Assembly (NCBI RefSeq): GCF_010681825.2 | Contig: NZ_CP066776.1 | Span: 2,790,001-2,854,000 of the forward strand | From: Sulfuriroseicoccus oceanibius | GTDB lineage: Bacteria > Verrucomicrobiota > Verrucomicrobiia > Verrucomicrobiales > SLCJ01 | Direction of reading: 5' to 3' | DNA length: 64,000 bases | In this document: positions 1 to 64,000 of the stretch, piece after piece | Layout: each line of letters opens with the position of its first letter | Position numbering within the stretch: position 1 is the stretch's first letter | Notes under the pieces: model-generated | Seen by the model: the letters and a program-made list of their open reading frames with translations, nothing else | The model's database searches: none | Told to the model about the DNA's origin: nothing | Position numbers and translations under genes: made by a program

Positions 1-2
1 AA

Positions 3-50
3 GGGCCAAAGCTGATCCAGGACAGCGTCCGCGCACTGGCGAATCTGTAG
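3..50 (+). CDS. Possible 3' end of a truncated upstream gene
   Basis: Frame 3 is open from the window edge to a TAG at 48-50 and reads GPKLIQDSVRALANL. The composition is protein-like, but only 15 codons are visible and no family can be named. The roughly 108 bases between this stop and pdxH show no other gene. It may be a chance open frame. Confidence 0.25.
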   Translation, partial: GPKLIQDSVRALANL

Positions 51-158
51 CACGGAGACGGATCTGATTTTTAGACAGGATTCACAAGAGGGACGTGGTT
101 AAATGTTCATCACGCCTGGGTCTGAAAACTTCAAACCAGTAAACCAGAACACTTCATC

Positions 159-812
159 ATGAGCGAAATGGACCTTTCCGACTACCGCCGCGAGTACCTC
201 AAAGGCGGACTACACGAAGACGAAATGCCTGCCGATCCATTCGAGCAGTTTGCGTTCTGGTTCAAGCAAGCGACCGACGCCGACTATCCGGAGCCGAACG
301 CGATGTCACTGGCGACAGCGGACGCGAATGGCCGCCCGTCGTTGCGCACGGTCTTGCTGAAGTATTTCGACACCAACGGCTTTGTGTTTTTCACCAACTA
401 CACCAGCCGCAAGGCAAAGGAGATCGAGCAGAACGCGCAGGTCTCGTTGCTTTTCCCATGGGTCACGCTGGAGCGCCAGGTCATCGTCGTCGGGCGTGCG
501 GAAAAGATTTCCACCGCGGAATCGCTGAAGTACTTCTCGAGCCGGCCGCGCAGCAGCCAGTTGGGAGCGTGGGTATCGGCTCAGAGTCAGGCCATCCCGA
601 CGCGGAAGTTCCTCGAAATGAAGCTGGCTGAGATCGGGCGTAAGTTCAAAGAAGGCAAAGTGCCGCTGCCCGACTTCTGGGGCGGCTACCGCGTGGTTCC
701 GGAAGAGATCGAATTCTGGCAAGGCGGAGCGGCCCGCCTCCATGACCGCTTTCAATACACCCGCGAATCGACTGAGACCAACGACTGGTCAATCCAGCGC
801 TTGTCGCCATGA
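159..812 (+). CDS. pdxH: Pyridoxamine 5'-phosphate oxidase (PdxH)
   Basis: FMN-dependent cytosolic oxidase that converts pyridoxine or pyridoxamine 5'-phosphate to pyridoxal 5'-phosphate, the last step of the vitamin B6 salvage and DXP-dependent routes. The 217 residues match the usual length. The RTVLLKYFD segment (about residue 63) and the TNYTSRKAKEIE segment that follows it carry FMN phosphate contacts. The C-terminal signature PDFWGGYRVVPEEIEFWQGG is followed by RLHDRF. Most homologues read WQGR.NRLHDR, whereas here it is WQGGAARLHDR, a mild deviation next to the substrate site. The ATG at 159 is the first in frame and gives a normal N-terminus. The small DUF2288 gene follows about 45 bases downstream on the same strand. 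Confidence 0.96.
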   Translation: MSEMDLSDYRREYLKGGLHEDEMPADPFEQFAFWFKQATDADYPEPNAMSLATADANGRPSLRTVLLKYFDTNGFVFFTNYTSRKAKEIEQNAQVSLLFPWVTLERQVIVVGRAEKISTAESLKYFSSRPRSSQLGAWVSAQSQAIPTRKFLEMKLAEIGRKFKEGKVPLPDFWGGYRVVPEEIEFWQGGAARLHDRFQYTRESTETNDWSIQRLSP

Positions 813-857
813 TCGGCACGATTGCCGCCCCTAGCACACCCAAGATTTCACAATCCC

Positions 858-1208
858 ATGAGTGACCAACAGAGCAACAATACCCCGGAACCGATGAAGT
901 ACGGACTCCTCGGGGAAGACGACATGCCATTCGAAGAAAAAGTCGCAAAGTACACCGGCGAGGTCGATTGGAGCTACCTCGAGCCCCACTACAAAAACGA
1001 GGCGCTGTTATGGGTCGATCCATCCTTGGAACTCAAGGACGTAGCCAAGGCTCTGGGCGACGACGACACCGAAACCGTCGCCAACTGGCTCGGCAATGGC
1101 GATCTGGTGAAGATCGGTAGCCTCCATGCCATGCAGTGGGAAGGCACCGATGAAAAGTTCACCGCACTCGTGGTGACTCCCTTCGTTCTGATGCAGCAGA
1201 AGAGGTAA
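858..1208 (+). CDS. DUF2288 family protein
   Basis: Small acidic protein of 116 residues from the ATG at 858 (MSDQQ...). The frame is also open from 822, but that extension (MPPLAHPRF...) lies in the spacer after pdxH and is unlike the family. The core, with WSYLEPHYKNEALLWVDPSL, then LKDVAKALGDDDTETVANWL and a final G-D-L-V-K-I segment, fits the DUF2288 pattern (W..L.PH..RG.L..V, D..V..W...G.L). The biochemical role of the family is unknown. It has no signal peptide or membrane segment, so it should be cytosolic. The family name rests on remembered motif spacing. Confidence 0.75.
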   Translation: MSDQQSNNTPEPMKYGLLGEDDMPFEEKVAKYTGEVDWSYLEPHYKNEALLWVDPSLELKDVAKALGDDDTETVANWLGNGDLVKIGSLHAMQWEGTDEKFTALVVTPFVLMQQKR

Positions 1209-1268
1209 CGGGCACTGAATCAAGCGACAACGTCGCCACGATCTCGCTAAAAGCGAGTCTCATAACAG

Positions 1269-1306
1269 CCTGGGGTCAGCGAGCCTCCGGCGAGCGCCAC
1301 CCCAGG
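1269..1306. repeat. GC-rich extragenic hairpin
   Basis: The arms CCTGGGGT (1269-1276) and ACCCCAGG (1299-1306) are perfect inverted repeats enclosing a GCGAGC...GCGAGC core. A second short hairpin (CTCGCT/AGCGAG, 1243-1257) lies just upstream. They sit in the 215-base spacer between the convergent DUF2288 and murI genes, so they could end transcription from either side, although no T-run follows. A repetitive extragenic palindrome is the alternative. Confidence 0.5.
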
Positions 1307-1423
1307 GTACGCCCGCCCCCATTCTCTCGGCCGAGCGTGCGGTTCCGCCAAAGCGCAGCTCCCCGCCCGATGGCCGCTCTCAACACGGCAAGACACCATG
1401 ATGCAGTGCCATTCGAGACGAGC

Positions 1424-2242
1424 CTAATTCTCCTCGATCGCAATCGACTCCACCTCCACATCGTCATGCAGCAAGCGCGGGGCGAGCTCTTGCCAATGCG
1501 CCACATCGCCTGTGGTAAAAACGCGCAACCCGCCTCGGGACGGAGACACAACCAACAAGCCCTCGCCTTCCAGCCTGCGCTGAACCTGACGCGCCACGGC
1601 GGCTCCGGTGTCGATCACATCGGCCGCATCGCCGGCTGCAGCTTCAATCAACGGGCGCAAGAACGGATAGTGCGTGCAGCCAAGCACCAACACGTCCACC
1701 CCTTCCTCCAGCATCGGATCCACATACGAGCGCACCACGGTCACCGCGCGTTCGCCAACCAACTCGCCGGCTTCCACCAACTCGACAAACTCCGGACACG
1801 GCTTGGTGATCACCCGCACCTTGTCCGCGTGATGATCCAGCAATCGGTGAAACTTCTCCCCCCGGATCGACGCCTCGGTGGCAAACACACCGACCACCCC
1901 CGAACTCGTCCGCTCAACCGCCGGTCGCACGCCCGGCTCCATCCCGACAATCGGCAACGGATACGCCACACGCAATGCTTCCACTGCGGCAATCGTCGCC
2001 GAGTTGCACGCGATCACCAGCATCTTGCAGCCACGACCAATCAACGCATCGGCAATAGCAAAGACGCGGCGTTGGATCTCCTCAGCCGATTTCGTTCCGT
2101 ACGGACACCACGCGGAATCTCCAACGTAAAGCAGCTCCTCCGCCGGCAGCAGACGCTGGATTTCCCGAACGACGGACAAGCCGCCGACGCCTGAGTCAAG
2201 AATTCCTATCGGTTGGTTCGCGCCTGCCATCATTGTCTCCAT
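1424..2242 (-). CDS. murI: Glutamate racemase (MurI)
   Basis: Cofactor-independent racemase supplying D-glutamate for peptidoglycan. The N-terminus carries IGILDSGVGGLSVVREI. The two catalytic cysteines are visible in ACNSAT (about residue 79) and GCTHYPFL (about residue 189), along with GDSAWCPYGTKS. The 272-residue length is typical. The listed start is followed by further ATGs (MMAGANQ) and the true start may be 3-4 codons later. The gene stands divergent to the sigma factor at 2358. Confidence 0.95.
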   Translation of the reverse strand: METMMAGANQPIGILDSGVGGLSVVREIQRLLPAEELLYVGDSAWCPYGTKSAEEIQRRVFAIADALIGRGCKMLVIACNSATIAAVEALRVAYPLPIVGMEPGVRPAVERTSSGVVGVFATEASIRGEKFHRLLDHHADKVRVITKPCPEFVELVEAGELVGERAVTVVRSYVDPMLEEGVDVLVLGCTHYPFLRPLIEAAAGDAADVIDTGAAVARQVQRRLEGEGLLVVSPSRGGLRVFTTGDVAHWQELAPRLLHDDVEVESIAIEEN

Positions 2243-2357
2243 CTGTGATGCGCCGGATCCCAGCGTGGAGCAACTCGAAAAGAATGCGATTGTATATGGA
2301 AACTCTGTCAGCTTTCGTGGTCGGCGGGTATGTTCTCCCCCCGACTACGCGCATCCC

Positions 2358-2921
2358 ATGGCGGCTCAATCCAACCAACCCGAAGAAAGCACAGGTGATC
2401 ACTTGGATGACCAAGGGGTCACTTTGCGTATCGAAGAGCTCCGCCCTGCGCTGTTGGCCTACGTCACGTCGCTCACCCGCTCGAGCGAAGCCGCCGAGGA
2501 CATCGTCCAGGAAACCCAGGTCTTTCTCTGGACCAACCGCGACGACTTCCAACAAGGCACCAACTTCAAAGCGTGGGCCTACAAGGTGGCGTATTTCAAA
2601 ACCATGGCCTGGCGGCGCGACTCAATCCGCCGCGGCGAAGTCGTTTTCAGCGAAGCCATGACCCAAACACTCGCCGCAGCCGCAGCCAACCACTACAGCA
2701 ATGAACACGAACGCCTGGAAGCGCTCGACGACTGCTTGAAGGAACTTACGCCAGCGCATCAACGCCTGGTCATGGCCCGCTACGCCTCCAGCCACGGTGT
2801 CCTCACCCGCCACGCCAACACCGTAGGAAAATCGATCAACACCATCCACAAAATGGTATCACGCATCCGCTCCACATTGCGCGACTGCATTCAACGCAAG
2901 CTCTCCCACCACCGTCCATGA
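2358..2921 (+). CDS. ECF-type sigma-70 family RNA polymerase sigma factor
   Basis: About 187 residues from the ATG at 2358; the frame is open upstream to 2265, but that region overlaps the murI promoter and looks non-coding. Region 2 is seen as LRPALLAYVTSLTRSSEAAE followed by DIVQETQVFLW and FKAWAYKVAYFKTMAWRRD. Region 4 starts at ALDDCLKELTPAHQRLVMAR, followed by a helix-turn-helix-like VGKSINTIHKMVSRIRSTL. This matches the sigma subgroup expanded in Planctomycetes and Verrucomicrobia. The stop overlaps the start of the FecR-domain gene by four bases (ATGA), so the two are translationally coupled and that protein is its likely partner or anti-sigma regulator. Confidence 0.9.
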   Translation: MAAQSNQPEESTGDHLDDQGVTLRIEELRPALLAYVTSLTRSSEAAEDIVQETQVFLWTNRDDFQQGTNFKAWAYKVAYFKTMAWRRDSIRRGEVVFSEAMTQTLAAAAANHYSNEHERLEALDDCLKELTPAHQRLVMARYASSHGVLTRHANTVGKSINTIHKMVSRIRSTLRDCIQRKLSHHRP

Positions 2922-4465
2922 ACTACCAGCCACCCAAGGAACTGCGCACTCTGGTCGACCGTGCACTGGATCAAACCATCGACGCCCAGCAACTCGCCCA
3001 CCTGGAACAACTCCTCCAGGATGAAGACGCGCTGCGTTACTATCTGGATCTCGCTGGACTCGATTCCGCACTGCGCAATTACGCCGGCTCCCCTCTCGGT
3101 CAGGCAATGATGGGCAATCAACTTCCCGCCCCACTCAGCGCCAGACTCGCTCGTTTTGCCAGATCCCTACGCGTTCCAGCCGCAGCGGCAGCCCTGCTGG
3201 TGACTGGCCTTTTCATCGGAAAACAAATCTACGCCCCTGAGGCCCCCACCTTCGCAAGCAGCTCCAGCAGCACTACCGCCAAAAAGGCAACCGACGCCAA
3301 CACCGTGGCGGCAAACATTACCAGCATGGTCGGCGTGCGCTGGAACGACGGAGTGCCACCAAAAAATATCGGACTCAAAGCCTCCGACCCACCAATCAAG
3401 TGGGGCGCCGGACTCATGGAGGTCACATTTGCCAGCGGTGTGCGCGCATTGATCGAAGGACCCGCCGAGCTCAACGTCACCGGTCCAAACGAAGCCTTCA
3501 TGACCAACGGCCGATTGGTCGCAGACGTCCCCAAGGGGGCCGAGGGATTCACGGTCCATCACAGCCAAGGCAAAGTCATCGATCTGGGAACCGAGTTCGC
3601 AGTCAACATTCACGATGAACTCTCCCCGGTCGAAATCGGTGTTTTCAGCGGTGAAGTCGACGTCTACGCCAAAAATGACGCCACACCGGTGAGGGTCTTT
3701 GAAAACCACGCAGTGCTGCATGGTGGCAAACTGAACATTCCGATCGAATCGGTCCCGTTCTTCAGGGATGAATACATCCGCAGCGTCCCAAGCCGAGAAT
3801 TCCCGTGGCAGTTCTCCACCGCCGAAGTGACCAACGACTCGGAGCCGACAGAGATGTACTTTGACGTCTCCCACCTCGTCTGGCGCAGCGGCGACTACCG
3901 CGCCGTGGTCAAATGGATGAGCGGGCTCGACGTGATTCTCATCCATCAGGCGGAGCTTCTGGTGGATGGCGAAGTCGTCGCCTCTGACACACACCAAGGC
4001 TCCAGCGGCGAGCTCCACAATACCCACAACAACACCTTCGAGTTCTACGTCCCTGACCAGATCAACCTGAAAGGCCGGCAGTGGGAACTGAAACTCACCG
4101 TCAGCCCAAGCCGCCCGTCCGCCACCAAGTTCTCGCCCGACTCCAAGGGCATCGTTCTGTTCGAAGAAGGCCACGCCGTCAACGCCACCGCCGACGATTT
4201 CATCGGAGCTTGGGAGTACCACCATGATAACAACGTCCACCAACGCGAATTCCGCCCCGATGGCACCGTCGTCTACACCTACAACGGCAAAGAAACCAAC
4301 CTCTTCAGCAAAGCCCGCTGGTCGGTCGATGACGGCATCCTCACCGTCATCATCCCGCCCGCCGGCACCGAAAAGCGCAAGCTGATCGAACACCACATCC
4401 TCAGAAATAGCGACGAGTTGATCTTCATCGACCGTCCCTACCGCAACGCGAAGAAAGTACGCTAA
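2918..4465 (+). CDS. FecR-domain inner-membrane protein, putative anti-sigma or signal transducer
   Basis: 515 residues. The cytoplasmic N-terminus (1-80) resembles the helical anti-sigma segments found beside such sigma factors. One membrane helix lies at about 86-101 (AAAALLVTGLFIGKQ). A FecR domain spans about 165-255 (FASGVRALIEGPAELNV, then KVIDLGTEFAVN and GVFSGEVDVY). Residues about 300-416 form a beta-rich domain (YRAVV...LLVDGEVVASDTHQG) that also occurs in the GH89 and GH-D-like proteins downstream. The last 90 residues look like a small lipocalin-like module (FIGAWEYHHDN, DGTVVYTYNG). The start overlaps the sigma gene. It may sense exported material and release the sigma factor, but only the pairing and the FecR domain support that. 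Confidence 0.85.
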   Translation: MNYQPPKELRTLVDRALDQTIDAQQLAHLEQLLQDEDALRYYLDLAGLDSALRNYAGSPLGQAMMGNQLPAPLSARLARFARSLRVPAAAAALLVTGLFIGKQIYAPEAPTFASSSSSTTAKKATDANTVAANITSMVGVRWNDGVPPKNIGLKASDPPIKWGAGLMEVTFASGVRALIEGPAELNVTGPNEAFMTNGRLVADVPKGAEGFTVHHSQGKVIDLGTEFAVNIHDELSPVEIGVFSGEVDVYAKNDATPVRVFENHAVLHGGKLNIPIESVPFFRDEYIRSVPSREFPWQFSTAEVTNDSEPTEMYFDVSHLVWRSGDYRAVVKWMSGLDVILIHQAELLVDGEVVASDTHQGSSGELHNTHNNTFEFYVPDQINLKGRQWELKLTVSPSRPSATKFSPDSKGIVLFEEGHAVNATADDFIGAWEYHHDNNVHQREFRPDGTVVYTYNGKETNLFSKARWSVDDGILTVIIPPAGTEKRKLIEHHILRNSDELIFIDRPYRNAKKVR

Positions 4466-4480
4466 CTCCACACTTCCACC

Positions 4481-4520
4481 GAGCTCCGCCGACCATCCTG
4501 TCGACGGAGCTTGTTTTCTT
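4481..4520 (+). terminator. Rho-independent terminator after the sigma/FecR operon
   Basis: Arms AGCTCCG (4482-4488) and CGGAGCT (4505-4511) are followed by TGTTTTCTT. The tail is itself half of a near-perfect palindrome (4512-4530). Confidence 0.65.
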
Positions 4521-4608
4521 AAAGAAAACAGTCCGCATTCGACGCAGACCGGCATTGCACCGAGCAAACTGAGCGTCCATGGTTCCGCACAACACAAACC
4601 GAATCACT

Positions 4609-5277
4609 ATGAACATGAAAGCAACCCTGTCAGCAACTGCGCTTGCACTGACACTCGCAACAAGCGCGCACGCAGCGACCATCGCACTGACCGACGCATC
4701 GCTCGAAGCCCCCCTCAGCGGCACCAACGGAGATCCCCTCAGCGGATGGTGGTCGTTCAACAGTGGAGCCGTCGGACAAGCCATCACAGTCTCCAGCGGG
4801 TTCTGGACCATCGCCAACAACGACGGCGACAAGGCAATGTACATTGCCAATGATGCATCCGGTATCGACTCCGTCTACCAGTCGGTCACACTCGAAGCAG
4901 GCATCACCTACCGCCTCACGGCCGCAGTCGCCCAGTCAGCAAACGTCAGCAAAAACGACGCCAATGTCGCGCTCGCTTTCTTCAACCAAGGGTTCTCCGT
5001 GCTCGAAGCCCAAAACAACTTCGTGGTAGCAAACCAAAGCGGCAGCTTCGTCGACTACTTCGTCGAGTTCACTCCTGACACCACCGGCATCTATCAAGTA
5101 GGTCTGCGTAACGCCGGTGCCATCATTGGTACGGGCACATCGTCTAGCGCGAACGGCGAATCCACAGTCTTCTTCGACAACGTGCGTCTGGAAAGCCTCA
5201 ATGCCGTCCCGGAGCCTAGCTCAACAGCATTGCTCGGCCTCGGATCGCTCGCGCTGATCCTGCGCCGCCGCAAGTAA
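4609..5277 (+). CDS. PEP-CTERM exosortase-substrate protein
   Basis: 222 residues from the ATG at 4609 (MNMKATLS...), chosen because it places a clean signal peptide (ATALALTLATSAHA, cleaved before ATIAL) at the N-terminus; the frame opens 10 codons earlier. The mature part resembles a carbohydrate-binding-like beta-sandwich (YQSVTLEAGITYRLTAAVAQ, later VFFDNVRLESL). The C-terminus is a standard sorting tail: VPEPSS, a hydrophobic stretch, then LRRRK. Family knowledge says the tail is processed by an exosortase and the protein is exported to the surface or matrix; no exosortase is in this window. It is the first of four tandem genes of this type and is followed by its own terminator. Confidence 0.85.
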   Translation: MNMKATLSATALALTLATSAHAATIALTDASLEAPLSGTNGDPLSGWWSFNSGAVGQAITVSSGFWTIANNDGDKAMYIANDASGIDSVYQSVTLEAGITYRLTAAVAQSANVSKNDANVALAFFNQGFSVLEAQNNFVVANQSGSFVDYFVEFTPDTTGIYQVGLRNAGAIIGTGTSSSANGESTVFFDNVRLESLNAVPEPSSTALLGLGSLALILRRRK

Positions 5278-5324
5278 CAGTCCACTAGGAAAAAGTCCCT
5301 CTGTTCAAGGCATCTTCACCAATC

Positions 5325-5368
5325 AAATCTCCCGTCCGGCCAGTCGCTGGGCGGGGGATTTTTTTTGT
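5325..5368 (+). terminator. Rho-independent terminator
   Basis: A 12-bp stem (5325-5336 with 5350-5361, including G-T pairs) runs into an uninterrupted T-tract. It ends the first PEP-CTERM gene. Confidence 0.85.
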
Positions 5369-5517
5369 CCAGCTCAACCGTCCAACCATCCTATCCCGGA
5401 GCACGCTGCAATCATCACTCACCCCTTTTCCGTTTTAAAAAAAAACAACGTCAGGTTTTCTGCATTCCCCGTATCTACTCCGAGTCGAATCAATCTAACC
5501 CTCCGACTCGTTACGAA

Positions 5518-6237
5518 ATGAACCTCAATCAACCAATGAAAATGAAAACCACCTGCGCTCTCGCGCTGGGCTTGGGCATGGTTGCAGCTGCCAATGCGGC
5601 TGTCGTCATCCAACCAACCAGCATCTCCTACACTGGAACCAATCCTGACAGCGGCATTACCGGCCTCGACAACGAGGCCGCCCTCATCGACGGCAGCGGT
5701 CTTTCCGCAGCCCTCACCGTTGCCAACATCGACACCGTCACCCACGCGAATCCGATCTTCTCATCACCTGGAAACGCTTGGACAACCAACGACCCAGGTG
5801 GAGCCAGCAGCGACTTCTTCGCGAGCAGCCCTGGCACCGTCATCTTTGAAGTAACCCTCGACAACACATACGCCCTCGATACCTTTTACAACTGGAGCTA
5901 TGACTTCGATGAAGGTTCCGGAAACGGCAACAACATCAAGACCGTGAACATCGAGTATGGCATTGGTGATTTCCTCGGTGGAACCCTCACCGGCGTTACC
6001 TTCACCACCACAACCAACAACCTGGCCAGCACCGCTGCTCTGGGAGGCATCAATGCCGACCGTCTCCGCATCACCGTCACCGACAACTTCTTCGGCGAGC
6101 CAGGCCGAGGCGGTGGTGACCGCGTCAGCGCGGCCGAGTTCGCCTTCGTCGGCGACGTCGCGGCAGTCCCTGAGCCAAGCTCCACGGCACTGCTCGGCCT
6201 CGGTGGTCTTGCGCTGATCCTGCGTCGCCGCAAGTAA
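5518..6237 (+). CDS. PEP-CTERM protein, paralogue A of a tandem pair
   Basis: About 239 residues from the ATG at 5518; a second ATG at 5536 is possible, and the open frame back to 5365 lies in the preceding terminator. The signal peptide is TTCALALGLGMVAAANA. The mature domain is beta-rich with TFYNWSYDFDEGSGNGNNI and NADRLRITVTDNFFGE. The tail is VPEPSSTALLGLGGLALILR plus RRK. No enzyme motif is visible. The next gene is a close paralogue, so the pair arose by tandem duplication. Exosortase-dependent surface protein is inferred from the tail. Confidence 0.85.
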   Translation: MNLNQPMKMKTTCALALGLGMVAAANAAVVIQPTSISYTGTNPDSGITGLDNEAALIDGSGLSAALTVANIDTVTHANPIFSSPGNAWTTNDPGGASSDFFASSPGTVIFEVTLDNTYALDTFYNWSYDFDEGSGNGNNIKTVNIEYGIGDFLGGTLTGVTFTTTTNNLASTAALGGINADRLRITVTDNFFGEPGRGGGDRVSAAEFAFVGDVAAVPEPSSTALLGLGGLALILRRRK

Positions 6238-6263
6238 GCCATTCCCTCATTACAAACAAATAA

Positions 6264-6305
6264 TATCCCCTGTCCGGAACACACCCGGGCAGGGGATTTT
6301 TTTTA
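6264..6305 (+). terminator. Rho-independent terminator
   Basis: ATCCCCTGTCCGG and CCCGGGCAGGGGAT form a stem of about 13 bp, followed by eight or more T residues. Confidence 0.88.
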
Positions 6306-6415
6306 TAACCACCAAAATCTCAACAAATTGCGTCAGATCCAAACCATCATCGGTATTCCCCTTGAGTGCCGATCACAGCCTGTTCCGGACTCTCAACGAA
6401 CAACAACAATCCAAC

Positions 6416-7120
6416 ATGAGAACAAAAATACCCCACGCAATCGCGCTCGGACTCGGTATGCTCGGTGCCAGTCACGCGGCCATGGTGATCACCCCCACCA
6501 GCATCACCTACACCGGAACCAATCCTGATAGCGGTCTGGCCGGGCTGGACGACGAATCGGCCCTCATTGATGGCAGCGGACTTTCCGAGCCATTAACCGT
6601 CGACAACATCGACTTCGTCACCCACGCCAACCCCGTCTTCTCCGCTCCGGGCAACGCATGGACCACCACAGACCCTGGCGGAGGTGGCAGCGATTTCTTC
6701 GCGAGTACACTAGAGACCGTCGTTTTCGAAATCGTGTTCGATCAGGGATACACCCTGGATACCTTTTACAACTGGAGCTACGACTTCGATGAAGGCGCCG
6801 GCAACGGCAACAACATCAGAACTGTAAACATCGAATACGGGATTGGTGACTTTCTGGGAGGGTCTTTAACAGACGTCAACTTCACCACCACCGAAAACAA
6901 CTTCGCCAGCACCGCGGATCTGGGTGGCATCAACGCCGACCGTCTTCGCATCACCGTCACCGACAACTTCTTCGGCGAAGCCGGCATCGGCGGCGGCGAC
7001 CGCGTGAGTGCCGCTGAATTCGCATTCATCGGCGACAACGTTGGCAAAGTCCCCGAGCCGAGCTCGGCTGCGCTTCTTGGTCTCGGTGGTCTCGCGATGA
7101 TCCTGCGCCGCCGCAAGTAA
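6416..7120 (+). CDS. PEP-CTERM protein, paralogue B of a tandem pair
   Basis: 234 residues from the ATG at 6416 (MRTKIPHAIALGLG...). The upstream TTG at 6362 would add 18 residues before a good signal peptide, so it was rejected. By eye roughly three quarters of positions match the preceding gene, including YTGTNPDSG, ALIDGSGLS, TFYNWSYDFDEG and GGINADRLRITVTDNFFGE. The ending VPEPSSAALLGLGGLAMILR plus RRK is the sorting tail. Differences cluster in the loop around 6690-6740 and before the tail. Function is unknown; retention of both copies suggests a dosage or specificity role. Confidence 0.85.
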   Translation: MRTKIPHAIALGLGMLGASHAAMVITPTSITYTGTNPDSGLAGLDDESALIDGSGLSEPLTVDNIDFVTHANPVFSAPGNAWTTTDPGGGGSDFFASTLETVVFEIVFDQGYTLDTFYNWSYDFDEGAGNGNNIRTVNIEYGIGDFLGGSLTDVNFTTTENNFASTADLGGINADRLRITVTDNFFGEAGIGGGDRVSAAEFAFIGDNVGKVPEPSSAALLGLGGLAMILRRRK

Positions 7121-7149
7121 TAGCCAACCACACCGCCGCGCAAACCATT

Positions 7150-7190
7150 AGCCCCCGCCCAATCTTTGATTGGACGGGGCTTTTTTTTCT
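7150..7190 (+). terminator. Rho-independent terminator
   Basis: AGCCCCCGCCCAATC and GATTGGACGGGGCT pair around a TTT loop and are followed by a T-tract. Confidence 0.88.
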
Positions 7191-7285
7191 TTAAATAACC
7201 AACGCTTATCTATTAAATCGTATCCCGTTCAATCTAGGCGCCCATCGTCGGCGAGATAAAGCTCTAGCAACTTCCATTGCCAACC

Positions 7286-7936
7286 ATGAAAGCAACCGCA
7301 GTACTGACAGCCCTGTCCCTGGGATCTCTCACATTCGGCAGCGCGGCAACCATCGTAGACACCACCTACAGCTACGACATTGCCCCGGGCTTCTCCGGTG
7401 GTGGCGGACTTTACCTGGACGATCTGGCGGGAACCACACTCAACCAAGCCAACACACCATTCTCAGCCGGCGATCTCAACGACGGGGTGGTCTACAATGG
7501 CACCAACCCGGTCACCGACAACGGCGGGATTAACAGCATGGTCGCATGGAACCCAGCCCCTCTGCCGGCGACGATCATCTTTGACCTGGGAGGCGCCTAC
7601 TCTGTCAACGACGTGGTGATCACTGGATACGCATGGACTCCTTTTAATCTCGGACAGCCAGGAAGCGTTACAATTTCCTACAGTAATGACAACGTGACAT
7701 ACGGGGCCGGAGCCAACTACGCACTTAACGGTGGCAACGGAGCCGTCACCAACAACACCGGCTCGTCCGCAGCTGAAGCCCGCTACGTGAAACTCGCCTT
7801 CGATGGGACCACCCAAGCCGGCGACAAATGGGGGCTGACGGAAATTTCATTTGATGGCGATCGCATTCCCGAGCCATCGGCCTCCATGCTCCTCAGTCTG
7901 GCGGGGCTTGCCGTGATCCTGCGCCGCCGCAAGTAG
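7286..7936 (+). CDS. PEP-CTERM protein with discoidin-like beta-sandwich
   Basis: 216 residues from the ATG at 7286 (MKATAVLTALSLGSLTFGSA), a clear signal peptide; the TTG at 7277 is less likely. The mature region has the feel of an F5/8 type C (galactose-binding-like) domain: ATIIFDLGGAYSVNDVVITG, GSVTISYSNDNVTY, ARYVKLAFDG and KWGLTEISFDG. Such domains often bind sugars. The tail is IPEPSASMLLSLAGLAVILR plus RRK. It is unrelated in its core to the two preceding paralogues. The domain assignment is by pattern only. Confidence 0.8.
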   Translation: MKATAVLTALSLGSLTFGSAATIVDTTYSYDIAPGFSGGGGLYLDDLAGTTLNQANTPFSAGDLNDGVVYNGTNPVTDNGGINSMVAWNPAPLPATIIFDLGGAYSVNDVVITGYAWTPFNLGQPGSVTISYSNDNVTYGAGANYALNGGNGAVTNNTGSSAAEARYVKLAFDGTTQAGDKWGLTEISFDGDRIPEPSASMLLSLAGLAVILRRRK

Positions 7937-7973
7937 CCACATCGAGGACAATACGATTCACAGCTCAACATCC

Positions 7974-8019
7974 CGCCCTCATTCTTCGCCAATCCGCAGG
8001 ATGAGGGCGTTTCTTTTTG
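7974..8019 (+). terminator. Rho-independent terminator
   Basis: CGCCCTCAT (7974-7982) pairs with ATGAGGGCG (8001-8009), followed by TTTCTTTTT. The long open frame of the next gene nominally begins at the ATG inside this right arm, which argues for the later start at 8115. Confidence 0.8.
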
Positions 8020-8114
8020 TTCTGATTTGGTCAGCAATCCCCCGCCTCTGGTATGGTGGACTGCACATCACGCATGCCCATCTCCCCCAATGGGCGAACC
8101 AAACCGAAGACACG

Positions 8115-10640
8115 ATGAACCTTACCAAGCCTCTATGGGCGCCAATGCGCCGCCTCACCTGGATCACACTTTGCACGCTGATGACGCTTGGTGCACTACC
8201 CGCAGCGTCCCCTGCCCTCGACGCGACCAAAGGAGTACTCAAACGCACGCTTGGCGAAGAAGCGGCAGCCCGCATTGAACTCGCCCCGATCCCGCAGGAA
8301 AACGGACAGGATGTCTACGAGTACAGCGCAACTCCTGAAAAGCTGACCGTCAAAGGAAGCAGCCAGGTGGCGATGTGCCGCGGCGTTTATGATTACCTCC
8401 GCGCGAAGAAACTCGGCACCGTTGGTTGGGCAGGCGCTCGCTTGAATATTCCGGAGCAATGGCCAGTCGCCGAGCCGACGCGTCAGGTTTGTCCGTTCAA
8501 AATCCGCCACAGCTACAATGTGGTGACCGCTGGCTACACGTTCCCGTACTGGACATGGGAGCGCTGGGAGCAAGAACTCGACTGGCAGGCAATGCACGGC
8601 TTCAACATGGCCATGGCACCGGTCGCCACCGAAGCCATCGCCACCAAGGTCTGGCTGGGTCTCGGCTTGAAACAGGAAGAAATCGACCGCTTCTACACCG
8701 GACCTGCCCACCTTCCATGGCAGCGCATGGGCAACATCCAGAATGTGGGAGGAACGCTCACCGCCGCCTGGCACCGCGATCAGATCGCACTGCAACACAA
8801 GATCCTCAAACGCATGCGCGAACTCGGCATGGAGCCGGTGGTTCAGGCATTCGCCGGGTTCGTACCCGAGGAGATCTCCCGCGTTTTCCCCGATGCGGAA
8901 TTGCACAAGACCTCGTGGGAAGCCGGATTCGGCCAGGGCCAACGCCCGGTCGTCATGATGCCGGACACCCCGGCATTCGCCAAAATCATGAAGCGCTACC
9001 TCACCGAATGGCAAAAGGAGTTCGGCGATGCTCGCTACATCCTCGTCGACAGCTTCAATGAAATGAAGTTGCCAAAAACCGGCACGCCGCCAACCGAGCT
9101 ACTGCGCGGCTACGGCGGCGCCACCTACAAAGCCATCACCAGCGCCATCCCGGATGCGGTCTGGGTGCTTCAGGGCTGGATGTTCTCGTACCAGCGCTAC
9201 ATCTGGAACAACGAAACCATGGGCGCCCTGTTGCAAGACGTACCGGACGACAAGTTGTTCATCCTCGACTACGCCCACGACTACAACCCGGGCTGGGACT
9301 ACTTCGATGCGTTCCATGGCAAGACCTGGGCGATGGGCTTCGTGCCAAACATGGGTGGAAAAACCGCCTACGTCGGCAAGATCGACTTCTACGCCAGCCA
9401 GGCTGCCAAGGTGCTTGCCAGCCCGGACAAGGGCAACCTCGTCGGCTTCACTATCTCCGGTGAGGCGTTGGAAAACAACGAGGTGATCTACGAAGTCATG
9501 AGCGACAGCTCATGGTCCAAAGATGCAATCGGTATCGATACCTGGCTGCCGGCTTACGTTGAAAACCGCTACCAAACCGGCTCGCAGACAGCCATCGACG
9601 CATGGATGGAGCTGCGCCGCAGCGTCTACAGCAGCTTCACTGACCACCCGCACTACGGCTGGCAAAAGGGCGCGTTCAACCGTGGCACCGCCCACCGCAG
9701 CGATGCCTTTGTCGCCGGTATCCAGAAGTTCCTCTCAGTTGCCGATGAACTGCACGCCAACGCGAACTACCGCGACGACGCCATTGAAATGGCAGCACAA
9801 GCACTTGGCATGCGGGCGGATGAATGGTTCATCCTCGCGCAAAGTCGCTTCACCATGGGCATGATCGAGGAATCCAAGGAAGCGGGCGAACAAGCCATCG
9901 AGCTTTTGCTCGAAGCCGACCGCTTGCTCGAATCCCACAGCTACCTGCGGATGGCATCGTGGATCGACTTCGCCCGCAGCCACGATGGCAGCGCAGAGGA
10001 AAAGAACGATTGGGAACGCAGTGCCCGCCAGTTGGTCACTATTTGGGGGCCGCCGATCAACGACTACTCATGCCGTTTGTGGTCGGGGTTGATCCGCGAC
10101 TTCTATGCGCCACGGATGCAAAAGCAACTCGAAGCCATGTGGACCGGTGAAAGCTTCAACCGCGCACAGTGGGAAGCCGCATGGGTGAAATCACTCGGCC
10201 TCTCACCGGTAGAGCCCTATGCCAACCCTGCCCTCGCCGCAGCCGAGGCGGTGCAGAAGGCCTACAGCAAGCCACTGCCGAACGCAGGTGGCGACGACCG
10301 CGAAGTCGTCGGCCGCTGGACACCAGACCAAATCGGCACGGAATGGACGACCATTGAGTGGCAACTTCCAACCGCCAAACTCAAGACCCTCAAAGGCGTG
10401 ACCTTCCTCTACACCCGCGGCAAGCACCGCCTCGACATTCAGTCGGCCGCGGTCATCGCCGATGGCAACGAAGTGGCAATCGACAAGCACGACGGATCGA
10501 CCGGTCTCCAGCACGTGCAGAACTTCTATCGTCTCAAGATCCCAGAAGGCACCCAGGCCAACAATAGCTGCGTGCTGCGCGTCGTCGTCCGCAGCGACGG
10601 CGGCACCGATTCGTTCGGCGAGGTTTTCCTCGTAGAATAA
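8115..10640 (+). CDS. Secreted alpha-N-acetylglucosaminidase (GH89, NAGLU family)
   Basis: About 841 residues from the ATG at 8115, giving a basic N-terminus and hydrophobic signal (LTWITLCTLMTLGALPAASP). Exo-acting GH89 enzymes remove terminal alpha-GlcNAc, for example from mucin or heparan-type glycans. Family hallmarks are FPYWTWERWEQELDWQAMHG, LPWQRMGN, the acid/base Glu at about 316 in VDSFNEM and the nucleophile Glu at about 450 in FTISGEALENNEVIYE, aligned from memory with human NAGLU E316 and E446. The last 115 residues (about 727-841, GKHRLDIQ...DKHDGSTG) lie outside the usual family and match a domain in the FecR protein and in the next gene. nagA lies two genes away on the opposite strand, which supports GlcNAc use. 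Confidence 0.92.
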   Translation: MNLTKPLWAPMRRLTWITLCTLMTLGALPAASPALDATKGVLKRTLGEEAAARIELAPIPQENGQDVYEYSATPEKLTVKGSSQVAMCRGVYDYLRAKKLGTVGWAGARLNIPEQWPVAEPTRQVCPFKIRHSYNVVTAGYTFPYWTWERWEQELDWQAMHGFNMAMAPVATEAIATKVWLGLGLKQEEIDRFYTGPAHLPWQRMGNIQNVGGTLTAAWHRDQIALQHKILKRMRELGMEPVVQAFAGFVPEEISRVFPDAELHKTSWEAGFGQGQRPVVMMPDTPAFAKIMKRYLTEWQKEFGDARYILVDSFNEMKLPKTGTPPTELLRGYGGATYKAITSAIPDAVWVLQGWMFSYQRYIWNNETMGALLQDVPDDKLFILDYAHDYNPGWDYFDAFHGKTWAMGFVPNMGGKTAYVGKIDFYASQAAKVLASPDKGNLVGFTISGEALENNEVIYEVMSDSSWSKDAIGIDTWLPAYVENRYQTGSQTAIDAWMELRRSVYSSFTDHPHYGWQKGAFNRGTAHRSDAFVAGIQKFLSVADELHANANYRDDAIEMAAQALGMRADEWFILAQSRFTMGMIEESKEAGEQAIELLLEADRLLESHSYLRMASWIDFARSHDGSAEEKNDWERSARQLVTIWGPPINDYSCRLWSGLIRDFYAPRMQKQLEAMWTGESFNRAQWEAAWVKSLGLSPVEPYANPALAAAEAVQKAYSKPLPNAGGDDREVVGRWTPDQIGTEWTTIEWQLPTAKLKTLKGVTFLYTRGKHRLDIQSAAVIADGNEVAIDKHDGSTGLQHVQNFYRLKIPEGTQANNSCVLRVVVRSDGGTDSFGEVFLVE

Positions 10641-10659
10641 CCCCCACGCTCTCCCATTG

Positions 10660-10700
10660 CGCCCCGTGGCTGATTCGATCGGCCACGGGGCGTTTTTTGT
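10660..10700 (+). terminator. Rho-independent terminator
   Basis: CGCCCCGTGGC (10660-10670) and GCCACGGGGCG (10682-10692) form a perfect 11-bp stem followed by TTTTTT. Confidence 0.88.
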
Positions 10701-10804
10701 ATTCAGATCGAGCGTGGGCACGAGTCCGGCCACATTTCAGTCAGCAATGAAGCCTCGTCGGTATCCAGCATAACTACGCTCCGTTTTTTGCCACGCCGAC
10801 GCAT

Positions 10805-13800
10805 ATGCTCCGCACCCAGACCTCCACTCTGATCCGCCTTGCCCTGGGTCTAATAATCGCCCCATTGGCCGGAGCCTCGACCCCATACCTTCCCGCGGCC
10901 GTACAACCTGGCTCGGCAATTGCCACCGCGTCATCCACGGAGGCCGCATTGAGCAATGAGGCGATCTCCGCACGCTGGAGCACAGCTTCCGGCACATGGC
11001 GCCTGAACTCGATTACCAATCACTATAGCGGAGAGTTGTTCTCCTCCCCTTCCTCCGCCGAGCTCTTCATCGTGGAGCTTTCGGACGGGGCTCGGGTTGC
11101 CGCATCGGAAATGACGGCGACGGTCCCACCCTCGGTAGGCACATTGACCACCGATCCATCCGCAGCGCGCTACGCGGAACGATTGCCCGGACAATCGATC
11201 GTGGCGGAATTCCAGGCGCCAGAGCACAATCTGAAAGTACTCTGGACTGCAGATCTTCGCGACGGCTCCCATTACATCCGCCCTCAGATCGAGGTCAGCA
11301 GCATCGACGGAACATCGCTCACAACCAACAGAATCACTCTGCTCGAGCTTCCCCAGCCCACCACGGCATCCGGCAGCCATTCGGCGGTCGACACTCCGGT
11401 TGAAATATCCAGCACCGGCACCCCGACGATCACCAGTTCCATCACCGTGCCATCCGGCGCCGGCAATCTCACCGACGCCAATGTCACCCTCGACATCAAC
11501 CACACGTGGGTCGGCGACCTCAGCATCACTCTCATCCACCCGGATGGCACACGCGTCTCCTTGTCATCCAACAACGGAACCAGTGGAGACGACTACACCA
11601 ACACCACCTTCGATCAGTCCGCCGGAAGCTCGATCACTTCTGCATCCCCACCATTCACCGGCACCTTCCGCCCCGAGGGCGACCTCGATTCTCTAATCGG
11701 AAAAACGGCCTCAGGCACATGGACCTTGGAGATCGCCGACAGTTACAGTGCCGATGGCGGTAGTCTCCAGAGCTGGTCACTCGACCTGACAACCGACGCC
11801 GCAGACGACGGATCCTTCAGCACGATTGGCACTGTCGATGGCTCCCCTCAGGTTTCCGACGACTTCTTCATCGCCTTTGAGCACCCATCCTCACAGTACG
11901 GAAACACGGCACACTCCGGACGGCAGATCGGCACTTGGTCTGTCGATGAACCAGACGGTGTCCGATATGGCCCCACTAATGTGGACTTCGACATCACGCC
12001 TTACGCAGCAGAAGGCAACCTCACCATTTCGTTCAATTACGAGTCCGGCCCGCACAGACTCAATATCAACGGAGTCACGTTGCTGGAGGACGGAGTCGCC
12101 ACCTCATCGGACAACCATTTCGGTTACGCAGGCCTACCAAACAACAACAACAGCTACACAGTAACCCTCAGCGACTACTCGCCCACCAAGAGCTATTCGG
12201 TCCGCGCCAACATCGACGTCACCGAGTCCGGATCCAACTCCTACGGATCCGTCACACTCACCACCGGCAGTACGATCGTAGCTACGGTCACCGGCGAGCA
12301 AACCATTTCCCCGGGCAACAGCGCCACCTACTCATCGGTCTACGGAGTGGTGGTTCCCGGTCAGTTACGCCGCTCATTCCTTTGTTATACAGAACGCGAA
12401 CGCGCCCACGCCTACCGCCAGTTCCTGCATTACAATTCCTGGCTCGACGTCTCGTGGAACGATGGCAGCGGATCGACAATGACAGAAGCCAACACCTTGA
12501 CCTCGATGCAAGGGCACATCGATCATTTCATCGCTCCATTCAATGAGCCGTATGCCGCATTTGTTTTCGATGACGGCTGGGACAACTGGAACTCCCTGTG
12601 GGAATTCAACGACATCACATTCCCCAATCAGTTCACCCCCATGGAATCACTTGCAGCCTCGCACGGCGTGAAGCTCGGGGCCTGGCTATCTCCATTCGGA
12701 GGATACGATCCCGCCAAAAGCCAGCGCATCGCTTACGGCGCGAGCCAGGATCCGGCATTCGAAACCAACGCCAACGGATTCTCTCTATCCGGCCCGAATT
12801 ACTATGAAGCCTTCCGCAACCGCTGCCTGCAAATGGTCCGCGACTACAGCTTCTCCTACTTCAAGTTCGATGGTATCGGAGCTGGCAACGGGGCCAGTGG
12901 TGCCGGCAGTGAATACTTCGCCGACATCGAAGCCATGCGGAAATTGACCCGCGAGCTGCGGCGCTCACAGAATGACCTCTTCATCAACCTGACTGTGGGC
13001 TCTTGGCCATCTCCGTATTGGCTGTGGTCGGCCGACAGCATCTGGCGCGCCGGCTCTGACATGGGCTTTACGGGCGCGGGTAACAACCACGAAAGATGGA
13101 TCACCTACCGCGATCACGAATGCTACAAAAACGTGGTGCAGCGCGCCCCGCTCTACCCTCTCAATTCGATCATGCTTCACGGAGTCGTCTGGGCTAACTA
13201 CCAGCATGCGAATGACTCGGACTTCAACTCCGCCTCGTTCAAATCCGATGTGCGCGCGTACTTCGGCAGCGGAACCAACATTCAAGAACTCTACATCAAC
13301 CCGATCCGCCTCAACGAAGGAGACTGGCACAGCCTGGCTGAGGCCGTGAAATGGTCCCGCGAAAACACTGCGACACTCAGTGACACTCATTGGATCGGCG
13401 GCAACCCCGGCAATGCCGAAGTCTACGGATGGGCAGCGTGGCAGCCCGACCAGGGAGTTCTCACCTTGCGCAACCCATCCAACAACGCGCAATCCATTAC
13501 CTTTACATTACAGGATGTTTTCGAACTGCCCACTACGGGGGCATCCGTCGGCTACTATCTCAAAAGCCCGTGGATCGAGGACGCCGCACAACCAGCCTCA
13601 TACCACGGCATCAACGAGTCCATCACACTCACCCTCGCTGCATTTGAGGTCGTCACGCTCGATGCCACTCCCACCACTCCTCCCGCATGGCATGGCAACG
13701 CTGTGTTTCGCGAATGGGCGATGAAGCGCAGGTCCGGACAACGCGACGGCAATGGATCCTTCGGCTCCACGGGAAGCACCAATGAGGTCGCATTTGCTCT

Positions 13801-14095
13801 CGGTTTGGATCCGAACTCATCCACCGAGCCGGTTTCCACCCGCACACTTTTGATCGCGAATTCCGATGCCCCCGGCGGCTACCAGTTCCAATTCACCCGC
13901 GCCGCGGAGCTCGGCACCACAACACTCGTAACCGAAGTCTCTACCGACATGGAAAACTGGGAGTCCGGTGCCAGCCATGTCGAACCGGTGAGTGAAGTCT
14001 CGCTCCCCGACGGATCAAAGCTCGTGACCATCCAAGCCAGCTCTCTCTATCAGGAAGCCGGAAGGATCTTCTTCAGGTTGCGAGTGGGCGAATAG
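10805..14095 (+). CDS. Large secreted clan GH-D-like glycoside hydrolase with inserted P-domain
   Basis: 1096 residues with an N-terminal signal (LIRLALGLIIAPLAGAS). An N-terminal beta-supersandwich is interrupted by a proprotein-convertase P-type domain at about 195-330 (ITVPSGAGNLTDANVTLDIN, HTWVGDLSITLIHPDGT, GTWTLEIADSYSADGGSLQS) and then by the domain shared with the GH89 enzyme at about 372-487. The TIM barrel (about 570-860) shows FVFDDGWDNW, a candidate nucleophile Asp at about 689 in YFKFDG and a candidate acid/base Asp at about 752 in WRAGSDMG, as in GH27/GH36-type alpha-galactosidases. The C-terminal 130 residues, with FALGLDPNSS and FFRLRV, resemble a module common at the end of verrucomicrobial exoproteins. 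Exact family and substrate are uncertain; an alpha-galactosidase or alpha-N-acetylgalactosaminidase is most likely. Confidence 0.72.
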   Translation: MLRTQTSTLIRLALGLIIAPLAGASTPYLPAAVQPGSAIATASSTEAALSNEAISARWSTASGTWRLNSITNHYSGELFSSPSSAELFIVELSDGARVAASEMTATVPPSVGTLTTDPSAARYAERLPGQSIVAEFQAPEHNLKVLWTADLRDGSHYIRPQIEVSSIDGTSLTTNRITLLELPQPTTASGSHSAVDTPVEISSTGTPTITSSITVPSGAGNLTDANVTLDINHTWVGDLSITLIHPDGTRVSLSSNNGTSGDDYTNTTFDQSAGSSITSASPPFTGTFRPEGDLDSLIGKTASGTWTLEIADSYSADGGSLQSWSLDLTTDAADDGSFSTIGTVDGSPQVSDDFFIAFEHPSSQYGNTAHSGRQIGTWSVDEPDGVRYGPTNVDFDITPYAAEGNLTISFNYESGPHRLNINGVTLLEDGVATSSDNHFGYAGLPNNNNSYTVTLSDYSPTKSYSVRANIDVTESGSNSYGSVTLTTGSTIVATVTGEQTISPGNSATYSSVYGVVVPGQLRRSFLCYTERERAHAYRQFLHYNSWLDVSWNDGSGSTMTEANTLTSMQGHIDHFIAPFNEPYAAFVFDDGWDNWNSLWEFNDITFPNQFTPMESLAASHGVKLGAWLSPFGGYDPAKSQRIAYGASQDPAFETNANGFSLSGPNYYEAFRNRCLQMVRDYSFSYFKFDGIGAGNGASGAGSEYFADIEAMRKLTRELRRSQNDLFINLTVGSWPSPYWLWSADSIWRAGSDMGFTGAGNNHERWITYRDHECYKNVVQRAPLYPLNSIMLHGVVWANYQHANDSDFNSASFKSDVRAYFGSGTNIQELYINPIRLNEGDWHSLAEAVKWSRENTATLSDTHWIGGNPGNAEVYGWAAWQPDQGVLTLRNPSNNAQSITFTLQDVFELPTTGASVGYYLKSPWIEDAAQPASYHGINESITLTLAAFEVVTLDATPTTPPAWHGNAVFREWAMKRRSGQRDGNGSFGSTGSTNEVAFALGLDPNSSTEPVSTRTLLIANSDAPGGYQFQFTRAAELGTTTLVTEVSTDMENWESGASHVEPVSEVSLPDGSKLVTIQASSLYQEAGRIFFRLRVGE

Positions 14096-14183
14096 CCCCG
14101 CCCTGCCCCGGTTAGCACCACCAAACTGTTATAGGAACGACCGGAACAACCTTTCCTCAACTCCCCCCCCGGTGCCCCGATAG

Positions 14184-14226
14184 ACACAAAAAAATCACCA
14201 CCCGGGAAAAGCATCCCGGGTGGTGA
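14184..14226 (-). terminator. Rho-independent terminator of nagA
   Basis: Perfect 13-bp arms TCACCACCCGGGA (14195-14207) and TCCCGGGTGGTGA (14214-14226). Read on the minus strand the hairpin is followed by TTTTTTTGTGT, so it terminates nagA rather than the plus-strand hydrolase. Confidence 0.85.
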
Positions 14227-14272
14227 AAATTCATCCAGAGCAAACTCTGGGAAGATCGGCTACGCCGCGCAA

Positions 14273-15418
14273 TTAGACCTTGCGCACGCCGTCGACCCAA
14301 ACCGCTTCCGGCTGGAAGGTCTCGCCGCCGAGAACAGCGATATCCGCCTGGAAGCCAGACTCGATCTTACCAACACCTTCGAAACCGAGCGACTGAGCCT
14401 GGTTCCACGACGTGGCTTTGACCACTTCGCTGGCTGGCAGGCCGGTGACTTCGAGTGTGTTCTTGAAGCACTCGTAGAAGCGCACGGTGCTACCGGCGAG
14501 CGCGCCGTTACCCAGACGAGCCGAGTTGTCCTTCACGTGCACGGCCAGACCACCGAGATCGTACTCGCCATCAGGCAACCACGACGCGGACATTGAGTCG
14601 GTGATGATCATCAACTGATCCACCGGCTTGAGCTTCCACACCAGACGCAGCATGTCCGGGCAAAGGTGGATCTTGTCGGAAATCAGCTCGATCTTGATCT
14701 CATCGTCGACCAAGCCGGCACCCACCATTCCGATTTCGCGATGGTGGAGTGGTGTCATCTGGTTGCAGAAGTGCGTCAGGTGGTTGAGGCCAGCCTCTTT
14801 GGCTTTGGAGAAATCTTCGAAGGTTGCCGCGGTGTGCGCAGCCGATGTCGCGATTCCGGCTTCTTTCATCGCCGCGACGAACTCCACGCCATTCGGCATC
14901 TCGATTGCCACCGAAACCACGCCAACCGGAGCGATCTTGTGTAGCTCGAGAAGCTCGGCTGCATCCGGGTCGCGCACGAACGCCGGGTTCTGAGCACCTG
15001 TGCAGTTCGGGTTGATGTATGGTCCTTCGATGTGGACCTTAGGCGCCTTGGCCCAGTCCTGGTTGGCCTGGTATCCGGCGATACCTTCCATGATTCCCAC
15101 CAACTGCTCCTGAGGAAGGGTCAGCGTGGTCGGGCAAAAGGAGGTCACCCCTTCGCGCACCTTGGCCTCGGCCATGATGCGGACTTGTTCTTCGCTTCCG
15201 TTCGAAGCGTCGGCACCATTAGCACCGTGGGTGTGAATATCGATGAAGCCCGGCACCACCATGCGGCCAGCGGCATCAAATGTTTCATCGGCAGCCGGCA
15301 AATCGCCGCCCGCTTCGATCACTGCAGCGATCTTTCCGTTCTCAATCAACACCGCGGCGTTCTCAAGTTCGACGTCCGGCGACACCAAGTGACAGTTGGT
15401 CAATAATGTGGAGCTCAT
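14273..15418 (-). CDS. nagA: N-acetylglucosamine-6-phosphate deacetylase (NagA)
   Basis: Amidohydrolase that deacetylates GlcNAc-6-P to GlcN-6-P in the cytoplasm, feeding amino-sugar catabolism and cell-wall recycling. At 381 residues it is normal in length. Metal and active-site motifs seen in order are GFIDIHTHG (about 60), HIEGPYINP, SAAHTAAT, HLTHFCNQM and the catalytic Asp in ITDSMSAS, then GALAGST. No kinase, transporter or NagB gene is adjacent. It faces the secreted hydrolases at 8115 and 10805 and has its own terminator. The 296-base spacer upstream to putA must hold its promoter; I see no clear -35/-10 pair there. Confidence 0.95.
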   Translation of the reverse strand: MSSTLLTNCHLVSPDVELENAAVLIENGKIAAVIEAGGDLPAADETFDAAGRMVVPGFIDIHTHGANGADASNGSEEQVRIMAEAKVREGVTSFCPTTLTLPQEQLVGIMEGIAGYQANQDWAKAPKVHIEGPYINPNCTGAQNPAFVRDPDAAELLELHKIAPVGVVSVAIEMPNGVEFVAAMKEAGIATSAAHTAATFEDFSKAKEAGLNHLTHFCNQMTPLHHREIGMVGAGLVDDEIKIELISDKIHLCPDMLRLVWKLKPVDQLMIITDSMSASWLPDGEYDLGGLAVHVKDNSARLGNGALAGSTVRFYECFKNTLEVTGLPASEVVKATSWNQAQSLGFEGVGKIESGFQADIAVLGGETFQPEAVWVDGVRKV

Positions 15419-15714
15419 AGCGGCGCAACCATGTCACTCCCCTGCCAAAATTTCAAAGAATGATTCATACACGGCAAATTATCCACTACCGCCCGCAGGG
15501 ACTGCCGGATGCCCCCCTCTAATTCAGCTCAAAACTATCTTACAGGTCAGTGATTTTGCGCGAGTTACAGCACACGAAAGAAAATCATTCGACGTGAAAT
15601 TTATCAGTTGCACCCCCCACCCTGAATAGTGAAACAGTTCGGCTTGCGCGGGCATTAGGTGATGCCATGGCGCGCATTTTTTTGCACTACCCCGTACCGA
15701 ATTGTTATCGCCCT

Positions 15715-18700
15715 ATGAAAGCCCTTGCCAACGTTGATCTGCGCACCGTTGCTGAATCGGATTTGCCTAATATCGCCATCGATGTTGCTGCCGAACTCTT
15801 GAACGAAGCCGCAAATCATAAGACCGCCCGTGAAAAACGGGACGCAGTTCAGATCGGGGGCATGATGGACGACCCCATGGGCAAAGCGATGACGCTTACG
15901 ATGGCGGACCAGGTTTTCCGCTCGACCTCGCCAGTGCGATGCGCGGATCAATTCCGTTATTTGATCGACCAGTACGGGGTGCCGCAATACCTGCCGAAGA
16001 TTTCCCAACTGGCAATGAAAATGGGTGCGGCCGCCTCGGCGCTGTTCCCTCAGTTGGTCATGCCAATGGTCACCGAGCAGATGCGCAAGGAGAGCAGCAC
16101 CGTGATTCTGCCGGCAGAGAAGGAGAAGCTCTATCCTCACATCGACCGCCGCACCGCCAATGGCGTTCGCATCAACGTGAACCTGCTCGGTGAAGCCATC
16201 CTTGGCGAGGCCGAAGCCGCCCACCGTCTGGAGGGCAATCTGGAACTCCTGCGCGACCCACGCATCACCTACATCTCGGTCAAGCTTTCCAACGTCTTCT
16301 CGCAGCTCAACCTGCTGGCCTTCGACCACACCATCGAGCGCGTTCAGATCAACCTGCGCAAGCTCTACCGCGAGGCAATTGCCAACCCATACCAGGACGA
16401 AAATGGCAAGAAGCGCGCCAAGTTCGTCAACCTGGACATGGAAGAATACCGCGACCTGCAACTCACCACCGCCGCCTTCATGCGCACGCTGGATGAAGAT
16501 GAGTTCAAGTCGCTGGAAGCCGGAATCGTGCTCCAAGCCTACCTCCCGGACTCCTACAAAGTGCAGCAGCAGCTGACCGAATGGGCGAAAAAACGCGTCG
16601 CCAATGGTGGTGCCGGCATCAAGGTGCGACTCGTCAAAGGCGCCAACCTCGCCATGGAAGAAGTCGAAGCCGACCTCCACGGCTGGGAAGTGGCTCCATA
16701 CCACAGCAAGCATGACTCGGACTCGAACTTCAAGCGCATGGTCGAGTTTGCCGTGCAGCCTGAGAACGCAGCCGCAGTCCGCATCGGTGTGGCATCGCAC
16801 AACTTGTTCGACATCTCCTACGCCATGGTCCTTCGCGAGCGCCACGGCGTAACCGACCGCGTGGAGTTCGAAATGCTCGAAGGCATGGCCAACAGCCAGG
16901 CAAAAGTGGTCCAAGACGCTTCCGGCGGCATGCTGCTCTACGCTCCGATCGTCTCGAAGCACGACTTCCACTCGGCCATCGCCTATCTCGTGCGCCGACT
17001 CGACGAAAACACCGCGGAAGAAAACTTCCTGCGCGATCTCTTCGCTCTGAAAGTCGGATCGGATACCTGGGACAAACAGAAGAAGCGCTTCCTCGACGCC
17101 TGCCGCGACAAGGACACCGTGCGCGACACCCCATATCGTGATCAGGACCGCTCACAAGCCGACCAGCGCGTGCCTGCCTGCCTGCCCGGCCAACCATTCA
17201 TCAACGAGCCGGACACGGACTGGACCGTTCCAGCCAACCGCACCTGGATCCACGACTGCCGTGAGCGCCGCCTCGCCGCAGAGCCTGAGCAGATCCCTGT
17301 GGTCATCGATGGTGAGGAAATCGGCTACGATTTCCGCGGCACCGGCAGCGACCCATCACGCCCGGGCGTGGTCGCCTACCGCTACGCCCTGGCCAAGATG
17401 AGCGACGTCAACAATGCCCTCGACGTCTCGGAGCGCGCATTCGCCGACTGGAGCAAAACCAGCATCGACGAACGCAAGGCGCTGCTCGACAAAGCAGCCG
17501 CTCTGATTGCCGCCGAACGTGGAGAAATCCTCGCCGCAATGACTCTCGACGGCGGAAAGTCCATCGTCGAGGCAGATCCGGAGATCTCGGAGGCCATCGA
17601 CTTCGCCACCTACTATGCCCGCAGTTTCGACGCGCTGGTCAACCACTCCGACGTCGAAGCACAGCCACTCGGCACGTTCGTCGTCGCTCCACCATGGAAC
17701 TTCCCATTCGCCATCCCATGCGGTGGTGTGCTCGCTGCACTGATGGCAGGTAACACCGTGATCCTCAAGCCAGCCCCACAGGCCGTGCTTTGCGGATGGG
17801 TGCTCGCCCAACTTCTGTGGAAGGCTGGCATTCCTAAGGACGTCTTGCAGTTCGTTCCGGCTCCGGACAACGAGATCGGCAAGCGCCTGATCACCAGCGA
17901 AAAGACCGCAGGCGTGATCCTCACCGGCGCATTCGACACCGCCAAGCTCTTCCAATCTTGGAAGCCAGAGCTCAACCTGTACGCTGAGACATCCGGCAAG
18001 AACTCTCTGATCATCACCGGAGCAGCCGACCTCGATCTCGCGGTCAAGGACTTGGTGCGTTCCGCGTTTGGTAACGCCGGCCAGAAGTGCTCGGCCGCAT
18101 CGATCGCCATTATCGAAGCCGAAGTTTACGACAACCCAATCTTCATGCAGCAGCTCAAGGATGCCGCGGAATCACTCGCAGTGGGCTCCGCTTGGGATCC
18201 CGCTTCGGTCGTCACCCCGGTGATCCAAGCTCCTGAGGAGAACTTGTCGGAAGCCCTCCACTCGCTTAAGGACGGCGAAGAATGGTTGCTCGAACCGACG
18301 ATGGTGGACAACAACCCATGCCTCTGGTCACCAGGCATCCGCACCGGCGTCAAGCCAGGCTCGTGGTACCACCGCACCGAGTGCTTCGGTCCGGTGCTCG
18401 GATTGATCCGCGTCGAATCGCTTGAGGAAGCCATCGCGGTCCAGAATGATTCGCAGTTCGGACTCACCGGCGGAATCCACTCGCTCGACCCACGCGAGAT
18501 CGCAATTTGGCGCGAAAAAGTGGAAGTCGGCAATGCCTACATCAACCGCAGCACCACTGGCGCGATCGTCAACCGCCAGCCATTCGGCGGCTGGAAGAAC
18601 TCGGTCTTCGGCCCCGGCACCAAAGCAGGCGGCCCGAACTACACCCTCACGCTCTGCCGCTGGGAACAGGTCGCTCTGCCATCCACACGCACCGAGCTCA

Positions 18701-19287
18701 GCAACGAAACCAGCGAGATCCTTCAGACCATCCGCCGCTGGATCACCGATACCGAATCGGTTGCCATCGTCGAAGCCGCGGCCCACAGCTACACCGAGGC
18801 ATGGAAGACAGAGTTCAGCCAGGAGCACGACCCATCGCAACTCCTCGGTGAAACCAACCACTTCCGCTACCGCCCGCTGACCAACGGCGTGCTGATCCGC
18901 GTGGAAGATGATGATCCAACCTACATCGCTGGAGCTGCGCTGGCCGCTGCAATCACCGATGTGCCATTGCAAATCAGCCTGTCCGCACCATCGGCTCTGG
19001 CTGACGCACTCGGCTACGAAACCATCATCGAAACCGCCGACGACCTGGCCAAGCGCCTCGCCGCCGGCAAGGAGAAGTTCGATGTGGTGCGTATCCCGTG
19101 GAGCGTTCCAACCGAAGTCTGGCAAGCCGCAAACTCGCACCACTTCAATGTGGTCGACCAGCCAATCCTCGCCAATGGCCGCCTTGAGTTGATCTTCTGG
19201 ACCAAGGAGCAAGCCGTCAGTGAAACCGTTCACCGCTACGGCAACCGAATTCCAAAGCCTCACGAGGTCGAGTTGGCCAAAGCCTAA
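15715..19287 (+). CDS. putA: Bifunctional proline dehydrogenase / glutamate-semialdehyde dehydrogenase (PutA)
   Basis: About 1190 residues from the ATG at 15715; the ATG at 15667 adds 16 residues that look non-coding. It oxidises proline to glutamate in two steps, passing P5C between sites. The FAD-binding PRODH barrel occupies roughly 130-470 (KVRLVKGANLAMEEVEADLH, GVASHNLFDISYAM, FEMLEGMA). The aldehyde dehydrogenase part runs from about 560 to 1000, with VVAPPWNFPFAIPCGG, the Glu in AETSGKNSL and the catalytic Cys in NAGQKCSAAS, then RQPFGGWKNS. A C-terminal domain of about 180 residues ending in NGRLELIFWTKEQ and HRYGNRIP is the structural domain of type-B PutA. There is no ribbon-helix-helix at the N-terminus, so it should not autoregulate by DNA binding. 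Confidence 0.95.
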   Translation: MKALANVDLRTVAESDLPNIAIDVAAELLNEAANHKTAREKRDAVQIGGMMDDPMGKAMTLTMADQVFRSTSPVRCADQFRYLIDQYGVPQYLPKISQLAMKMGAAASALFPQLVMPMVTEQMRKESSTVILPAEKEKLYPHIDRRTANGVRINVNLLGEAILGEAEAAHRLEGNLELLRDPRITYISVKLSNVFSQLNLLAFDHTIERVQINLRKLYREAIANPYQDENGKKRAKFVNLDMEEYRDLQLTTAAFMRTLDEDEFKSLEAGIVLQAYLPDSYKVQQQLTEWAKKRVANGGAGIKVRLVKGANLAMEEVEADLHGWEVAPYHSKHDSDSNFKRMVEFAVQPENAAAVRIGVASHNLFDISYAMVLRERHGVTDRVEFEMLEGMANSQAKVVQDASGGMLLYAPIVSKHDFHSAIAYLVRRLDENTAEENFLRDLFALKVGSDTWDKQKKRFLDACRDKDTVRDTPYRDQDRSQADQRVPACLPGQPFINEPDTDWTVPANRTWIHDCRERRLAAEPEQIPVVIDGEEIGYDFRGTGSDPSRPGVVAYRYALAKMSDVNNALDVSERAFADWSKTSIDERKALLDKAAALIAAERGEILAAMTLDGGKSIVEADPEISEAIDFATYYARSFDALVNHSDVEAQPLGTFVVAPPWNFPFAIPCGGVLAALMAGNTVILKPAPQAVLCGWVLAQLLWKAGIPKDVLQFVPAPDNEIGKRLITSEKTAGVILTGAFDTAKLFQSWKPELNLYAETSGKNSLIITGAADLDLAVKDLVRSAFGNAGQKCSAASIAIIEAEVYDNPIFMQQLKDAAESLAVGSAWDPASVVTPVIQAPEENLSEALHSLKDGEEWLLEPTMVDNNPCLWSPGIRTGVKPGSWYHRTECFGPVLGLIRVESLEEAIAVQNDSQFGLTGGIHSLDPREIAIWREKVEVGNAYINRSTTGAIVNRQPFGGWKNSVFGPGTKAGGPNYTLTLCRWEQVALPSTRTELSNETSEILQTIRRWITDTESVAIVEAAAHSYTEAWKTEFSQEHDPSQLLGETNHFRYRPLTNGVLIRVEDDDPTYIAGAALAAAITDVPLQISLSAPSALADALGYETIIETADDLAKRLAAGKEKFDVVRIPWSVPTEVWQAANSHHFNVVDQPILANGRLELIFWTKEQAVSETVHRYGNRIPKPHEVELAKA

Positions 19288-19294
19288 TCACCCC

Positions 19295-19338
19295 AAATGG
19301 CCGCGTCGGACCCCTATCCGGCGCGGCCATTTTTTTTT
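19295..19338 (+). terminator. Rho-independent terminator of putA
   Basis: AAATGGCCGCG (19295-19305) pairs with CGCGGCCATTT (19322-19332), with an inner CGGA/TCCG extension, followed by T residues. Confidence 0.88.
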
Positions 19339-19448
19339 GCCGTGCCCGCAGCGCTCCCGCGAACCCACCGCAGGCCGCGCCTCCGGCGTCGTCCCGCGAC
19401 CGCCCGATCCGTCCGATCCCGCGTTCGCGGGAGGTTATGTACGTCAAG

Positions 19449-20754
19449 TTCTGCAAAAAGGACTTTGAAGGATGATGATCAGGCTGCGGACGTTTGATTT
19501 GAAGTGAGGCTGAGCTTTTGGGCTTCTTTGAGGTGATCCATGTTCAGGTAGCGGTGTTGATCGATCCACTGCTCATGGACTTGATGCGTGACAGCCCGGA
19601 TTAAGCGTTGGGCTGCAGCCTGGTTGGGGAAGGTTCGGATAATGTGCGTACGACGCTTAATCTCCTCATTGAGTCGCTCGAGCATATTCGTGCTTTTGAG
19701 ATGCTTGTGATGCTCTCTGGGAAGTCGATAAAAGGTGAGCGTTTCTTCGATCTCACTTTCGACCCAGTCACAGAGCTTGTGGTATTTGCCTCCCCACTTC
19801 GCCAACCATGCCCGCAGATCCTGACGCGCTTCATTGATGTCTCGACGGTCATAGATCCAGCGCCGCTCGGTGCAGCAGTCGTCGTCATGCTTGCGAGGTA
19901 GATGATCAAGAGCGTTGCGAAGGAAGTGGACGTAGCAGCGTTGCCACAGCGCCTCGGGAAGCACTTCGCTGATAGCTCGCCGCAGGCCGGCATGGTTATC
20001 AGTCACGCAGAACTCAACACCCGTCAGTCCGCGTTGCTTGAGTTGAAGTAGGAAGTTCTTCCAGCTACTTCCGCTTTCCCTTTGATCGAGCTCGGTAGCA
20101 AGGACCTCCCGTCGGCCATCCCAACTGATGCCAATGGCGATCAACACAGCCTGGCTGCGCACCACGCCGTTCTCTCGAACCTTTTCGTACCGGGCGTCCA
20201 GGATGAGATAGGGATAGGCATGGCTGAGCTTGCGTCGGGCGAAGTTCTCAAGCTCTTCATTCAACGTTTTGTTCAGCCTGCTTACCACACTGGCGCTAAC
20301 TCGGTGACCGCAGAGCTCCTCGGTGATCTGCGCGACTTTACGTGTCGAGACGCCCTGCACGTACATTTCGATCAGGGTGCTTACCAAAGCCTTCTCGCTG
20401 CGTTGATAGCGATCGAAGATCTCGGTGCTGAAGAGTCCGTCGCGATCTTGAGGGACGCGCAGCTCGATCCTTCCTACCCGTGTCAGGAGACTGCGTTGAT
20501 AACTGCCGCTGCGATAACCTCGGCGTCTGTCGCTGCGTTCTGATTTTACCGCCTGGAGTGTCTCGTTCATTTCTTCTTCGAGCATCTCCTGCATCAATTT
20601 CTGAACCAACGGCCTCAGAAAATCTTCCTGCTCGGCAAGAATACTTTTCAACTGCGGCGTTGTGGTCTTATCTGGTCGTGGGGTCATGGTGTGACGATTA
20701 GGGGTTCTTGTTTTGTTAAAAACCTAATCAATCATCATGACCCTTTTTGCAGAA
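19449..20754 (-). mobile_element. IS256-family insertion sequence, complete
   Basis: About 1.3 kb carrying one intact transposase. The outermost 13 bases are perfect inverted repeats: TTCTGCAAAAAGG at 19449-19461 and its complement at 20742-20754. Similarity continues inwards (ATGATGAT on the left, ATGATGATT in the right end). The CTGCAAAAAGG end is usual for IS256 relatives. No 8-9 bp target duplication is visible in the flanks (TACGTCAAG left, GCTTTGGCA right). Confidence 0.88.
19479..20687 (-). CDS. IS256-family transposase (mutator type)
   Basis: 402 residues, full length and uninterrupted. DDE residues: Asp about 164 in LILDARYEKVR, Asp about 230 in CVTDNHAGL and Glu about 337 in STNMLERLNEEIKRR. 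The intervening QRCYVHFLRN carries the conserved C..H pair. The N-terminal 160 residues contain RSLLTRVGRIELRVPQDRDG, typical of the group. Because frame and catalytic triad are intact and both ends are present, it is probably transposition-competent. It sits between putA and the SET gene without breaking either. Confidence 0.97.
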   Translation of the reverse strand: MTPRPDKTTTPQLKSILAEQEDFLRPLVQKLMQEMLEEEMNETLQAVKSERSDRRRGYRSGSYQRSLLTRVGRIELRVPQDRDGLFSTEIFDRYQRSEKALVSTLIEMYVQGVSTRKVAQITEELCGHRVSASVVSRLNKTLNEELENFARRKLSHAYPYLILDARYEKVRENGVVRSQAVLIAIGISWDGRREVLATELDQRESGSSWKNFLLQLKQRGLTGVEFCVTDNHAGLRRAISEVLPEALWQRCYVHFLRNALDHLPRKHDDDCCTERRWIYDRRDINEARQDLRAWLAKWGGKYHKLCDWVESEIEETLTFYRLPREHHKHLKSTNMLERLNEEIKRRTHIIRTFPNQAAAQRLIRAVTHQVHEQWIDQHRYLNMDHLKEAQKLSLTSNQTSAA

Positions 20755-20862
20755 GCTTTGGCACACTACCTCGCGGGACTGCGCTCGAGGCGCAGCCACC
20801 TTCCACCGTGCCAACGGCACATCTCATACCAGCCTGGGACCCAGTCCCTGGTCCATATCCAA

Positions 20863-20887
20863 AATGCCCCTGCCCTGAAGGGACATT
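20863..20887 (-). terminator. Possible terminator of the SET-domain gene
   Basis: AATGCCCCT (20863-20871) and AGGGACATT (20879-20887) form a 9-bp stem with one G-T pair. On the minus strand it is followed by only a short T-run (TTTT GG). Weak but correctly placed. Confidence 0.4.
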
Positions 20888-20901
20888 TCATCACACCTCT
20901 T

Positions 20902-21495
20902 CTATCTCTTCTTCCCCTTGCGGGCGCGCTTGGCCTTCCGCTTCTTCGCTTTCTCCAGCCGCGCCTTCTCCTTCTTCAACAACTCGTCCCAATAATCCCG
21001 GCCAACGATGTACCCCACGCACCCATCCTTCCCGCAATAACACGGATGATCAAGGTAGTGGTCGAGATCGAAGCCGTAATCAAACCCCAGCTCCTCCCCT
21101 TTCTTAATATCACGCAATGCCGACACCCAAATTCTGTCGTCCTCATCGATTGCACTCTCGCAGTTGGGATCGCACGAATGATTGATCAACCGCGCCACAT
21201 TCCACTCAAAGTTGCCGTCGATATCATAGTCATCATTGATGATAAAAACGTACACCGCCGCATCACCGGTCTCACGCGCCACCTCCATTTGCTCGAGCCC
21301 TCGCCGCTCAGCCTCATCCTTATCGATGATCTCCCCAAGATACTCAACGATCGGGGTGCCCGCCGGAATATCCTTGGCGGCAAAAACACCGCTGCCATGA
21401 ATACCGGACTGTTCGACCCGGATCCACTCCGAGGGTTCTCCACGACGCCACATGCGGCCGTCGTCATCAATTTCGAAATCGATTGAGGATGTCAT
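20902..21495 (-). CDS. SET-domain protein lysine methyltransferase-like protein
   Basis: 197 residues forming a compact SET domain: GIHGSGVFAAKDIPAGTPIV (31-50), EYLGEII, the pseudoknot motif ARLINHSCDPNC (101-112), GEELGFDYGF with the catalytic-type Tyr at about 140, and a post-SET cluster CYCGKDGC (152-159). The cysteines at 107, 152, 154 and 159 could hold the zinc seen in true SET methyltransferases. The last 30 residues are almost all Lys/Arg/Ala/Glu (KKEKARLEKAKKRKAKRARK), suiting nucleic-acid or acidic-protein contact. Bacterial SET proteins are known in Chlamydia and elsewhere; targets here are unknown. It is likely active because all key motifs are kept. Confidence 0.88.
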   Translation of the reverse strand: MTSSIDFEIDDDGRMWRRGEPSEWIRVEQSGIHGSGVFAAKDIPAGTPIVEYLGEIIDKDEAERRGLEQMEVARETGDAAVYVFIINDDYDIDGNFEWNVARLINHSCDPNCESAIDEDDRIWVSALRDIKKGEELGFDYGFDLDHYLDHPCYCGKDGCVGYIVGRDYWDELLKKEKARLEKAKKRKAKRARKGKKR

Positions 21496-21631
21496 TTGTG
21501 TGTTCTGCTAACACGCATCGCTGCCCACGCTCCAATCCGGGAACACAGGGCTCGATGAGTGCCCACATCCAATCGCATGATTCGCTTCGCCTTGTCGCGA
21601 AAAATCCTCAGGAATCTTCACCCGATCCGGG

Positions 21632-23569
21632 CTACTGCCTCTGCACGGTGCCTTCGGCAATCTGCCGCCACTGCTCCATCGTCGCGATCACCTGCTCGTT
21701 GCCTGGGTCAATCTCAAGCGCACGCTGCAACGCCGCCATTGCCTGAGGATAGGCCGCCGGATTGCGGATCAACAGGTTCGCATAACGAATCCACAAGATC
21801 GAATGCTCCGGTGCCAACCCGAGCGCCTTTTGATAACTCGCAACCGCCTCGCCATATCGTGACGGCATCACGGCCAAGGCATCGCCGCGATCGGCCCACT
21901 GTCTCCACGTCGGCCGGCCAAGCTCCATTGCCGTATCAAAATCAGCCACCGCATCATCCACAACACGAGGGGTCGCCTTCGGATGAAGATGTCGAAAAAG
22001 CAGTTTCGCCTTTCCCCAGCCCGCCCAGGCAGGCACGTAACGCTCGTCCAACAACAAAGCCGCTGCGTATTCGTCGGATGCCTCTTGCAGCAACTCCCCG
22101 TCCAGCGGTTCTCCTGCCGACAATTCGCTCTTTAAATGATAGATCCGGTTGTCAGCTCCATAGGTCATCCGCTCGACCTCAAAAACAGGCCGCACCACAG
22201 CAAGCCCCCAGCTCGCCACCAAGGCCGCACACACCACCATCATCACCCGTGCCCCACTGGCATCATCCAAAACCACCTCGCGCTTGAAGAACACAGAGGC
22301 AATCCAAGCCAGCATCACAAACTGCAGAAACAACAACGACGGAATCTTCATCAAGAAGTCCACCGCATTGTGCGCGGCAAACCCACAAAGCCCCACCACC
22401 GCAATCGCCAACCACATCCGGGCTCCCGAAAAATCATCCCGCTCCCGCATCACACGGATCAGTCCAAACACCAACAACCCAAACAGCGGCCCGTAGAGCA
22501 AAACAAACCCAATCACGCCCTCATCCGCCAGCGTCTGCAGATAGTCAGAGTGCGCATACTTGGCTTCTCTTGCGTTGTTGACCGGCACCAGTTCATCCCA
22601 CAGCACCGGAAAGCTCCCCACACCATTGCCGGCGATGGGTTCATTAAGAAACAACTTCCAAGCGGCTGGATACAGCAACTGACGACTACTTTCACCCTTC
22701 GCCTCCATCATTCCGGCAAAACGACCACCCACCCGCTCGTTCATCGTCGACTGCCCAAAAAACACCAGCCCATAAACGACCAACAACAACGCCGCCACGC
22801 CCACTCGCCTCTTCCACCCGGAACAAAACAAGAAACCACCCAACACCAACATCGGCAAAATTGCCAACACCCCGCCGCGACTCACCGTCAGCACGTGACA
22901 CCAGAAAAAAGCCAACACCTGCGCGCCCCCCAGAACCCGCACGGTCAAGCCTCGGCGGGTGTCGAGCGCCAAATACAGCGGAGCGGGAATAAGCAGCAAC
23001 ATCAATGCCGCCAAGCTGTTCGGGTTACCAAAGAATCCCACCGAACGTCCGGCGTACTGCTCCCATACGCGCCCGCCAGCCGGGTGCCATCCTGTATCCA
23101 CGTACCCTTGGTAGACCGCTACACCCAATGCCGCCAACCCAAGCCCCAAAACACCTCCTACCAAAATCCACCGAGCGCGAGCCGAACGCACGGCGTGTAC
23201 CACTACAAAAAACAAAACCGCCGCGTGGCAAAAGGCAAACAACTCAAGCCTGCCCACCCAAGGTGCCGGTGTGATCACCCAATTACTGACCGCAAGGAAC
23301 GCCAGCCAGGGCACAAACAAAAAGCCCACCGGACGGATCACGCGCCGCCCCTCTGGTAAACAAACCCACCACAAAGAAAACCACACCGCCAACCCGGCCA
23401 ACATCCAGGTTGAGAACACCATCCCCTTGCCCGTGTTCAGCGCGCCCCCGAAGAAAAACGTCACTCCGGCGATCTGGGCCGCGATCCAAAGAGCGATCAC
23501 CCGCTCAAGCCAACCAACCAGCCGACCGTCACCATCATTGACGTTCATCCCCTCTGCAGTCTGAGCCAT
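21632..23569 (-). CDS. O-antigen ligase (WaaL/Wzy_C)-like membrane protein with TPRs
   Basis: 645 residues. About ten or more hydrophobic segments cover the first 430 residues, with a polar loop containing PIAGNGVGSFPVLWDELVPV and YAHSDYLQTLADEGVIGFVL, the hallmark region of O-antigen ligase and polymerase proteins. The C-terminal 170 residues are soluble TPR-like helices (GEAVASYQKALGLAPEHSIL, AMAALQRALEIDPGNEQVIA). Such ligase-TPR hybrids are common in Planctomycetes and Verrucomicrobia and join or polymerise surface polysaccharide on the periplasmic side. The acceptor cannot be told. The start could also be the internal Met at codon 8 (MNVNDG). Confidence 0.82.
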   Translation of the reverse strand: MAQTAEGMNVNDGDGRLVGWLERVIALWIAAQIAGVTFFFGGALNTGKGMVFSTWMLAGLAVWFSLWWVCLPEGRRVIRPVGFLFVPWLAFLAVSNWVITPAPWVGRLELFAFCHAAVLFFVVVHAVRSARARWILVGGVLGLGLAALGVAVYQGYVDTGWHPAGGRVWEQYAGRSVGFFGNPNSLAALMLLLIPAPLYLALDTRRGLTVRVLGGAQVLAFFWCHVLTVSRGGVLAILPMLVLGGFLFCSGWKRRVGVAALLLVVYGLVFFGQSTMNERVGGRFAGMMEAKGESSRQLLYPAAWKLFLNEPIAGNGVGSFPVLWDELVPVNNAREAKYAHSDYLQTLADEGVIGFVLLYGPLFGLLVFGLIRVMRERDDFSGARMWLAIAVVGLCGFAAHNAVDFLMKIPSLLFLQFVMLAWIASVFFKREVVLDDASGARVMMVVCAALVASWGLAVVRPVFEVERMTYGADNRIYHLKSELSAGEPLDGELLQEASDEYAAALLLDERYVPAWAGWGKAKLLFRHLHPKATPRVVDDAVADFDTAMELGRPTWRQWADRGDALAVMPSRYGEAVASYQKALGLAPEHSILWIRYANLLIRNPAAYPQAMAALQRALEIDPGNEQVIATMEQWRQIAEGTVQRQ

Positions 23570-23619
23570 AACGGGTAATCCCTCGCCTTGAACAAAAAAT
23601 CGCTTCCTAAAAACCGTAC

Positions 23620-24051
23620 CTAACGGCCCTCTCCATCATTCGCCAAAACCGTCCGCATCTGAGCCACACTGGCCTGGATCTCTTCCAGGTCGGCAGCATG
23701 GGAATCAATCAGCAACAGGATCTCATCGCGCATTCCGTCAAGCGACACCTCATTCCCCATCTCCTTCGCACTGACAACCTCACGCCGCACTACCGTCAGC
23801 GATTCACGAATATTACTTAACTTTTCGCGGTTCCCTTCAAGCGTCGCGCGTACCCATTCACGATCCAACGAGAAATCGCCCGCACCCACCTCAGTAACAG
23901 GAGCCTCTTCCACGGGCCCCTCCACTTTAACATCCGCAGACTCCGATCCGCAGCTTGCAAATCCGAAACAAGCAGCGACAATCAAACAAACCTTCGCAAC
24001 ATTACGCGGAAGCCCGCCCGAGCGCTGACGACAAAAATTCAAATAGTCCAT
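23620..24051 (-). CDS. Small putative lipoprotein, unknown function
   Basis: 143 residues. A hydrophobic segment (VAKVCLIVAACFGFASC) ends in the lipobox FASC, so Cys at about 34 should be lipidated. The rest is acidic and helical with coiled-coil character (LEGNREKLSNIRESLTVVRR, ADLEEIQASVAQMRTVL). No family is recognised. It lies 50 bases upstream of the O-antigen-ligase-like gene on the same strand and may be co-transcribed. The 79-base gap to the phosphatase gene must hold two divergent promoters. Confidence 0.7.
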   Translation of the reverse strand: MDYLNFCRQRSGGLPRNVAKVCLIVAACFGFASCGSESADVKVEGPVEEAPVTEVGAGDFSLDREWVRATLEGNREKLSNIRESLTVVRREVVSAKEMGNEVSLDGMRDEILLLIDSHAADLEEIQASVAQMRTVLANDGEGR

Positions 24052-24130
24052 AACTTCTCACACGCTAAAGAATCCGCGACCAACGACAAGTGCAGACTCT
24101 GCACCCAATGGATTTTCATCACGACCCCGA

Positions 24131-24658
24131 ATGAGCCACGCACCTGACAGCAACCAACTGCCCACCCTGCCATCCCACGGCTCGCTGCGATTGCTCTTCG
24201 TTTGCATGGGCAACATCTGTCGCTCACCCGCAGCCGAGTGCATGATGCGCCATCTCGCAATCAAAGCCGGACAAGGCGAATCAATCCTTTGTGACTCCGC
24301 CGGCACCATTGGCTACCACAGCGGAGCCGCACCAGACCCGCGGATGCGCGCCGCAGGGCGCCAGCGCGGACTGGCCATCGAAGGAAGTGCCCGCCAGATC
24401 TCGCGTGACGACTTCGACCGCTTCGACCTCATTCTCGTAATGGACAAGGAGAACCTGAGAAACGTCACCAAACTCGCCCAAGACCACCAAACACCGGTCC
24501 GGCTCTTGTGTGATTTCACCACTCATCACGATGACATCGAAGTCCCCGACCCCTATTACGGCGGGGACGCAGGATTCGAACACGTACTCGATCTGGTCAC
24601 CGACGCCTGCGCGGGGCTTCTTGCGGAGCTCACGGGTACGTCAAACCGGACCGAATAG
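24131..24658 (+). CDS. Low-molecular-weight protein-tyrosine phosphatase
   Basis: 175 residues. The P-loop C-X5-R is VCMGNICRS (Cys about 25, Arg about 31), and the general-acid Asp is in EVPDPYYGG. The N-terminus has about 18 extra residues before the first strand. Bacterial enzymes of this family often dephosphorylate tyrosine kinases that control exopolysaccharide polymerisation. That would fit the O-antigen-ligase-like gene on the other side of the divergent promoter region, but no Wzc-type kinase is present. An arsenate-reductase role is an alternative for this fold, though the DPYYGG motif favours phosphatase. Confidence 0.93.
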   Translation: MSHAPDSNQLPTLPSHGSLRLLFVCMGNICRSPAAECMMRHLAIKAGQGESILCDSAGTIGYHSGAAPDPRMRAAGRQRGLAIEGSARQISRDDFDRFDLILVMDKENLRNVTKLAQDHQTPVRLLCDFTTHHDDIEVPDPYYGGDAGFEHVLDLVTDACAGLLAELTGTSNRTE

Positions 24659-24900
24659 GACAAACTTCACAAAACTTAAGAAAACCAGGGAATCACCGAG
24701 TCCAAAACCGCATCCAAACCGTAGCACTCCGCGCATTCCTTGAAACCGCATCGCCAAAAACGAAGCCAGTCACGGCAAATCCGCGCGTACGAATTCAAAC
24801 CGGATGCACAGTTTTGCCAATCGACGGATTTTTTCTTGTCCGCCCCGCCCTTAGTTGATTTTTAAACCAGCACGCAGCAACCAGCAGCAGATCCCCCGTC

Positions 24901-25548
24901 ATGCCACAACCGAAAATCCAACTCTCCGAACAGTTCGCAATCGGCTACAAACAGCCACTTGCCACCACCAGTGACGAGATCTCACTCGGTGAAGGCAACC
25001 ATTACCTCCTCGCCCGCAACGGCCGCGGAAAAACCACACTGCTCAAAACCCTCGCAGGAAACCTCAAGAGCAAAAGCGGATCGTTCCAGATCGATGGCAA
25101 ACTTCAGTTCGTAAACGAATTCCTCGATTTCGACCGCGAGCTCACGCCCACTTCCATCTTCAAAGCCCTCGTACCAAAGAAGCGCCGCGCCGAAGCCATC
25201 TCCATGGCCAACAAGGTGGAACTCGACGTCAAAAAGCCATTCGGTCAGCTTTCGCGAGGCAACCGCCAAAAGACCATCCTCATCATGGCGGAGTGCCGCA
25301 CCTCCCCGGCCATTCAAAACATCATGTTGCTTGACGAACCATTCACCGGACTCGACGCGTTCACACAGCAATTCTTCCTCGACCACTGGCAGAACGACAC
25401 CGCCAACACACTGCGACTGATCACCTGCCACCCGGATTCTGATGAGATGCAGTTTCCGAGTGTCGTCACCATTACCGACGGCAAACTCACCCACCTCACC
25501 AACGAGCAATCCCATCGCTGGAGTTCGCTGAAAGACCAATTGAACTAA
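24901..25548 (+). CDS. ABC transporter ATP-binding protein
   Basis: 215-residue single nucleotide-binding domain. Walker A is RNGRGKTTLL (about 40-49), with Arg where Ser/Cys is common. The signature-like LSRGNRQK replaces LSGGQ, and Walker B is IMLLDEPFTGLD. The H-loop His is in RLITCHPDSDE. It is the first gene of a closely spaced run (33 bases to the permease, then 27 to the His-rich gene and 21 to pilT), which links this transporter to the pilus genes. The roughly 240 bases upstream, after the phosphatase gene, contain no gene that I can see. Confidence 0.9.
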   Translation: MPQPKIQLSEQFAIGYKQPLATTSDEISLGEGNHYLLARNGRGKTTLLKTLAGNLKSKSGSFQIDGKLQFVNEFLDFDRELTPTSIFKALVPKKRRAEAISMANKVELDVKKPFGQLSRGNRQKTILIMAECRTSPAIQNIMLLDEPFTGLDAFTQQFFLDHWQNDTANTLRLITCHPDSDEMQFPSVVTITDGKLTHLTNEQSHRWSSLKDQLN

Positions 25549-25581
25549 CGTTCTCAATCCCCAACGCAGAACAATTTCACT

Positions 25582-26352
25582 ATGGACATCTTCCGCCTAT
25601 TCCTCGCCACCATCATACAGCACAAGGTCTGGATCGTTTGGACACTGCTGCTCGTCGTCGGGGCCTTGGTCTTCCCGACCATGACTCCATGGGAACAAGA
25701 GCCGTCACTGATTGAGCCGGCACGCGCCCACACGGCTTGGGTTCTCTTTTGGCTCATCTGCCTGACCTGGGGACTCTACCAAGCGGCAGCCATCGGCACC
25801 CGCCTCCGCCGCGACGGCCTGGGCGACTACTTCGCCAGCCAGGGAACCGGCCAACTCAGCCAACTTTTCCAAGGGTGGAGCGCCGTGATGGTATTCGTCA
25901 TTGGTTTCACCTTGATCACCGGTGCCATCACCATTTTCGGAGCCTCCCCGGCCGCTGAAGACCAAGCCACCGCTTGGAGCCACCTCACGCTCCAATACAT
26001 GCTGCTTGCTGGCATTTCGATCGGCTCTCTGGTCTTCCTCGCCGTCAGCCTCGGCACTCGCGTCGGATCCACCGTCGCCTATCTGGTCACTCTCGGGCTT
26101 GGGCTACATGGACTCTACGGAGTCGGCTACCTGCGCATGTTCTCACGTGAAAGCGGTAGCCCAGTCGCAGACACCCTGTGGACCGTCAGCCCTCATTTCC
26201 ACCTCGCCGATCTGACCCACCGCTTGGTGTTCAAATCCGGACAACTGACATCTTCCACATTTTTTGACATCCTTATTTATTTGTTGGGCGTAGCGCTCGT
26301 GCTGCTCGGTATCAGCGCGATTGCATTCAACTCGCGCCAATCCAGCAAGTAA
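25582..26352 (+). CDS. ABC-2-like six-helix membrane protein, presumed permease
   Basis: 256 residues with six hydrophobic helices (WIVWTLLLVVGALVFP, AWVLFWLICLTWGLYQ, AVMVFVIGFTLITGAITIFG, YMLLAGISIGSLVFLAVSLG, VAYLVTLGLGLHGLYG, ILIYLLGVALVLLGISAIA). No sequence signature of a named importer is present. Topology and position right after a lone ATPase gene make it the membrane partner of an ABC-2-type exporter or a mechanical ABC complex. It is followed within 27 bases by the His/Cys-repeat protein, the likely third subunit. Confidence 0.78.
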   Translation: MDIFRLFLATIIQHKVWIVWTLLLVVGALVFPTMTPWEQEPSLIEPARAHTAWVLFWLICLTWGLYQAAAIGTRLRRDGLGDYFASQGTGQLSQLFQGWSAVMVFVIGFTLITGAITIFGASPAAEDQATAWSHLTLQYMLLAGISIGSLVFLAVSLGTRVGSTVAYLVTLGLGLHGLYGVGYLRMFSRESGSPVADTLWTVSPHFHLADLTHRLVFKSGQLTSSTFFDILIYLLGVALVLLGISAIAFNSRQSSK

Positions 26353-26379
26353 TCCCCCAATCCCCCAATCCCCCGCAAC

Positions 26380-27681
26380 ATGCCCTCGCTTCTTTCCAAT
26401 CCCCGTACCCTCGGTCTCGCCGCTATCGGCGTCGGCGCAGGCTTGTGGGCGCTTGGTGCCAACGGCTTGTCGTCCGGCGGACAAAGCGCATTCGAGTACG
26501 AGCCAAACGTAGCCACCATCAACGGCAGCCCGTTTGGCAAAACCCTCGCGCTCACGGCACAGGGATCAATCGACTTCTACTGGCACGAAGGAGCAGATGA
26601 CCCGAACGCACCACACGTCCACGGCCCCGAATGCGCCGACGGCTGTACCCACGGCAGCAGTGAAGACACCCACGTCCATGGACCAGACTGCGGTCACGAC
26701 CACCGCGGCACAGCCGACCACAAACCTCACGCACACGGCCCGGATTGCGGACCTGACTGTGGCCACGACCACCACGACAAAGCCGACCACAAACCCCACG
26801 CACACGGTCCGGATTGCGGACCCGACTGTGGTCACGACCACCACGCCAAAGCCGATCACAAACCTCACGCGCACGGCCCGGATTGCGGACCCGACTGTGG
26901 TCACGACCACCACGCCACAGCCGATCACAAACCTCACGCACACGGTCCGGATTGCGGACCCGACTGTGGCCACGACCACCACGCCAAAGCCGATCACAAA
27001 CCTCACGCGCACGGCCCGGATTGCGGACCAGACTGTGGTCACGACCACCACACGCCAAAAGTAACTCCAAGCTCCGCAACACCACAGGAGCCGATGCTCA
27101 GCCGCGCGAAAACTCGACTACAGCAACTCTCGGCCGCTAGATTCACCAAAACATCGGACGAACCGATGACCCCTCGCCACAAGCAATTCATTTCTAACGA
27201 AATTGAACGTAAGCTGGAGTTCGCCCACAAACTCGACCCGCTCAACTACACCAATTTCAACAACCTCTATCTTTTCTACTCAACCAATGATTTAGGCAGA
27301 GAACTCAAGTCCACATCGGAGCTGCGCGAGCTCGCTCAAAGCGTCCGTAAACTGGCAGATGAGTCGTCAGAGAACCCGGCTCCATGGCTCACAGCCGCCG
27401 CCACTCAGGACATCCTCTTCAGCCTCATCTACGATTGGGAACCGGAAACCGCCACTCCAGAAAAGCTCGTTCCTATCCTCCAAGACTACCACTACTGCCT
27501 GACCACTTTTGTGCAAAAACGCAACGCTCTTAAACAAACAGGCCTCTGGACCAACATTTCTGCAAAACGCAGGACACAAATGGAAGATCGCTTTCTTTTC
27601 CTCTCCAAGCTTTACAAAGCCAAGCTAATCACGTTAGAACAGATGGTCCCACAGGTCTCTGTGGAACTTGGCAACCGCTAA
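26380..27681 (+). CDS. Membrane-anchored protein with five His/Cys-rich 23-residue repeats
   Basis: 433 residues. One N-terminal hydrophobic segment (LGLAAIGVGAGLWALGANGL, about 11-30) would anchor it with the rest outside the cytoplasm. After a degenerate HGPDCGHDH stretch come five nearly identical 23-residue units (about 112-226) built on ADHKPHAHGPDCGPDCGHDH. Each unit has six or seven His, two Cys and several Asp, a strong metal-ligand pattern. The C-terminal 200 residues are helical and Trp/Tyr-containing (LEFAHKLDPLNYTNFNNLYL, LVPILQDYHYCLTTFVQKRN) and match nothing I know. It lies between the ABC permease and pilT with gaps of 27 and 21 bases. Metal binding or sensing coupled to the transporter or pilus is inference. 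Confidence 0.75.
   Translation: MPSLLSNPRTLGLAAIGVGAGLWALGANGLSSGGQSAFEYEPNVATINGSPFGKTLALTAQGSIDFYWHEGADDPNAPHVHGPECADGCTHGSSEDTHVHGPDCGHDHRGTADHKPHAHGPDCGPDCGHDHHDKADHKPHAHGPDCGPDCGHDHHAKADHKPHAHGPDCGPDCGHDHHATADHKPHAHGPDCGPDCGHDHHAKADHKPHAHGPDCGPDCGHDHHTPKVTPSSATPQEPMLSRAKTRLQQLSAARFTKTSDEPMTPRHKQFISNEIERKLEFAHKLDPLNYTNFNNLYLFYSTNDLGRELKSTSELRELAQSVRKLADESSENPAPWLTAAATQDILFSLIYDWEPETATPEKLVPILQDYHYCLTTFVQKRNALKQTGLWTNISAKRRTQMEDRFLFLSKLYKAKLITLEQMVPQVSVELGNR
26713..27057 (+). repeat. Five in-frame 69-bp tandem repeats
   Basis: Five copies with 69-bp periodicity encode ADHKPHAHGPDCGPDCGHDHH plus two variable residues (DK, AK, AT, AK, TP). Copies differ at a few, mostly synonymous, third positions (GAC/GAT, GGT/GGC), which indicates recent expansion with purifying selection on the peptide. 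The periodicity opens long false reading frames on both strands. Copy number is likely to vary between strains. Confidence 0.9.
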
Positions 27682-27702
27682 TCCCCCCTCCCCCGATCCC
27701 GA

Positions 27703-29022
27703 ATGGAAGCCGCCCACGAAACACCTGATCCGCGCTTTACCCTCGACCAGACCGGCACGTCGCTGCGTCTGTCTGTCGATGACGCGGACAGCACTCTCCA
27801 ACTCTCATCGGACCAGTCCGCTGCTGCGTTCCACTTGCGGAGCGGCGCTGAACTGCTGCGTTGGGCATTGGCTGTAGGTACCGACCTCGGGGTTTCAGAC
27901 ATTCAGTTCCGCTCGAACCGCCTGCTCTACGTCGAAACCAGCCAAGGCATGCGCATCCTCGCCGAGCCCGGCATCCTTTCCGAGGAAATCGTCCTCGACG
28001 TGCTCAAGGAACTCATCCGCTTCAAGGAGGAAACCAACCGCAATTTCGAAGGCTTCGAGGCCAACCGAGAAGACTCTGATGTCCTCTACTGCCTCCATAA
28101 AACCAGGGTCGCAGACTTCGCTTGCCAGCAGATCGATATGGATGGCGCAGGGCGCCTCAGCGGCCGCTTGCGTATCCAGGCACACTTCAGTGCCTCCGGC
28201 CTCGGGGTCACCTGCCGTATTCTCAACGACTCCATCCCAGAGCTTGAGGAGCTGGGGCTGTCCACTGACCTCATCGACGCCATGCGCGCCGCGGTCCAGC
28301 GTCGTGCAGGACTTGCACTTGTTACTGGACCAACAGGGTCCGGTAAATCCACCACTCTCGCCGCCTTGATCGACTGGCTTCGCCGCAACCACGCGAAGCA
28401 CATCGTGACCGTGGAAGACCCTGTCGAATACTCTTACCCGCCGAGCATGGACGACCCCGAGGGATCCGGCTACCAAATCGCCAGCCCCGGCTTGGTCACC
28501 CAGCAGGAAGTCGGCCGCGACGTCTCGAGCTATCACCAGGGGCTCAAGGACGTGCTGCGTAAAGCACCTCACATCATCCTGCTCGGTGAGATCCGTGACC
28601 GCGAAGCCATGGAGACCGCGCTTGAGGCGGCCCAGACCGGTCACTTCGTGATCTCCACACTCCACACCACCGGCGCGGTCAAAACCATGGGACGTATCCT
28701 TGAGATGTTCCCTCGCGAGAAGCACGAGGCCATCCTCGGCCGCATGAGTGAAATGCTCGTATTCATCCTTTCCCAGGGACTCCTCAGAACCGAAAACGGA
28801 CGCGTTCTGACCTACGAGTTCCTCCAAAACGGTGACGATGCCTGCTCATCAGCCATCGCCAACTACTACGGCGGCTCCCGCGCCCTCGAAGACGTCATCA
28901 GACGCTCGGGTAACATCGAGTGGGACGCCCAACTCTACAACCTTTACAGTCAAGGTCTCATTGACGCGGAAACTTTTGAAAACAACCGGATGAAACGGGG
29001 TGAAGACACCTCCGAATTCTAA
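27703..29022 (+). CDS. pilT: PilT-type retraction ATPase of a type IV pilus system
   Basis: 439 residues. Walker A is TGPTGSGKSTT (about 209-218), the Asp box is TVEDPVEYS, Walker B is HIILLGEIRDREAMETAL and the His box is STLHTTGAVKT. It lacks the four-cysteine insert and long N-terminal domain of PilB/GspE. The PilT-type core is preceded by an N-terminal segment of about 60 residues and followed by a C-terminal tail (LYNLYSQGLIDAETFENN) as in PilT proteins. Hexameric cytoplasmic motors of this kind drive pilus depolymerisation. It starts 21 bases after the His/Cys-repeat gene and is followed by a pilin. Confidence 0.9.
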   Translation: MEAAHETPDPRFTLDQTGTSLRLSVDDADSTLQLSSDQSAAAFHLRSGAELLRWALAVGTDLGVSDIQFRSNRLLYVETSQGMRILAEPGILSEEIVLDVLKELIRFKEETNRNFEGFEANREDSDVLYCLHKTRVADFACQQIDMDGAGRLSGRLRIQAHFSASGLGVTCRILNDSIPELEELGLSTDLIDAMRAAVQRRAGLALVTGPTGSGKSTTLAALIDWLRRNHAKHIVTVEDPVEYSYPPSMDDPEGSGYQIASPGLVTQQEVGRDVSSYHQGLKDVLRKAPHIILLGEIRDREAMETALEAAQTGHFVISTLHTTGAVKTMGRILEMFPREKHEAILGRMSEMLVFILSQGLLRTENGRVLTYEFLQNGDDACSSAIANYYGGSRALEDVIRRSGNIEWDAQLYNLYSQGLIDAETFENNRMKRGEDTSEF

Positions 29023-29090
29023 CTCCATTCCATTACGGAGTTTTCAAATAAACAGAAACTGGTAATAACTAAATTAATACCCCAACCATC

Positions 29091-29513
29091 ATGAAAAAAA
29101 ATACACTGCGTAAGAACAAGGGCATGACCCTTCTCGAGCTCACCATCGTGATCCTCGTCCTTCTCACCCTGATCGGCGTCCTCTTCTTCGGCGCCCAGGC
29201 ATACAAAGAGGGATCGGACCGCACTGCCTGCGTCCTCAACATTCGCAACGTTCAACTTGCGATGCGTTCCTACGTGAACCTGAACGGCATCCCGCAGGAC
29301 ACTGCCATGAGCCAAGGCGACTTCATCGGGACTGGCAAGTTCTTGGAGGCATTACCAGAGTGCCCCGGAGGAGGAACATACACCTTGGATCTCGGTACCG
29401 AAGTCCCAGCAGCGGGTGATGTAGTCACTACATGCTCCCTCAACGCTTCCAAAAACCACGACCCACAGTGGGACGGGAGCGGGCTTGACGCTTCGAAGAC
29501 CGGAGATTGGTAA
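29091..29513 (+). CDS. Type IV pilin-like protein 1
   Basis: 140 residues. A short basic leader ends at Gly11, followed by MTLLELTIVILVLLTLIGVL, the class-III prepilin signature with Glu at mature position 5. The globular part contains LNIRNVQLAMRSYVNLNGIP, ALPECPGGGTY and a second Cys pair candidate (VTTCSLNA). The first residue after cleavage is Met rather than Phe, which is tolerated. The AT-rich 68 bases upstream and the strong terminator downstream suggest the gene can be expressed separately at high level, as expected for a major pilin. Cleavage needs a PilD peptidase encoded elsewhere. Confidence 0.88.
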   Translation: MKKNTLRKNKGMTLLELTIVILVLLTLIGVLFFGAQAYKEGSDRTACVLNIRNVQLAMRSYVNLNGIPQDTAMSQGDFIGTGKFLEALPECPGGGTYTLDLGTEVPAAGDVVTTCSLNASKNHDPQWDGSGLDASKTGDW

Positions 29514-29596
29514 GCCTCTAGGTTAACCATCAAGCGACTTTACCGTATCGGCTGCGCCCCCCCCTGCTGGCACGGTACTACAAGTTGATAAATTCC

Positions 29597-29640
29597 GCCG
29601 CCCTGCGCTGCTTGCGGGCAACGCAGGGCGGCCCTTTTTA
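29597..29640 (+). terminator. Rho-independent terminator after pilin 1
   Basis: GCCGCCCTGCG (29597-29607) and CGCAGGGCGGC (29622-29632) form an 11-bp perfect stem followed by CCTTTTT. It separates pilin 1 from the alignment-complex genes. Confidence 0.88.
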
Positions 29641-29743
29641 ACAGCCGATCGGCTAGAGCAAACTCCATCCTCCTTTTTGCTCAACCTGGCTGTGATCCTG
29701 CTCCAGTTTTCCGCCCTCCCTACCTGGTCTCAACACAGAAATC

Positions 29744-31519
29744 GTGAATCAGCTCCATCACCCAGAGACACTCTCAGCAGTCAAAGCCTACCGTCAGGCC
29801 TGCATGGTCGCGAACTCAAGCTCGCGCGCATCCAATCCGGACTGGTACAAGCCGGCTCATCAAGTTGGACTCCAGTGGCATATCCGGACCACCGGCTCGC
29901 CACGTTTGGCGTCTGCCGTGTATTCAGAGTCCGACCAAGCTTGGAGCGACGGACCGAACCTGAATCTGCCTCAACTGCGCTCGATGGATGCCTTGGAGGC
30001 TGCCATTGACGAGATCCTCAAACGCCACCCGAAGGCCAAGAGCCTGGGCATCGTGCTCCATATCGCGGACGAGTTCGCGACCACTGAGATTTTCGAAGAT
30101 TTTTCCGATTGGAACCAGCTCGACGCCTTGAGCGAGCAACTGTCCACAAATCCCCACTCACTCATCGGCGACGAAGGCATGGCGACCGAAGACACGTCAT
30201 GGCGCATCATCCCAACGCCTGGCGCCATCACGCCTCCGATCTGCACCACCGTCGCGATCTCGCACCGATACCAAGAGGTGCTCGCCAACCTGCGGGCACT
30301 GGGCGAAAAGCGCAACTTCCCAATTGTCACGGAAGGCGTCAGCGCTCCACTTGCCTTTCTTGCCCTACTGCCGGCATTCCTCGACTTTGAGAACGAAGCA
30401 CCCAAGTTGGTCGTCCTGCACTACCACAAGTTTTCGGCGCTCTCGATCTTCAGTCCAAATGGCGAATTGATCAAAGTGCGTGCGCTGCCACACCGGGGCC
30501 GCCCTCATCCGCCCAACCTGAGCGACACATTGACCGCTGCGGTCCACGCGAACGAGTTGCAAAAGCCGCAGATCATTCTGGTACCGATGACCTCGACGGA
30601 CATCGAGCCCTTGGTGACCCAGCTCCACGCCACCTTGCACTTGGACGACGATCCCGTGATCGACGTGATCAAGCCAGGAGTGGAGCCAGTGACCCAATGC
30701 GCAGGCAGCCGTCCGGAAATGCTCATGGCTCTTCCCGACTACACCGCATCCGAGCACTCTAACACGTTCAAGATGCTTGGTGGGCAAGGTTGGGCTTTCC
30801 AAGACTTCCTCGCCCCTCCCGCTGATGAGTCCGCTGCCATTCCGTCGTGGAAGGAGATGCAGTTGCTCAAGCTGAGCAAATTGGCGAAACCTGTCTTTGC
30901 CTTGGTGGCGATCGGCGCTCTTGGATTGACCATGACCGGAGTCATTAGTGCCATATCCAACGAGAGCTGGCAGTACGATGAGACCACCACCTCGATGCTC
31001 AATGGCGAAATCAATCTCTTACAACAAAAACAAAAGGCGCATGCCCATTGGGAAAATATCCTCGCAGACCGTACCTCTGCTTGGACCACTCTCGAATTGA
31101 TTGCCCGGATTTTCCCAAAGGACTCGGGGGTCCTTGTAGAGAACGTCGAATATTCCGCCCGCGTCGAGCAGGCTAAGAAGGGCAACACCCTTCCATTCGC
31201 CCGCAGTTGGACGATCACTGGCGCTGCAACCGATGTCGGCGAGGAGCACCTCACTTCGCTGAACTCACGCGATGGAATCAGTGCCGTCTTCACCGAAATC
31301 ACCGACGCCACAGGCATTCAATCGTTCGACCCGAGCTCGGATACGCGGCAGTTACTGATCAACGTGACCCTCGGCAACAACCCGCAATACAATCGGAGTG
31401 CCCGAGTCACCCGACCGCTCGATCTGGAGAACTGCCCGACACGTTTTACCATGAAGATCGATCTCCAGTACTCGGCCAAAGACGACTTGGCTCTCACCAG
31501 AGGCAAGCAACCGAAATAA
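29744..31519 (+). CDS. PilM/PilN-like fused inner-membrane platform protein
   Basis: 591 residues from a GTG at 29744; the ATG at 29804 is an alternative. The first 330 residues are a soluble alpha/beta region consistent with a degenerate actin-like PilM fold (VGLQWHIRTTGSPRLASAVY, later KLVVLHYHKFSALSIFSPNG). A single membrane helix follows at about 382-405 (LAKPVFALVAIGALGLTMTG), then a periplasmic part like PilN (coiled LNGEINLLQQKQKAHAHWEN, then TAWTTLELIARIFP-type and beta segments). In most bacteria PilM and PilN are separate. The position, upstream of PilO-, PilP- and PilQ-like genes, parallels the Akkermansia Amuc_1098-1102 cluster. The fold claim is inference from order and topology. 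Confidence 0.6.
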   Translation: MNQLHHPETLSAVKAYRQACMVANSSSRASNPDWYKPAHQVGLQWHIRTTGSPRLASAVYSESDQAWSDGPNLNLPQLRSMDALEAAIDEILKRHPKAKSLGIVLHIADEFATTEIFEDFSDWNQLDALSEQLSTNPHSLIGDEGMATEDTSWRIIPTPGAITPPICTTVAISHRYQEVLANLRALGEKRNFPIVTEGVSAPLAFLALLPAFLDFENEAPKLVVLHYHKFSALSIFSPNGELIKVRALPHRGRPHPPNLSDTLTAAVHANELQKPQIILVPMTSTDIEPLVTQLHATLHLDDDPVIDVIKPGVEPVTQCAGSRPEMLMALPDYTASEHSNTFKMLGGQGWAFQDFLAPPADESAAIPSWKEMQLLKLSKLAKPVFALVAIGALGLTMTGVISAISNESWQYDETTTSMLNGEINLLQQKQKAHAHWENILADRTSAWTTLELIARIFPKDSGVLVENVEYSARVEQAKKGNTLPFARSWTITGAATDVGEEHLTSLNSRDGISAVFTEITDATGIQSFDPSSDTRQLLINVTLGNNPQYNRSARVTRPLDLENCPTRFTMKIDLQYSAKDDLALTRGKQPK

Positions 31520-31555
31520 ATCACGGAGAACATCTCACAGTATCAGATATTCTTT

Positions 31556-32101
31556 ATGAGCGCTTACACAAAGCCTATCACCCTGTTTGGAATTGCGATC
31601 CCTGCGGTTGCAACCATCGTATTCTGCATTGCCTGCGTGGTGGTGAAGAGCAAGATCTCCGCCAAAGCGGATGAGCGCGAAGCCGCGTTCAGCCAGCACA
31701 ACGCACTCCAGCAGCAAGTCAATAAACTGCGCAGTGACGTACAACCGACCTCAAAGGAACTTGATGATTGGTACAAAGTGCTGACGGATGACATCCGCCC
31801 GACGGCAGCAGAAACACTAAAGTCCGTCGAGTCTGACTTCACTCCGTCCCAACTCGCGCTGACCTCCCGCCAGTTCTCACCCAGCAAGCCTGGCAGTCTC
31901 GCCAACGGAGCACGCCAAAGATCATCCACGGTAAAACTGGCATTCCGCGGAACCTACCTACCGATGCAGCTCGCATTGCAGAAAATCGAGACCTCGCTGC
32001 CTCAACTCGCTCTCGAATCGATGACCATTGGCCGTGAACGCGGCTACGATGACCTCATCTTCAACCTCTCCTACACAGCGTGGGAGAAGGAGACCAAGTA
32101 A
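31556..32101 (+). CDS. PilO-like bitopic membrane protein
   Basis: 181 residues. One N-terminal membrane helix (LFGIAIPAVATIVFCIACVV, about 10-29) is followed by a coiled-coil (ISAKADEREAAFSQHNALQQ, QVNKLRSDVQ) and a small alpha/beta domain ending in LALESMTIGRERGYDDLIFN. The region STVKLAFRGTYLPMQLALQK resembles the PilO/GspM ferredoxin-like fold where a strand precedes a helix. Its genomic slot, between the PilM/N-like gene and the PilP-like/secretin genes, is the slot of PilO and of the Akkermansia surface protein Amuc_1100. It is shorter than Amuc_1100, and homology to it is not shown. Confidence 0.6.
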   Translation: MSAYTKPITLFGIAIPAVATIVFCIACVVVKSKISAKADEREAAFSQHNALQQQVNKLRSDVQPTSKELDDWYKVLTDDIRPTAAETLKSVESDFTPSQLALTSRQFSPSKPGSLANGARQRSSTVKLAFRGTYLPMQLALQKIETSLPQLALESMTIGRERGYDDLIFNLSYTAWEKETK

Positions 32102-32115
32102 CCCCATTGAATTCC

Positions 32116-32586
32116 ATGACCATTCCAATCAAATCTCTCGCTACAGCAGTGGTCACCTGCACATGGGTGTTGTCGGGGGCCGCTTATGCAGCGGAGGCTA
32201 ACGAAGCCGCCCCCCAATCAGACGTCGCCATTGAGCTTGCCATGGCAGATGAAGACCGACTCTACGATCCCTTCGGTGTGATCAAAGACGGTGAGATCGA
32301 GCCACCAAAGGAACCCGAGATAATCAAGCCTATCCGAGGCCCCAAAGAGGCCGTTCAGTCCACCCCATTCCAAGATCTGGTCGACCGCCATGTCCGAATC
32401 CGTGCGATCAACGCGGCGCGCGGCCAAGTCTATATCGGCATGCGCCCCTACCAGCAAGGCGACACCGTCACCATTAAAACCGGAGGCGCTCCTCTGAACT
32501 GTAAGATCCTATCGGTCGACAGCGGCGGCATTGTCCTCCAAGACGTAACCTCCGAAGAAAAGGCGACCGCCCGTCACGGCCGGTAA
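32116..32586 (+). CDS. PilP/GspC-like periplasmic protein
   Basis: 156 residues from the ATG at 32116; the GTG at 32080 would overlap the previous gene. The signal peptide is LATAVVTCTWVLSGAAYA. A proline-rich linker (EIEPPKEPEIIKPIRGPKEA) leads to a small beta domain with IRAINAARGQVYIGMRPYQQ, GDTVTIKTGG and KILSVDSGGIVLQ. A beta-barrel of that size after a proline-rich linker, encoded directly before the secretin, is the layout of PilP/GspC homology-region proteins that dock onto the secretin N-domains. Sequence similarity is weak and the call is mainly positional. Confidence 0.55.
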   Translation: MTIPIKSLATAVVTCTWVLSGAAYAAEANEAAPQSDVAIELAMADEDRLYDPFGVIKDGEIEPPKEPEIIKPIRGPKEAVQSTPFQDLVDRHVRIRAINAARGQVYIGMRPYQQGDTVTIKTGGAPLNCKILSVDSGGIVLQDVTSEEKATARHGR

Positions 32587-32664
32587 CAAAGCCACACCAA
32601 GCCACAAGCTCATCTTCCCATCCAACCACACCAAAAACTCCCCCCACTTTCCTCCATTGCCATC

Positions 32665-34521
32665 ATGAAAACGAAGCCCTCCATCCCAACCTTGGCCATG
32701 ATCGCCGCCACGGCGATTGGGTCGATCTCCTCAATCCATGCCCAAGGCGAACCGCCTGCCGACGCTCCGGTAAGTGCGCTTGAGCGCGAACGCGTTGCCG
32801 CCGAGGCCGCCTTTGACGGTCTGATTTTCGAGGGCGAACCCCTCAATGACGTGATCGGTCTGCTCGCCACCCAGGCCGGCAAATCCTACACCCACAACCC
32901 GGCACTTAACGGACCACAATACTCCGTCGCCGGTAACATCGCCGCTGGAGATCCACTTGCCACCATCCAAGAGCTCGCATTTGGCTTCAATGTCGAGATT
33001 CACGTCCGTGGCAACACCATCTACGCACTCTCGCCTCAGGATGTGCAACAATTGCCGCAGGAAGAGTGGGCCTATCAGCTCAAGTATCTTCGCCCATCGG
33101 ACTTCGAGAACCTGCGTGGCATCATCCAACCGCTGCTGACTCCTGGCACGGGAACCGTCAACTTCGAGCCGAAAACCAACACCCTTTTGGTGATCGATTC
33201 GAAACGCCGGATCGAGCGCATCAACAACTTCATGGCAAAGCTCGACCGACCAAAGGGGCAGATCATCGTGGAAACGAAGATCCTGCGTATCAATAGCTCG
33301 GCCGGCAGCCGCATTGGTGTCGACTGGAGCTCGACTCTCGGCGAGCAGGGCCTGACCTTCGACGCCATTCAGAACCTTAACTCGCTCTTCAATCTGCCAG
33401 ATTCACGCTCGCTGTCGAAGGTCACCACCGACGACTTCACTTCTGGACAGGAGCTTGCAAACTCCGTTACAAACGGCTTGATCGGAGGCGCCAATGGCCA
33501 ACTTACCAACAACGGCTCGCTCAACACCAACTCGATCGAAACCCGCTCCTCGACCCCAGGTTCCGGATTGGTTCTTGCTCCGGTTCAGCTCCAAGCCGTG
33601 CTCCGTGCACTCAACGAAGGCAACATTGCCAACCAGCGCACCAACCCGACGTTGATCACCGAGGACAACGAACAGGCACTCATCACGATCATCGACCGTG
33701 TGCCAATCATCACCTCGACCATCTCGCAGACATCCGCCGGCCAGAACATCACCGACGAAGTCCGCTACACCATCGACGAGTCCGACCCAACTCTCTCCGA
33801 TGCGGAGAACCCTGGCGAAACCCGCGAGGTCGGTGTGACCCTTACCGTCACCCCTACCCTGCTGCCGGACAACACCATCCGCATGGACCTGCGCCCGCGT
33901 ACCGCACAGATCGTCGACTTCGTCGAAGGCCGCAGTGGCAACGTTTACCCACGCGTTACCGAATCGATGGTTCAGTCGATTGCTCGCGTCCCTAACGGTC
34001 ACTCGCTGATCATCGGTGGCTTCTACGGATACACCGACAGCAACAAGGAGAACAAAGTCCCGATCCTCGGTGACATCCCGGTGGTGAACTTCTTCTTCAA
34101 GAGCAAGGAAACCATCAAGGAGTCGACCAGCTTGGTGTTCATCATCACCCCGACCTCGTACGATCCATCCAGCGCCATCGAAAATCTCCGCGCCAATGAC
34201 GCCATCTACGACAACGTAGCCCTGGACAGCGACCACAACGAAGTCTTCTCACCTCGCGTCGAAGGTGTCGCCCATCGATCCAACATGGGCAACACCGTGC
34301 GTAACATCATGCGCCCACGTGACGACAAAGCCGAAGATCAGCGCAACCCATTGGTTCGCCCCGAGCGCGCCGATGAAAAGGTGCAGCAAAACATGGAGCG
34401 CTACGAAGCGACCTATCAAAAGGCCAAGGCAGCGCAATCTCAGCAGGCAGCACCTGCGACCAAGGCTCCTGCCAAAACCACCCCAAGCTCGAAGAAATTC
34501 GAGGGGGGCATGTTTGACTAG
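32665..34521 (+). CDS. pilQ: Secretin of the type IV pilus/type II secretion family (PilQ-like)
   Basis: 618 residues with a signal peptide (AMIAATAIGSISSIHA). N-domains occupy about 50-190 (FEGEPLNDVIGLLATQAGKS; YLRPSDFENLRGIIQPLL). The secretin core shows ETKILRINSSAGSRIGVDWS, ILI-type beta-hairpin repeats and the signature VPILGDIPVVNFFFKSK near residue 465, followed by SLVFIITPTSYDP. A low-complexity C-terminal tail (APATKAPAKTTPSSKK) extends past the barrel and could bind a pilotin or the cell wall. It forms the outer-membrane gate. Terminator-like hairpins follow, so PilM/N to PilQ may be one transcription unit. Confidence 0.9.
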   Translation: MKTKPSIPTLAMIAATAIGSISSIHAQGEPPADAPVSALERERVAAEAAFDGLIFEGEPLNDVIGLLATQAGKSYTHNPALNGPQYSVAGNIAAGDPLATIQELAFGFNVEIHVRGNTIYALSPQDVQQLPQEEWAYQLKYLRPSDFENLRGIIQPLLTPGTGTVNFEPKTNTLLVIDSKRRIERINNFMAKLDRPKGQIIVETKILRINSSAGSRIGVDWSSTLGEQGLTFDAIQNLNSLFNLPDSRSLSKVTTDDFTSGQELANSVTNGLIGGANGQLTNNGSLNTNSIETRSSTPGSGLVLAPVQLQAVLRALNEGNIANQRTNPTLITEDNEQALITIIDRVPIITSTISQTSAGQNITDEVRYTIDESDPTLSDAENPGETREVGVTLTVTPTLLPDNTIRMDLRPRTAQIVDFVEGRSGNVYPRVTESMVQSIARVPNGHSLIIGGFYGYTDSNKENKVPILGDIPVVNFFFKSKETIKESTSLVFIITPTSYDPSSAIENLRANDAIYDNVALDSDHNEVFSPRVEGVAHRSNMGNTVRNIMRPRDDKAEDQRNPLVRPERADEKVQQNMERYEATYQKAKAAQSQQAAPATKAPAKTTPSSKKFEGGMFD

Positions 34522-34530
34522 TTCCTCCCA

Positions 34531-34570
34531 CGCCGCATCACGGTTTTTACCGGGGTGCGGCGCTTTTTGT
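34531..34570 (+). terminator. Rho-independent terminator after the secretin gene
   Basis: CGCCGCATC and GGTGCGGCG form the outer stem, with an inner CGG/CCG pairing around TTTTTA, followed by CTTTTTG. It probably allows partial read-through into the pilB operon or separates the two units. Confidence 0.75.
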
Positions 34571-34592
34571 CTCGATCACCAGACCCAATCCC

Positions 34593-35186
34593 ATGTTTTC
34601 ATCCGATTTCGAAGGCAATGACCTAGGCGGTTCGTCCGCCAACAGTAGCTTTGTGGATCCTGATTTGCGCGACAAGCAGAAGACCGTGGCCAGAAAGACC
34701 CTGGACGCACTCATCACGCGCAAACACCTCAGCTTCGACGAAGCGGAACAGATTCAATCCGCTTACCTTTCCGAACTCGATGGCATGGCATCAGTCGAAG
34801 TATTCGAGACCATCGTGCGACTCAGCACCACCTCACCGCGCGATATCCCACAGTTCATCCGCCAACTGGGTGACGCCGTGTCCAAGACCCTGGAGCGCAA
34901 CGTTCCTTACGTACCACTGGCAGGACGGCTGCAAAAACCCTCGGCATTCTACGAGCGGCACGATTCGGTCAAACCTCTGTGCAAAGCGTTGCTCACCCCT
35001 ATCCTCTACGCTGAAGAGTCGGAAGTGATCGGAATTGGGTCCATCAATCCGAAGGCCGCATTTGTTGCCTCCGAACTCGTCGCAAATGCGGTTTCAGCAA
35101 CCGAGCCCGTCAAGCCCTTCATGTCTGTGGTTCGCGTGGACTACGACACCTGGAAAACCCTCCTTGAGAAACAATTCGGCTTATGA
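34593..35186 (+). CDS. Unknown protein coupled to pilB
   Basis: 197 residues, soluble, no signal or membrane segment. It is helical in the first half (KTVARKTLDALITRKHLSFD, EAEQIQSAYL). The second half (VPYVPLAGRLQKPSAFYERH, KALLTPILYAEESEVIGIGS, INPKAAFVASELVANAV) matches no family I know. The stop overlaps the pilB start (ATGA), implying translational coupling and a stoichiometric, cytoplasmic partner of the assembly ATPase. It could be a detached N-terminal ATPase domain or a regulator. Strongly supported as a gene by reading-frame length and coupling; function unassigned. Confidence 0.72.
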   Translation: MFSSDFEGNDLGGSSANSSFVDPDLRDKQKTVARKTLDALITRKHLSFDEAEQIQSAYLSELDGMASVEVFETIVRLSTTSPRDIPQFIRQLGDAVSKTLERNVPYVPLAGRLQKPSAFYERHDSVKPLCKALLTPILYAEESEVIGIGSINPKAAFVASELVANAVSATEPVKPFMSVVRVDYDTWKTLLEKQFGL

Positions 35187-36874
35187 TCTCTATCGACAGC
35201 ATCACCTTCAATGAAGGCATCAGCGACCGGATCATGGCGCGTCTTGAGGCGCATGACCCGGCAATCGCAAACATCAACCACGACCAGATCGAGTCGAAGA
35301 CCACGCGTTCGACCCTGATGGCGGCAATTGCTTCGCTGCGCGATCTCCCCTTTATCCCGAAAGTGGCCGCATTGACGGATATGGAGTTGGTACGCGTTTG
35401 CGACCCAAAAGTCCTCAACCGCGGCATGTTCGCGCCTATCGCACGCGAAGGAAAATTCCTGATCGTGGCGGTCTGTGACCCGTGGAACGACCTGCCGCTC
35501 GACTACCTCGGGCTGATCTTTCCTGAGCTTGAGATCACCATGGTGGTCACGCTCCCCTCGGAGATCACCAAGATCGTCGAGGTGCTCTCGTCGACTGCCG
35601 GCCCCGGGAAATCCGAGCTCGAAGCAATTGAAGTCGAAGACACCGACGACGAAATTCAGGATTTCGACGTCCTTAAGAAGTACGACGAACCCATCGCCCA
35701 ATTGATCGCCACTATGATGGCGACCGCCGTCCAGCTTGGTGTTTCTGATATTCACATCAAAGTGGAGAAGGACACCTTCTACTACAGCTACCGTCTCGAC
35801 GGGGACCTGGGCGAGAAGTACCAGCTTCCAATGAAGCTGCGCGACCGTGTCGACGCCTTCCTGATGAACTTGATGAAGCTGGCGACCGAAAAACGTTCGA
35901 CCAGCCCGGGCATCTCCGGTCGTTTCAGTCTTTCCTACCTTCACCGCAGTATCGACGTCCGTTACGAGCGCCACCGGACCTACCGTGGTTACCACGTGAC
36001 CATGCGATTGCTCGACAAAGGCAACTTGAGCGTTGCTCTCGGTAAAGGCAACATGGCCTTCGACCCGGAGACCCTTTTCGAGCTACGCCGCGTGATGCGT
36101 ATCCCGGCTGGTATTATCGTGATGTCCGGACCTACCGGATCCGGTAAGTCCACCACGCTCAACGCCATGCTGCGCGAGCTCAACGAACCCGAGGTCAACA
36201 TCCTCACTCTGGAAAACCCGGTGGAGGATGAAATCCCCGGCGTGACCCACTGTGACTTGAAAGGCCCTGCCGAGTTCAAACCCATGATCTCCTCGTTCAT
36301 GCGAAGTGACCCGGATATCATCCTGATGGGTGAGGTGCGTGACACCGAATCCGCAGAACTTGCTATCGAGGCCGCTATTACCGGTCACAAGGTGCTGACC
36401 ACGGTCCACACGCCACGGGCCAGTCAGATCATCGAACGTTTCGAGCAGCTCGGAATGGAGCGCTGGAAGATCGCGCAGACTCTAAAAGCAGCCTGCGCCC
36501 AGCGTCTCTGTAAGGAACTCTGCACGTCCTGCAAGATCCGCCTCGATGGCGTCTCAGAGGAAGATCGCCGGGTTTTCAACTTGGAGGAAGAGTGGGCACA
36601 CAAAGAGGTGTATAAGGCGGCCCCTGAGGGTTGCTCGGAATGCGGAGGCAGTGGCTACAAAGGACGTACCGCCATTCTGGAAATCATCCCGATCTCGCCC
36701 TCAGTCTCCGATGAGCTCTCAAAAGGCACACTCAGCCCGTACGAGCTGGAGATCCGAATCCAGGAAGAAGGCCGCCTGCCGTCCCTTCGCAAAAGTGGTC
36801 TTCGCCTATTGGAAGCCGGAAAAACCGACCTCAAAGCACTCGCCAAGGTCATTGATATGACCTACACCGACTAG
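35183..36874 (+). CDS. pilB: PilB/GspE-type assembly ATPase
   Basis: 563 residues. An N-terminal GspE-N-like domain (about 1-150) precedes the motor. Walker A is SGPTGSGKSTTLNAM (about 316-325), the Asp box is LTLENPVEDEIPG, Walker B is DIILMGEVRDTESAELAI and the His box is TTVHTPRASQ. The zinc tetracysteine typical of PilB/GspE is present as CKELCTSC and CSECGGSGYKGRTAILEI. These hexamers drive pilin polymerisation or secretion from the cytoplasmic side. It overlaps the unknown gene before it and precedes pilC by 41 bases. Confidence 0.93.
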   Translation: MISIDSITFNEGISDRIMARLEAHDPAIANINHDQIESKTTRSTLMAAIASLRDLPFIPKVAALTDMELVRVCDPKVLNRGMFAPIAREGKFLIVAVCDPWNDLPLDYLGLIFPELEITMVVTLPSEITKIVEVLSSTAGPGKSELEAIEVEDTDDEIQDFDVLKKYDEPIAQLIATMMATAVQLGVSDIHIKVEKDTFYYSYRLDGDLGEKYQLPMKLRDRVDAFLMNLMKLATEKRSTSPGISGRFSLSYLHRSIDVRYERHRTYRGYHVTMRLLDKGNLSVALGKGNMAFDPETLFELRRVMRIPAGIIVMSGPTGSGKSTTLNAMLRELNEPEVNILTLENPVEDEIPGVTHCDLKGPAEFKPMISSFMRSDPDIILMGEVRDTESAELAIEAAITGHKVLTTVHTPRASQIIERFEQLGMERWKIAQTLKAACAQRLCKELCTSCKIRLDGVSEEDRRVFNLEEEWAHKEVYKAAPEGCSECGGSGYKGRTAILEIIPISPSVSDELSKGTLSPYELEIRIQEEGRLPSLRKSGLRLLEAGKTDLKALAKVIDMTYTD

Positions 36875-36915
36875 GATCGATTCGTAACGCCTTCGCACTC
36901 ACTCCGCTCCCCGCC

Positions 36916-38136
36916 ATGCCACCACTCAATCAAGTCCCATCCTCCGCGCCAAAGCCTGTTGCCCCCAAACCGGTTACCCCGAAGCCTCCCAAAGGCGCTG
37001 CGAAAGAGCAAACAGCTGAGGGAAGCGCACCTAAAAAGGAAAAGAAATCCTTGGCGAGCAAAGAGATCGAGATCTTCGGCCCAAAGAAGATCAAGATGCC
37101 CGAAAAGGAACTTATCAAGTTTTACCGGGGTATGGCATCAATGCTGCGCTCGCAGATCAACACAGGTGATGCATTGAAGTATTATGCCCACGGAATGACC
37201 AATCGACCGGTAGCTGATAAGGTCATAGGCATTCAAGAGGCGATTACAGCGGGGGTTCCGATTCATGAGGCATTCCGTAAGTCAGAGCTCTTCGACGACA
37301 CCACCATTGGTCTGGTTCAGGCCGGAACAGAGTCCGGCCAACTGGATCAGGCCTTCACCGCAGTAGCCCATCGCATCAAGACGGCACACGAATTCAAGGT
37401 AAAGGTGAGGAAAGCAATTGCCGTCCCACTTGTTGTAATTTCCTTACTTATCTTTGCTTTCATCATGTCGCAGGTGAAGATCGTCCCCCAAGTAGAGGAG
37501 ATGCTCATGCAAGTGGCCCAAGAACCGGACGCATTCACAGGTTTGATCTTTAAGATGAGTCACTTCACCCAGGAATGGTGGTCTACGATTGTTATAGCAA
37601 TCGTTATCGCTGTGGTAGCGATCGTATTTTCAGAGGGGTTACGGACTATCATCACCAACATTGCGATGTCCAAATGGCGCCTGTTGCGCAACCTCATCAT
37701 GGGACTTCGCCAAATGACCTTCCTCGGAACCATGCACATGCTGCACTCCAACGGAATCAACCTGGCAAAGGCTATTCAAACCGCAGCGAGCAGTGTCAAA
37801 GGGACGCCAATGCACGACGAGCTCAAGGAAGCTGCCAACAAATATCAGGAGACCGGCTTACCGGTTTCCGAGGCCTTCAAGAAATTCACATCTTGTGACC
37901 CACAGGTTTCCCACATGCTTTTCATTGGTGAAAGGGCTGCCTCTATCGATACCCAATTGAAGATGTTGTCGGAGATGTACGAGGAAGACACGCGCGCATA
38001 CATGGAAGATTTCACCGCGGCCTTGAACTTGGTGGTTTTGATCGTCGCCGTGATTCTGATTGCCACGGTCTTCATTGGAACCTTCCTTCCAATCTTCTTG
38101 ATGGGGCCAAAGATGATGCAAGGTGGCAACATGTAG
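36916..38136 (+). CDS. pilC: PilC/GspF inner-membrane platform protein
   Basis: 406 residues. An unusual N-terminal extension of about 55 residues is Pro/Lys-rich (APKPVAPKPVTPKPPKGAAK), then two GspF repeats follow (FYRGMASMLRSQINTGDALK near 70; LRQMTFLGTMHMLHSNGINL near 275), each followed by helical hairpins and membrane segments (AIAVPLVVISLLIFAFIMSQ, TIVIAIVIAVVAIVF, LNLVVLIVAVILIATVFIGT). It anchors PilB at the membrane and passes pilins to the filament. The charged proline-rich N-terminus is longer than usual and may contact PilB or the coupled unknown protein. Confidence 0.92.
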   Translation: MPPLNQVPSSAPKPVAPKPVTPKPPKGAAKEQTAEGSAPKKEKKSLASKEIEIFGPKKIKMPEKELIKFYRGMASMLRSQINTGDALKYYAHGMTNRPVADKVIGIQEAITAGVPIHEAFRKSELFDDTTIGLVQAGTESGQLDQAFTAVAHRIKTAHEFKVKVRKAIAVPLVVISLLIFAFIMSQVKIVPQVEEMLMQVAQEPDAFTGLIFKMSHFTQEWWSTIVIAIVIAVVAIVFSEGLRTIITNIAMSKWRLLRNLIMGLRQMTFLGTMHMLHSNGINLAKAIQTAASSVKGTPMHDELKEAANKYQETGLPVSEAFKKFTSCDPQVSHMLFIGERAASIDTQLKMLSEMYEEDTRAYMEDFTAALNLVVLIVAVILIATVFIGTFLPIFLMGPKMMQGGNM

Positions 38137-38178
38137 AACGCTGGTTAATCCAAGTCTTTCGTACTGCCCACTTAAAAC

Positions 38179-38697
38179 ATGCAACAAACCAAATTCGATC
38201 GCTGGCTCCAATCACGCTACGTCAATGAGACGTTGGTGATCACGGTGCGCCAACCGCCCTATGTCCCTAAAGGCATTGTGGTCGAAGAGCTACCACAGTC
38301 ACTCAACAATCGCTACCGCTACCAGATGGTAATTAGCGACGCCAAGGAGTTGGACAAAATTCTGACCGAGCTCAAGAAGCTGAGTCAGACATACACCACC
38401 AGGGTCCGTCAGCGTAAGGGATTGGCAAAATTCTTCTTCGCCCACGAAAGTGGCAGAAGCTTCTCGATTTCCCTCATCTCCGCAATTTTGGGAGCGTCCG
38501 CAATGTTTTGGGTGGTTTTACTATTCCCCGACATCTTGATCGAGTATGCTGATCTCTACCTTGTTCCACCGATTTTGGAGCTTAAAGACTCGTTGCTAAA
38601 TACTGCGAAAGAGCTCCTGAGGAGCGCCGAAGAGGTGCTTCACTCCCAATCCCCGACAGAAGGCATAGAGCAGCAGCCCTCCCCCTCTAACGAATGA
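38179..38697 (+). CDS. Unknown single-pass membrane protein in the pilus operon
   Basis: 172 residues. The first 95 are basic and probably cytoplasmic (MQQTKFDRWLQSRYVNETLV, AKELDKILTELKKLSQTYTT). One long hydrophobic segment follows at about 98-120 (SISLISAILGASAMFWVVLL), then a helical periplasmic tail (ILELKDSLLNTAKELLRSAE). No family recognised. It lies 42 bases after pilC and 21 before the second pilin, so it is likely part of the same machine, perhaps a minor platform or regulator protein. Operon position is the only functional clue. Confidence 0.7.
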   Translation: MQQTKFDRWLQSRYVNETLVITVRQPPYVPKGIVVEELPQSLNNRYRYQMVISDAKELDKILTELKKLSQTYTTRVRQRKGLAKFFFAHESGRSFSISLISAILGASAMFWVVLLFPDILIEYADLYLVPPILELKDSLLNTAKELLRSAEEVLHSQSPTEGIEQQPSPSNE

Positions 38698-38718
38698 GCT
38701 TAGATCAAACAACACATA

Positions 38719-39147
38719 ATGATCATGAAGACTCCACTCATCACCAGCAGTCTCCGAACCAAGTCTCTGCACGGCCTCACATTGCTAGAAATGACGTTGG
38801 TCATATGCATCCTGATGATATTCATCGGTCTCGGCTTGGGCTATTCGACAGTCACGCAGGACTGGAAAAAGGGGAAAATGGCATCTGAGGCTCTTCGTGA
38901 AGTGTATTCAGCCCAAAAGACCTACCTAGGTGACCATCCCACCAGTAACGTCGCAGATCTGACCCAAGAGGACATCACACCATATCTCCGCAATGGGCTC
39001 ACGGAGGTTCCGACCGTGGTTGGTCTCGACGATGCGACCTACACCATCAAAGTAAACGTCAGCCCTCCAGTTATTGATGATGGCGCCGGCGGTATCTACG
39101 ACCCCTCCGACCGCTCGGACGACGGCTTGTGGGACGTTGGCTTCTAG
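38719..39147 (+). CDS. Type IV pilin-like protein 2
   Basis: 142 residues; the start may be ATG 38719 or 38725. A leader of about 19 residues ends in HG, then LTLLEMTLVICILMIFIGLG has Glu at mature position 5, the prepilin motif. The rest is a short globular region (ALREVYSAQKTYLGDHPTSN, VADLTQEDITPYL, DDATYTIKVNVSPPVIDDGA). Like pilin 1 it is short, but it lacks cysteines outside the membrane helix. Because it sits in the pilB-pilC transcription unit rather than alone, it may be a minor or alternative pilin. Confidence 0.85.
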   Translation: MIMKTPLITSSLRTKSLHGLTLLEMTLVICILMIFIGLGLGYSTVTQDWKKGKMASEALREVYSAQKTYLGDHPTSNVADLTQEDITPYLRNGLTEVPTVVGLDDATYTIKVNVSPPVIDDGAGGIYDPSDRSDDGLWDVGF

Positions 39148-39167
39148 CTTCATTGCTCCTCCCCACC

Positions 39168-39641
39168 ATGCGTCCGCTCCTCACTGTCGCATTACTCTGC
39201 CTCCTGTTTGTGGGGAGGGAAAGCCTCGCGCAGGCCGCACCCAATGTCGTGCGGCCATTGCAAGAGATCGGAGTGTTTCGGGTGTCCGCGATGTGGCGGG
39301 TTTCCAATGGTGAGCTGATCCCATCGGCGATCGAGCCCTACGACTACCGGGTACTCTCCAACGGTGAGCGAATCGAATTGGAGTTGGTAGACGGTGACTC
39401 GAAACGCATCTCGTTCGCCGTCTATCGCGCCGGCACCCGCATGATTGTCGAGGACGGCTTGGATGGCATCGCAACAGCCGAAGCCTTGCTCGCCTCCTCC
39501 AAAGACGACGGTACGCTCCGCCAGGTGGTACTCACTCCGAAAATGCTGCGCATCACCCGAATGCCAGTCAACAGCATGGACATCATCGTCATCGAGGCCC
39601 ATAAGGTGCCCGCCAAAAACAAGAACACACCAAGTTCTTGA
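39168..39641 (+). CDS. Small secreted protein, unknown, last gene of the pilus run
   Basis: 157 residues from the ATG at 39168 with a signal peptide (LLTVALLCLLFVGRESLAQA). A GTG at 39129 would overlap the pilin end and spoil the signal, so it was rejected. The mature part is beta-rich (VFRVSAMWRVSNGELIPSAI, LSNGERIELELVDGDSKRIS, FAVYRAGTRM). No family is recognised. The gene is 20 bases after pilin 2 and 35 bases before the secreted GH2 enzyme, so it may belong with either. Confidence 0.68.
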   Translation: MRPLLTVALLCLLFVGRESLAQAAPNVVRPLQEIGVFRVSAMWRVSNGELIPSAIEPYDYRVLSNGERIELELVDGDSKRISFAVYRAGTRMIVEDGLDGIATAEALLASSKDDGTLRQVVLTPKMLRITRMPVNSMDIIVIEAHKVPAKNKNTPSS

Positions 39642-39675
39642 AAAACAAACGGGCGCGCTACGTAATGGGCCGGTC

Positions 39676-42435
39676 ATGACCTTAGTGCGCTCCTCATTCC
39701 AAGCTCTCGCTGCGATCTCCATCGCCGCCGCCCTACCGCTCAGCCTGACCGCACAAGCGGGCGACTCTCCGAACTGGACACCAGCCTCGTCTACTGCAGG
39801 CTTCTACCAGACCGACGCAGAGGTCCGAGAGGCCATCAATTTCAATGTCGGTTGGCGCTTTTTCAAAGGCTCAAAAGCGGACGCCCACACTCCTTCATTC
39901 AATGATGAAAACTGGGAGGTGGTGAACCTTCCGCACGGGCTAGAAACACTTCCGCTGGATGCCAGCGGCTGCGTGAACTACCAAGGCGTAGCCTGGTACC
40001 GCAAACAATTCACGCCCCCTACCGATTGGCAAGGTCAACGCATCTACGTCCACTTCGAAGGCATCATGGGGAAATCCAAAATCTGGATCAACGGCAAGCT
40101 GCTCAAATCCCATTTCGGCGGATTCCTTCCCGCACATCTGGACCTCACCGACCACCTTAAACTCGGTGAGCCCAATGTGATCGCCGTCCTCGCCGACAAC
40201 TCAAACGACCCCGAATACCCACCGGGCAAGCCGCAGGAAACACTCGACTTCTCCTACTTCGGAGGCATCTACCGCGACGTTTGGCTCGTCAAAACCGGTG
40301 ATGTTCACTTCAGCAATACCAACGCCGTCAACGAAACCGCAGGCGGCGGCATCTTCGTCCACACAAAGAGCATCGACGCCAACAACGCAACCCTTCAAGT
40401 CGATGCCCACATCCTGAACCACTCAGGCAAGGCCCAGAACGTCACGGTTACTTCCCATCTCGTGGATGCCGATGGAAAAACCGTTGGAACGAGCAAATCC
40501 CCGGCCCGCATCGACGCTTCCGGCAAGGTTTCCCACGACATTCAGGTGCAAGATGCCAAGCTCTGGACCCCGGACACCCCGTACCTTCATCACCTCCACG
40601 TCACGATTCAAGACGCCTCGGGTAAAACGATCGATACACTCAAGCTGCGCGTCGGCATCCGCACCATCGAATTCAAGGGCCGCGACGGGTTCTGGCTCAA
40701 TGGCAAACCCTACGAGCACAAACTCATCGGAGCCAACCGCCACCAGGACTACGCTCATATTGGCAACGCCCTGCCGAATACCACCCATTGGCGCGACGCC
40801 AAAAAACTACGCGATGCCGGACTCCGGATCATCCGCAACGCACACTACCCGCAGGATCCTGCGTTCATGGATGCGTGCGACGAACTCGGGCTTTTCGTGA
40901 TCGTCAACACACCTGGCTGGCAGTTCTGGAACCCAAAGCCACACTTTGAGCAGCGGGTCTACTCGGACGTCCGCAACATGGTGCGCCGCGACCGCAACCG
41001 CCCGTCGATCCTCCTGTGGGAACCCATTCTCAACGAAACCCACTACCCGGCACACTTCGCGCAAACCGTCCATAACATCGTCAAAGAAGAATACCCTTAC
41101 CCCGGCTGCTACACGGCCTGCGACGCCGGTGCGAAGGGCCAGGAACATTTCGATGTGATCTTCGACCACCCGATGTCCAACACGCCGAAGATCAATTTCT
41201 GGACCGACGCTGTACCCAACACCGCGGAGAACCGTGAACGCTTCCTCAAGTCGCCACCTAACGAATCCCGGCCGATCTTCACCCGCGAGTGGGGCGACTG
41301 CGTGGACAACTGGAACTCGCACAACTCGCCAAGCCGCGTAGCCGTGGAATGGGGAGAAGCCGCCCAACTGGTGCAGGCTCTGCATTACTCGATTCCTAAC
41401 TTCATCTACACAGCCTACGATTCGCTCCACCACACCTCACGCCAACACTTTGGCGGCAGCTTGTGGCACAGTTTCGACCATCAGCGTGGCTACCATCCGG
41501 ATCCATTCTGGGGCGGGGTCATGGATGCCTACCGCCAGCCAAAGTACTCCTACCATATGTTCAAAGCACAAAGGGATCCTCAGCTTGAGATCCCGAACGT
41601 AGAGAGCGGATACTTCACGTTCATCGCCAATGAAATGACGCCATTCTCGGACTCCGACGTCTGGGTCTTCAGCAACTGCGACGAAGTGCGTCTCAAATTG
41701 CATGGCGAGGTCATTGGAAACAAATCCACCAAGCCACAAGGCGCCGGCATGCCGCACCTTCCGGTTGTCTTCGAAGACGTCTTCGACTTCATGAAGGTGA
41801 AAAAGCTCAACCGCGCACGCCGGGGCAATGATGCTGCTATCGTCGTCGAGGGGTTGGTCGATGGAAAAGTTGTCCACACCGAAACCCGCCGCCCGGCGAT
41901 GCGCCGCAGTCAGATTATCCTTAAGCCTGACTACCAAAACGCGGCCCTCGTAGCTGATGGCTCGGACATCGTTCCAGTGGTCGCCTATCTGGCAGACGCC
42001 GCCGGCAATACCAAGCGCCTCACCAATGAGTTCATCCAATTCAAGGTGACCGGCGAAGGCTCGCTAGTGAACGATGCAGAGGTCGCCGCCAACCCACAGA
42101 AATCCCGTTGGGGCCGTGCGGTCGCTCTCGTCCGATCGACCAATACCCCCGGCAAGATCACCGTCACCGCATCTGTGTTGCGCAATGGTAAGAACCAGCC
42201 GGTGACTACGTCGATTGACCTGCAGTCGATCGCAACCAGCCACACCTTCCTCCACTCGGAAACACCAGCAGTGAACACCAAGAGTGTAAAAGTGCAGCAG
42301 GATCCGCAAAGTCAGGACTCCGCCGAAGTCGAGGCCCTCCGCAAAAAGCTCCAGGCTGTGGAAAAAGAACTCACCGAGCTCAAGATCAAACAGGTCGAAC
42401 GCCAACAATCCGAGTTCGAAAACGGGAACCAGTAA
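39676..42435 (+). CDS. Secreted glycoside hydrolase family 2 protein (beta-galactosidase-like)
   Basis: 919 residues from the ATG at 39676 with signal (ALAAISIAAALPLSLTAQA); the frame is open further upstream, but that part overlaps the previous gene in another frame. The jelly-roll sugar-binding domain has REAINFNVGWRFFKGS, VNLPHG, WYRKQF and FGGIYRDVWLVKTG; an Ig-like domain precedes the TIM barrel. Catalytic Glu residues are expected in LLWEPILNETHYP (Asn-Glu acid/base) and in FTREWGDCVDNW (nucleophile). The C-terminal 45 residues are a predicted coiled coil (EVEALRKKLQAVEKELTELK), unusual for GH2 and possibly an oligomerisation or anchoring tail. Substrate within GH2 (beta-galactoside, beta-mannoside or glucuronide) is not decidable by eye. 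Confidence 0.9.
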   Translation: MTLVRSSFQALAAISIAAALPLSLTAQAGDSPNWTPASSTAGFYQTDAEVREAINFNVGWRFFKGSKADAHTPSFNDENWEVVNLPHGLETLPLDASGCVNYQGVAWYRKQFTPPTDWQGQRIYVHFEGIMGKSKIWINGKLLKSHFGGFLPAHLDLTDHLKLGEPNVIAVLADNSNDPEYPPGKPQETLDFSYFGGIYRDVWLVKTGDVHFSNTNAVNETAGGGIFVHTKSIDANNATLQVDAHILNHSGKAQNVTVTSHLVDADGKTVGTSKSPARIDASGKVSHDIQVQDAKLWTPDTPYLHHLHVTIQDASGKTIDTLKLRVGIRTIEFKGRDGFWLNGKPYEHKLIGANRHQDYAHIGNALPNTTHWRDAKKLRDAGLRIIRNAHYPQDPAFMDACDELGLFVIVNTPGWQFWNPKPHFEQRVYSDVRNMVRRDRNRPSILLWEPILNETHYPAHFAQTVHNIVKEEYPYPGCYTACDAGAKGQEHFDVIFDHPMSNTPKINFWTDAVPNTAENRERFLKSPPNESRPIFTREWGDCVDNWNSHNSPSRVAVEWGEAAQLVQALHYSIPNFIYTAYDSLHHTSRQHFGGSLWHSFDHQRGYHPDPFWGGVMDAYRQPKYSYHMFKAQRDPQLEIPNVESGYFTFIANEMTPFSDSDVWVFSNCDEVRLKLHGEVIGNKSTKPQGAGMPHLPVVFEDVFDFMKVKKLNRARRGNDAAIVVEGLVDGKVVHTETRRPAMRRSQIILKPDYQNAALVADGSDIVPVVAYLADAAGNTKRLTNEFIQFKVTGEGSLVNDAEVAANPQKSRWGRAVALVRSTNTPGKITVTASVLRNGKNQPVTTSIDLQSIATSHTFLHSETPAVNTKSVKVQQDPQSQDSAEVEALRKKLQAVEKELTELKIKQVERQQSEFENGNQ

Positions 42436-42461
42436 CCGGAGGACAAATCCGTCTTAGTATC

Positions 42462-42498
42462 AAAATAGCCGGGCCGGAAAACGGGCCCGGCTATTTTT
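42462..42498 (+). terminator. Rho-independent terminator of the GH2 gene
   Basis: AAAATAGCCGGGCC (42462-42475) pairs with GGCCCGGCTATTTT (42484-42497), with a T-tract. Confidence 0.9.
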
Positions 42499-42510
42499 GT
42501 CTTCGCCCCT

Positions 42511-42689
42511 TGCGCGTTGAGGTGATCCGCAGATCTGCCCTTACGCCACACACGACGCAAAACGATGGAGCAACCTCACTCTTGAGGTTGACCAACACCG
42601 CTCGAGCGCAGCGAGCACTCCCCCCACTCCGAGGACAAGGAGCCAACTGCAACGCACCGCTTCGTCGTGGTCACGTTAAGGACCAAACC
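42511..42689. repeat. Intergenic direct repeat, copy 1
   Basis: About 180 bp matching copy 2 at 42729-42927. The best conserved core is AACGATGGAGCAACCTCACT followed by CTTGAGGTTGACCAACACCG and GCTCGAGCG(C/T)AGCGAGCAC. The core includes a hairpin (CAACCTCA/TGAGGTTG) and a second one (GCTCG/CGAGC). The end matches as GGTCACGTTA.GGA..AAACC. No coding frame or terminal inverted repeats were seen. Confidence 0.85.
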
Positions 42690-42728
42690 AAGTCACACTG
42701 CCGGCAAGAATGCCGTCTCTCCAGCGCT

Positions 42729-42927
42729 GCGCGTGAACCTCCGCAGATCTCGCCCTACGCCACACAACACGGAAAACGATGGAGCAACCTCACTCTTGAG
42801 GTTGACCAACACCGCTCGAGCGTAGCGAGCACATCCTCCGCTCCGCGGATAAGGATAACGAAGAAGATAACGATAAGGAGTCGACAGCAACGCACCACTT
42901 TGCCTTGGTCACGTTACGGAGCAAACC
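42729..42927. repeat. Intergenic direct repeat, copy 2
   Basis: Second copy, offset by 214 bases at the conserved CCGCAGATCT motif. It is about 20 bases longer than copy 1 because of an insertion of GATAACGAAGAAGATAACGA type sequence in the middle. Substitutions in the hairpin loops and compensating flanks suggest age, not a recent duplication. Confidence 0.85.
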
Positions 42928-42995
42928 TCGTGACACCGCCACGTTCCCATCCCGTAAATCATGTCAATCCTGTCCAAAAAACAGGATCGCCCCCT

Positions 42996-44393
42996 CTACT
43001 GGAATTTCTGATACAGATTCCCGGGCAGATTCGGAGCTACCAACTCCTGCCATCGATCATCCCCCGCCAATATCATCTTGCGGATGTCGCGAGGCTTGAA
43101 GTGCAACAACTCCTCTACCTCACTATCCAACGCCTCGACCATCTCATTAGTGCGCATGTAATCGAGCAGCGACTGCATTGCCACGGGCACAGAGGCGCTT
43201 TCGAGCCTTCGGATGTCCCCCCCCGGCTCGCGCGCGGTCGGATAAACGTGCAAACGCACCTGGTTCTTGAACAACCGCCCGAAGCCCTCGAGGATCCCGC
43301 CTTCCAGTTCCTCGTACCAATGGGCTTCAAACAATCGCTCAAACAAAGGCAGGCCCACCAGCACGCCGATCGGCTTGTCCGTGTATCTGGAAAAGAACGC
43401 GGACAGCCGGTGAAACTGCGCAAACTTGGAGACCAATACGTTCTTGCCCAAAGCCTGTAACATATCGGCTCGTGCGACAAAGTCATTGTAATCCACTCCG
43501 CCCTCCCGTTCGCGCAGCAAGTTGTTCATTGTGATCTCCATCACTTCCACAACCTCTTCACCGGAGCCGTTCCCCAATTGTGCATTCATGCGCATCCGGG
43601 ACTGCTTGAGCATATCCATATGCACTCGGGACGGAGGTTGGAAGCCCCCGCGCAGCACCACAATCGGCTTGCGATAAAAGCACTCGGCAGGTTGCACCAC
43701 GCTGCCGTTGGCAGAGAACATTGCCGTAGGAGTCAGCCCTTTTTCCACCAGCATCAGGCTGCAGATCCGGTTGTCCACGCTGGCAAAGTCTGGCCCCACA
43801 AACTTGAGCATGTCGACCTCCACTCGCTGCGCCGTCAAGTTATCCATCAGCGAGCAAACAAAACGATCCAGATCACCGTCGAAGAACAACGCGCCGTAGA
43901 TCAAATTCACCCCGAGCACTCCCAACGCTTCCTGTTGTCGCCGGTTGGTCGGATCCAACAACCGCACATGCAAAAGAATATCGTTACTTGCGTGCCCCGG
44001 GCTCATTTGCAGCCGGATTCCCATCCAGCCATGACACTCGCCATTGTCTTTATACCCTCGGGCACGAACCGTATTCGCATAGGAAAAGAATCGCGTATCA
44101 GCCCCCCGCTTTTGCTCCAGACGCTGCGTTAGCAACTCATACTCGTGGTCGAGCATGTGCACCAGTCGCTCGCGCGAGACATAACGCTTCGTCTTGCCAT
44201 AAATGGCATCGCTCATCGTCATGTCGTAGGCCGAAATGGACTTGGCCACCGTCCCAGCGCTCGCCCCGACGTAGAAGAAATTGTTCACAGTCTCCTGACC
44301 CGCCCCAATCTCGGCAAATGTGCCGTACATTGAGTCGTCCAAGTTGATGCGCAGCACCTTGTCTTTCGTCGTCGCGTATCCTGGGCTCACCAT
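42996..44393 (-). CDS. Large conserved protein of unknown function
   Basis: 465 residues from the ATG at 44393; a GTG at 44441 would add 16 residues. The N-terminal VLRINLDDSMYGTFAEIGAG, VGASAGTVAKSISAYDM and YGKTKRYVSRERLVHMLDHE, then GVLGVNLIYGALFF and GGILEGFGRLFKNQVRLHVY, are strikingly conserved in a family spread through cyanobacteria, Bacteroidetes and Verrucomicrobia. I recall it carrying misleading database names such as TonB-dependent receptor. It has no signal peptide or membrane helices, so a cytoplasmic role is likely. No catalytic motif that I can name is present. It is encoded 57 bases after the zinc-ribbon gene. Confidence 0.75.
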   Translation of the reverse strand: MVSPGYATTKDKVLRINLDDSMYGTFAEIGAGQETVNNFFYVGASAGTVAKSISAYDMTMSDAIYGKTKRYVSRERLVHMLDHEYELLTQRLEQKRGADTRFFSYANTVRARGYKDNGECHGWMGIRLQMSPGHASNDILLHVRLLDPTNRRQQEALGVLGVNLIYGALFFDGDLDRFVCSLMDNLTAQRVEVDMLKFVGPDFASVDNRICSLMLVEKGLTPTAMFSANGSVVQPAECFYRKPIVVLRGGFQPPSRVHMDMLKQSRMRMNAQLGNGSGEEVVEVMEITMNNLLREREGGVDYNDFVARADMLQALGKNVLVSKFAQFHRLSAFFSRYTDKPIGVLVGLPLFERLFEAHWYEELEGGILEGFGRLFKNQVRLHVYPTAREPGGDIRRLESASVPVAMQSLLDYMRTNEMVEALDSEVEELLHFKPRDIRKMILAGDDRWQELVAPNLPGNLYQKFQ

Positions 44394-44450
44394 GCCCACA
44401 GTGGCTAACACAGAGCAATCCACAACGCGAGCCAAACCCACGCCCGCTAC

Positions 44451-45776
44451 TTATTCCTCCTTCCCTGCATCCAGCCCCAATAAATCGCTGAACCCAATGC
44501 ACACCACATCCACAACTTCCACCTGATTATCGACACGGGCGTTTTCCGGATAGCGCAACATCAACGTCACATCAATTCCATCAGGAGCCTTGATCAATGC
44601 GCGGTGGAGCTCACTCGCAAACCCCGGCTTGCGCTTGTCCACGTAGGCGTAGAGCAGGTTCCCGGCATCCTCGCCATGAAGCATCAAGCTCGCCCACCGC
44701 TCCGCATCAGAAAATGCAAAGTTGTGGTACTGCGAGGGCATCATCGCAATCCGTCCCCGGAACAACTGCGTCTCTGTCGGCCTCTGTTGCTTCAGTCCAT
44801 CCACATCCATCGATGAATAGCGAACAAACGCCTCCCAATCCACTCGCCACTTGTCCCCCTCGCGGACAACCACAAGATCTCGCTCGGTGTAATCAGCCAA
44901 CGCCACTTCCAACTGCACGCCAAAACGCCCGAGTCTTACAGAGCTCCCGGAAAAATACTCCGACACCCCGATTGGCCCCACCGCTTCGCCACTACGCGCA
45001 TAAAACTCATTCATCAATGGCATCACCCGCTCGCGATCCGCTACCCATTTGATCCGCTCGTCCACCGACTCGGCAGCGAAAAAGCTCTCGAGTACGGGCT
45101 TCACCTCGTTCATGAAGCGCTCTGGATCTCTGGACACACCCGCCCGCCACTCAGTCACCTGATCGTTCCCCTCAGCCTCCACAATCTCACGCCCGGAACG
45201 AGTCTCATCTTCTGCCGATCCCAGTGGTGCAGGAATCGACACCACCATCTCGCGTAACATCTGCGACGCAGTCTCCGCATCCTCAGCCGATGCCTCCTCA
45301 CCATTGCCGACCGTCGCCGCCCAGATCAAACCGCCGACGATCAACACTGCCATTCCGCCCAAAGCTACCAATGCACCGCGTTGCGACTTCCCGCCCGGCT
45401 TACGCTGATCCCATTCATCCGCAGCCCCTCCACCGGCAGCGGAGCGACTCGTGCGTGTGGCTGGCGGCGTCACGGGTTGCTCAGCTAAACCTGATGCACG
45501 CTTGGCATACGGCTCGATAGGTTGCTCAGAAACAGGTTGAGGTGCGACAGCGGCCTTCGTTGCCACATCTACAACGGCCACTTGTTTCGCGGGGATGCCA
45601 GTCTGCGCACTCGCCCCCGCAGCGCTCAATTTGCCAAAATCCACGTCACCGGAGCCGTCGTCGTAAATCATTTCCAAGCCACACACAGAACATGCGGCTC
45701 TATCAGCATGATCCACCGCCTCAACGCGGAATGTGTTCCCGCAATCGGGACATTTGAGCAATAACCAGTCGTGCAT
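44451..45776 (-). CDS. Zinc-ribbon single-pass membrane protein, unknown function
   Basis: 441 residues. The N-terminus has a CPDCG...CSVCG zinc ribbon (Cys at 9, 12, 29 and 32), a low-complexity linker with many Ala and Pro, and one membrane helix at about 135-155 (GALVALGGMAVLIVGGLIWA). The remainder is a periplasmic alpha/beta region with RVDWEAFVRYSSMDVDGL and LFRGRIAMMPSQYHNFAFSD. Similar zinc-ribbon plus helix proteins are frequent and poorly characterised in Verrucomicrobia. It is 78 bases downstream of the exporter operon and could be co-transcribed. Confidence 0.75.
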   Translation of the reverse strand: MHDWLLLKCPDCGNTFRVEAVDHADRAACSVCGLEMIYDDGSGDVDFGKLSAAGASAQTGIPAKQVAVVDVATKAAVAPQPVSEQPIEPYAKRASGLAEQPVTPPATRTSRSAAGGGAADEWDQRKPGGKSQRGALVALGGMAVLIVGGLIWAATVGNGEEASAEDAETASQMLREMVVSIPAPLGSAEDETRSGREIVEAEGNDQVTEWRAGVSRDPERFMNEVKPVLESFFAAESVDERIKWVADRERVMPLMNEFYARSGEAVGPIGVSEYFSGSSVRLGRFGVQLEVALADYTERDLVVVREGDKWRVDWEAFVRYSSMDVDGLKQQRPTETQLFRGRIAMMPSQYHNFAFSDAERWASLMLHGEDAGNLLYAYVDKRKPGFASELHRALIKAPDGIDVTLMLRYPENARVDNQVEVVDVVCIGFSDLLGLDAGKEE

Positions 45777-45854
45777 GAACTAAAGGGGGATGGCGGAAAT
45801 CTGAAACGGTGCTCATCGAATCACCGATCCGCCATCGCTGTCAACCACCCAGCA

Positions 45855-47123
45855 TCACTCGTAGCGCAACGCCTCAATCGGATCCAGACGAGCCGCTTTG
45901 AGAGCCGGGTACAATCCCGAAACCACCCCGACCACGACACTGAAGGCAAACCCGAACAACATCGAATCCACCGAGATCGTTGGTTCCAATCGCGACCCTT
46001 CAAGCAGCCCACCCAGCAGCCCCACACTCCAAATACTCACCGCCATTCCGATCAATCCACCGATCAAACTCAAAGTCACCGCTTCCGCCAACACCTGGAC
46101 AAACACATTCGCGTTCGTCGCCCCAACCGCTTTACGGATACCGATCTCGCGGATGCGCTCCGAGATCGACGCCAGCATCACGTTCATGATCCCGATTCCG
46201 CCAATCACCAGCGAGATCCCAGCGACCCCGCCCATCGCGGTGAGATAGGTTTTCCGCATCTCACGCGCCTGCTCCACCCCTTCCTCGTTGGTCTTGACCT
46301 CAAAGTCGAGCACTCCGTGGTGCGTTGATGCCAGCGCGTTGTTGATCTGCGCCACGACATTCTCCAGCTTGTCCAAACTCTCCACCCGTACCGAAATCGA
46401 GTCAACCGACGTCGGGGTCAGCCGCCTTCCCTCGGATGGGAAACGTCGCTGCACCGTGCTGATCGGAACGAAAACGCCGCGGTTCTTCCAGCGCAGGGCA
46501 TTGCTGTTGCGCCCGGACTCATTGCGGGACTCGAGCTCGTAGTTCTGCAACACCCCAACCACGGTAAACGGCACGCGGCCAATGATAATCTGCTCACCCA
46601 CGATCGTCAGCCGACCGCGAAACAACCGCTCCGCAGCCTCGTGCCCGAGCACCACCACTTGCGCAGCATTGCGCACATCTTCATCGGTGATAAAGCGCCC
46701 GTCGGCCAGGTCGTACACGTTGAGTTCAAAATAGTCCGGCACCACGCCCTTCATCCGGCTGCGGTACTCGCGGCCGTTGGCACGTGCGATATAACGGTAT
46801 TCGTTAGCCTCCGGAGCCACCAGATCAATCCCTTCGACCGTCTCGCTGATCACGCTGGCGTCTTCGAGCGTCAACTTCTTGGAGTAACGCTGGATCGCCT
46901 GCTGAGATGCCGGAGGGTCGCTATTCTCAATCATCAACTTGGACAATCCGCCCGTCTGCTTGAGCTGCTCCTCGGCCATCTGGAACATACCCGACACGAT
47001 ACTGATCGTGGAAACCAGCGCAGTCACCCCGAGGATGATCCCGAGCATGGTCAAAAACGAACGACCAGGGTGAGCTAGAATCTCCCTCCAGCCCATCTGC
47101 AATCCATTGAAAAACGTTCTCAT
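45855..47123 (-). CDS. MacB/FtsX-type ABC transporter permease
   Basis: 422 residues. The first membrane helix is FLTMLGIILGVTALVSTISI. A large periplasmic MacB core domain lies between about 50 and 290 (ARVNG-type LVAPEANEYRYIARANGREY, VVVLGHEAAERLFRGR). Three C-terminal helices follow, containing ISLVIGGIGIMNVMLASISE, RIREIGIRKAVGA and the terminal LYPALKAARLDPIEALRYE. It is the mechanotransmission half of a tripartite exporter, overlapping the ATPase gene by four bases. The substrate could be a peptide, lipid or drug. Confidence 0.92.
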   Translation of the reverse strand: MRTFFNGLQMGWREILAHPGRSFLTMLGIILGVTALVSTISIVSGMFQMAEEQLKQTGGLSKLMIENSDPPASQQAIQRYSKKLTLEDASVISETVEGIDLVAPEANEYRYIARANGREYRSRMKGVVPDYFELNVYDLADGRFITDEDVRNAAQVVVLGHEAAERLFRGRLTIVGEQIIIGRVPFTVVGVLQNYELESRNESGRNSNALRWKNRGVFVPISTVQRRFPSEGRRLTPTSVDSISVRVESLDKLENVVAQINNALASTHHGVLDFEVKTNEEGVEQAREMRKTYLTAMGGVAGISLVIGGIGIMNVMLASISERIREIGIRKAVGATNANVFVQVLAEAVTLSLIGGLIGMAVSIWSVGLLGGLLEGSRLEPTISVDSMLFGFAFSVVVGVVSGLYPALKAARLDPIEALRYE

Positions 47124-47869
47124 CGAACCTCCTTCCCATCAGATTCCTTCACCATTCCAACAAAGCTCGTCAACGCACCGGATTCCGAAACCCGCCCGTC
47201 TTCGACCACAATTGTGCGGTGCGCCACATCCGCCACCCGCGGGTCATGCGTCACCAAAACAACCGTCCGCCCGCGCTCGTGTAGCTCGCCAAACAACTCC
47301 AGCACACGTCTTGCACTCGCGGTATCCAAGTTGCCCGTCGGCTCGTCCGCCAAAATCACCCGCGGATCATTCACCAACGATCTGGCAATCGCCACCCGCT
47401 GACGCTGACCGCCGGACAACTGCCCCGGCATGTGCCCCACCCGATCAGACAACCCCACCATCTCCAAGACCTCGGCAGCGCGTTTCCTCGCATCCGCCCG
47501 CTTGCGGTGACAATACAACATAGGCAGCATCACATTCTCCAACACCGACAACTTCGGCAGCAAATTGAAGGTCTGGAACACAAACCCCACCTTGCTACGC
47601 CGAACCCTCGCCAGCTTAGACGCCGACACCTTCGCCACATCCTCACCATCCAGCAGAACCTCGCCGGCACTCGGCTGGTCCATGCAGCCCATAATGTGCA
47701 TCAAGGTCGACTTACCGGAGCCCGACGGCCCCAGGATGGCAAGAAACTCGCCCTCCCTCACCTGCAGATCCACCTCGTTGAGCGCATACACCGTGGATTC
47801 CCCCATCTGGTAACTCTTGGAGACACCGCGGAACTCAAACACCGGCTCACTGGAAATATCTGACATCAT
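47120..47869 (-). CDS. LolD/MacB-type ABC transporter ATP-binding protein
   Basis: 249 residues. Walker A is LGPSGSGKSTLMHIMGC, the signature is QLSGGQRQRVAIARSLV and Walker B is VILADEPTGNLD, followed by the switch His in VLVTHDPRVAD. The additional GFVFQTFNLLPKLSVLENVM segment is the Q-loop region of the MacB/LolD subgroup. Together with the permease it would power a MacAB-TolC-like pump. There is a four-base overlap with the permease and 48 bases after the adaptor gene. Confidence 0.95.
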   Translation of the reverse strand: MMSDISSEPVFEFRGVSKSYQMGESTVYALNEVDLQVREGEFLAILGPSGSGKSTLMHIMGCMDQPSAGEVLLDGEDVAKVSASKLARVRRSKVGFVFQTFNLLPKLSVLENVMLPMLYCHRKRADARKRAAEVLEMVGLSDRVGHMPGQLSGGQRQRVAIARSLVNDPRVILADEPTGNLDTASARRVLELFGELHERGRTVVLVTHDPRVADVAHRTIVVEDGRVSESGALTSFVGMVKESDGKEVR

Positions 47870-47917
47870 ACAATTCCGATCAGGCTTCTTCTGCGACCTC
47901 TCTGCCCGACAACTGGT

Positions 47918-49036
47918 CTAACGCCACTTCGCCCAGCGCCCCACCTCACCTCGGCGAGCCTCTACATCAAACCCCGCAGGGATCCCCAGGGTCACTGATT
48001 CCCCCTCCTCCAGTCCCGATTTGATCACCACTTTGCTCTTCGCACTGAGACCGATCTCCACCTTACGCAGCTCAAACTCATCTCCCGCATCCACAAACAC
48101 AAAGGTCTCGTTGCGTTCACGGAACAACGCAGACACCGGGATCACGAGCGCTCCCTGCTCTTCTTGGACGTCAATCGACACCAAGGAACTGATCCCCGGC
48201 TTCACCCGCTCATCGGTGTCGCGCAACACCACTTTAACCGGGAACACAACCTCCGCTTTATCCGCCACCGCCGACGGGGAAATACTGCTTACCTCGCCCG
48301 ACAGCTTCAAATCCGCCATCCCCGGAAAGGTGATCCTCGCAGCCTGTCCGACTTCCATCCGCGGCAGATCCACTTCGCTCACCTCCGCTTCAATCAACAT
48401 CTGGCCGAGATCCGCAATCTTCATCGGCACATCTCCTGCGGAAACCGAACTCGCCCCGACCATCACCTCGCCCTCGGTCACATCGAGGTTCAACACCACC
48501 CCGCCATGCGGCGCGTGAATCCGGGTCTTGCTCAAGCGGTCGTTCAAGTTCTCCAATCTGGCCTCTTGAATCCTCAGTTCGTTCTCCGCCAACTTGCGCG
48601 CGGTCACCGCATCCTCCATCTCTTTGTCCGTGGCAAACTTCTTCTCGTAAAGCTCGGCCGTGCGCTTTTCATCGCGCTCCGACTGTTCTTTGCGCAACTG
48701 ATTGGAAACCATCTGGCGTCGCAGTTCCTCGATCTCGGTTTCAATCTCCGTGCGGTCGAGCTCCAACAAAAGCTGACCTTTCTCCACCGCCTCGCCGTCC
48801 TCAACCGCCACGTTGATGATCCGCCCGGAAACTTCGGACTTCACTTCTGTCAACCGGACCGGCTGCACCGTGCCCACAAACGACACCGTCTGAACCACAT
48901 CGCCGCGCGAAACCTCGACAAACTCCAACCCGGCATTCGGATCTTCCTCTTCGGTGGAAATCATCCGCAACGAGTAAAAGCCCACGCCACCGATCACTCC
49001 CGCCAAAATCAAAAAAGTAATTATCTTACGAATCAT
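47918..49036 (-). CDS. HlyD/MacA-like periplasmic adaptor of the exporter
   Basis: 372 residues. A signal/anchor helix (IITFLILAGVIGGVGFYSLR) is followed by the split lipoyl domain (SEVSGRIINVAVEDGEAVEK; HAPHGGVVLNLDVTEGEVM), an alpha-hairpin coiled coil (ETEIEELRRQMVSNQLRKEQ) and barrel domains ending in VIPVSALFRERNETFVFVDA. It bridges the inner-membrane ABC permease to the TolC channel. Order and spacing with the flanking genes (41 and 48 bases) show a single operon. Confidence 0.93.
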   Translation of the reverse strand: MIRKIITFLILAGVIGGVGFYSLRMISTEEEDPNAGLEFVEVSRGDVVQTVSFVGTVQPVRLTEVKSEVSGRIINVAVEDGEAVEKGQLLLELDRTEIETEIEELRRQMVSNQLRKEQSERDEKRTAELYEKKFATDKEMEDAVTARKLAENELRIQEARLENLNDRLSKTRIHAPHGGVVLNLDVTEGEVMVGASSVSAGDVPMKIADLGQMLIEAEVSEVDLPRMEVGQAARITFPGMADLKLSGEVSSISPSAVADKAEVVFPVKVVLRDTDERVKPGISSLVSIDVQEEQGALVIPVSALFRERNETFVFVDAGDEFELRKVEIGLSAKSKVVIKSGLEEGESVTLGIPAGFDVEARRGEVGRWAKWR

Positions 49037-49077
49037 AACATCTAATTAAAATCTACATCCACCCTAACGGCTCATTC

Positions 49078-50688
49078 TCATGAACGTTGGTCCTCAGGCA
49101 CATCCTCGACCGCCTTCCCATCGACCAACACCACGCCAAGCGTCTCCGGCAACTGACCGTCCAGCGCCCGCAACCGGGCCAGAGACGTCAAAACTTCCAC
49201 CCGCGCCTGCAATTGCCCCAAGCGCGAACCATCGAGATCGTTCTGCGCTTCCAAGAGCGCGCGCAATGAGGAATCTCCGTTGCGGCGGCGGATTTGTTGT
49301 TCTTCAAAACGAACCTCGTTCACTTCCACCGCAGCATCGGCCGCCGCCAGTCGTTTGAGGGCGGCCTCCACAGCACGGCAGGCCTCGCGCACATCGCCAA
49401 AAAGGTCCAAGCGCTCGGCATGCACCTGCAAGCGCTCGCGCTTCAAATCAGATTCGGCCGACGCCTCACGCGCCCGCTCCGCTCGCGATCCCCAGGGAAT
49501 GCGAAACTCAATCCCGGCATTGGCAGCACGACCGTCCTGGTTGGCTGCTCCGGACCAGGCACCCCGCATATCCGCGTCCCGCCCGGAAACCCCGACACTC
49601 GCCGTAAGGTCCAATGTCGGCCGCACATCATATCGCGCACGCTCGACCTCCAACTCAGCCTGGTCAATTCGCGCACGCTGAATCGCAATCCGCGGGCTCG
49701 TCTCCAATGCCTGGGCATACCGCTTTTCCGGATCGATCAACTGCTCCACATCCGCAGGCACCCGCACTTTCTGCAGAGCCAGGTCTCCCGGCTCCATCTC
49801 ACCCAGCACCCCTAACACACGCAGCAAATTGTCGGTTGCGTCGTCGAGTTGCTTCTGCGCATCGACTAACGCGGCCTCGCGCTCAAGCAAGTTGGACTTG
49901 GCCTCCAACTCGTCCACCCTGCTGGTGTCGCGCGCCATCGTCTCCTCGAGAATAACTTTCGCCAACTCAACCGCCTGAGCTCGGATCTCCAACTCGTTGG
50001 CCGCGGCTCCTGCCTGCCAGTAACTCACCTCGACATCCCGCAAGGTATCAATCACCACCTGCATCGTCTGGTACTTGCCACTGGTCACATTGACCATCGC
50101 CAACTCGGTCGGGATCTGGTTCACCCCCCAGCCGCCCTTCAGCAATGGCTGGCGCACATTCAGCGAAAGCTCACTCGAGAAGCTTGGGTTCAACGTGGAG
50201 AACGTAGAGTTAGTCGCGCTGCGGTTCAAAGGCTGCCAATCCAGACCAACGGACGCCCCCGTTCCCAGTTTCTTTTCCACCCCCATCGAGGCAGTCACGC
50301 CATCGCTTTCCGGCTGGACCGCACCGTCCAACTCACTGGAGGCTCTGGGTTCCCGCCTATAACGTCCGGCGCTATCCGCGCTCAAAACAGGATCAAACTC
50401 AGCTCTGGCAACATCTAGTTGCAGCTCGGTCGCCACTTGCTGCTCCCTCTGAATTTCTATCTCCGGGTTCAACTCCAGCGCCGTAAGCACCGCCTCGCGC
50501 AAACTCAGCCGCCCACTCAATACTTCGCGCTGCTCCACCGGGATCACCGATCGCTTGCCCACCAACGCACCAGTCTCCGCCAGACTCATTCCCGTCATCA
50601 ACAAGCCGAAAGCAGTGCCAAAGGTGTAAGATTGGAAGGTAGTCACAGGAATGATGAAGCAGTTAAAAATCCGAGTCGCAATTCCCAT
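49078..50688 (-). CDS. TolC-family outer-membrane efflux protein
   Basis: 536 residues. A leader is followed by long repeating helices such as LREAVLTALELNPEIEIQRE and LASVDAQKQLDDATDNLL-type segments, plus the characteristic TASVGVSGRDADMR and FRIPWGSRAER strands. Two tandem alpha-hairpin repeats are expected, as in TolC. The first gene of the four-gene tripartite operon, it gives the pump its own outer-membrane channel. Start uncertain: the listed ATG gives a leader with hydrophobic TTFQSYTFGTAFGLLMTGMS, compatible with a signal peptide. Confidence 0.9.
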   Translation of the reverse strand: MGIATRIFNCFIIPVTTFQSYTFGTAFGLLMTGMSLAETGALVGKRSVIPVEQREVLSGRLSLREAVLTALELNPEIEIQREQQVATELQLDVARAEFDPVLSADSAGRYRREPRASSELDGAVQPESDGVTASMGVEKKLGTGASVGLDWQPLNRSATNSTFSTLNPSFSSELSLNVRQPLLKGGWGVNQIPTELAMVNVTSGKYQTMQVVIDTLRDVEVSYWQAGAAANELEIRAQAVELAKVILEETMARDTSRVDELEAKSNLLEREAALVDAQKQLDDATDNLLRVLGVLGEMEPGDLALQKVRVPADVEQLIDPEKRYAQALETSPRIAIQRARIDQAELEVERARYDVRPTLDLTASVGVSGRDADMRGAWSGAANQDGRAANAGIEFRIPWGSRAERAREASAESDLKRERLQVHAERLDLFGDVREACRAVEAALKRLAAADAAVEVNEVRFEEQQIRRRNGDSSLRALLEAQNDLDGSRLGQLQARVEVLTSLARLRALDGQLPETLGVVLVDGKAVEDVPEDQRS

Positions 50689-50808
50689 GCAGAGAACTGA
50701 CTAATAGCACACACGACGTCGCATCAGGCGACGCCCCAGCCTAGATTTGTTCACTAGATTACGTTCTGTTCAAATGACTTGTCTCAGACGCTAGAATAAG
50801 AAACCGTC

Positions 50809-51741
50809 ATGAGCACCGTGTCTGCCATCCCAATCATCTACAATCCGGCTGCAAAAAGCGCCCGCTCATCCCACCGCGAGGCCCAGCTCTCCGCGCTATC
50901 CCCACGCGTCCAACTGGTTCCCACCACCTGCGCCGGAGATGCCACCCGCATCGCCACCGAATTGGTCCAAGAGGGAGCCACCACGATTGTAGCCGCCGGC
51001 GGCGACGGCACCATCAACGAAGTGGTCAAAGGAATCGCCGCCTGCGGAGACGCCGCCAAGGACGTCCATTTGGGCGTACTTCCTGTTGGTACCGCCAATG
51101 TGTTTGCCCAGGAACTTGGCCTACCGATGCTTGAGATGGGACTCCCCGGACTGGGGATGCACCGCTGTTGGAAGATTATCGAAAGCGGTGCCACCCGCAG
51201 GGTCGATGTCTGGACCGGCAATGACATGCCCTTCATCCAACTGGCGGGAATCGGCTTCGATGCCGCAGTCATCAATGAAACCAGTTGGGAGCAGAAGAAG
51301 ATCGCGGGCCCTCTCTCCTACCTCATGAACGCAGTGCGCATCTTCGGCGAATCCCACGAAAATGTCACCGTCACCAGCAACGCCCTCGCCGCCCCGCTGC
51401 AGGGCGCGTTCGTCCTGATTGGCAATGGCCAACGCTACGGCGGACCGATGCGATTCTTCCCGGAGGCCGCTAACGACGACGGGCTTCTCGATGTCATGGT
51501 TTTCAAAAAACAGGAAATCCCCGCACTGCTGAAGTTCTTCGCCGCCGTGGGGACCGGTCAGATCCCCAAATCAGGCAACGACTTCGAATTCTTCCGCTGC
51601 CACTCGTTGGACATTTCCGCGGAAGGACAGGTTCCATTCGAACTCGATGGCGAGCTCTGCGGCACCACTCCGGTCGCGATCCGCCACGCCGGCACCATCA
51701 ATGTCAAAGTGCCTGCGAAAAAATCGAACGTGGACCTGTAG
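50809..51741 (+). CDS. Diacylglycerol kinase-family lipid kinase
   Basis: 310 residues. IIYNPAAKSARSS at the N-terminus, the nucleotide-binding AAGGDGTINEVVKGIA (about 60-75) and GVLPVGTANVFAQELGLP define the DAGK catalytic fold (YegS/DgkB type). Members phosphorylate diacylglycerol, sphingoid or related lipids at the inner membrane. The C-terminal domain has NGQRYGGPMRFFPEAANDDG and QVPFELDGELCGTTPVAI. Exact lipid substrate unknown. Single transcription unit on the plus strand, divergent from the exporter operon. Confidence 0.92.
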   Translation: MSTVSAIPIIYNPAAKSARSSHREAQLSALSPRVQLVPTTCAGDATRIATELVQEGATTIVAAGGDGTINEVVKGIAACGDAAKDVHLGVLPVGTANVFAQELGLPMLEMGLPGLGMHRCWKIIESGATRRVDVWTGNDMPFIQLAGIGFDAAVINETSWEQKKIAGPLSYLMNAVRIFGESHENVTVTSNALAAPLQGAFVLIGNGQRYGGPMRFFPEAANDDGLLDVMVFKKQEIPALLKFFAAVGTGQIPKSGNDFEFFRCHSLDISAEGQVPFELDGELCGTTPVAIRHAGTINVKVPAKKSNVDL

Positions 51742-51843
51742 CACGCTCGCTAACCCATCGGCGGCACCCAACGCATCCAATCAGAACGAATGACAATTTC
51801 GACTGCTTGACCCATCCTGCCGCATTCATTAACGTCCCTCGAC

Positions 51844-52935
51844 ATGAACTTGCGTAACCGACTCTCTTCCTCGGCTGCTGTGGCAATCACCGCATCGGTG
51901 CTGGCATCCGCCACCCTCACCACTCCGGCCGACGCCGGCATCTTCTCCAAGCTCTTCGGTGGCGGCGACAAGGAGGAGCTCCCGACCCAGACCGAGCTCG
52001 AAAAGCGCGAACAAGCCGCAGCCGAACTCGTCGCCAAAGCGCAAGAACAAGAACAAAAGGGCGACTTCAAGGACGCAGCCAAAATTTACCGCAAGCTGGT
52101 CAAAAAGTTCCCACTGACCAAGTTCACCGCAGACGCCGCAATCCGCAGCGCAGAGCTCTTCGAATCTGAAGGCGAACCAACCGACGCCTTCGACGTTTAC
52201 CAAAAGTTCATCGAACTCAGCCGCGACGACAAACGTTACGGCGAAGTGCTGAAGGCTCAGTACGAACTGGCTCAACGCTCGAAGACCGGTGACTTCAAGC
52301 GCCGCGTGGTGGGTCTCCCTCTGGACGTGCCGATGAACAAAAAGGTCGAGATGTTTGAGACCGTTTCCACCAACTCCCCGCGCAGCCCGCTCGCAGCTCA
52401 GTCGCTCTTTGCTATCGGCGAAGTGTATCAGGAAGCTGGAAAGACCCAGGATGCCATCATGGCATACGGCCGAGTGGTCAGCGCTCACGGCACCCGCCCA
52501 CAAGCACCGATCGCCCAGTTCCGCATCGGTCAATTGCACATGGCCACCGCCGCCCAGGGAGCCAAAGACACGTCGACCATCACTTCGGCTCGCGAAGCCT
52601 TTGAAGATTTCCTCCTCGCCTACCCGGATCACAAGCTCGCTCCAAAAGCGAAGGAACTACTCAAAACTGTCGACAAACGCCAGGCCGCAGAGTTGCTCAA
52701 GGTCGCAAAGTTCTACGAAAAGACCGAAAAGTACCGCGCTGCCGCACTCTACTACCGCGATGTGATCAAGCGCGGCGGTGACGAGGCCGTGGTCGAAGAG
52801 GCCAAGGCCCGACTGGCCGCACTTCAGGCAAAAGGCGGTGAACTCAACGCCCCCACCACCACAGACCCTGAAGACTCAGACGGTAGCCTGACCAAGGACC
52901 GCAAAGACTACGTCGGCCCAAAATCTGAAGATTAA
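51844..52935 (+). CDS. Secreted TPR protein, BamD/YbgF-like
   Basis: 363 residues. The signal peptide covers LSSSAAVAITASVLASATLT up to about residue 30, before DAGIFSKLFGG. The rest is a series of TPR-like helices: QKGDFKDAAKIYRKLVKKFP, SLFAIGEVYQEAGKTQDAIM, AREAFEDFLLAYPDHKLAPK and YEKTEKYRAAALYYRDVIKR, the last being the most BamD-like. The acidic tail is low complexity. With lptE directly after, a role in outer-membrane assembly is plausible, but the signal lacks a lipobox Cys, so it is not a standard BamD. Confidence 0.8.
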   Translation: MNLRNRLSSSAAVAITASVLASATLTTPADAGIFSKLFGGGDKEELPTQTELEKREQAAAELVAKAQEQEQKGDFKDAAKIYRKLVKKFPLTKFTADAAIRSAELFESEGEPTDAFDVYQKFIELSRDDKRYGEVLKAQYELAQRSKTGDFKRRVVGLPLDVPMNKKVEMFETVSTNSPRSPLAAQSLFAIGEVYQEAGKTQDAIMAYGRVVSAHGTRPQAPIAQFRIGQLHMATAAQGAKDTSTITSAREAFEDFLLAYPDHKLAPKAKELLKTVDKRQAAELLKVAKFYEKTEKYRAAALYYRDVIKRGGDEAVVEEAKARLAALQAKGGELNAPTTTDPEDSDGSLTKDRKDYVGPKSED

Positions 52936-53036
52936 CCTCCCTCAGCAGCCCGATAGAATTCACGCTGGCTGCACCATTTCGGCTTGCATACACAGCCCTG
53001 CCCCCTTTTGCTGGGCACTCTCAAACACCATCTATC

Positions 53037-53552
53037 ATGATCAAGTTTTTCACCCGCATCTCTTTGCTGATCCTCACCGCCTTTGCGGTCACCTCCTGCG
53101 GCTACCGAGTGGGCGACATCAAGCCGGCTCAACTCGAAGGCGTCGAATCTATTGCCATCCCACTGGTTAAAAACGACACCCTCCAACCTCGTACCGCTCA
53201 AATCGTTACGGGTGCGCTGATCAGCCAAATGGAGCAGGACGGCACCTACAGCATCGCTCAAAGCGAAACCGCCGACGCCGTGCTCAACGGCCGAGTGAAG
53301 AGCATCGAACGCCGCCAACTACGCTCCGCTCGCGACAACCAGTTGCGCTCACGGGAACTCGAACTGCGCATTGAGTTCGAATACGAACTGGTGGAAAAAG
53401 CCACCGGAGACATCCTCAGCCGCGGCACGTTCTTCTCCAGCACCAACGTCTTCGTCTCGGCGAACTACCAGACGGCAGAACGCCAAGCTCTGCCGGAGGC
53501 CGCACGCCAACTGGCAATCGACCTGACCACCCGCTTGACCGAAGGATACTAA
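53037..53552 (+). CDS. lptE: LptE-like LPS-assembly lipoprotein
   Basis: 171 residues. The N-terminal ISLLILTAFAVTSCGYRVG is a lipoprotein signal with Cys at about 21, and CGYR is the start seen in LptE. The mature domain has KPAQLEGVESIAIPLVKNDT, QIVTGALISQMEQDGTYSIA and NGRVKSIERRQL, a two-layer alpha/beta fold typical of LptE. LptE plugs the LptD barrel and guides LPS to the outer leaflet, so the organism should carry LPS-type lipids. Confidence 0.82.
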   Translation: MIKFFTRISLLILTAFAVTSCGYRVGDIKPAQLEGVESIAIPLVKNDTLQPRTAQIVTGALISQMEQDGTYSIAQSETADAVLNGRVKSIERRQLRSARDNQLRSRELELRIEFEYELVEKATGDILSRGTFFSSTNVFVSANYQTAERQALPEAARQLAIDLTTRLTEGY

Positions 53553-53582
53553 CTCAGCCAAGCCTCTCTCACTCTCCCAACC

Positions 53583-53630
53583 ATGCGACCGTAACGTGAC
53601 GCTCAACTGTCACTGCGGTCGCATTTTTTG
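53583..53630 (+). terminator. Rho-independent terminator of lptE
   Basis: ATGCGACCG (53583-53591) and CGGTCGCAT (53615-53623), with an inner GTGAC/GTCAC pairing, followed by TTTTTTG. It directly precedes rsmI. Confidence 0.88.
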
Positions 53631-53635
53631 TCTCC

Positions 53636-54370
53636 ATGAGCCATCAAGAATCATCCACCACTCCCCGCGTCGTCCTCGTCCCCACGCCCATTGGAAACCT
53701 GGGCGACATCACTCTGCGCGCGCTCGACGCCCTGAAAGAAGCCTCGGTCATCGCCTGCGAGGACACCCGCCGCGCGCGCATCCTGCTCAAGCACTTCGAA
53801 ATCGACAAACCCACGATCAGCCTCCACGAACACAATGAGGCGTCGCGCTCACAAGAGATCATCAAACGCGTCCAAGACGGACAGGTCGTCGCCGTCGTCA
53901 GTGACGCCGGCATGCCCGGCATCTCGGATCCAGGCCTGCGGCTGACCAATGCCTGCGCCGATGCGGGGGTTCCCGTCGAGGTTCTCCCCGGAGCGTGCGC
54001 GGTGCCTCTCGCTCTCGTCGGATCCGGCATGCCAACCGAGCAGTTTGTCTTCGATGGCTTCCTGCCACCGAAATCCGGACGCCGCCAAACCATGCTCACC
54101 GCCGCACTCGAACGCGAGTCCGCCACCTCGATCTTCTACGAGTCTCCGCACCGCCTCACCAAAACCCTGAAGGCACTCGCCGATCTCGACCCCGAGCGCT
54201 GGGTCTGCGTCGCCCGCGAACTGACCAAGAAGTTTGAAACCTATCACCAGGGCAACGCGAGCTCACTGCTGGAGCACTTCACCAAGCAGCCACCAAAAGG
54301 CGAAATCGTTTTACTCATCGCCCCCCAAAAACTGCCCAAGTTCTTGACCGACAGATCCCTAAGTGATTAG
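53636..54370 (+). CDS. rsmI: 16S rRNA (cytidine1402-2'-O)-methyltransferase (RsmI)
   Basis: 244 residues. The tetrapyrrole-methylase fold is clear: VVLVPTPIGNLGDITLRALD, IACEDTRRARILLKHFEI, VVSDAGMPGISDPGLRL, VLPGACAVPLALVGSGMPT, GFLPPKSGRRQ and FYESPHRLTKTLKAL. RsmI methylates the ribose of C1402 in 16S rRNA. The start at 53636 is only about six bases after the lptE terminator, so the promoter or leader must overlap it. The stop lies 34 bases before glgP. Confidence 0.94.
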   Translation: MSHQESSTTPRVVLVPTPIGNLGDITLRALDALKEASVIACEDTRRARILLKHFEIDKPTISLHEHNEASRSQEIIKRVQDGQVVAVVSDAGMPGISDPGLRLTNACADAGVPVEVLPGACAVPLALVGSGMPTEQFVFDGFLPPKSGRRQTMLTAALERESATSIFYESPHRLTKTLKALADLDPERWVCVARELTKKFETYHQGNASSLLEHFTKQPPKGEIVLLIAPQKLPKFLTDRSLSD

Positions 54371-54404
54371 TGATCAATCGGCAATTAGTTACCCCCAATC
54401 TATC

Positions 54405-56969
54405 ATGCATCCACATCTCACGTTCCATGTAACACCAAAATTACCGGAGCGGCTCGAACCGCTGCGCCAGATCGTGATGAACATCTGGTGGAGCTGGGAG
54501 CCGGAAGCCCGAGGTCTCTTCCGCGAGATCAATCCAGAACTCTGGCATAGGGTGAACCACTCACCCATCCGCATGCTCCAGCTCGCCTCACAGGACCGCT
54601 TGGTAGAACTTTCGAGGGACCCGGATTACCTCCACAGACTCGACACCACATTCCGCCGCTTCAAGACCTACCTCGATCGCCCGGACACCTACTTCAAGAA
54701 ACGCGCGGCCGACTCTCCGCTCAATGGCCCCATCGCCTACTTCTCGGCTGAGTTCGGCTTCCACGAGTCCATTCCAATTTATTCCGGTGGCCTCGGCATC
54801 CTTTCGGGCGACCACTGCAAGGCCGCCTCGGATCTCGACCTTCCATTCATCGGCGTCACCCTGCTCTACCGCCACGGCTACTTCAAACAGCAGATCAACT
54901 CCGACGGTTGGCAGGAAGCCCGCGAGCTCGACCAAAACTTTCACCAGCTCCCGGTCGAAGAAGTGACCATCAACGGCAAGCCGCTGATCATCCACGTTCC
55001 AATGATCCACCGCAACGTCGCGGTGAAAGTGTGGAAAATGGCCGTCGGCCGAGTCACCCTCTACTTGCTGGACACCGACGTGCCGGAAAACCCGCACGAG
55101 GATCGCGAGATTACCGCCCAGCTCTACGGAGGCAACAAGGAAACCCGCATCCAACAGGAGATCATCCTCGGCATGGGCGGAGTCCGCATGTTCGACGCGC
55201 TCAACATCGAGCCGGAAGTCTACCACATGAACGAAGGCCACTCCGCCTTCCTCAGCCTGGAGCGCATCCGCCGCCGCATGGCGTCACACAACCTCTCGTT
55301 CCGCGCCGCGCTTCAAGTCGTCGCCGCATCAAATGTCTTCACCACCCACACTCCGGTACCGGCGGGTAACGACGCGTTCTCACCAAACATGATGCGCCAT
55401 TACTTCGCAGGCTACTGCGCGGACTCCGGCATCTCATTTGATGACTTCTACACCTTCGGTCAGGCCACCGTGCACCCGGACCCTGACTTCTCGATGACCA
55501 TTCTCGCGCTGCGCACCAGCCGCCACGCCAATGGAGTGTCCGCTCTGCATGGCGAAGTCAGCCGTGAAATGTGGCAGAATGTCTGGGCAGGAGTTCCGAG
55601 CTCGGAGGTCCCGATTTCCTCGGTTACCAATGGTGTCCACACCAAGACCTGGCTCGCTCCCGAGTTTTCCCGACTCTTTACCAAATACCTGGGCGACGAC
55701 TGGGAAGACCATATCACCGACACCGAGTTCTGGGGCCGCGTCACCAACATCCCGGCCGAGAAACTGTGGTCGACCCACCAACACCTCAAATCACGGCTCG
55801 TCGACTTCGCCCGCGAACGCGTTCGCAAACAACGTAAACGTAACGGCGAGACCCCGGACGAATTGCGCAAGGTCTCGAAGATGCTCGATCGCGATATCCT
55901 TACCATCGGATTCGCCCGCCGCTTCGCCACCTACAAGCGCGCCACCCTCCTCTTCTCGGATGAGGAGCGCCTTTTCAAACTGCTCAACCACACGGAGCGC
56001 CCGGTTCAGTTCATCTTCGCCGGAAAAGCCCACCCTGCGGACGACGGCGGCAAGGCATTCATCCAAAAAGTCATCGAGTTCACCCGCAGAGAAGGCTTCT
56101 GCCACCGGATTGCGTTCATCGAAGACTACGACGCCTACATCGGCCGCCGCCTCTACCAAGGCGTCGACCTCTGGCTCAACAACCCACTGCGTCCACTGGA
56201 AGCATCGGGCACCTCCGGCATGAAACTTCCCCCCAACGGCGGCATCAACCTCTCGGTGCTCGATGGTTGGTGGTGCGAGGCCTACAACAAAAAGAACGGC
56301 TGGGCCATCGGCGAGGAAATCACGGACGGGGATCCCACCTTCCAAAACCACGTCGATGCCGCGTCGCTCTACCATCTGCTCGAAAGTCAGATCGTCCCGC
56401 TCTACTACACCAAGCCAGACGGCAATCTGCCGCTCGCGTGGATCCAGGTCATGCAGGAGTCGATGAAAACCGTCACTCCGATGTACAATACGGAGCGCAT
56501 GGTCACCGAGTACAACGAGCGCTTCTACGAAAGAGCAGCCAAAGCCCGCTCGATCTTCACACCAAATGACTGCGCAGCGGCTGCCGCCCTCGCCGACTGG
56601 AAGAACGAGATCCGCCGCAACTGGGAGCAAATCCGCATCGACCACGTCGACGTCGCGGTCACTGATCCACTCGACGTTCCAGTCGGAGATCCCGTCACGG
56701 TCGAGGCACGCGTCCACTTCGGCGAGGTCAACCCGGACCACGTAAGCGTCGAGGCCTATTACGGCGAAAGCGACGAGCACAACATCATCTCCCCTACCAT
56801 CCAGCCACTTGAGCGCGTGGAGGGACCAGACCAAACAGGATGCCTCACCTACCGCGGTCAGATCATCCCGTCGGATTCGGGTGCCTTCGGCTTGTCGGTG
56901 CGCGTCGTTCCGACGTCGCCACATCTCGTGCAAGCCCACGAGCTGCGCCGCATCACCTGGTCGCACTGA
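54405..56969 (+). CDS. glgP: Alpha-glucan phosphorylase (GlgP family, short type)
   Basis: 854 residues from the ATG at 54405. It has the N-terminal DUF3417-type region (RQIVMNIWWSWEPEARGLFR, ELWHRVNHSPIRMLQLA), the glucan-binding FSAEFGFHESIPIYSGGLGI, HMNEGHSAF, and the PLP-site EASGTSGMKLPPNGGIN with FARRFATYKRATLLF before it. It releases glucose-1-phosphate from storage alpha-glucan. The C-terminal 110 residues (VAVTDPLDVPVGDPVTVEAR) resemble the extra beta domain of this phosphorylase type. It is followed by a strong terminator. Confidence 0.95.
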   Translation: MHPHLTFHVTPKLPERLEPLRQIVMNIWWSWEPEARGLFREINPELWHRVNHSPIRMLQLASQDRLVELSRDPDYLHRLDTTFRRFKTYLDRPDTYFKKRAADSPLNGPIAYFSAEFGFHESIPIYSGGLGILSGDHCKAASDLDLPFIGVTLLYRHGYFKQQINSDGWQEARELDQNFHQLPVEEVTINGKPLIIHVPMIHRNVAVKVWKMAVGRVTLYLLDTDVPENPHEDREITAQLYGGNKETRIQQEIILGMGGVRMFDALNIEPEVYHMNEGHSAFLSLERIRRRMASHNLSFRAALQVVAASNVFTTHTPVPAGNDAFSPNMMRHYFAGYCADSGISFDDFYTFGQATVHPDPDFSMTILALRTSRHANGVSALHGEVSREMWQNVWAGVPSSEVPISSVTNGVHTKTWLAPEFSRLFTKYLGDDWEDHITDTEFWGRVTNIPAEKLWSTHQHLKSRLVDFARERVRKQRKRNGETPDELRKVSKMLDRDILTIGFARRFATYKRATLLFSDEERLFKLLNHTERPVQFIFAGKAHPADDGGKAFIQKVIEFTRREGFCHRIAFIEDYDAYIGRRLYQGVDLWLNNPLRPLEASGTSGMKLPPNGGINLSVLDGWWCEAYNKKNGWAIGEEITDGDPTFQNHVDAASLYHLLESQIVPLYYTKPDGNLPLAWIQVMQESMKTVTPMYNTERMVTEYNERFYERAAKARSIFTPNDCAAAAALADWKNEIRRNWEQIRIDHVDVAVTDPLDVPVGDPVTVEARVHFGEVNPDHVSVEAYYGESDEHNIISPTIQPLERVEGPDQTGCLTYRGQIIPSDSGAFGLSVRVVPTSPHLVQAHELRRITWSH

Positions 56970-56995
56970 GATACCAGGTGGATTCCCTGATTCCC

Positions 56996-57033
56996 ATCCC
57001 CTCTCTCTGATCCTGGAGAGAGGGGATTTTTTG
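56996..57033 (+). terminator. Rho-independent terminator of glgP
   Basis: ATCCCCTCTCTC and GAGAGAGGGGAT (57016-57027) form a 12-bp stem followed by a T-tract (TTTTTT). Confidence 0.88.
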
Positions 57034-57095
57034 GTTCGCCATCTGGGCCACCAGCTCTACCTTGTGGCCGCGATCAATCCTACCGGACCCTCTTC

Positions 57096-58055
57096 ATGCT
57101 CTCCTTTTCTACCTGCTGGAATAGTTCAAAACACCACGACGGAGCCAAATTGCTCCAGGAAATCACCGGTCTCGGGTTCGATACCGTCGAGCTTTCCCAC
57201 GGCATGACCGTCAGCCTGCTTCCAGGCATTCAGGAGACCTTCGACAAAGGACAAATCAAAGTCAGCGGACTACACAACTTCTTCCCCTCACCGGTCGAAG
57301 TCATGGTCGACGCTCCGGACTGCTACGAGTTCACCTCCCACCGCCCGGCCGAGCGCGACCGCGCATTCAAACTGACGCTGCGCACGATCGAAACCGCCGC
57401 CTACTTCGGTGCCAAATACCTCGTGCTCCACATGGGCAGCACCCCACTGCGCGGACTCACCAAGGAGCTCGAGACCATGGTCAAATCCGGCAGCCTGAAC
57501 TCACGCAAGTACGTCCAGAAGAAGCTCGACTTCATCCGAAAACGCGAAGCCGCGTCGCCTGCGTCCATGAAGCGCATCATCCAGGTGCTGGAGAAACTCA
57601 TCGAGCCCGCCAAGGAAGCCGGCATCGTTCTCGCCGTGGAATCCCGCAGTCACTTCGAACAAGTCCCGACCGAGCGCGAAATGGTCGACCTGATGAAGCA
57701 TTTCGAAGATTGCCCGCAGGTCGGCTATTGGCACGACTTCGGCCACGTCCAACGCAAGCATAACCTCGACCTGATCGACCACCAACAGTGGCTCGAAAAA
57801 ATGCTTCCCTATCTGGTCGGCTGCCACGTCCATGACGTCGAGTACCCCGCCAAAGATCACCGCGTTCCATTCACCGGCCACATGGACAACTTCCTCGAGT
57901 TGATGAAAATGGTGCCCGCCGAAAAGCCCATGGTTTGGGAACTTTCCCCAGGCCGCCGCCCGGTCCACATCCGCCGCGCCCTCGCCCGCTGGGCCGAAGA
58001 ACTTCCAGAAACCTTCGCCGGCCAAAACATCACACTGCCGGAAACCGCGGATTAG
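57096..58055 (+). CDS. Sugar phosphate isomerase/epimerase-like TIM-barrel protein
   Basis: 319 residues of the xylose-isomerase-like AP-endonuclease-2 superfamily. Strand 1 is LSFSTCWNSS, strand 2 FDTVELSHG, then KVSGLHNFFPSP, AKYLVLHMGS, GIVLAVESRSHFEQ, VGYWHDFGHV and VGCHVHDVEYPAKDHRVPFT. Glu and His residues in AVESRSH, WHDFGH and CHVHD would bind a divalent metal. The substrate is unknown; these enzymes act on myo-inositol derivatives, tagatose or hydroxypyruvate. It follows the glgP terminator and ends 10 bases before the convergent pbpC gene. Confidence 0.85.
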   Translation: MLSFSTCWNSSKHHDGAKLLQEITGLGFDTVELSHGMTVSLLPGIQETFDKGQIKVSGLHNFFPSPVEVMVDAPDCYEFTSHRPAERDRAFKLTLRTIETAAYFGAKYLVLHMGSTPLRGLTKELETMVKSGSLNSRKYVQKKLDFIRKREAASPASMKRIIQVLEKLIEPAKEAGIVLAVESRSHFEQVPTEREMVDLMKHFEDCPQVGYWHDFGHVQRKHNLDLIDHQQWLEKMLPYLVGCHVHDVEYPAKDHRVPFTGHMDNFLELMKMVPAEKPMVWELSPGRRPVHIRRALARWAEELPETFAGQNITLPETAD

Positions 58056-58065
58056 TAGCAGCCCG

Positions 58066-60426
58066 CTACTCCACCACCTCGACAGAAAATACCGTGGAGG
58101 CGGAGCGACCCCGGTCGTCTATGGCGTGGACACTCCACTCGCCGGCATGCGCCTGCCACAGCATCGGCTCACCCACTGGACTCGAGCCGATAAACGATCC
58201 TCCGACAAACCAGTACACGGTGGAGCTGTCGGGTGCCGCATCCACTCGCAACGGGATCCGCGAACGCTCCGGATCCGACAACCGCAGCGTGTAAACGTAC
58301 GCCGGCTGGGGCGACAAGATCACCGGAGAAGCAGCGCTGTCGGCCGTCGCCATTGCCGCTGCGGACGGCTCAAACGGCGGTGGCGTCCGGCGCGGCAATC
58401 CAGCCGCCCGAAACAGGCCCAACAAGTCAGCGGGCCAGAACTCATACACTTCCCGAGCCAGCTCACGCTTGCCGTCGTCGTAAGCCACACGCAAGCCGCT
58501 CTCCAAGTCGATCAAGACCTCCCGATGCACGCCGCATGGCGCAATCGATGACACCCCAGGGATGAACCATTCGTCCTGGTGACTCGGACAATGCGGGGTC
58601 GGCAGCTGCCCGGAAACCGCGCACATCGGGATCCTCTTCACCCCCTCGGGCACTGGATCGGACGCCGCCGGCAAGTTCAACCTCGCCAGCGCATCGAACA
58701 TCAACGGGGCGGACGACTCACGCGCCACAAACGCTGGGTTGCCGGAACCATCGAAGTTACCAATCCACACTATCAGCACATAGTCCCCGAAAATTCCGGC
58801 CGACCATGCATCACGGAATCCATGGGACGTGCCTGTCTTCCAGCGCACCTCCGGGTTGTCCGCCAACACATCGTAGTCCCGCGCCTTGAGCATCTGCCGG
58901 GTGAGAAAGCCGGCTTGGGGCGACCACATCACCACCTCATCATTGCCGCTACTGCTAGCACCGTCCTGCTGGAGAACCAACGCCCGTGCCACACCATCGG
59001 TCGCCAGCATTGCGTAGAGCGCCCCCAGTTCCTCCATTGTGACCTCGCCTCCACCGAGCGGCAGCGACAGCCCGTAATGTTCGGCATCCTCCGGCAGCGC
59101 GACTCCCGCCCGACGCAGAAAATGATAGAAGGTTTCCTCCCCCAACTGCGCCGCCAAACTTACCGCCGGTATGTTACGACTGTGATACAGCGCGTCCGCT
59201 GCAGCCACCGGACCGACAAACCCACGGTCGAAGTTCTCCGGGTTGTACTCACCAAAACTCCGCCGGGCGTCCCTCAACAACGTCGCCGGATGAATCAACC
59301 CACGCTCCACCGCCAGCCCATACACAAACGGCTTCAACGCCGATCCCGGTGAACGCCGCGCCATCACGCCATCGACCTGACCCGCAATCCCATCATTGCC
59401 AAAATCCGCCGACCCCACATACGCCCTGACTTCGCGGCTTGGAGCATGCACCAACAACGCACACGCATTCGTGATGCCGACATCGCGGTGCCGCTCGATA
59501 TAACCATTAATCGCCGCCTCCAACGTGCGCTGAAAGTTCACATCCACCGTGGAGCGCACCCTGCCGCAGCGCCCCGATAACAAACGCCGCGCCAAATGCG
59601 GGACCTCGCGCACCACACCGCCCGACGGCCGCAACACATAATGCTCGTCCAATGGGTCGACACGCCGACCGTCCTCCGCAGCCAACCGCTGCCGCAGCCG
59701 ATACTGCGCCGCCGCCAACTGTTCGTTGTCTCGCAACGCACTCGGACACCGTCGCGACGGGCTCTGCGGGATCACGGACAACGCCACCGCATCGCGCTCG
59801 TTCAGCTCCCCAGGATCCACACCACACCAGATCAACGAGGCAGCTGCCACGCCTTCCACATTCCCTCCATAAGGAGCCAGATTGAAATACGCTTCAAGGA
59901 TTTCGTCTTTGCTGTGATGCCGCTCCATCTGCAATGCCCGCACCATCTGATGCAATTTACCGCTAACCGAAGTGGTCTCGATTCCATAACGCATGCGGGC
60001 CAGCTGCATCGTGACGGTCGACCCTCCGCCCAACCGCTGACCGCTGATCACTCCCCACGTCGCCCGCATGAGCGACACCGGGTTCACTCCGGGATGATCG
60101 CGAAATTGCCTGTCCTCGTGGAACAACGTCGCCTCCACCAATTCTTCACTGATCTCCTCCACCCCACAACGCACGCGATATCGACCATCAGCCGCCAGAG
60201 CAATATGGATCACCTCTCCATTGCGGTCTTCCAGCACAGGCGAAAACGTCAGCCCCTGCGGATAAAGCGTATCCTCAGGCAACAGCCAATACCCGACGGC
60301 AGAAGCAATCAGGACGATCACACTGAGCCCCCCGATACGTTTCAACCAGCGACGCACCCACCCACGCCGGCACCTGGCGGAACCGGTTCTGGCATCGGGG
60401 GAAGCGGATGATCGACGTTGGGGCAT
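58066..60426 (-). CDS. pbpC: Penicillin-binding protein 1C (PbpC), bifunctional
   Basis: 786 residues. The N-terminal membrane anchor is GLSVIVLIASAVGYWLL. The glycosyltransferase-51 domain has FHEDRQFRDHPGVN and LGGGSTVTMQLARMR. The transpeptidase domain has the SxxK-type SPGSALKPFVYG, SRN in YHSRNIPAVS and KTGTSHGFRDAWS. The C-terminal BiPBP_C-like domain ends in STVYWFVGGSFIGSS. PbpC polymerises glycan chains in the periplasm. In many bacteria it is paired with an alpha-2-macroglobulin gene, as here (17 bases upstream in the transcription direction). Confidence 0.95.
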   Translation of the reverse strand: MPQRRSSASPDARTGSARCRRGWVRRWLKRIGGLSVIVLIASAVGYWLLPEDTLYPQGLTFSPVLEDRNGEVIHIALAADGRYRVRCGVEEISEELVEATLFHEDRQFRDHPGVNPVSLMRATWGVISGQRLGGGSTVTMQLARMRYGIETTSVSGKLHQMVRALQMERHHSKDEILEAYFNLAPYGGNVEGVAAASLIWCGVDPGELNERDAVALSVIPQSPSRRCPSALRDNEQLAAAQYRLRQRLAAEDGRRVDPLDEHYVLRPSGGVVREVPHLARRLLSGRCGRVRSTVDVNFQRTLEAAINGYIERHRDVGITNACALLVHAPSREVRAYVGSADFGNDGIAGQVDGVMARRSPGSALKPFVYGLAVERGLIHPATLLRDARRSFGEYNPENFDRGFVGPVAAADALYHSRNIPAVSLAAQLGEETFYHFLRRAGVALPEDAEHYGLSLPLGGGEVTMEELGALYAMLATDGVARALVLQQDGASSSGNDEVVMWSPQAGFLTRQMLKARDYDVLADNPEVRWKTGTSHGFRDAWSAGIFGDYVLIVWIGNFDGSGNPAFVARESSAPLMFDALARLNLPAASDPVPEGVKRIPMCAVSGQLPTPHCPSHQDEWFIPGVSSIAPCGVHREVLIDLESGLRVAYDDGKRELAREVYEFWPADLLGLFRAAGLPRRTPPPFEPSAAAMATADSAASPVILSPQPAYVYTLRLSDPERSRIPLRVDAAPDSSTVYWFVGGSFIGSSPVGEPMLWQAHAGEWSVHAIDDRGRSASTVFSVEVVE

Positions 60427-60443
60427 CGCTGAATTGACTGGGA

Positions 60444-63400
60444 TTATTCCTCTTCCGCCGGCAGCACTTCGATCGTGCCTCCACCGCTGCGTCCCTTGAT
60501 CCCGGGATCGTACATGCTTTCAGCAAAGATCGGAGGTATCACGAACGTGCCGGCCGCCACCGGTTTGATCCGATAGCTGAACGTACGCAGGTCGCCCTTG
60601 CCGAGCCCGAGGAAGAACACATTTCGGTCTTCCCGTACGTCCACAAAATCCGCTCCTGGAACCGTTCCCGCCCCGGGCTTCAATGCATTGGCTTCCACCT
60701 CGAATCCGCCAGGCAGCAGGTCCAGTACGGCCAGATAATCGAGCACACGCGGCGAGATGTTACGCACCGCGATCCGAACCGTCACCGGATCCCCCACACG
60801 CAACTGGGTGACCGGGTTACCATCGGCATCGACCAACTCACGCGCCACCTCAAGCCCATCCCGCACCACCGCGTCGGGAACACCTATGTCGAATCCGGCT
60901 TCGATCACCTGATAGAACGCACCCAGCTTTGATTCTCCCTTGTCCAACTCGAACCGCACCTGTGAACTCGTCGGGTCAAACGAAGCCACGCTGTAGCCTG
61001 GAGCCATTGGCACCAGGGCGTTGAGTTCGCCGCCTGAGGTTTTCTCAAGGATTGCCGTCATCGCGCCCGATTCTCCCGCAACCGCGGAGTACGCCTCCAA
61101 CGCCTGAATCAGTGCCGACGAGCGCAATGTATTGATCCGCCCCTCCTCGATCGGTTTGACGATCGGCTTCAAGTCGTCGTAGCCGAAGCGCTTGGCGACC
61201 TCAGGGAAATGGCGACATATCAAAGCGAACCCGAGCGCCTTCCGTGCCTCGTCATCGTGGTAGTAATCCAATCGGTACGCAGGGTCCACCGGCTTCTCCT
61301 TTGCCAGCCCTTCGGAGTAGCGGCGCATCAAGCGCACTGCCTCGTCATCTTGTTTGAGCAGCTTGTAGCTGGCGGCCACATACATCGCCGTCAGATCCTC
61401 TTCCCACAGCCCGGTGAAGTGCTGCTCCAAGGTGTCTCTCAAGTTGACCAAGCGATTCGCCGAGGAGCGATGCATCCCTCGGATCAGATAATAGATCGCG
61501 GCAGACTGGTTCATCGCCTGATCCATGTTGTCGGGTGCCACGGCAGCGATCTCGCGCATCCGGCTGCACATCAAATCCCACATCCGCGACGGCACCGGAT
61601 ATCCGCGCTCTTTCGCATTGACCAAAAACGACATGACATACACCGAGAGGAAGTCATCGGCTGCAGCTCCAGTGCCCCGGCTCGTCCAATAACCAAACGC
61701 TCCATTGCTGTGTTGCCGCACAGACAACATCGACAGCGTTCCCTGCACGGCTTCCACTGTCTTCGCCCGATCAAATCCAAACTCCGGATAATCCGCCAGC
61801 AACAGGCGCCCGAATGCCCGACTCGTGATCTGCTCGCTGCACCCGTGCGGGTACACGTTGAGATAGGACTCCAAACCACGCGCCAACCCCAACGGCAGCG
61901 GCGAAGCGCTAGCTTCCGTCTTGCGGAACTGCGGGAACAACTCACGCTCGACATCCACATCATGACTCCCAAGACGGAAATACCCGCTCTGAATATGCGT
62001 CATAAACGGTGAGGCCGGCCGAACACTCAAGGTAGCGCCACGGGTCATCTCCTCACCAGAGGCACTGGCTGCAAACCGCAACTCGGCACCACCCAGGTTC
62101 TCAAGCGCCTTCATCCTGAATCGCGCGGTTCCTTCCTCCCCCTGCTTGAGCACCAGTGGCTCATCAGGACCGGAAACCAACTCAAGCCGCTCATCGGCTT
62201 GAAGCGTAACCGCGATTTCGTCCTCACCCTCATGCTCCAGATTGTTCGCCACGGTAACACTAGCGGTGAACTCGTCGCCCGGTGCCACGAACAACGGCAC
62301 ATTAGGCGTCAGAACCATGGGCCCTCTCACCAAAACGCCATCCTCGTTCTGCCCCAACGCAGAGTCACATACCATCACCGCCATCACATTGAGCTTCCCG
62401 GAAAAATAGTCCGGCACCTGATAGCTGACTTCACGCCGCTCTGGCCCCGCATCGACAATCCCCGACCAGAACACCACCGGCGCTTCGCGTCGACGCTTGA
62501 ACGGGTTCAGGTGAATCTTGGGCGGAGCCCCACCGCCACCAAAGGCTTTGCTATTCCGGATCAACGAAAACTCAGGAAGGATCAAATCCAGCAACTGATA
62601 GGTTCTCACCTCAAGCGCGCGCTTGGCCATCAACTGCGTCAACGGCCGCGGCATCTCATAATCGGTGATCTGATGAATGCCCGCATCCACAGCATAGAGA
62701 ATAACCCTGCCCTGGCGCTCAGCCGTGTACCCAATCTTCAACTCAGCCCCCGGCTTCACCACCTCGGGAACATCCAGTTCCACACCAACCCGCCGCTGAT
62801 CCAGATTCACCTCGATCGGATGCACCGCATAACTCAACGGACTCATGAACACCTCAGGCGAATCCAACGCACGGACAAAGTTCACCGATACATAAGCCGT
62901 TCCCACCACTCCCTCAGGAACCGTGATCGTCTCCACCGCCGACGTCGTGTCCATCCGGAACCACTTGAACGCCAGAACACCCTCCCGCTCGATCGTGATC
63001 AATCCCGAACCAGCATACGGCGCGCGGATCGACAGTTCGAGCTCATCACCCGAATTACACTCCTTGTCAGCCAGCTTCACATCGAGCTCGGCATCCCGTT
63101 CTAAACTCCGCCCGGATTCCCCCTTACCCGCAACCGAGTACGGACAAACCAGTAGAACGTTCCCATCCACATCGAGCAACTCGAGCCGCATCTCACCCAC
63201 CTGATCAGTCGGCAACTCGAACGCATGCCCACCTGCCTCAAGATGCATCATCCCATCGGCAATGATCTTGTCCCGCTTGGTCGAGACATAAGCGTAGCTA
63301 CCATTGCGCTGCTTGGTTAGCACCGAAGCAAACCGCGTCTCAACCACACGCCAAGCCAAGTCGTGCAACGCAACCGGAGCCAGACTCTGGTCCACCGCCT

Positions 63401-64000
63401 GCAGCTGGATCACTCGCTTGCTATCCGCCCCGACATAATCCAACGCCCCGTCCGCCTTGTAGCCGACCACATAATCAAATGGCGCAACCAAAGTCGACGT
63501 CGCACCACGGACACTGCGCCCGCCTCCCGCCTCAAAGCCCTCGACAAACACATTCATCCTGAAGGTCGCGTTCTCAAACCGCTCCATTCCCAGATCAAAC
63601 TCGGCCTGCCCATTCTCATCGGTCTTCTTTTCGCCCAACTTCACCGTATCGCCCGCCAGGTTCTTCGCCGCCGTAAGCGCCCGGTTGTGGAAGACATAAT
63701 CGGCATATTGATCAAACTCAAAGCTCGCCGCGCTCAACTCCAGCTTGGCCTTCACTCTGCGATCCGCCGCTGGAAACCCAAACAGAGTATTGAGCTGCAC
63801 ACGGGCAGTGGTCGCTTCCGGCTTGATCCACCCATTCGCTCGCTCCACTCCGCTAATTGCCACATCGAGCTTCATCGTGTCCGGCTGGAAATCCTCCACC
63901 CGGATGCGATGACTTCCCAAGTACTGCCGGTGCTGCCCGTTCACCAGATAATAGAGGGTGGCAGTATAGCTGCCCGTCGGCGACGCCTCATTGAGCTTCA
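60444..64000 (-). CDS. Bacterial alpha-2-macroglobulin family protein, N-terminus outside window
   Basis: The coding frame is open to the right edge, where codons upstream of 63944 continue as LNEASPTGSYTATLYYLV, so this is a partial gene of at least 1184 residues. MG-type beta domains come first (VQLNTLFGFPAADRRVKAKL), then the bait/CUB region and the thioester domain. The motif YPHGCSEQIT holds the Cys-x-Glu-Gln needed for a thioester (most A2Ms have GCGEQ or GCLEQ). Flanks show YLNVYPH and HSNGAFGYW, the last typical of A2M thioester domains. The C-terminus has a small beta domain (VGDPVTVRIAVRNISPRVLD). It sits next to pbpC, as in many proteobacteria, and should act as a periplasmic protease trap protecting the cell from host or competitor proteases. 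Confidence 0.9.
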   Translation of the reverse strand, partial: KLNEASPTGSYTATLYYLVNGQHRQYLGSHRIRVEDFQPDTMKLDVAISGVERANGWIKPEATTARVQLNTLFGFPAADRRVKAKLELSAASFEFDQYADYVFHNRALTAAKNLAGDTVKLGEKKTDENGQAEFDLGMERFENATFRMNVFVEGFEAGGGRSVRGATSTLVAPFDYVVGYKADGALDYVGADSKRVIQLQAVDQSLAPVALHDLAWRVVETRFASVLTKQRNGSYAYVSTKRDKIIADGMMHLEAGGHAFELPTDQVGEMRLELLDVDGNVLLVCPYSVAGKGESGRSLERDAELDVKLADKECNSGDELELSIRAPYAGSGLITIEREGVLAFKWFRMDTTSAVETITVPEGVVGTAYVSVNFVRALDSPEVFMSPLSYAVHPIEVNLDQRRVGVELDVPEVVKPGAELKIGYTAERQGRVILYAVDAGIHQITDYEMPRPLTQLMAKRALEVRTYQLLDLILPEFSLIRNSKAFGGGGAPPKIHLNPFKRRREAPVVFWSGIVDAGPERREVSYQVPDYFSGKLNVMAVMVCDSALGQNEDGVLVRGPMVLTPNVPLFVAPGDEFTASVTVANNLEHEGEDEIAVTLQADERLELVSGPDEPLVLKQGEEGTARFRMKALENLGGAELRFAASASGEEMTRGATLSVRPASPFMTHIQSGYFRLGSHDVDVERELFPQFRKTEASASPLPLGLARGLESYLNVYPHGCSEQITSRAFGRLLLADYPEFGFDRAKTVEAVQGTLSMLSVRQHSNGAFGYWTSRGTGAAADDFLSVYVMSFLVNAKERGYPVPSRMWDLMCSRMREIAAVAPDNMDQAMNQSAAIYYLIRGMHRSSANRLVNLRDTLEQHFTGLWEEDLTAMYVAASYKLLKQDDEAVRLMRRYSEGLAKEKPVDPAYRLDYYHDDEARKALGFALICRHFPEVAKRFGYDDLKPIVKPIEEGRINTLRSSALIQALEAYSAVAGESGAMTAILEKTSGGELNALVPMAPGYSVASFDPTSSQVRFELDKGESKLGAFYQVIEAGFDIGVPDAVVRDGLEVARELVDADGNPVTQLRVGDPVTVRIAVRNISPRVLDYLAVLDLLPGGFEVEANALKPGAGTVPGADFVDVREDRNVFFLGLGKGDLRTFSYRIKPVAAGTFVIPPIFAESMYDPGIKGRSGGGTIEVLPAEEE

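Follow-up and report, generated by a model that had tools for sequence, protein, structure and literature searches.

Type IV pili (T4P) are retractable surface fibres. In Sulfuriroseicoccus oceanibius, a T4P locus opens with three genes, which encode an ABC ATPase, a six-helix permease and an anchored protein with a His/Cys repeat; the trio is probably a dedicated component of the T4P machine in this bacterial group. By analogy with known systems, the trio is best read as a PilGHI-like, NosY-folded ABC module dedicated to T4P and carrying a lineage-specific metal-binding extension. The statement as a whole, that the trio is a dedicated, co-inherited T4P module which, in PilGHI-like fashion, helps mechanically with the handling of pilin, was given a probability of about 0.6.

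Gene content of the pilus locus

The stretch of DNA analysed, referred to as the window, comprises 64,000 nucleotides. The genes for the ATPase, the permease, the anchored His/Cys-repeat protein (third subunit) and pilT follow one another on the + strand, separated by intergenic gaps of 33, 27 and 21 bases. This tight run had been reported in the original prediction, and its ORFs were confirmed at 24901-25548, 25582-26352, 26380-27681 and 27703-29022. The pilus genes placed downstream of it, encoding two prepilin-like proteins, a secretin, PilB and PilC, were likewise recovered using Pfam matches and synteny; the PilM/N-, PilO- and PilP-like labels are based on position and weak matches only. 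The following features were assigned (coordinates, strand, product, evidence).

24901..25548, +, ABC ATPase of the trio, 215 aa (PF00005, E 1.2e-10)
25582..26352, +, six-helix permease of ABC-2 type, 256 aa (family alignment, ABC2_membrane_3 in relatives, AF2 model, Foldseek)
26380..27681, +, third subunit, 433 aa, with N-terminal TM anchor, His/Cys linker and helical C-terminal domain (family alignment)
26680..27051, +, 69-bp tandem repeat within the third-subunit gene, giving five identical protein copies of DHKPHAHGPDCGPDCGHDHH (TRF, 5.4 copies)
27703..29022, +, pilT-like retraction ATPase, 21 bases 3′ of the third subunit (PF00437, E 2.4e-42)
29091..29513, +, type IV prepilin-like protein 1 (N_methyl PF07963, E 2.1e-4)
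29744..31519, +, protein in the PilM/N position, 591 aa (position and conserved synteny; without Pfam match)
31556..32101, +, PilO/GspM-like protein (NF040576 GspM, E 4.5e-6, below cut-off)
32080..32586, +, protein in the PilP position (synteny)
32665..34521, +, secretin, PilQ (PF00263, E 2.4e-33)
34593..35186, +, conserved 197-aa protein of no known family in the interval between secretin and pilB (synteny kept in 24 loci)
35183..36874, +, pilB extension ATPase with MshEN domain (PF00437, E 6.8e-79; PF05157, E 2.2e-7)
36916..38136, +, pilC inner-membrane platform (PF00482, E 8.2e-36)
38179..38697, +, conserved 172-aa protein 3′ of pilC (conserved synteny)
38719..39147, +, prepilin-like protein 2, whose orthologue in lineage f5 sits directly 5′ of the ABC gene (synteny; a gap of 17-50 bp in almost every f5 locus)
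39129..39641, +, conserved 170-aa protein closing the locus (a 52% identical orthologue adjoins pilA2 in G001)

The pilT-like ATPase is T2SSE/PilT-PilU-like and scored 244.8 bits with TIGR01420, below the NCBIfam cut-off of 319.1. PilB, PilC, a PilT-type ATPase, a secretin and prepilins thus lie within one locus, as expected of a T4P system. The two family-less proteins at 34593-35186 and 38179-38697 keep their position in the pilus locus across the order. Between 24600 and 29200, no promoter-like site was found and terminators showed no excess compared with shuffles, leaving a single operon neither proven nor excluded. The genome from which the window was taken consists of one contig of 3.5 Mb, in which the third-subunit protein and the permease are each present as a single copy, and it holds two further PilC/GspF-type loci. 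A His-rich ORF at 1337-2194 of the window (8 His per 30 residues) is apparently a spurious frame rather than a gene.

Co-inheritance with pili and gene order

The permease, the third-subunit domain, PilB and the secretin were searched for in 94 related genomes. The permease was found in 36/94 genomes, each of which carried the pilus locus (36/36), in agreement with the predicted tie of the ABC complex to the pilus system. It was present in 0/57 genomes without this locus; the outcome named originally as refuting the link, a trio widespread in the absence of pilus genes, was thus not observed in these genomes. Conversely, PilB or the secretin of the pilus locus was detected in 37/94 genomes, and 36 of these 37 have the permease. 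The association yields a Fisher p of 3e-25 with shared ancestry ignored. Presence of permease and pilus locus was scattered across 12 genera, three of which are mixed, and the pattern is therefore not one ancestral block. All 36 permease genomes contain the third subunit, four having been missed by a single-sequence search and recovered with a profile. Its gene lies 3′ of the permease gene in nearly all genomes and on another contig in G075, G081 and G086. A general transporter found without pili was considered for the trio and rejected within the order.

The only pilus locus lacking the permease was that of G057, and no permease was found elsewhere in this genome. A transposase fragment, IS110-type by reading, is located in G057 directly 5′ of pilT at a contig end (L155:1-900), where the trio would be expected.

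In the loci fetched, the ABC and permease genes adjoin pilus genes in two different orders. The trio of families f1 and f2 and of most f3 genomes is located 5′ of pilT and the pilin gene, as in the window; that of the f5 genomes and of a single f3 genome is located 3′ of pilB-pilC. In the f5 loci, the pilin gene ends 17-50 bp 5′ of the ABC gene, with one exception of 429 bp; the ABC and permease genes overlap by at most 4 bp, and the permease and third-subunit genes by 25 bp. That the trio merely rides along with the pilus operon as a chance neighbour, with no functional link, is very unlikely indeed considering co-inheritance in 36/37 pilus-positive genomes and the two gene orders. The trio almost certainly belongs to the pilus system.

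PilG, PilH and PilI of Pseudomonas and Synechocystis appear to be signalling proteins of the same name. The comparison drawn earlier, with pilGHI of Myxococcus xanthus, fits in gene content and in the pilin-trio spacing of the f5 loci. In M. xanthus, a single operon comprises pilA, pilG, pilH and pilI, and PilG has been named an ABC accessory factor (PMC3546991); in mutants of pilGHI, both the export of pilin and piliation are described as blocked (PMC3724824, PMC3924187), M. xanthus being the only organism with loss-of-function data for PilGHI (PMC3546991, PMC3724824, PMC3924187). Like the trio of the window, PilGHI (MXAN_5782-5780) comprises an ABC ATPase, an ABC permease and an accessory third protein, all encoded with T4P genes. 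PilGHI is located 3′ of pilA in Myxococcus, and the trio of the f5 relatives is likewise directly 3′ of a pilin gene; the spacing in these loci would suit the pilin cotranscription of PilGHI, whereas the trio of the window instead precedes pilT and a pilin gene. The accessory gene also differs in position, being 5′ of the ATPase gene in M. xanthus and 3′ of the permease gene in the window. The window trio further differs from PilGHI in carrying the His/Cys repeat, and the likeness between the two was judged by gene content and layout, not by sequence; no PilG or PilI model occurred among the Pfam and NCBIfam matches of the window proteins.

The original prediction had stated that a metal-repeat third subunit is not part of any described pilus system. 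As regards a third component it needs correction, since PilG has already been described as the accessory third component of the Myxococcus ABC complex (PMC3546991, PMC3924187); a third subunit as such is therefore not new. What PilGHI contributes to pilus assembly has been an open question since 1998, and descriptions have confined the complex to Myxococcus. In the genomes compared here, an analogous complex appears as a near-obligatory partner of the pili of a whole lineage, with a conserved third-subunit family.

Permease fold and third-subunit family

The motifs of the window ATPase are intact (Walker A-type ARNGRGKT, signature LSRGN, Walker B LLDEP, H-loop TCH), and Walker A, signature and Walker B are kept in most of 34 ATPase homologues. 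The window permease itself had no convincing Pfam match and no NCBIfam family, while 18/35 members of its family matched ABC2_membrane_3. The family alignment contains the conserved motif SPHxHLADLTxRLVFKxG. An AF2 model of the window permease, built with 21 sequences, was all-helical with a pLDDT of 79. Using this model in Foldseek, the best match was NosY of NosDFY (TM 0.64, E 8.3e-3), followed by PmtCD and CcmB. On the basis of the model, the permease can safely be placed in the ABC-2/type V fold class; its affinity to NosY is tentative, the E-values being modest. Profile searches against PDB with the window permease family and the window third-subunit family gave nothing useful, and a gliding complex of the GldAFG type had no equivalog match (TIGR03522 at 34 bits, cut-off 402.6).

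Glycan-exporting ABC-2 permeases (Wzm, KpsM, TarG) were among the weaker fold matches and an O-antigen-ligase-like gene is located upstream, both of which would suit a trio exporting a separate product (polysaccharide, peptide or lipid) that acts alongside pili, for instance a matrix component. We consider this improbable, as the conserved neighbourhood consists of pilus genes in either layout, with biosynthesis genes not seen in it, and a fixed TPR-like third subunit is atypical for such exporters.

The window third subunit gave zero Pfam or NCBIfam matches, ABC_transp_aux included among the Pfam models it did not match. Members of its family consist of an N-terminal membrane helix, a region with S-x-x-G and W-H-x-G motifs (SPFGKT...IDFYWHEG in the window), a linker highly variable in length and composition, and a helical domain. 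TPRs were not recognisable in the window protein taken alone.

A phylum-wide profile search retrieved weak permease relatives in other classes, and a genome scan yielded 20 distant loci, mostly from Kiritimatiellae and relatives, with two from Omnitrophota. These loci share the order ATPase-permease-anchored protein and often adjoin pilB, pilC, pilR and pilA. The Kiritimatiellae/Omnitrophota trio resembles that of the window in its homologous permease and third subunit, its gene order and its pilus neighbours in many genomes, but differs in having recognisable TPRs and a His/Cys tail at the C terminus rather than in the linker; ExeA-, GspB- and TPR-protein genes are its neighbours instead of the pilT-pilMNOPQ of the window. 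At L165:10138-12572 and equivalent positions, a conserved ExeA-like ATPase, a GspB-like protein and a TPR protein are encoded on the opposite strand between trio and pilB.

The distant third subunit was found in 69 genomes of the phylum, 64/69 of which have the matching PilB; of the five without PilB, four are among the weakest matches and one is an 82% complete assembly. In 27 phylum genomes, the distant-type PilB is present and the third subunit missing, from which it follows that T4P in general do not need the third subunit.

The domain of the distant third subunits is a TPR domain (Pfam TPR, E 2e-9). In an AF2 model, a TM helix is predicted at 5-33 and TPR helices at 108-255, and Foldseek with this model matched TPR proteins, PilF among them. 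Following removal of the linkers, window and distant families were aligned by hhalign with a score of 44.4 (P 1.6e-5, global P 1.1e-7), compared with 19.9 or less across 60 column shuffles, 14.7 for the reversed profile and 18.5 when an unrelated TPR family encoded in the same loci was used; with the linkers kept, the same comparison was weak (prob 7). The aligned stretch pairs W-H-x-G with F-H-x-G and includes the first domain helices. Judged from these profiles, the two third-subunit families are homologous. In many distant third subunits a Cys closes the first helix, which suggests a lipoprotein and hence a periplasmic location; charge-based topology was ambiguous in several homologues.

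NosDFY, which functions in copper-site maturation, may share with the window trio the permease fold, an ABC core with periplasmic partner and a metal theme. It differs in its partner NosD, the window trio having a TPR-like anchored third subunit and being linked to pili; no NosD-type match was obtained for the third subunit, the distant homologues of which are TPR proteins. NosDFY acts mechanically on its periplasmic partner and is not a classical small-solute transporter. Transferring this mechanical model to the pilus-dedicated trio, ATPase and NosY-fold permease would probably form the ABC core. The third protein would be held in the inner membrane by its anchor and would most likely expose its helical, TPR-like domain to the periplasm. 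ATP hydrolysis would move this third protein, and the trio would most likely act not by exporting a small solute but by mechanically assisting, on the outer side of the inner membrane, the handling of pilin or of a protein of pilus assembly.

His/Cys repeat of the third subunit

In the 20-residue core of the repeat, the five copies are identical at the protein level, and six nucleotide positions vary, all of them silent third positions. Synonymous sites make up ∼19% of the repeat sites, and the finding that all six variable sites are synonymous indicates selection on the repeat protein, on few sites and with repeat homogenisation left out of account. ORFs in other frames over the repeat (26534-27064 and antisense ones) were dismissed as by-products of the array.

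Dense His clusters, defined as at least 8 His in 30 aa, occurred in 8/28 third subunits including that of the window, versus 0/538 neighbouring ORFs of related loci. The linker varies by lineage, with repeats in some relatives, proline-rich sequence in the f5 genomes (up to 14 Pro per 30 residues where the window has the His/Cys repeat) and plain or short sequence in others. In the distant loci, His/Cys tails are C-terminal, the opposite end from the linker repeat of the window. The Kiritimatiellae-type third subunits at L168:1360-2340 and L177:1779-2921, for example, finish in repeated His/Cys tails such as ...HEHEHVHDENCNHDDEHEHEHVHDENCNHH. In L073 (G089), the third-subunit gene (∼11363-12673) has a His linker of HDHSS repeats broken by an N run, due to assembly or masking.

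The His/Cys feature is thus real in some members and recurs, without being universal. The metal repeat as a general part of the complex, as first proposed, did not hold up: the repeat is inserted into a variable linker, which f5 genomes have in proline-rich form and others in plain form. Because of this variability between lineages, it was rejected as a defining feature of the complex. The repeat is best read as a lineage-specific extension that may bind metal. Beside the complex, it would be a selected metal-binding linker extension buffering or sensing Zn, Cu or Ni, and it is accessory, since other genera keep the same complex without it.

Alternatively, the repeat could be a mere hydrophilic spacer, swappable with proline-rich linkers and without a metal role, which is compatible with the preferred explanation of the trio. 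Linker length and composition vary freely, f5 again providing the proline-rich extreme, and we regard a spacer as a tentative possibility; the synonymous state of six of six variable sites among the five copies and the recurrence of similar His/Cys sequence at the other end of distant homologues argue against it.

The metal role could also be central, with a NosDFY-like ABC core that drives a periplasmic partner to load or remove Cu, Zn or Ni on a pilus-associated protein and the His/Cys region as the working metal site. The nearest solved permease folds are NosY in NosDFY(L/Z) entries (TM ∼0.6), the His/Cys repeats are under purifying selection, and distant third subunits have invariant FH and HxH positions in addition to their tails. 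This explanation is rather unlikely, as the Foldseek E is only 8e-3 and other ABC-2 exporters (PmtCD, CcmB) score close, the trio is retained alongside the pilus in f5 and a number of further lineages in which His/Cys regions are missing, and the third subunit is TPR-like, unlike NosD.

Metal control of the trio, as suspected originally, is kept alive as a possibility by repeat selection and the recurrent His/Cys tails. In its explicit form, in which the third subunit would be a periplasmic metal sensor or buffer and metal on the His/Cys region would gate the ABC motor and hence pilus assembly, we consider it doubtful. If true, metal supply would govern how these bacteria extend their pili. 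Several gains or losses of the His/Cys region would then be implied, the region being a linker insert in Verrucomicrobiales and a C-terminal tail in Kiritimatiellae. Linkers of the His/Cys, proline-rich and plain kinds constitute a natural variant set for both the role of the ABC motor in the pilus and the relevance of metal.

Follow-up and report, generated by a model that had tools for sequence, protein, structure and literature searches.

The His/Cys repeat protein in the window (the whole 64,000-nucleotide stretch of Sulfuriroseicoccus oceanibius DNA analysed) is most plausibly the third subunit—anchored, extracytoplasmic, TPR-like and bearing a lineage-specific loop expansion that probably binds metal—of an ABC-2-type transporter that specifically serves a type II secretion/type IV pilus-like machine; we give this reading a probability of about 60%. 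The repeat array arose recently and locally, and the arrangement of transporter and secretion genes is conserved across the phylum. The three genes run in the order ABC ATPase, ABC-2-like permease, repeat protein, and head a same-strand operon of type II secretion/type IV pilus-like character (Table 1), with gaps of 20–33 nt around the repeat gene. A secretin, GspE, GspF and a pseudopilin all lie in this one cluster, which amounts to type II secretion gene content.

Table 1 Operon genes and repeat-protein segments, in window coordinates
Feature	Position	Strand	Basis
ABC-transporter ATPase, first gene of set	24901..25548	+	Pfam ABC_tran 42.5 bits, above cut-off; orthologue in 23/23 loci
ABC-2-like permease, second gene of set	25582..26352	+	2/14 orthologues match ABC2_membrane_3, best E 6.7e-8
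433-residue repeat protein, third gene of set	26380..27681	+	ORF; profile match in 57/141 genomes of the host's order
N-terminal helix, residues 8–32, taken as membrane anchor	26401..26475	+	AlphaFold2 model; membrane insertion inferred from sequence
Helix 51–72, S50 just before; conserved G53 and WHxG (W68-H69-E70-G71)	26530..26595	+	21 orthologues; lines up with YFHxG in distant relatives
Two degenerate precursor motifs, HVHGPECADGC and HVHGPDCGHDH	26614..26703	+	Direct reading
Five tandem 23-residue His/Cys/Asp units, 69 nt each	26713..27057	+	Tandem Repeats Finder, codon comparison
C-terminal all-helical TPR-like domain, residues 239–422	27094..27645	+	AlphaFold2, helices mostly pLDDT >90; structural neighbours TPR, 14-3-3
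PilT-like type II/IV secretion ATPase	27703..29022	+	T2SSE 145 bits; best NCBIfam PilT/PilU, below cut-off
Pseudopilin-like protein, N-terminal methylation motif	29091..29513	+	N_methyl 21.1 bits against cut-off 21.2; synteny conserved
Conserved secretion-operon gene, no family match	29744..31519	+	Pfam/NCBIfam searches, synteny
GspM-like protein	31556..32101	+	NF040576 GspM, E 4.5e-6, below cut-off
Secretin, GspD/PilQ type	32665..34521	+	Pfam Secretin 115 bits
Assembly ATPase, GspE/PilB type	35183..36874	+	T2SSE 266 bits and MshEN
Inner-membrane platform protein, GspF/PilC type	36916..38136	+	T2SSF 123 bits

The window permease alone has no significant match in Pfam, none in NCBIfam and, when considered as a NosY-like permease, none among PDB sequences. 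Its orthologues are more informative: their transporter matches in Pfam are all to ABC-2-type models, with none of the ABC-3/FecCD type. The ATPase has an unusual Walker A motif (ARNGRGKTT), conserved among orthologues, and a signature region LSxGNRQK in place of LSGGQ, which they also keep. A PilT-like ATPase of the retraction type is always part of the type II secretion-like operon; we know of no classical type II system with a PilT-like ATPase. Nor, to our knowledge, are type II secretion systems generally described with a dedicated ABC transporter, and a search of the literature on Verrucomicrobia secretion with ABC transporters returned nothing on point.

A single strong array emerges from Tandem Repeats Finder for the window (26680–27051, period 69, 5.4 copies, 92% matches, no indels). 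Shifted by 69 bases, the sequence matches itself at 0.90 identity; none of 2000 codon shuffles exceeded 0.47. The unit, ADHKPHAHGPDCGPDCGHDHHxx, starts at residues 112, 135, 158, 181 and 204 (nucleotides 26713, 26782, 26851, 26920 and 26989) and the array runs to residue 226. Together the five units hold 30 His and 10 Cys, and residues 73–236 contain 37 of the 41 His and 13 of the 14 Cys of the protein. Eight codons vary between units; the six that fall in positions 1–21 are all synonymous, and amino-acid change is confined to positions 22–23 (pS = 0.28, pN = 0.034, pN/pS ~0.12, summed over unit pairs). The sequence-only reading had described just such an array—five repeats of strict 23-residue period, dozens of His, ten Cys, differences mostly synonymous—and these counts and tests bear it out. 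Two shorter, degenerate copies of the motif precede the array. Within the host genome the HGPDCG pattern is confined to the repeat gene, and a count of repeats in related genomes, as that reading had proposed, found the exact 23-residue unit in none of the relatives recovered; it was seen in the host genome only. From its composition the array is likely to bind several transition-metal ions, with Zn, Cu or Ni as candidates; the Cys of a periplasmic loop could instead be held in disulfides.

An AlphaFold2 model based on 21 orthologues predicts four segments: an anchor helix (8–32), the WHxG helix (51–72), a disordered loop (78–235) and a helical domain (239–422). The repeats fall inside the loop, which separates the conserved WHxG helix from the helical domain. 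S50 and G53 are invariant among the 21 orthologues, and W68 and G71 are at least 90% conserved. A relative with a short loop gives a model of mean pLDDT 83.7 with the same helices. The proposal that the protein is membrane-anchored fits the predicted helix near the N-terminus, from which we infer membrane insertion and an extracytoplasmic location.

The C-terminal half was said to be helical and to match nothing familiar, and both statements hold: the model is confidently all-helical, and the protein has no family above cut-off in Pfam, NCBIfam or PADLOC and no sequence match in the PDB. Pfam finds no TPR in it, the C-terminal half giving only DUF matches below threshold, and the PDB sequence search returned no solved relative of the repeat protein or permease, with weak matches of the domain to designed helical repeats. 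Foldseek gave no significant match for the domain (best E 0.05), the chains retrieved being mostly TPR and 14-3-3. VIA-align Z scores are 8–10, HOP TPR2A and SycD included, a range in which, as the tool warns, a match may reflect no more than a common arrangement. Helical repeats resemble many unrelated chains, so we propose no family from Foldseek or VIA-align, and an absent match proves nothing. On its predicted structure the domain reads as a TPR-like, protein-binding solenoid; neither an enzyme fold nor the fold of a metal-uptake binding protein appeared among the structural matches of the model. A role in anti-phage defence was also considered and set aside, PADLOC being empty for both repeat protein and permease.

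The ABC set is co-inherited with the secretion genes and is not a chance neighbour of the repeat gene. ATPase, permease and PilT-like gene surround the third gene in 23 of 23 loci drawn from four family groups of the host's order, and in every order locus examined the neighbours are secretion genes. One family group (f5) places the set downstream of secretin–GspE–GspF, with the PilT-like gene convergent. Profile searches of 141 genomes of the order found the third protein and the permease in 57 each and the PilT-like gene in 59, all three occurring together in 56; the PilT-like gene is present in 57 of the 57 genomes with the third protein and the permease in 56 of 57 (Fisher p 1.2e-37 for third protein and PilT-like gene, uncorrected for shared ancestry). 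No third-protein match was found in the listed genomes of one genus with small genomes (2.2–3.3 Mb). A scan of contigs with a profile built from the domain alignment, the full-length alignment being too divergent, gave 36 loci, all in Verrucomicrobiota records.

More distant versions occur elsewhere in the phylum. The permease profile matched three genomes of other groups, and the two that were read encode an ATPase, a permease and, in third place, an anchored protein that has TPRs and the sequence DLYFHKGV. This phylum-level third protein is present in 32 of 240 genomes of the phylum, and all three genes stand in order in 17 of 17 distant loci. Secretion-type neighbours accompany 12 of these, with none in the fetched stretch of the other five; the commonest are an ExeA-like ATPase (for which the top NCBIfam model is an XrtA-associated ATPase, just below cut-off), an MshEN protein, GspE and GspF, and a pseudopilin also occurs. 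Aligned by hhalign, the order- and phylum-level third proteins are in register over IDxxWHxG/ADxYFHxG and an EI..LRxAxxxDP helix, scoring 26.6 against a column-shuffled mean of 14.2 and maximum of 25.5 (0 of 200 as high) and 14.7 when reversed. The nominal E-value is only 0.006, and we therefore grade their homology as probable, not certain. The distant loci (L097–L133) share with the host locus the gene order, a homologous permease, the N-terminal anchor, YFHxG, a helical domain, His/Cys-rich tails and secretion neighbours. They differ in having TPRs above the Pfam cut-off, in a His/Cys-rich segment that is mostly C-terminal instead of an internal loop, and in the remoteness of the sequence similarity. 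Most phylum-level third proteins carry an HxHxxG motif and many have His/Cys-rich acidic tails. Across L097–L133 an ABC ATPase, ABC-2 permease and anchored TPR protein adjoin an ExeA/XrtA-type AAA ATPase, an MshEN protein and GspE/GspF in many genomes.

The loop joining the WHxG helix to the domain is 28 to 182 residues long in a set of 54 relatives that includes the window. When the window is left out, His makes up 8.3% of the loop and Cys 2.2%; the corresponding figures for the domain are 3.1% and 1.3%. Defined as at least six His plus Cys within 25 residues, a ligand-rich loop is present in 25 of the 54 relatives versus 4 of 163 neighbouring gene products, with HxHxxGxxCxxC and CxxCGHDH as recurrent motifs; the loops of the remaining relatives are proline-rich (family f5) or plain. 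On a quick tree built without the loop, where the branches to the window and to its nearest relative are long, at least 8 switches of the ligand-rich state fall on well-supported branches; parsimony counts 15. Since the loop is His/Cys-rich in 25 of 54 and otherwise proline-rich or plain, ligand-rich segments are a recurrent but dispensable property of the third subunit. Metal binding would be at most an accessory property of the subunit, because about half of the relatives do without a ligand-rich loop. The idea of a dense metal-ligand array outside the membrane, next to a transporter, thus survives as a description (30 His and 10 Cys, an adjoining ABC set, the extracytoplasmic side presumed); as an account of core function it fails, because the exact unit is absent from relatives and about half lack a His/Cys-rich loop.

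The known system closest in plan is found in Myxococcus, where published accounts describe PilG-PilH-PilI as an ABC exporter complex that is required for assembling pili and exporting PilA, with PilG in the accessory role (PMC3924187, PMC3724824, PMC3546991). The M. xanthus complex (TC 3.A.1.144.5) also combines an ATPase, a permease and an extracytoplasmic accessory factor in a type IV pilus cluster; the suggested likeness is drawn from gene order and published descriptions. The M. xanthus genes adjoin pilA, whereas the host set heads a type II secretion-like operon, and the excerpts of those papers mention no His/Cys array for PilG (PMC3924187, PMC3724824, PMC3546991). GldA and GldF of the gliding-motility ABC transporter are among the NCBIfam models similar to the phylum-level ATPase and permease, but all scores are far below curated cut-offs and the window permease has no match.

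By analogy with PilG-PilH-PilI in pilin export, the ATPase, permease and repeat protein would form an ATP-driven membrane complex that helps a secretion or pilus machine, as gene order suggests; the helical domain of the repeat protein may face the periplasm and bind a protein partner, for example a pseudopilin or some other machine component. The loop between WHxG helix and domain evolves freely; in the host lineage a His-x-His...Cys motif in it would have been copied in tandem five times, with purifying selection then preserving the encoded protein sequence. Metal binding might stiffen or switch the loop, or hold metal locally, and so could tune a periplasmic arm, deliver metal to cargo or act as a buffer. 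His-rich metal-binding loops are familiar from the bacterial metal proteins ZnuA, SlyD and UreE, which offer an analogy in their disordered His/Asp/Cys-rich segment on a folded domain; the host array differs in lying on a TPR-like ABC/secretion subunit and in consisting of exact tandem units. If the conserved, co-inherited three-gene set holds true across the phylum, it would be an uncharacterised module of a secretion machine. The array adds a connection between metals and secretion that can be tested, and illustrates how a disordered loop can be converted repeatedly into an array of ligands without change in the folded parts.

Could the loop be only a neutral spacer, a disordered segment tolerant of repeat expansion and rich in His, Asp and Cys merely by descent from one short motif? 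Loop length (28–182) and composition are highly variable, one family is proline-rich, the ligand-rich label switches at least eight times on the tree and the exact unit is confined to the host genome, all as such a spacer would have it. Yet the six variable codons of positions 1–21 are all synonymous, with the low pN/pS given above, and ligand-rich loops arise in separate lineages with different sequences at a frequency (25/54 versus 4/163) that neighbouring genes do not approach; we consider this account rather unlikely. A sharper form of the favoured explanation makes metal a step in secretion, the loop metallating exported enzymes in the periplasm or metal gating the ABC machine. Secretion linkage combined with recurrent ligand-rich segments, and the HxHxxG motif in most phylum-level members, would suit it, but many members lack ligands and it seems to us distinctly doubtful. 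The same caution applies to its widest statement, which we rate as clearly improbable: a phylum-wide type II secretion-like machine would have an ABC motor of its own, and fast-evolving His/Cys segments on the periplasmic subunit of that motor would bind metal, so that metal supply, or the metal loading of exported enzymes, gates secretion.

Metal homeostasis, with an external metal-capturing protein feeding a metal transporter as the sequence-only reading implied, draws on the 30 His and 10 Cys of the units and on the recurrence of His/Cys-rich loops or tails in the family. We hold it to be very unlikely, given the ligands missing in about half of the orthologues and the all-helical AlphaFold2 models. 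ZnuABC-type uptake systems use an ABC-3/FecCD-type permease, whereas the host orthologues match ABC-2 types only. The search for upstream Zur- or Fur-like sites that the earlier reading had advised gave no match above chance to three consensus patterns in the window (regulators in this phylum may recognise other motifs). By the criteria applied, the region upstream of 24901 holds no inverted repeat. With an ABC-2-type permease, no such consensus above chance and secretion neighbours in every order locus examined, a metal-uptake system is not evident. A NosDFY-like complex driving maturation of a periplasmic metal centre would share the three-gene layout, in which an ATPase and an ABC-2-like permease are joined by a partner presumed to be periplasmic. 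NosD, however, is a β-helix protein and the host partner is all-helical in the models, which counts against it, and nos genes are absent among the conserved neighbours; this reading is scarcely credible.

Two minor observations may be added. Three metagenome-assembled records titled Akkermansia muciniphila (L070, L078 and L091) carry the third protein, in contrast to the listed genomes of the small-genome genus mentioned above; they may be misnamed, or that genus may be a different one. A Mutator-family transposase is encoded on the minus strand at 19479–20687, ~4 kb upstream of the operon.
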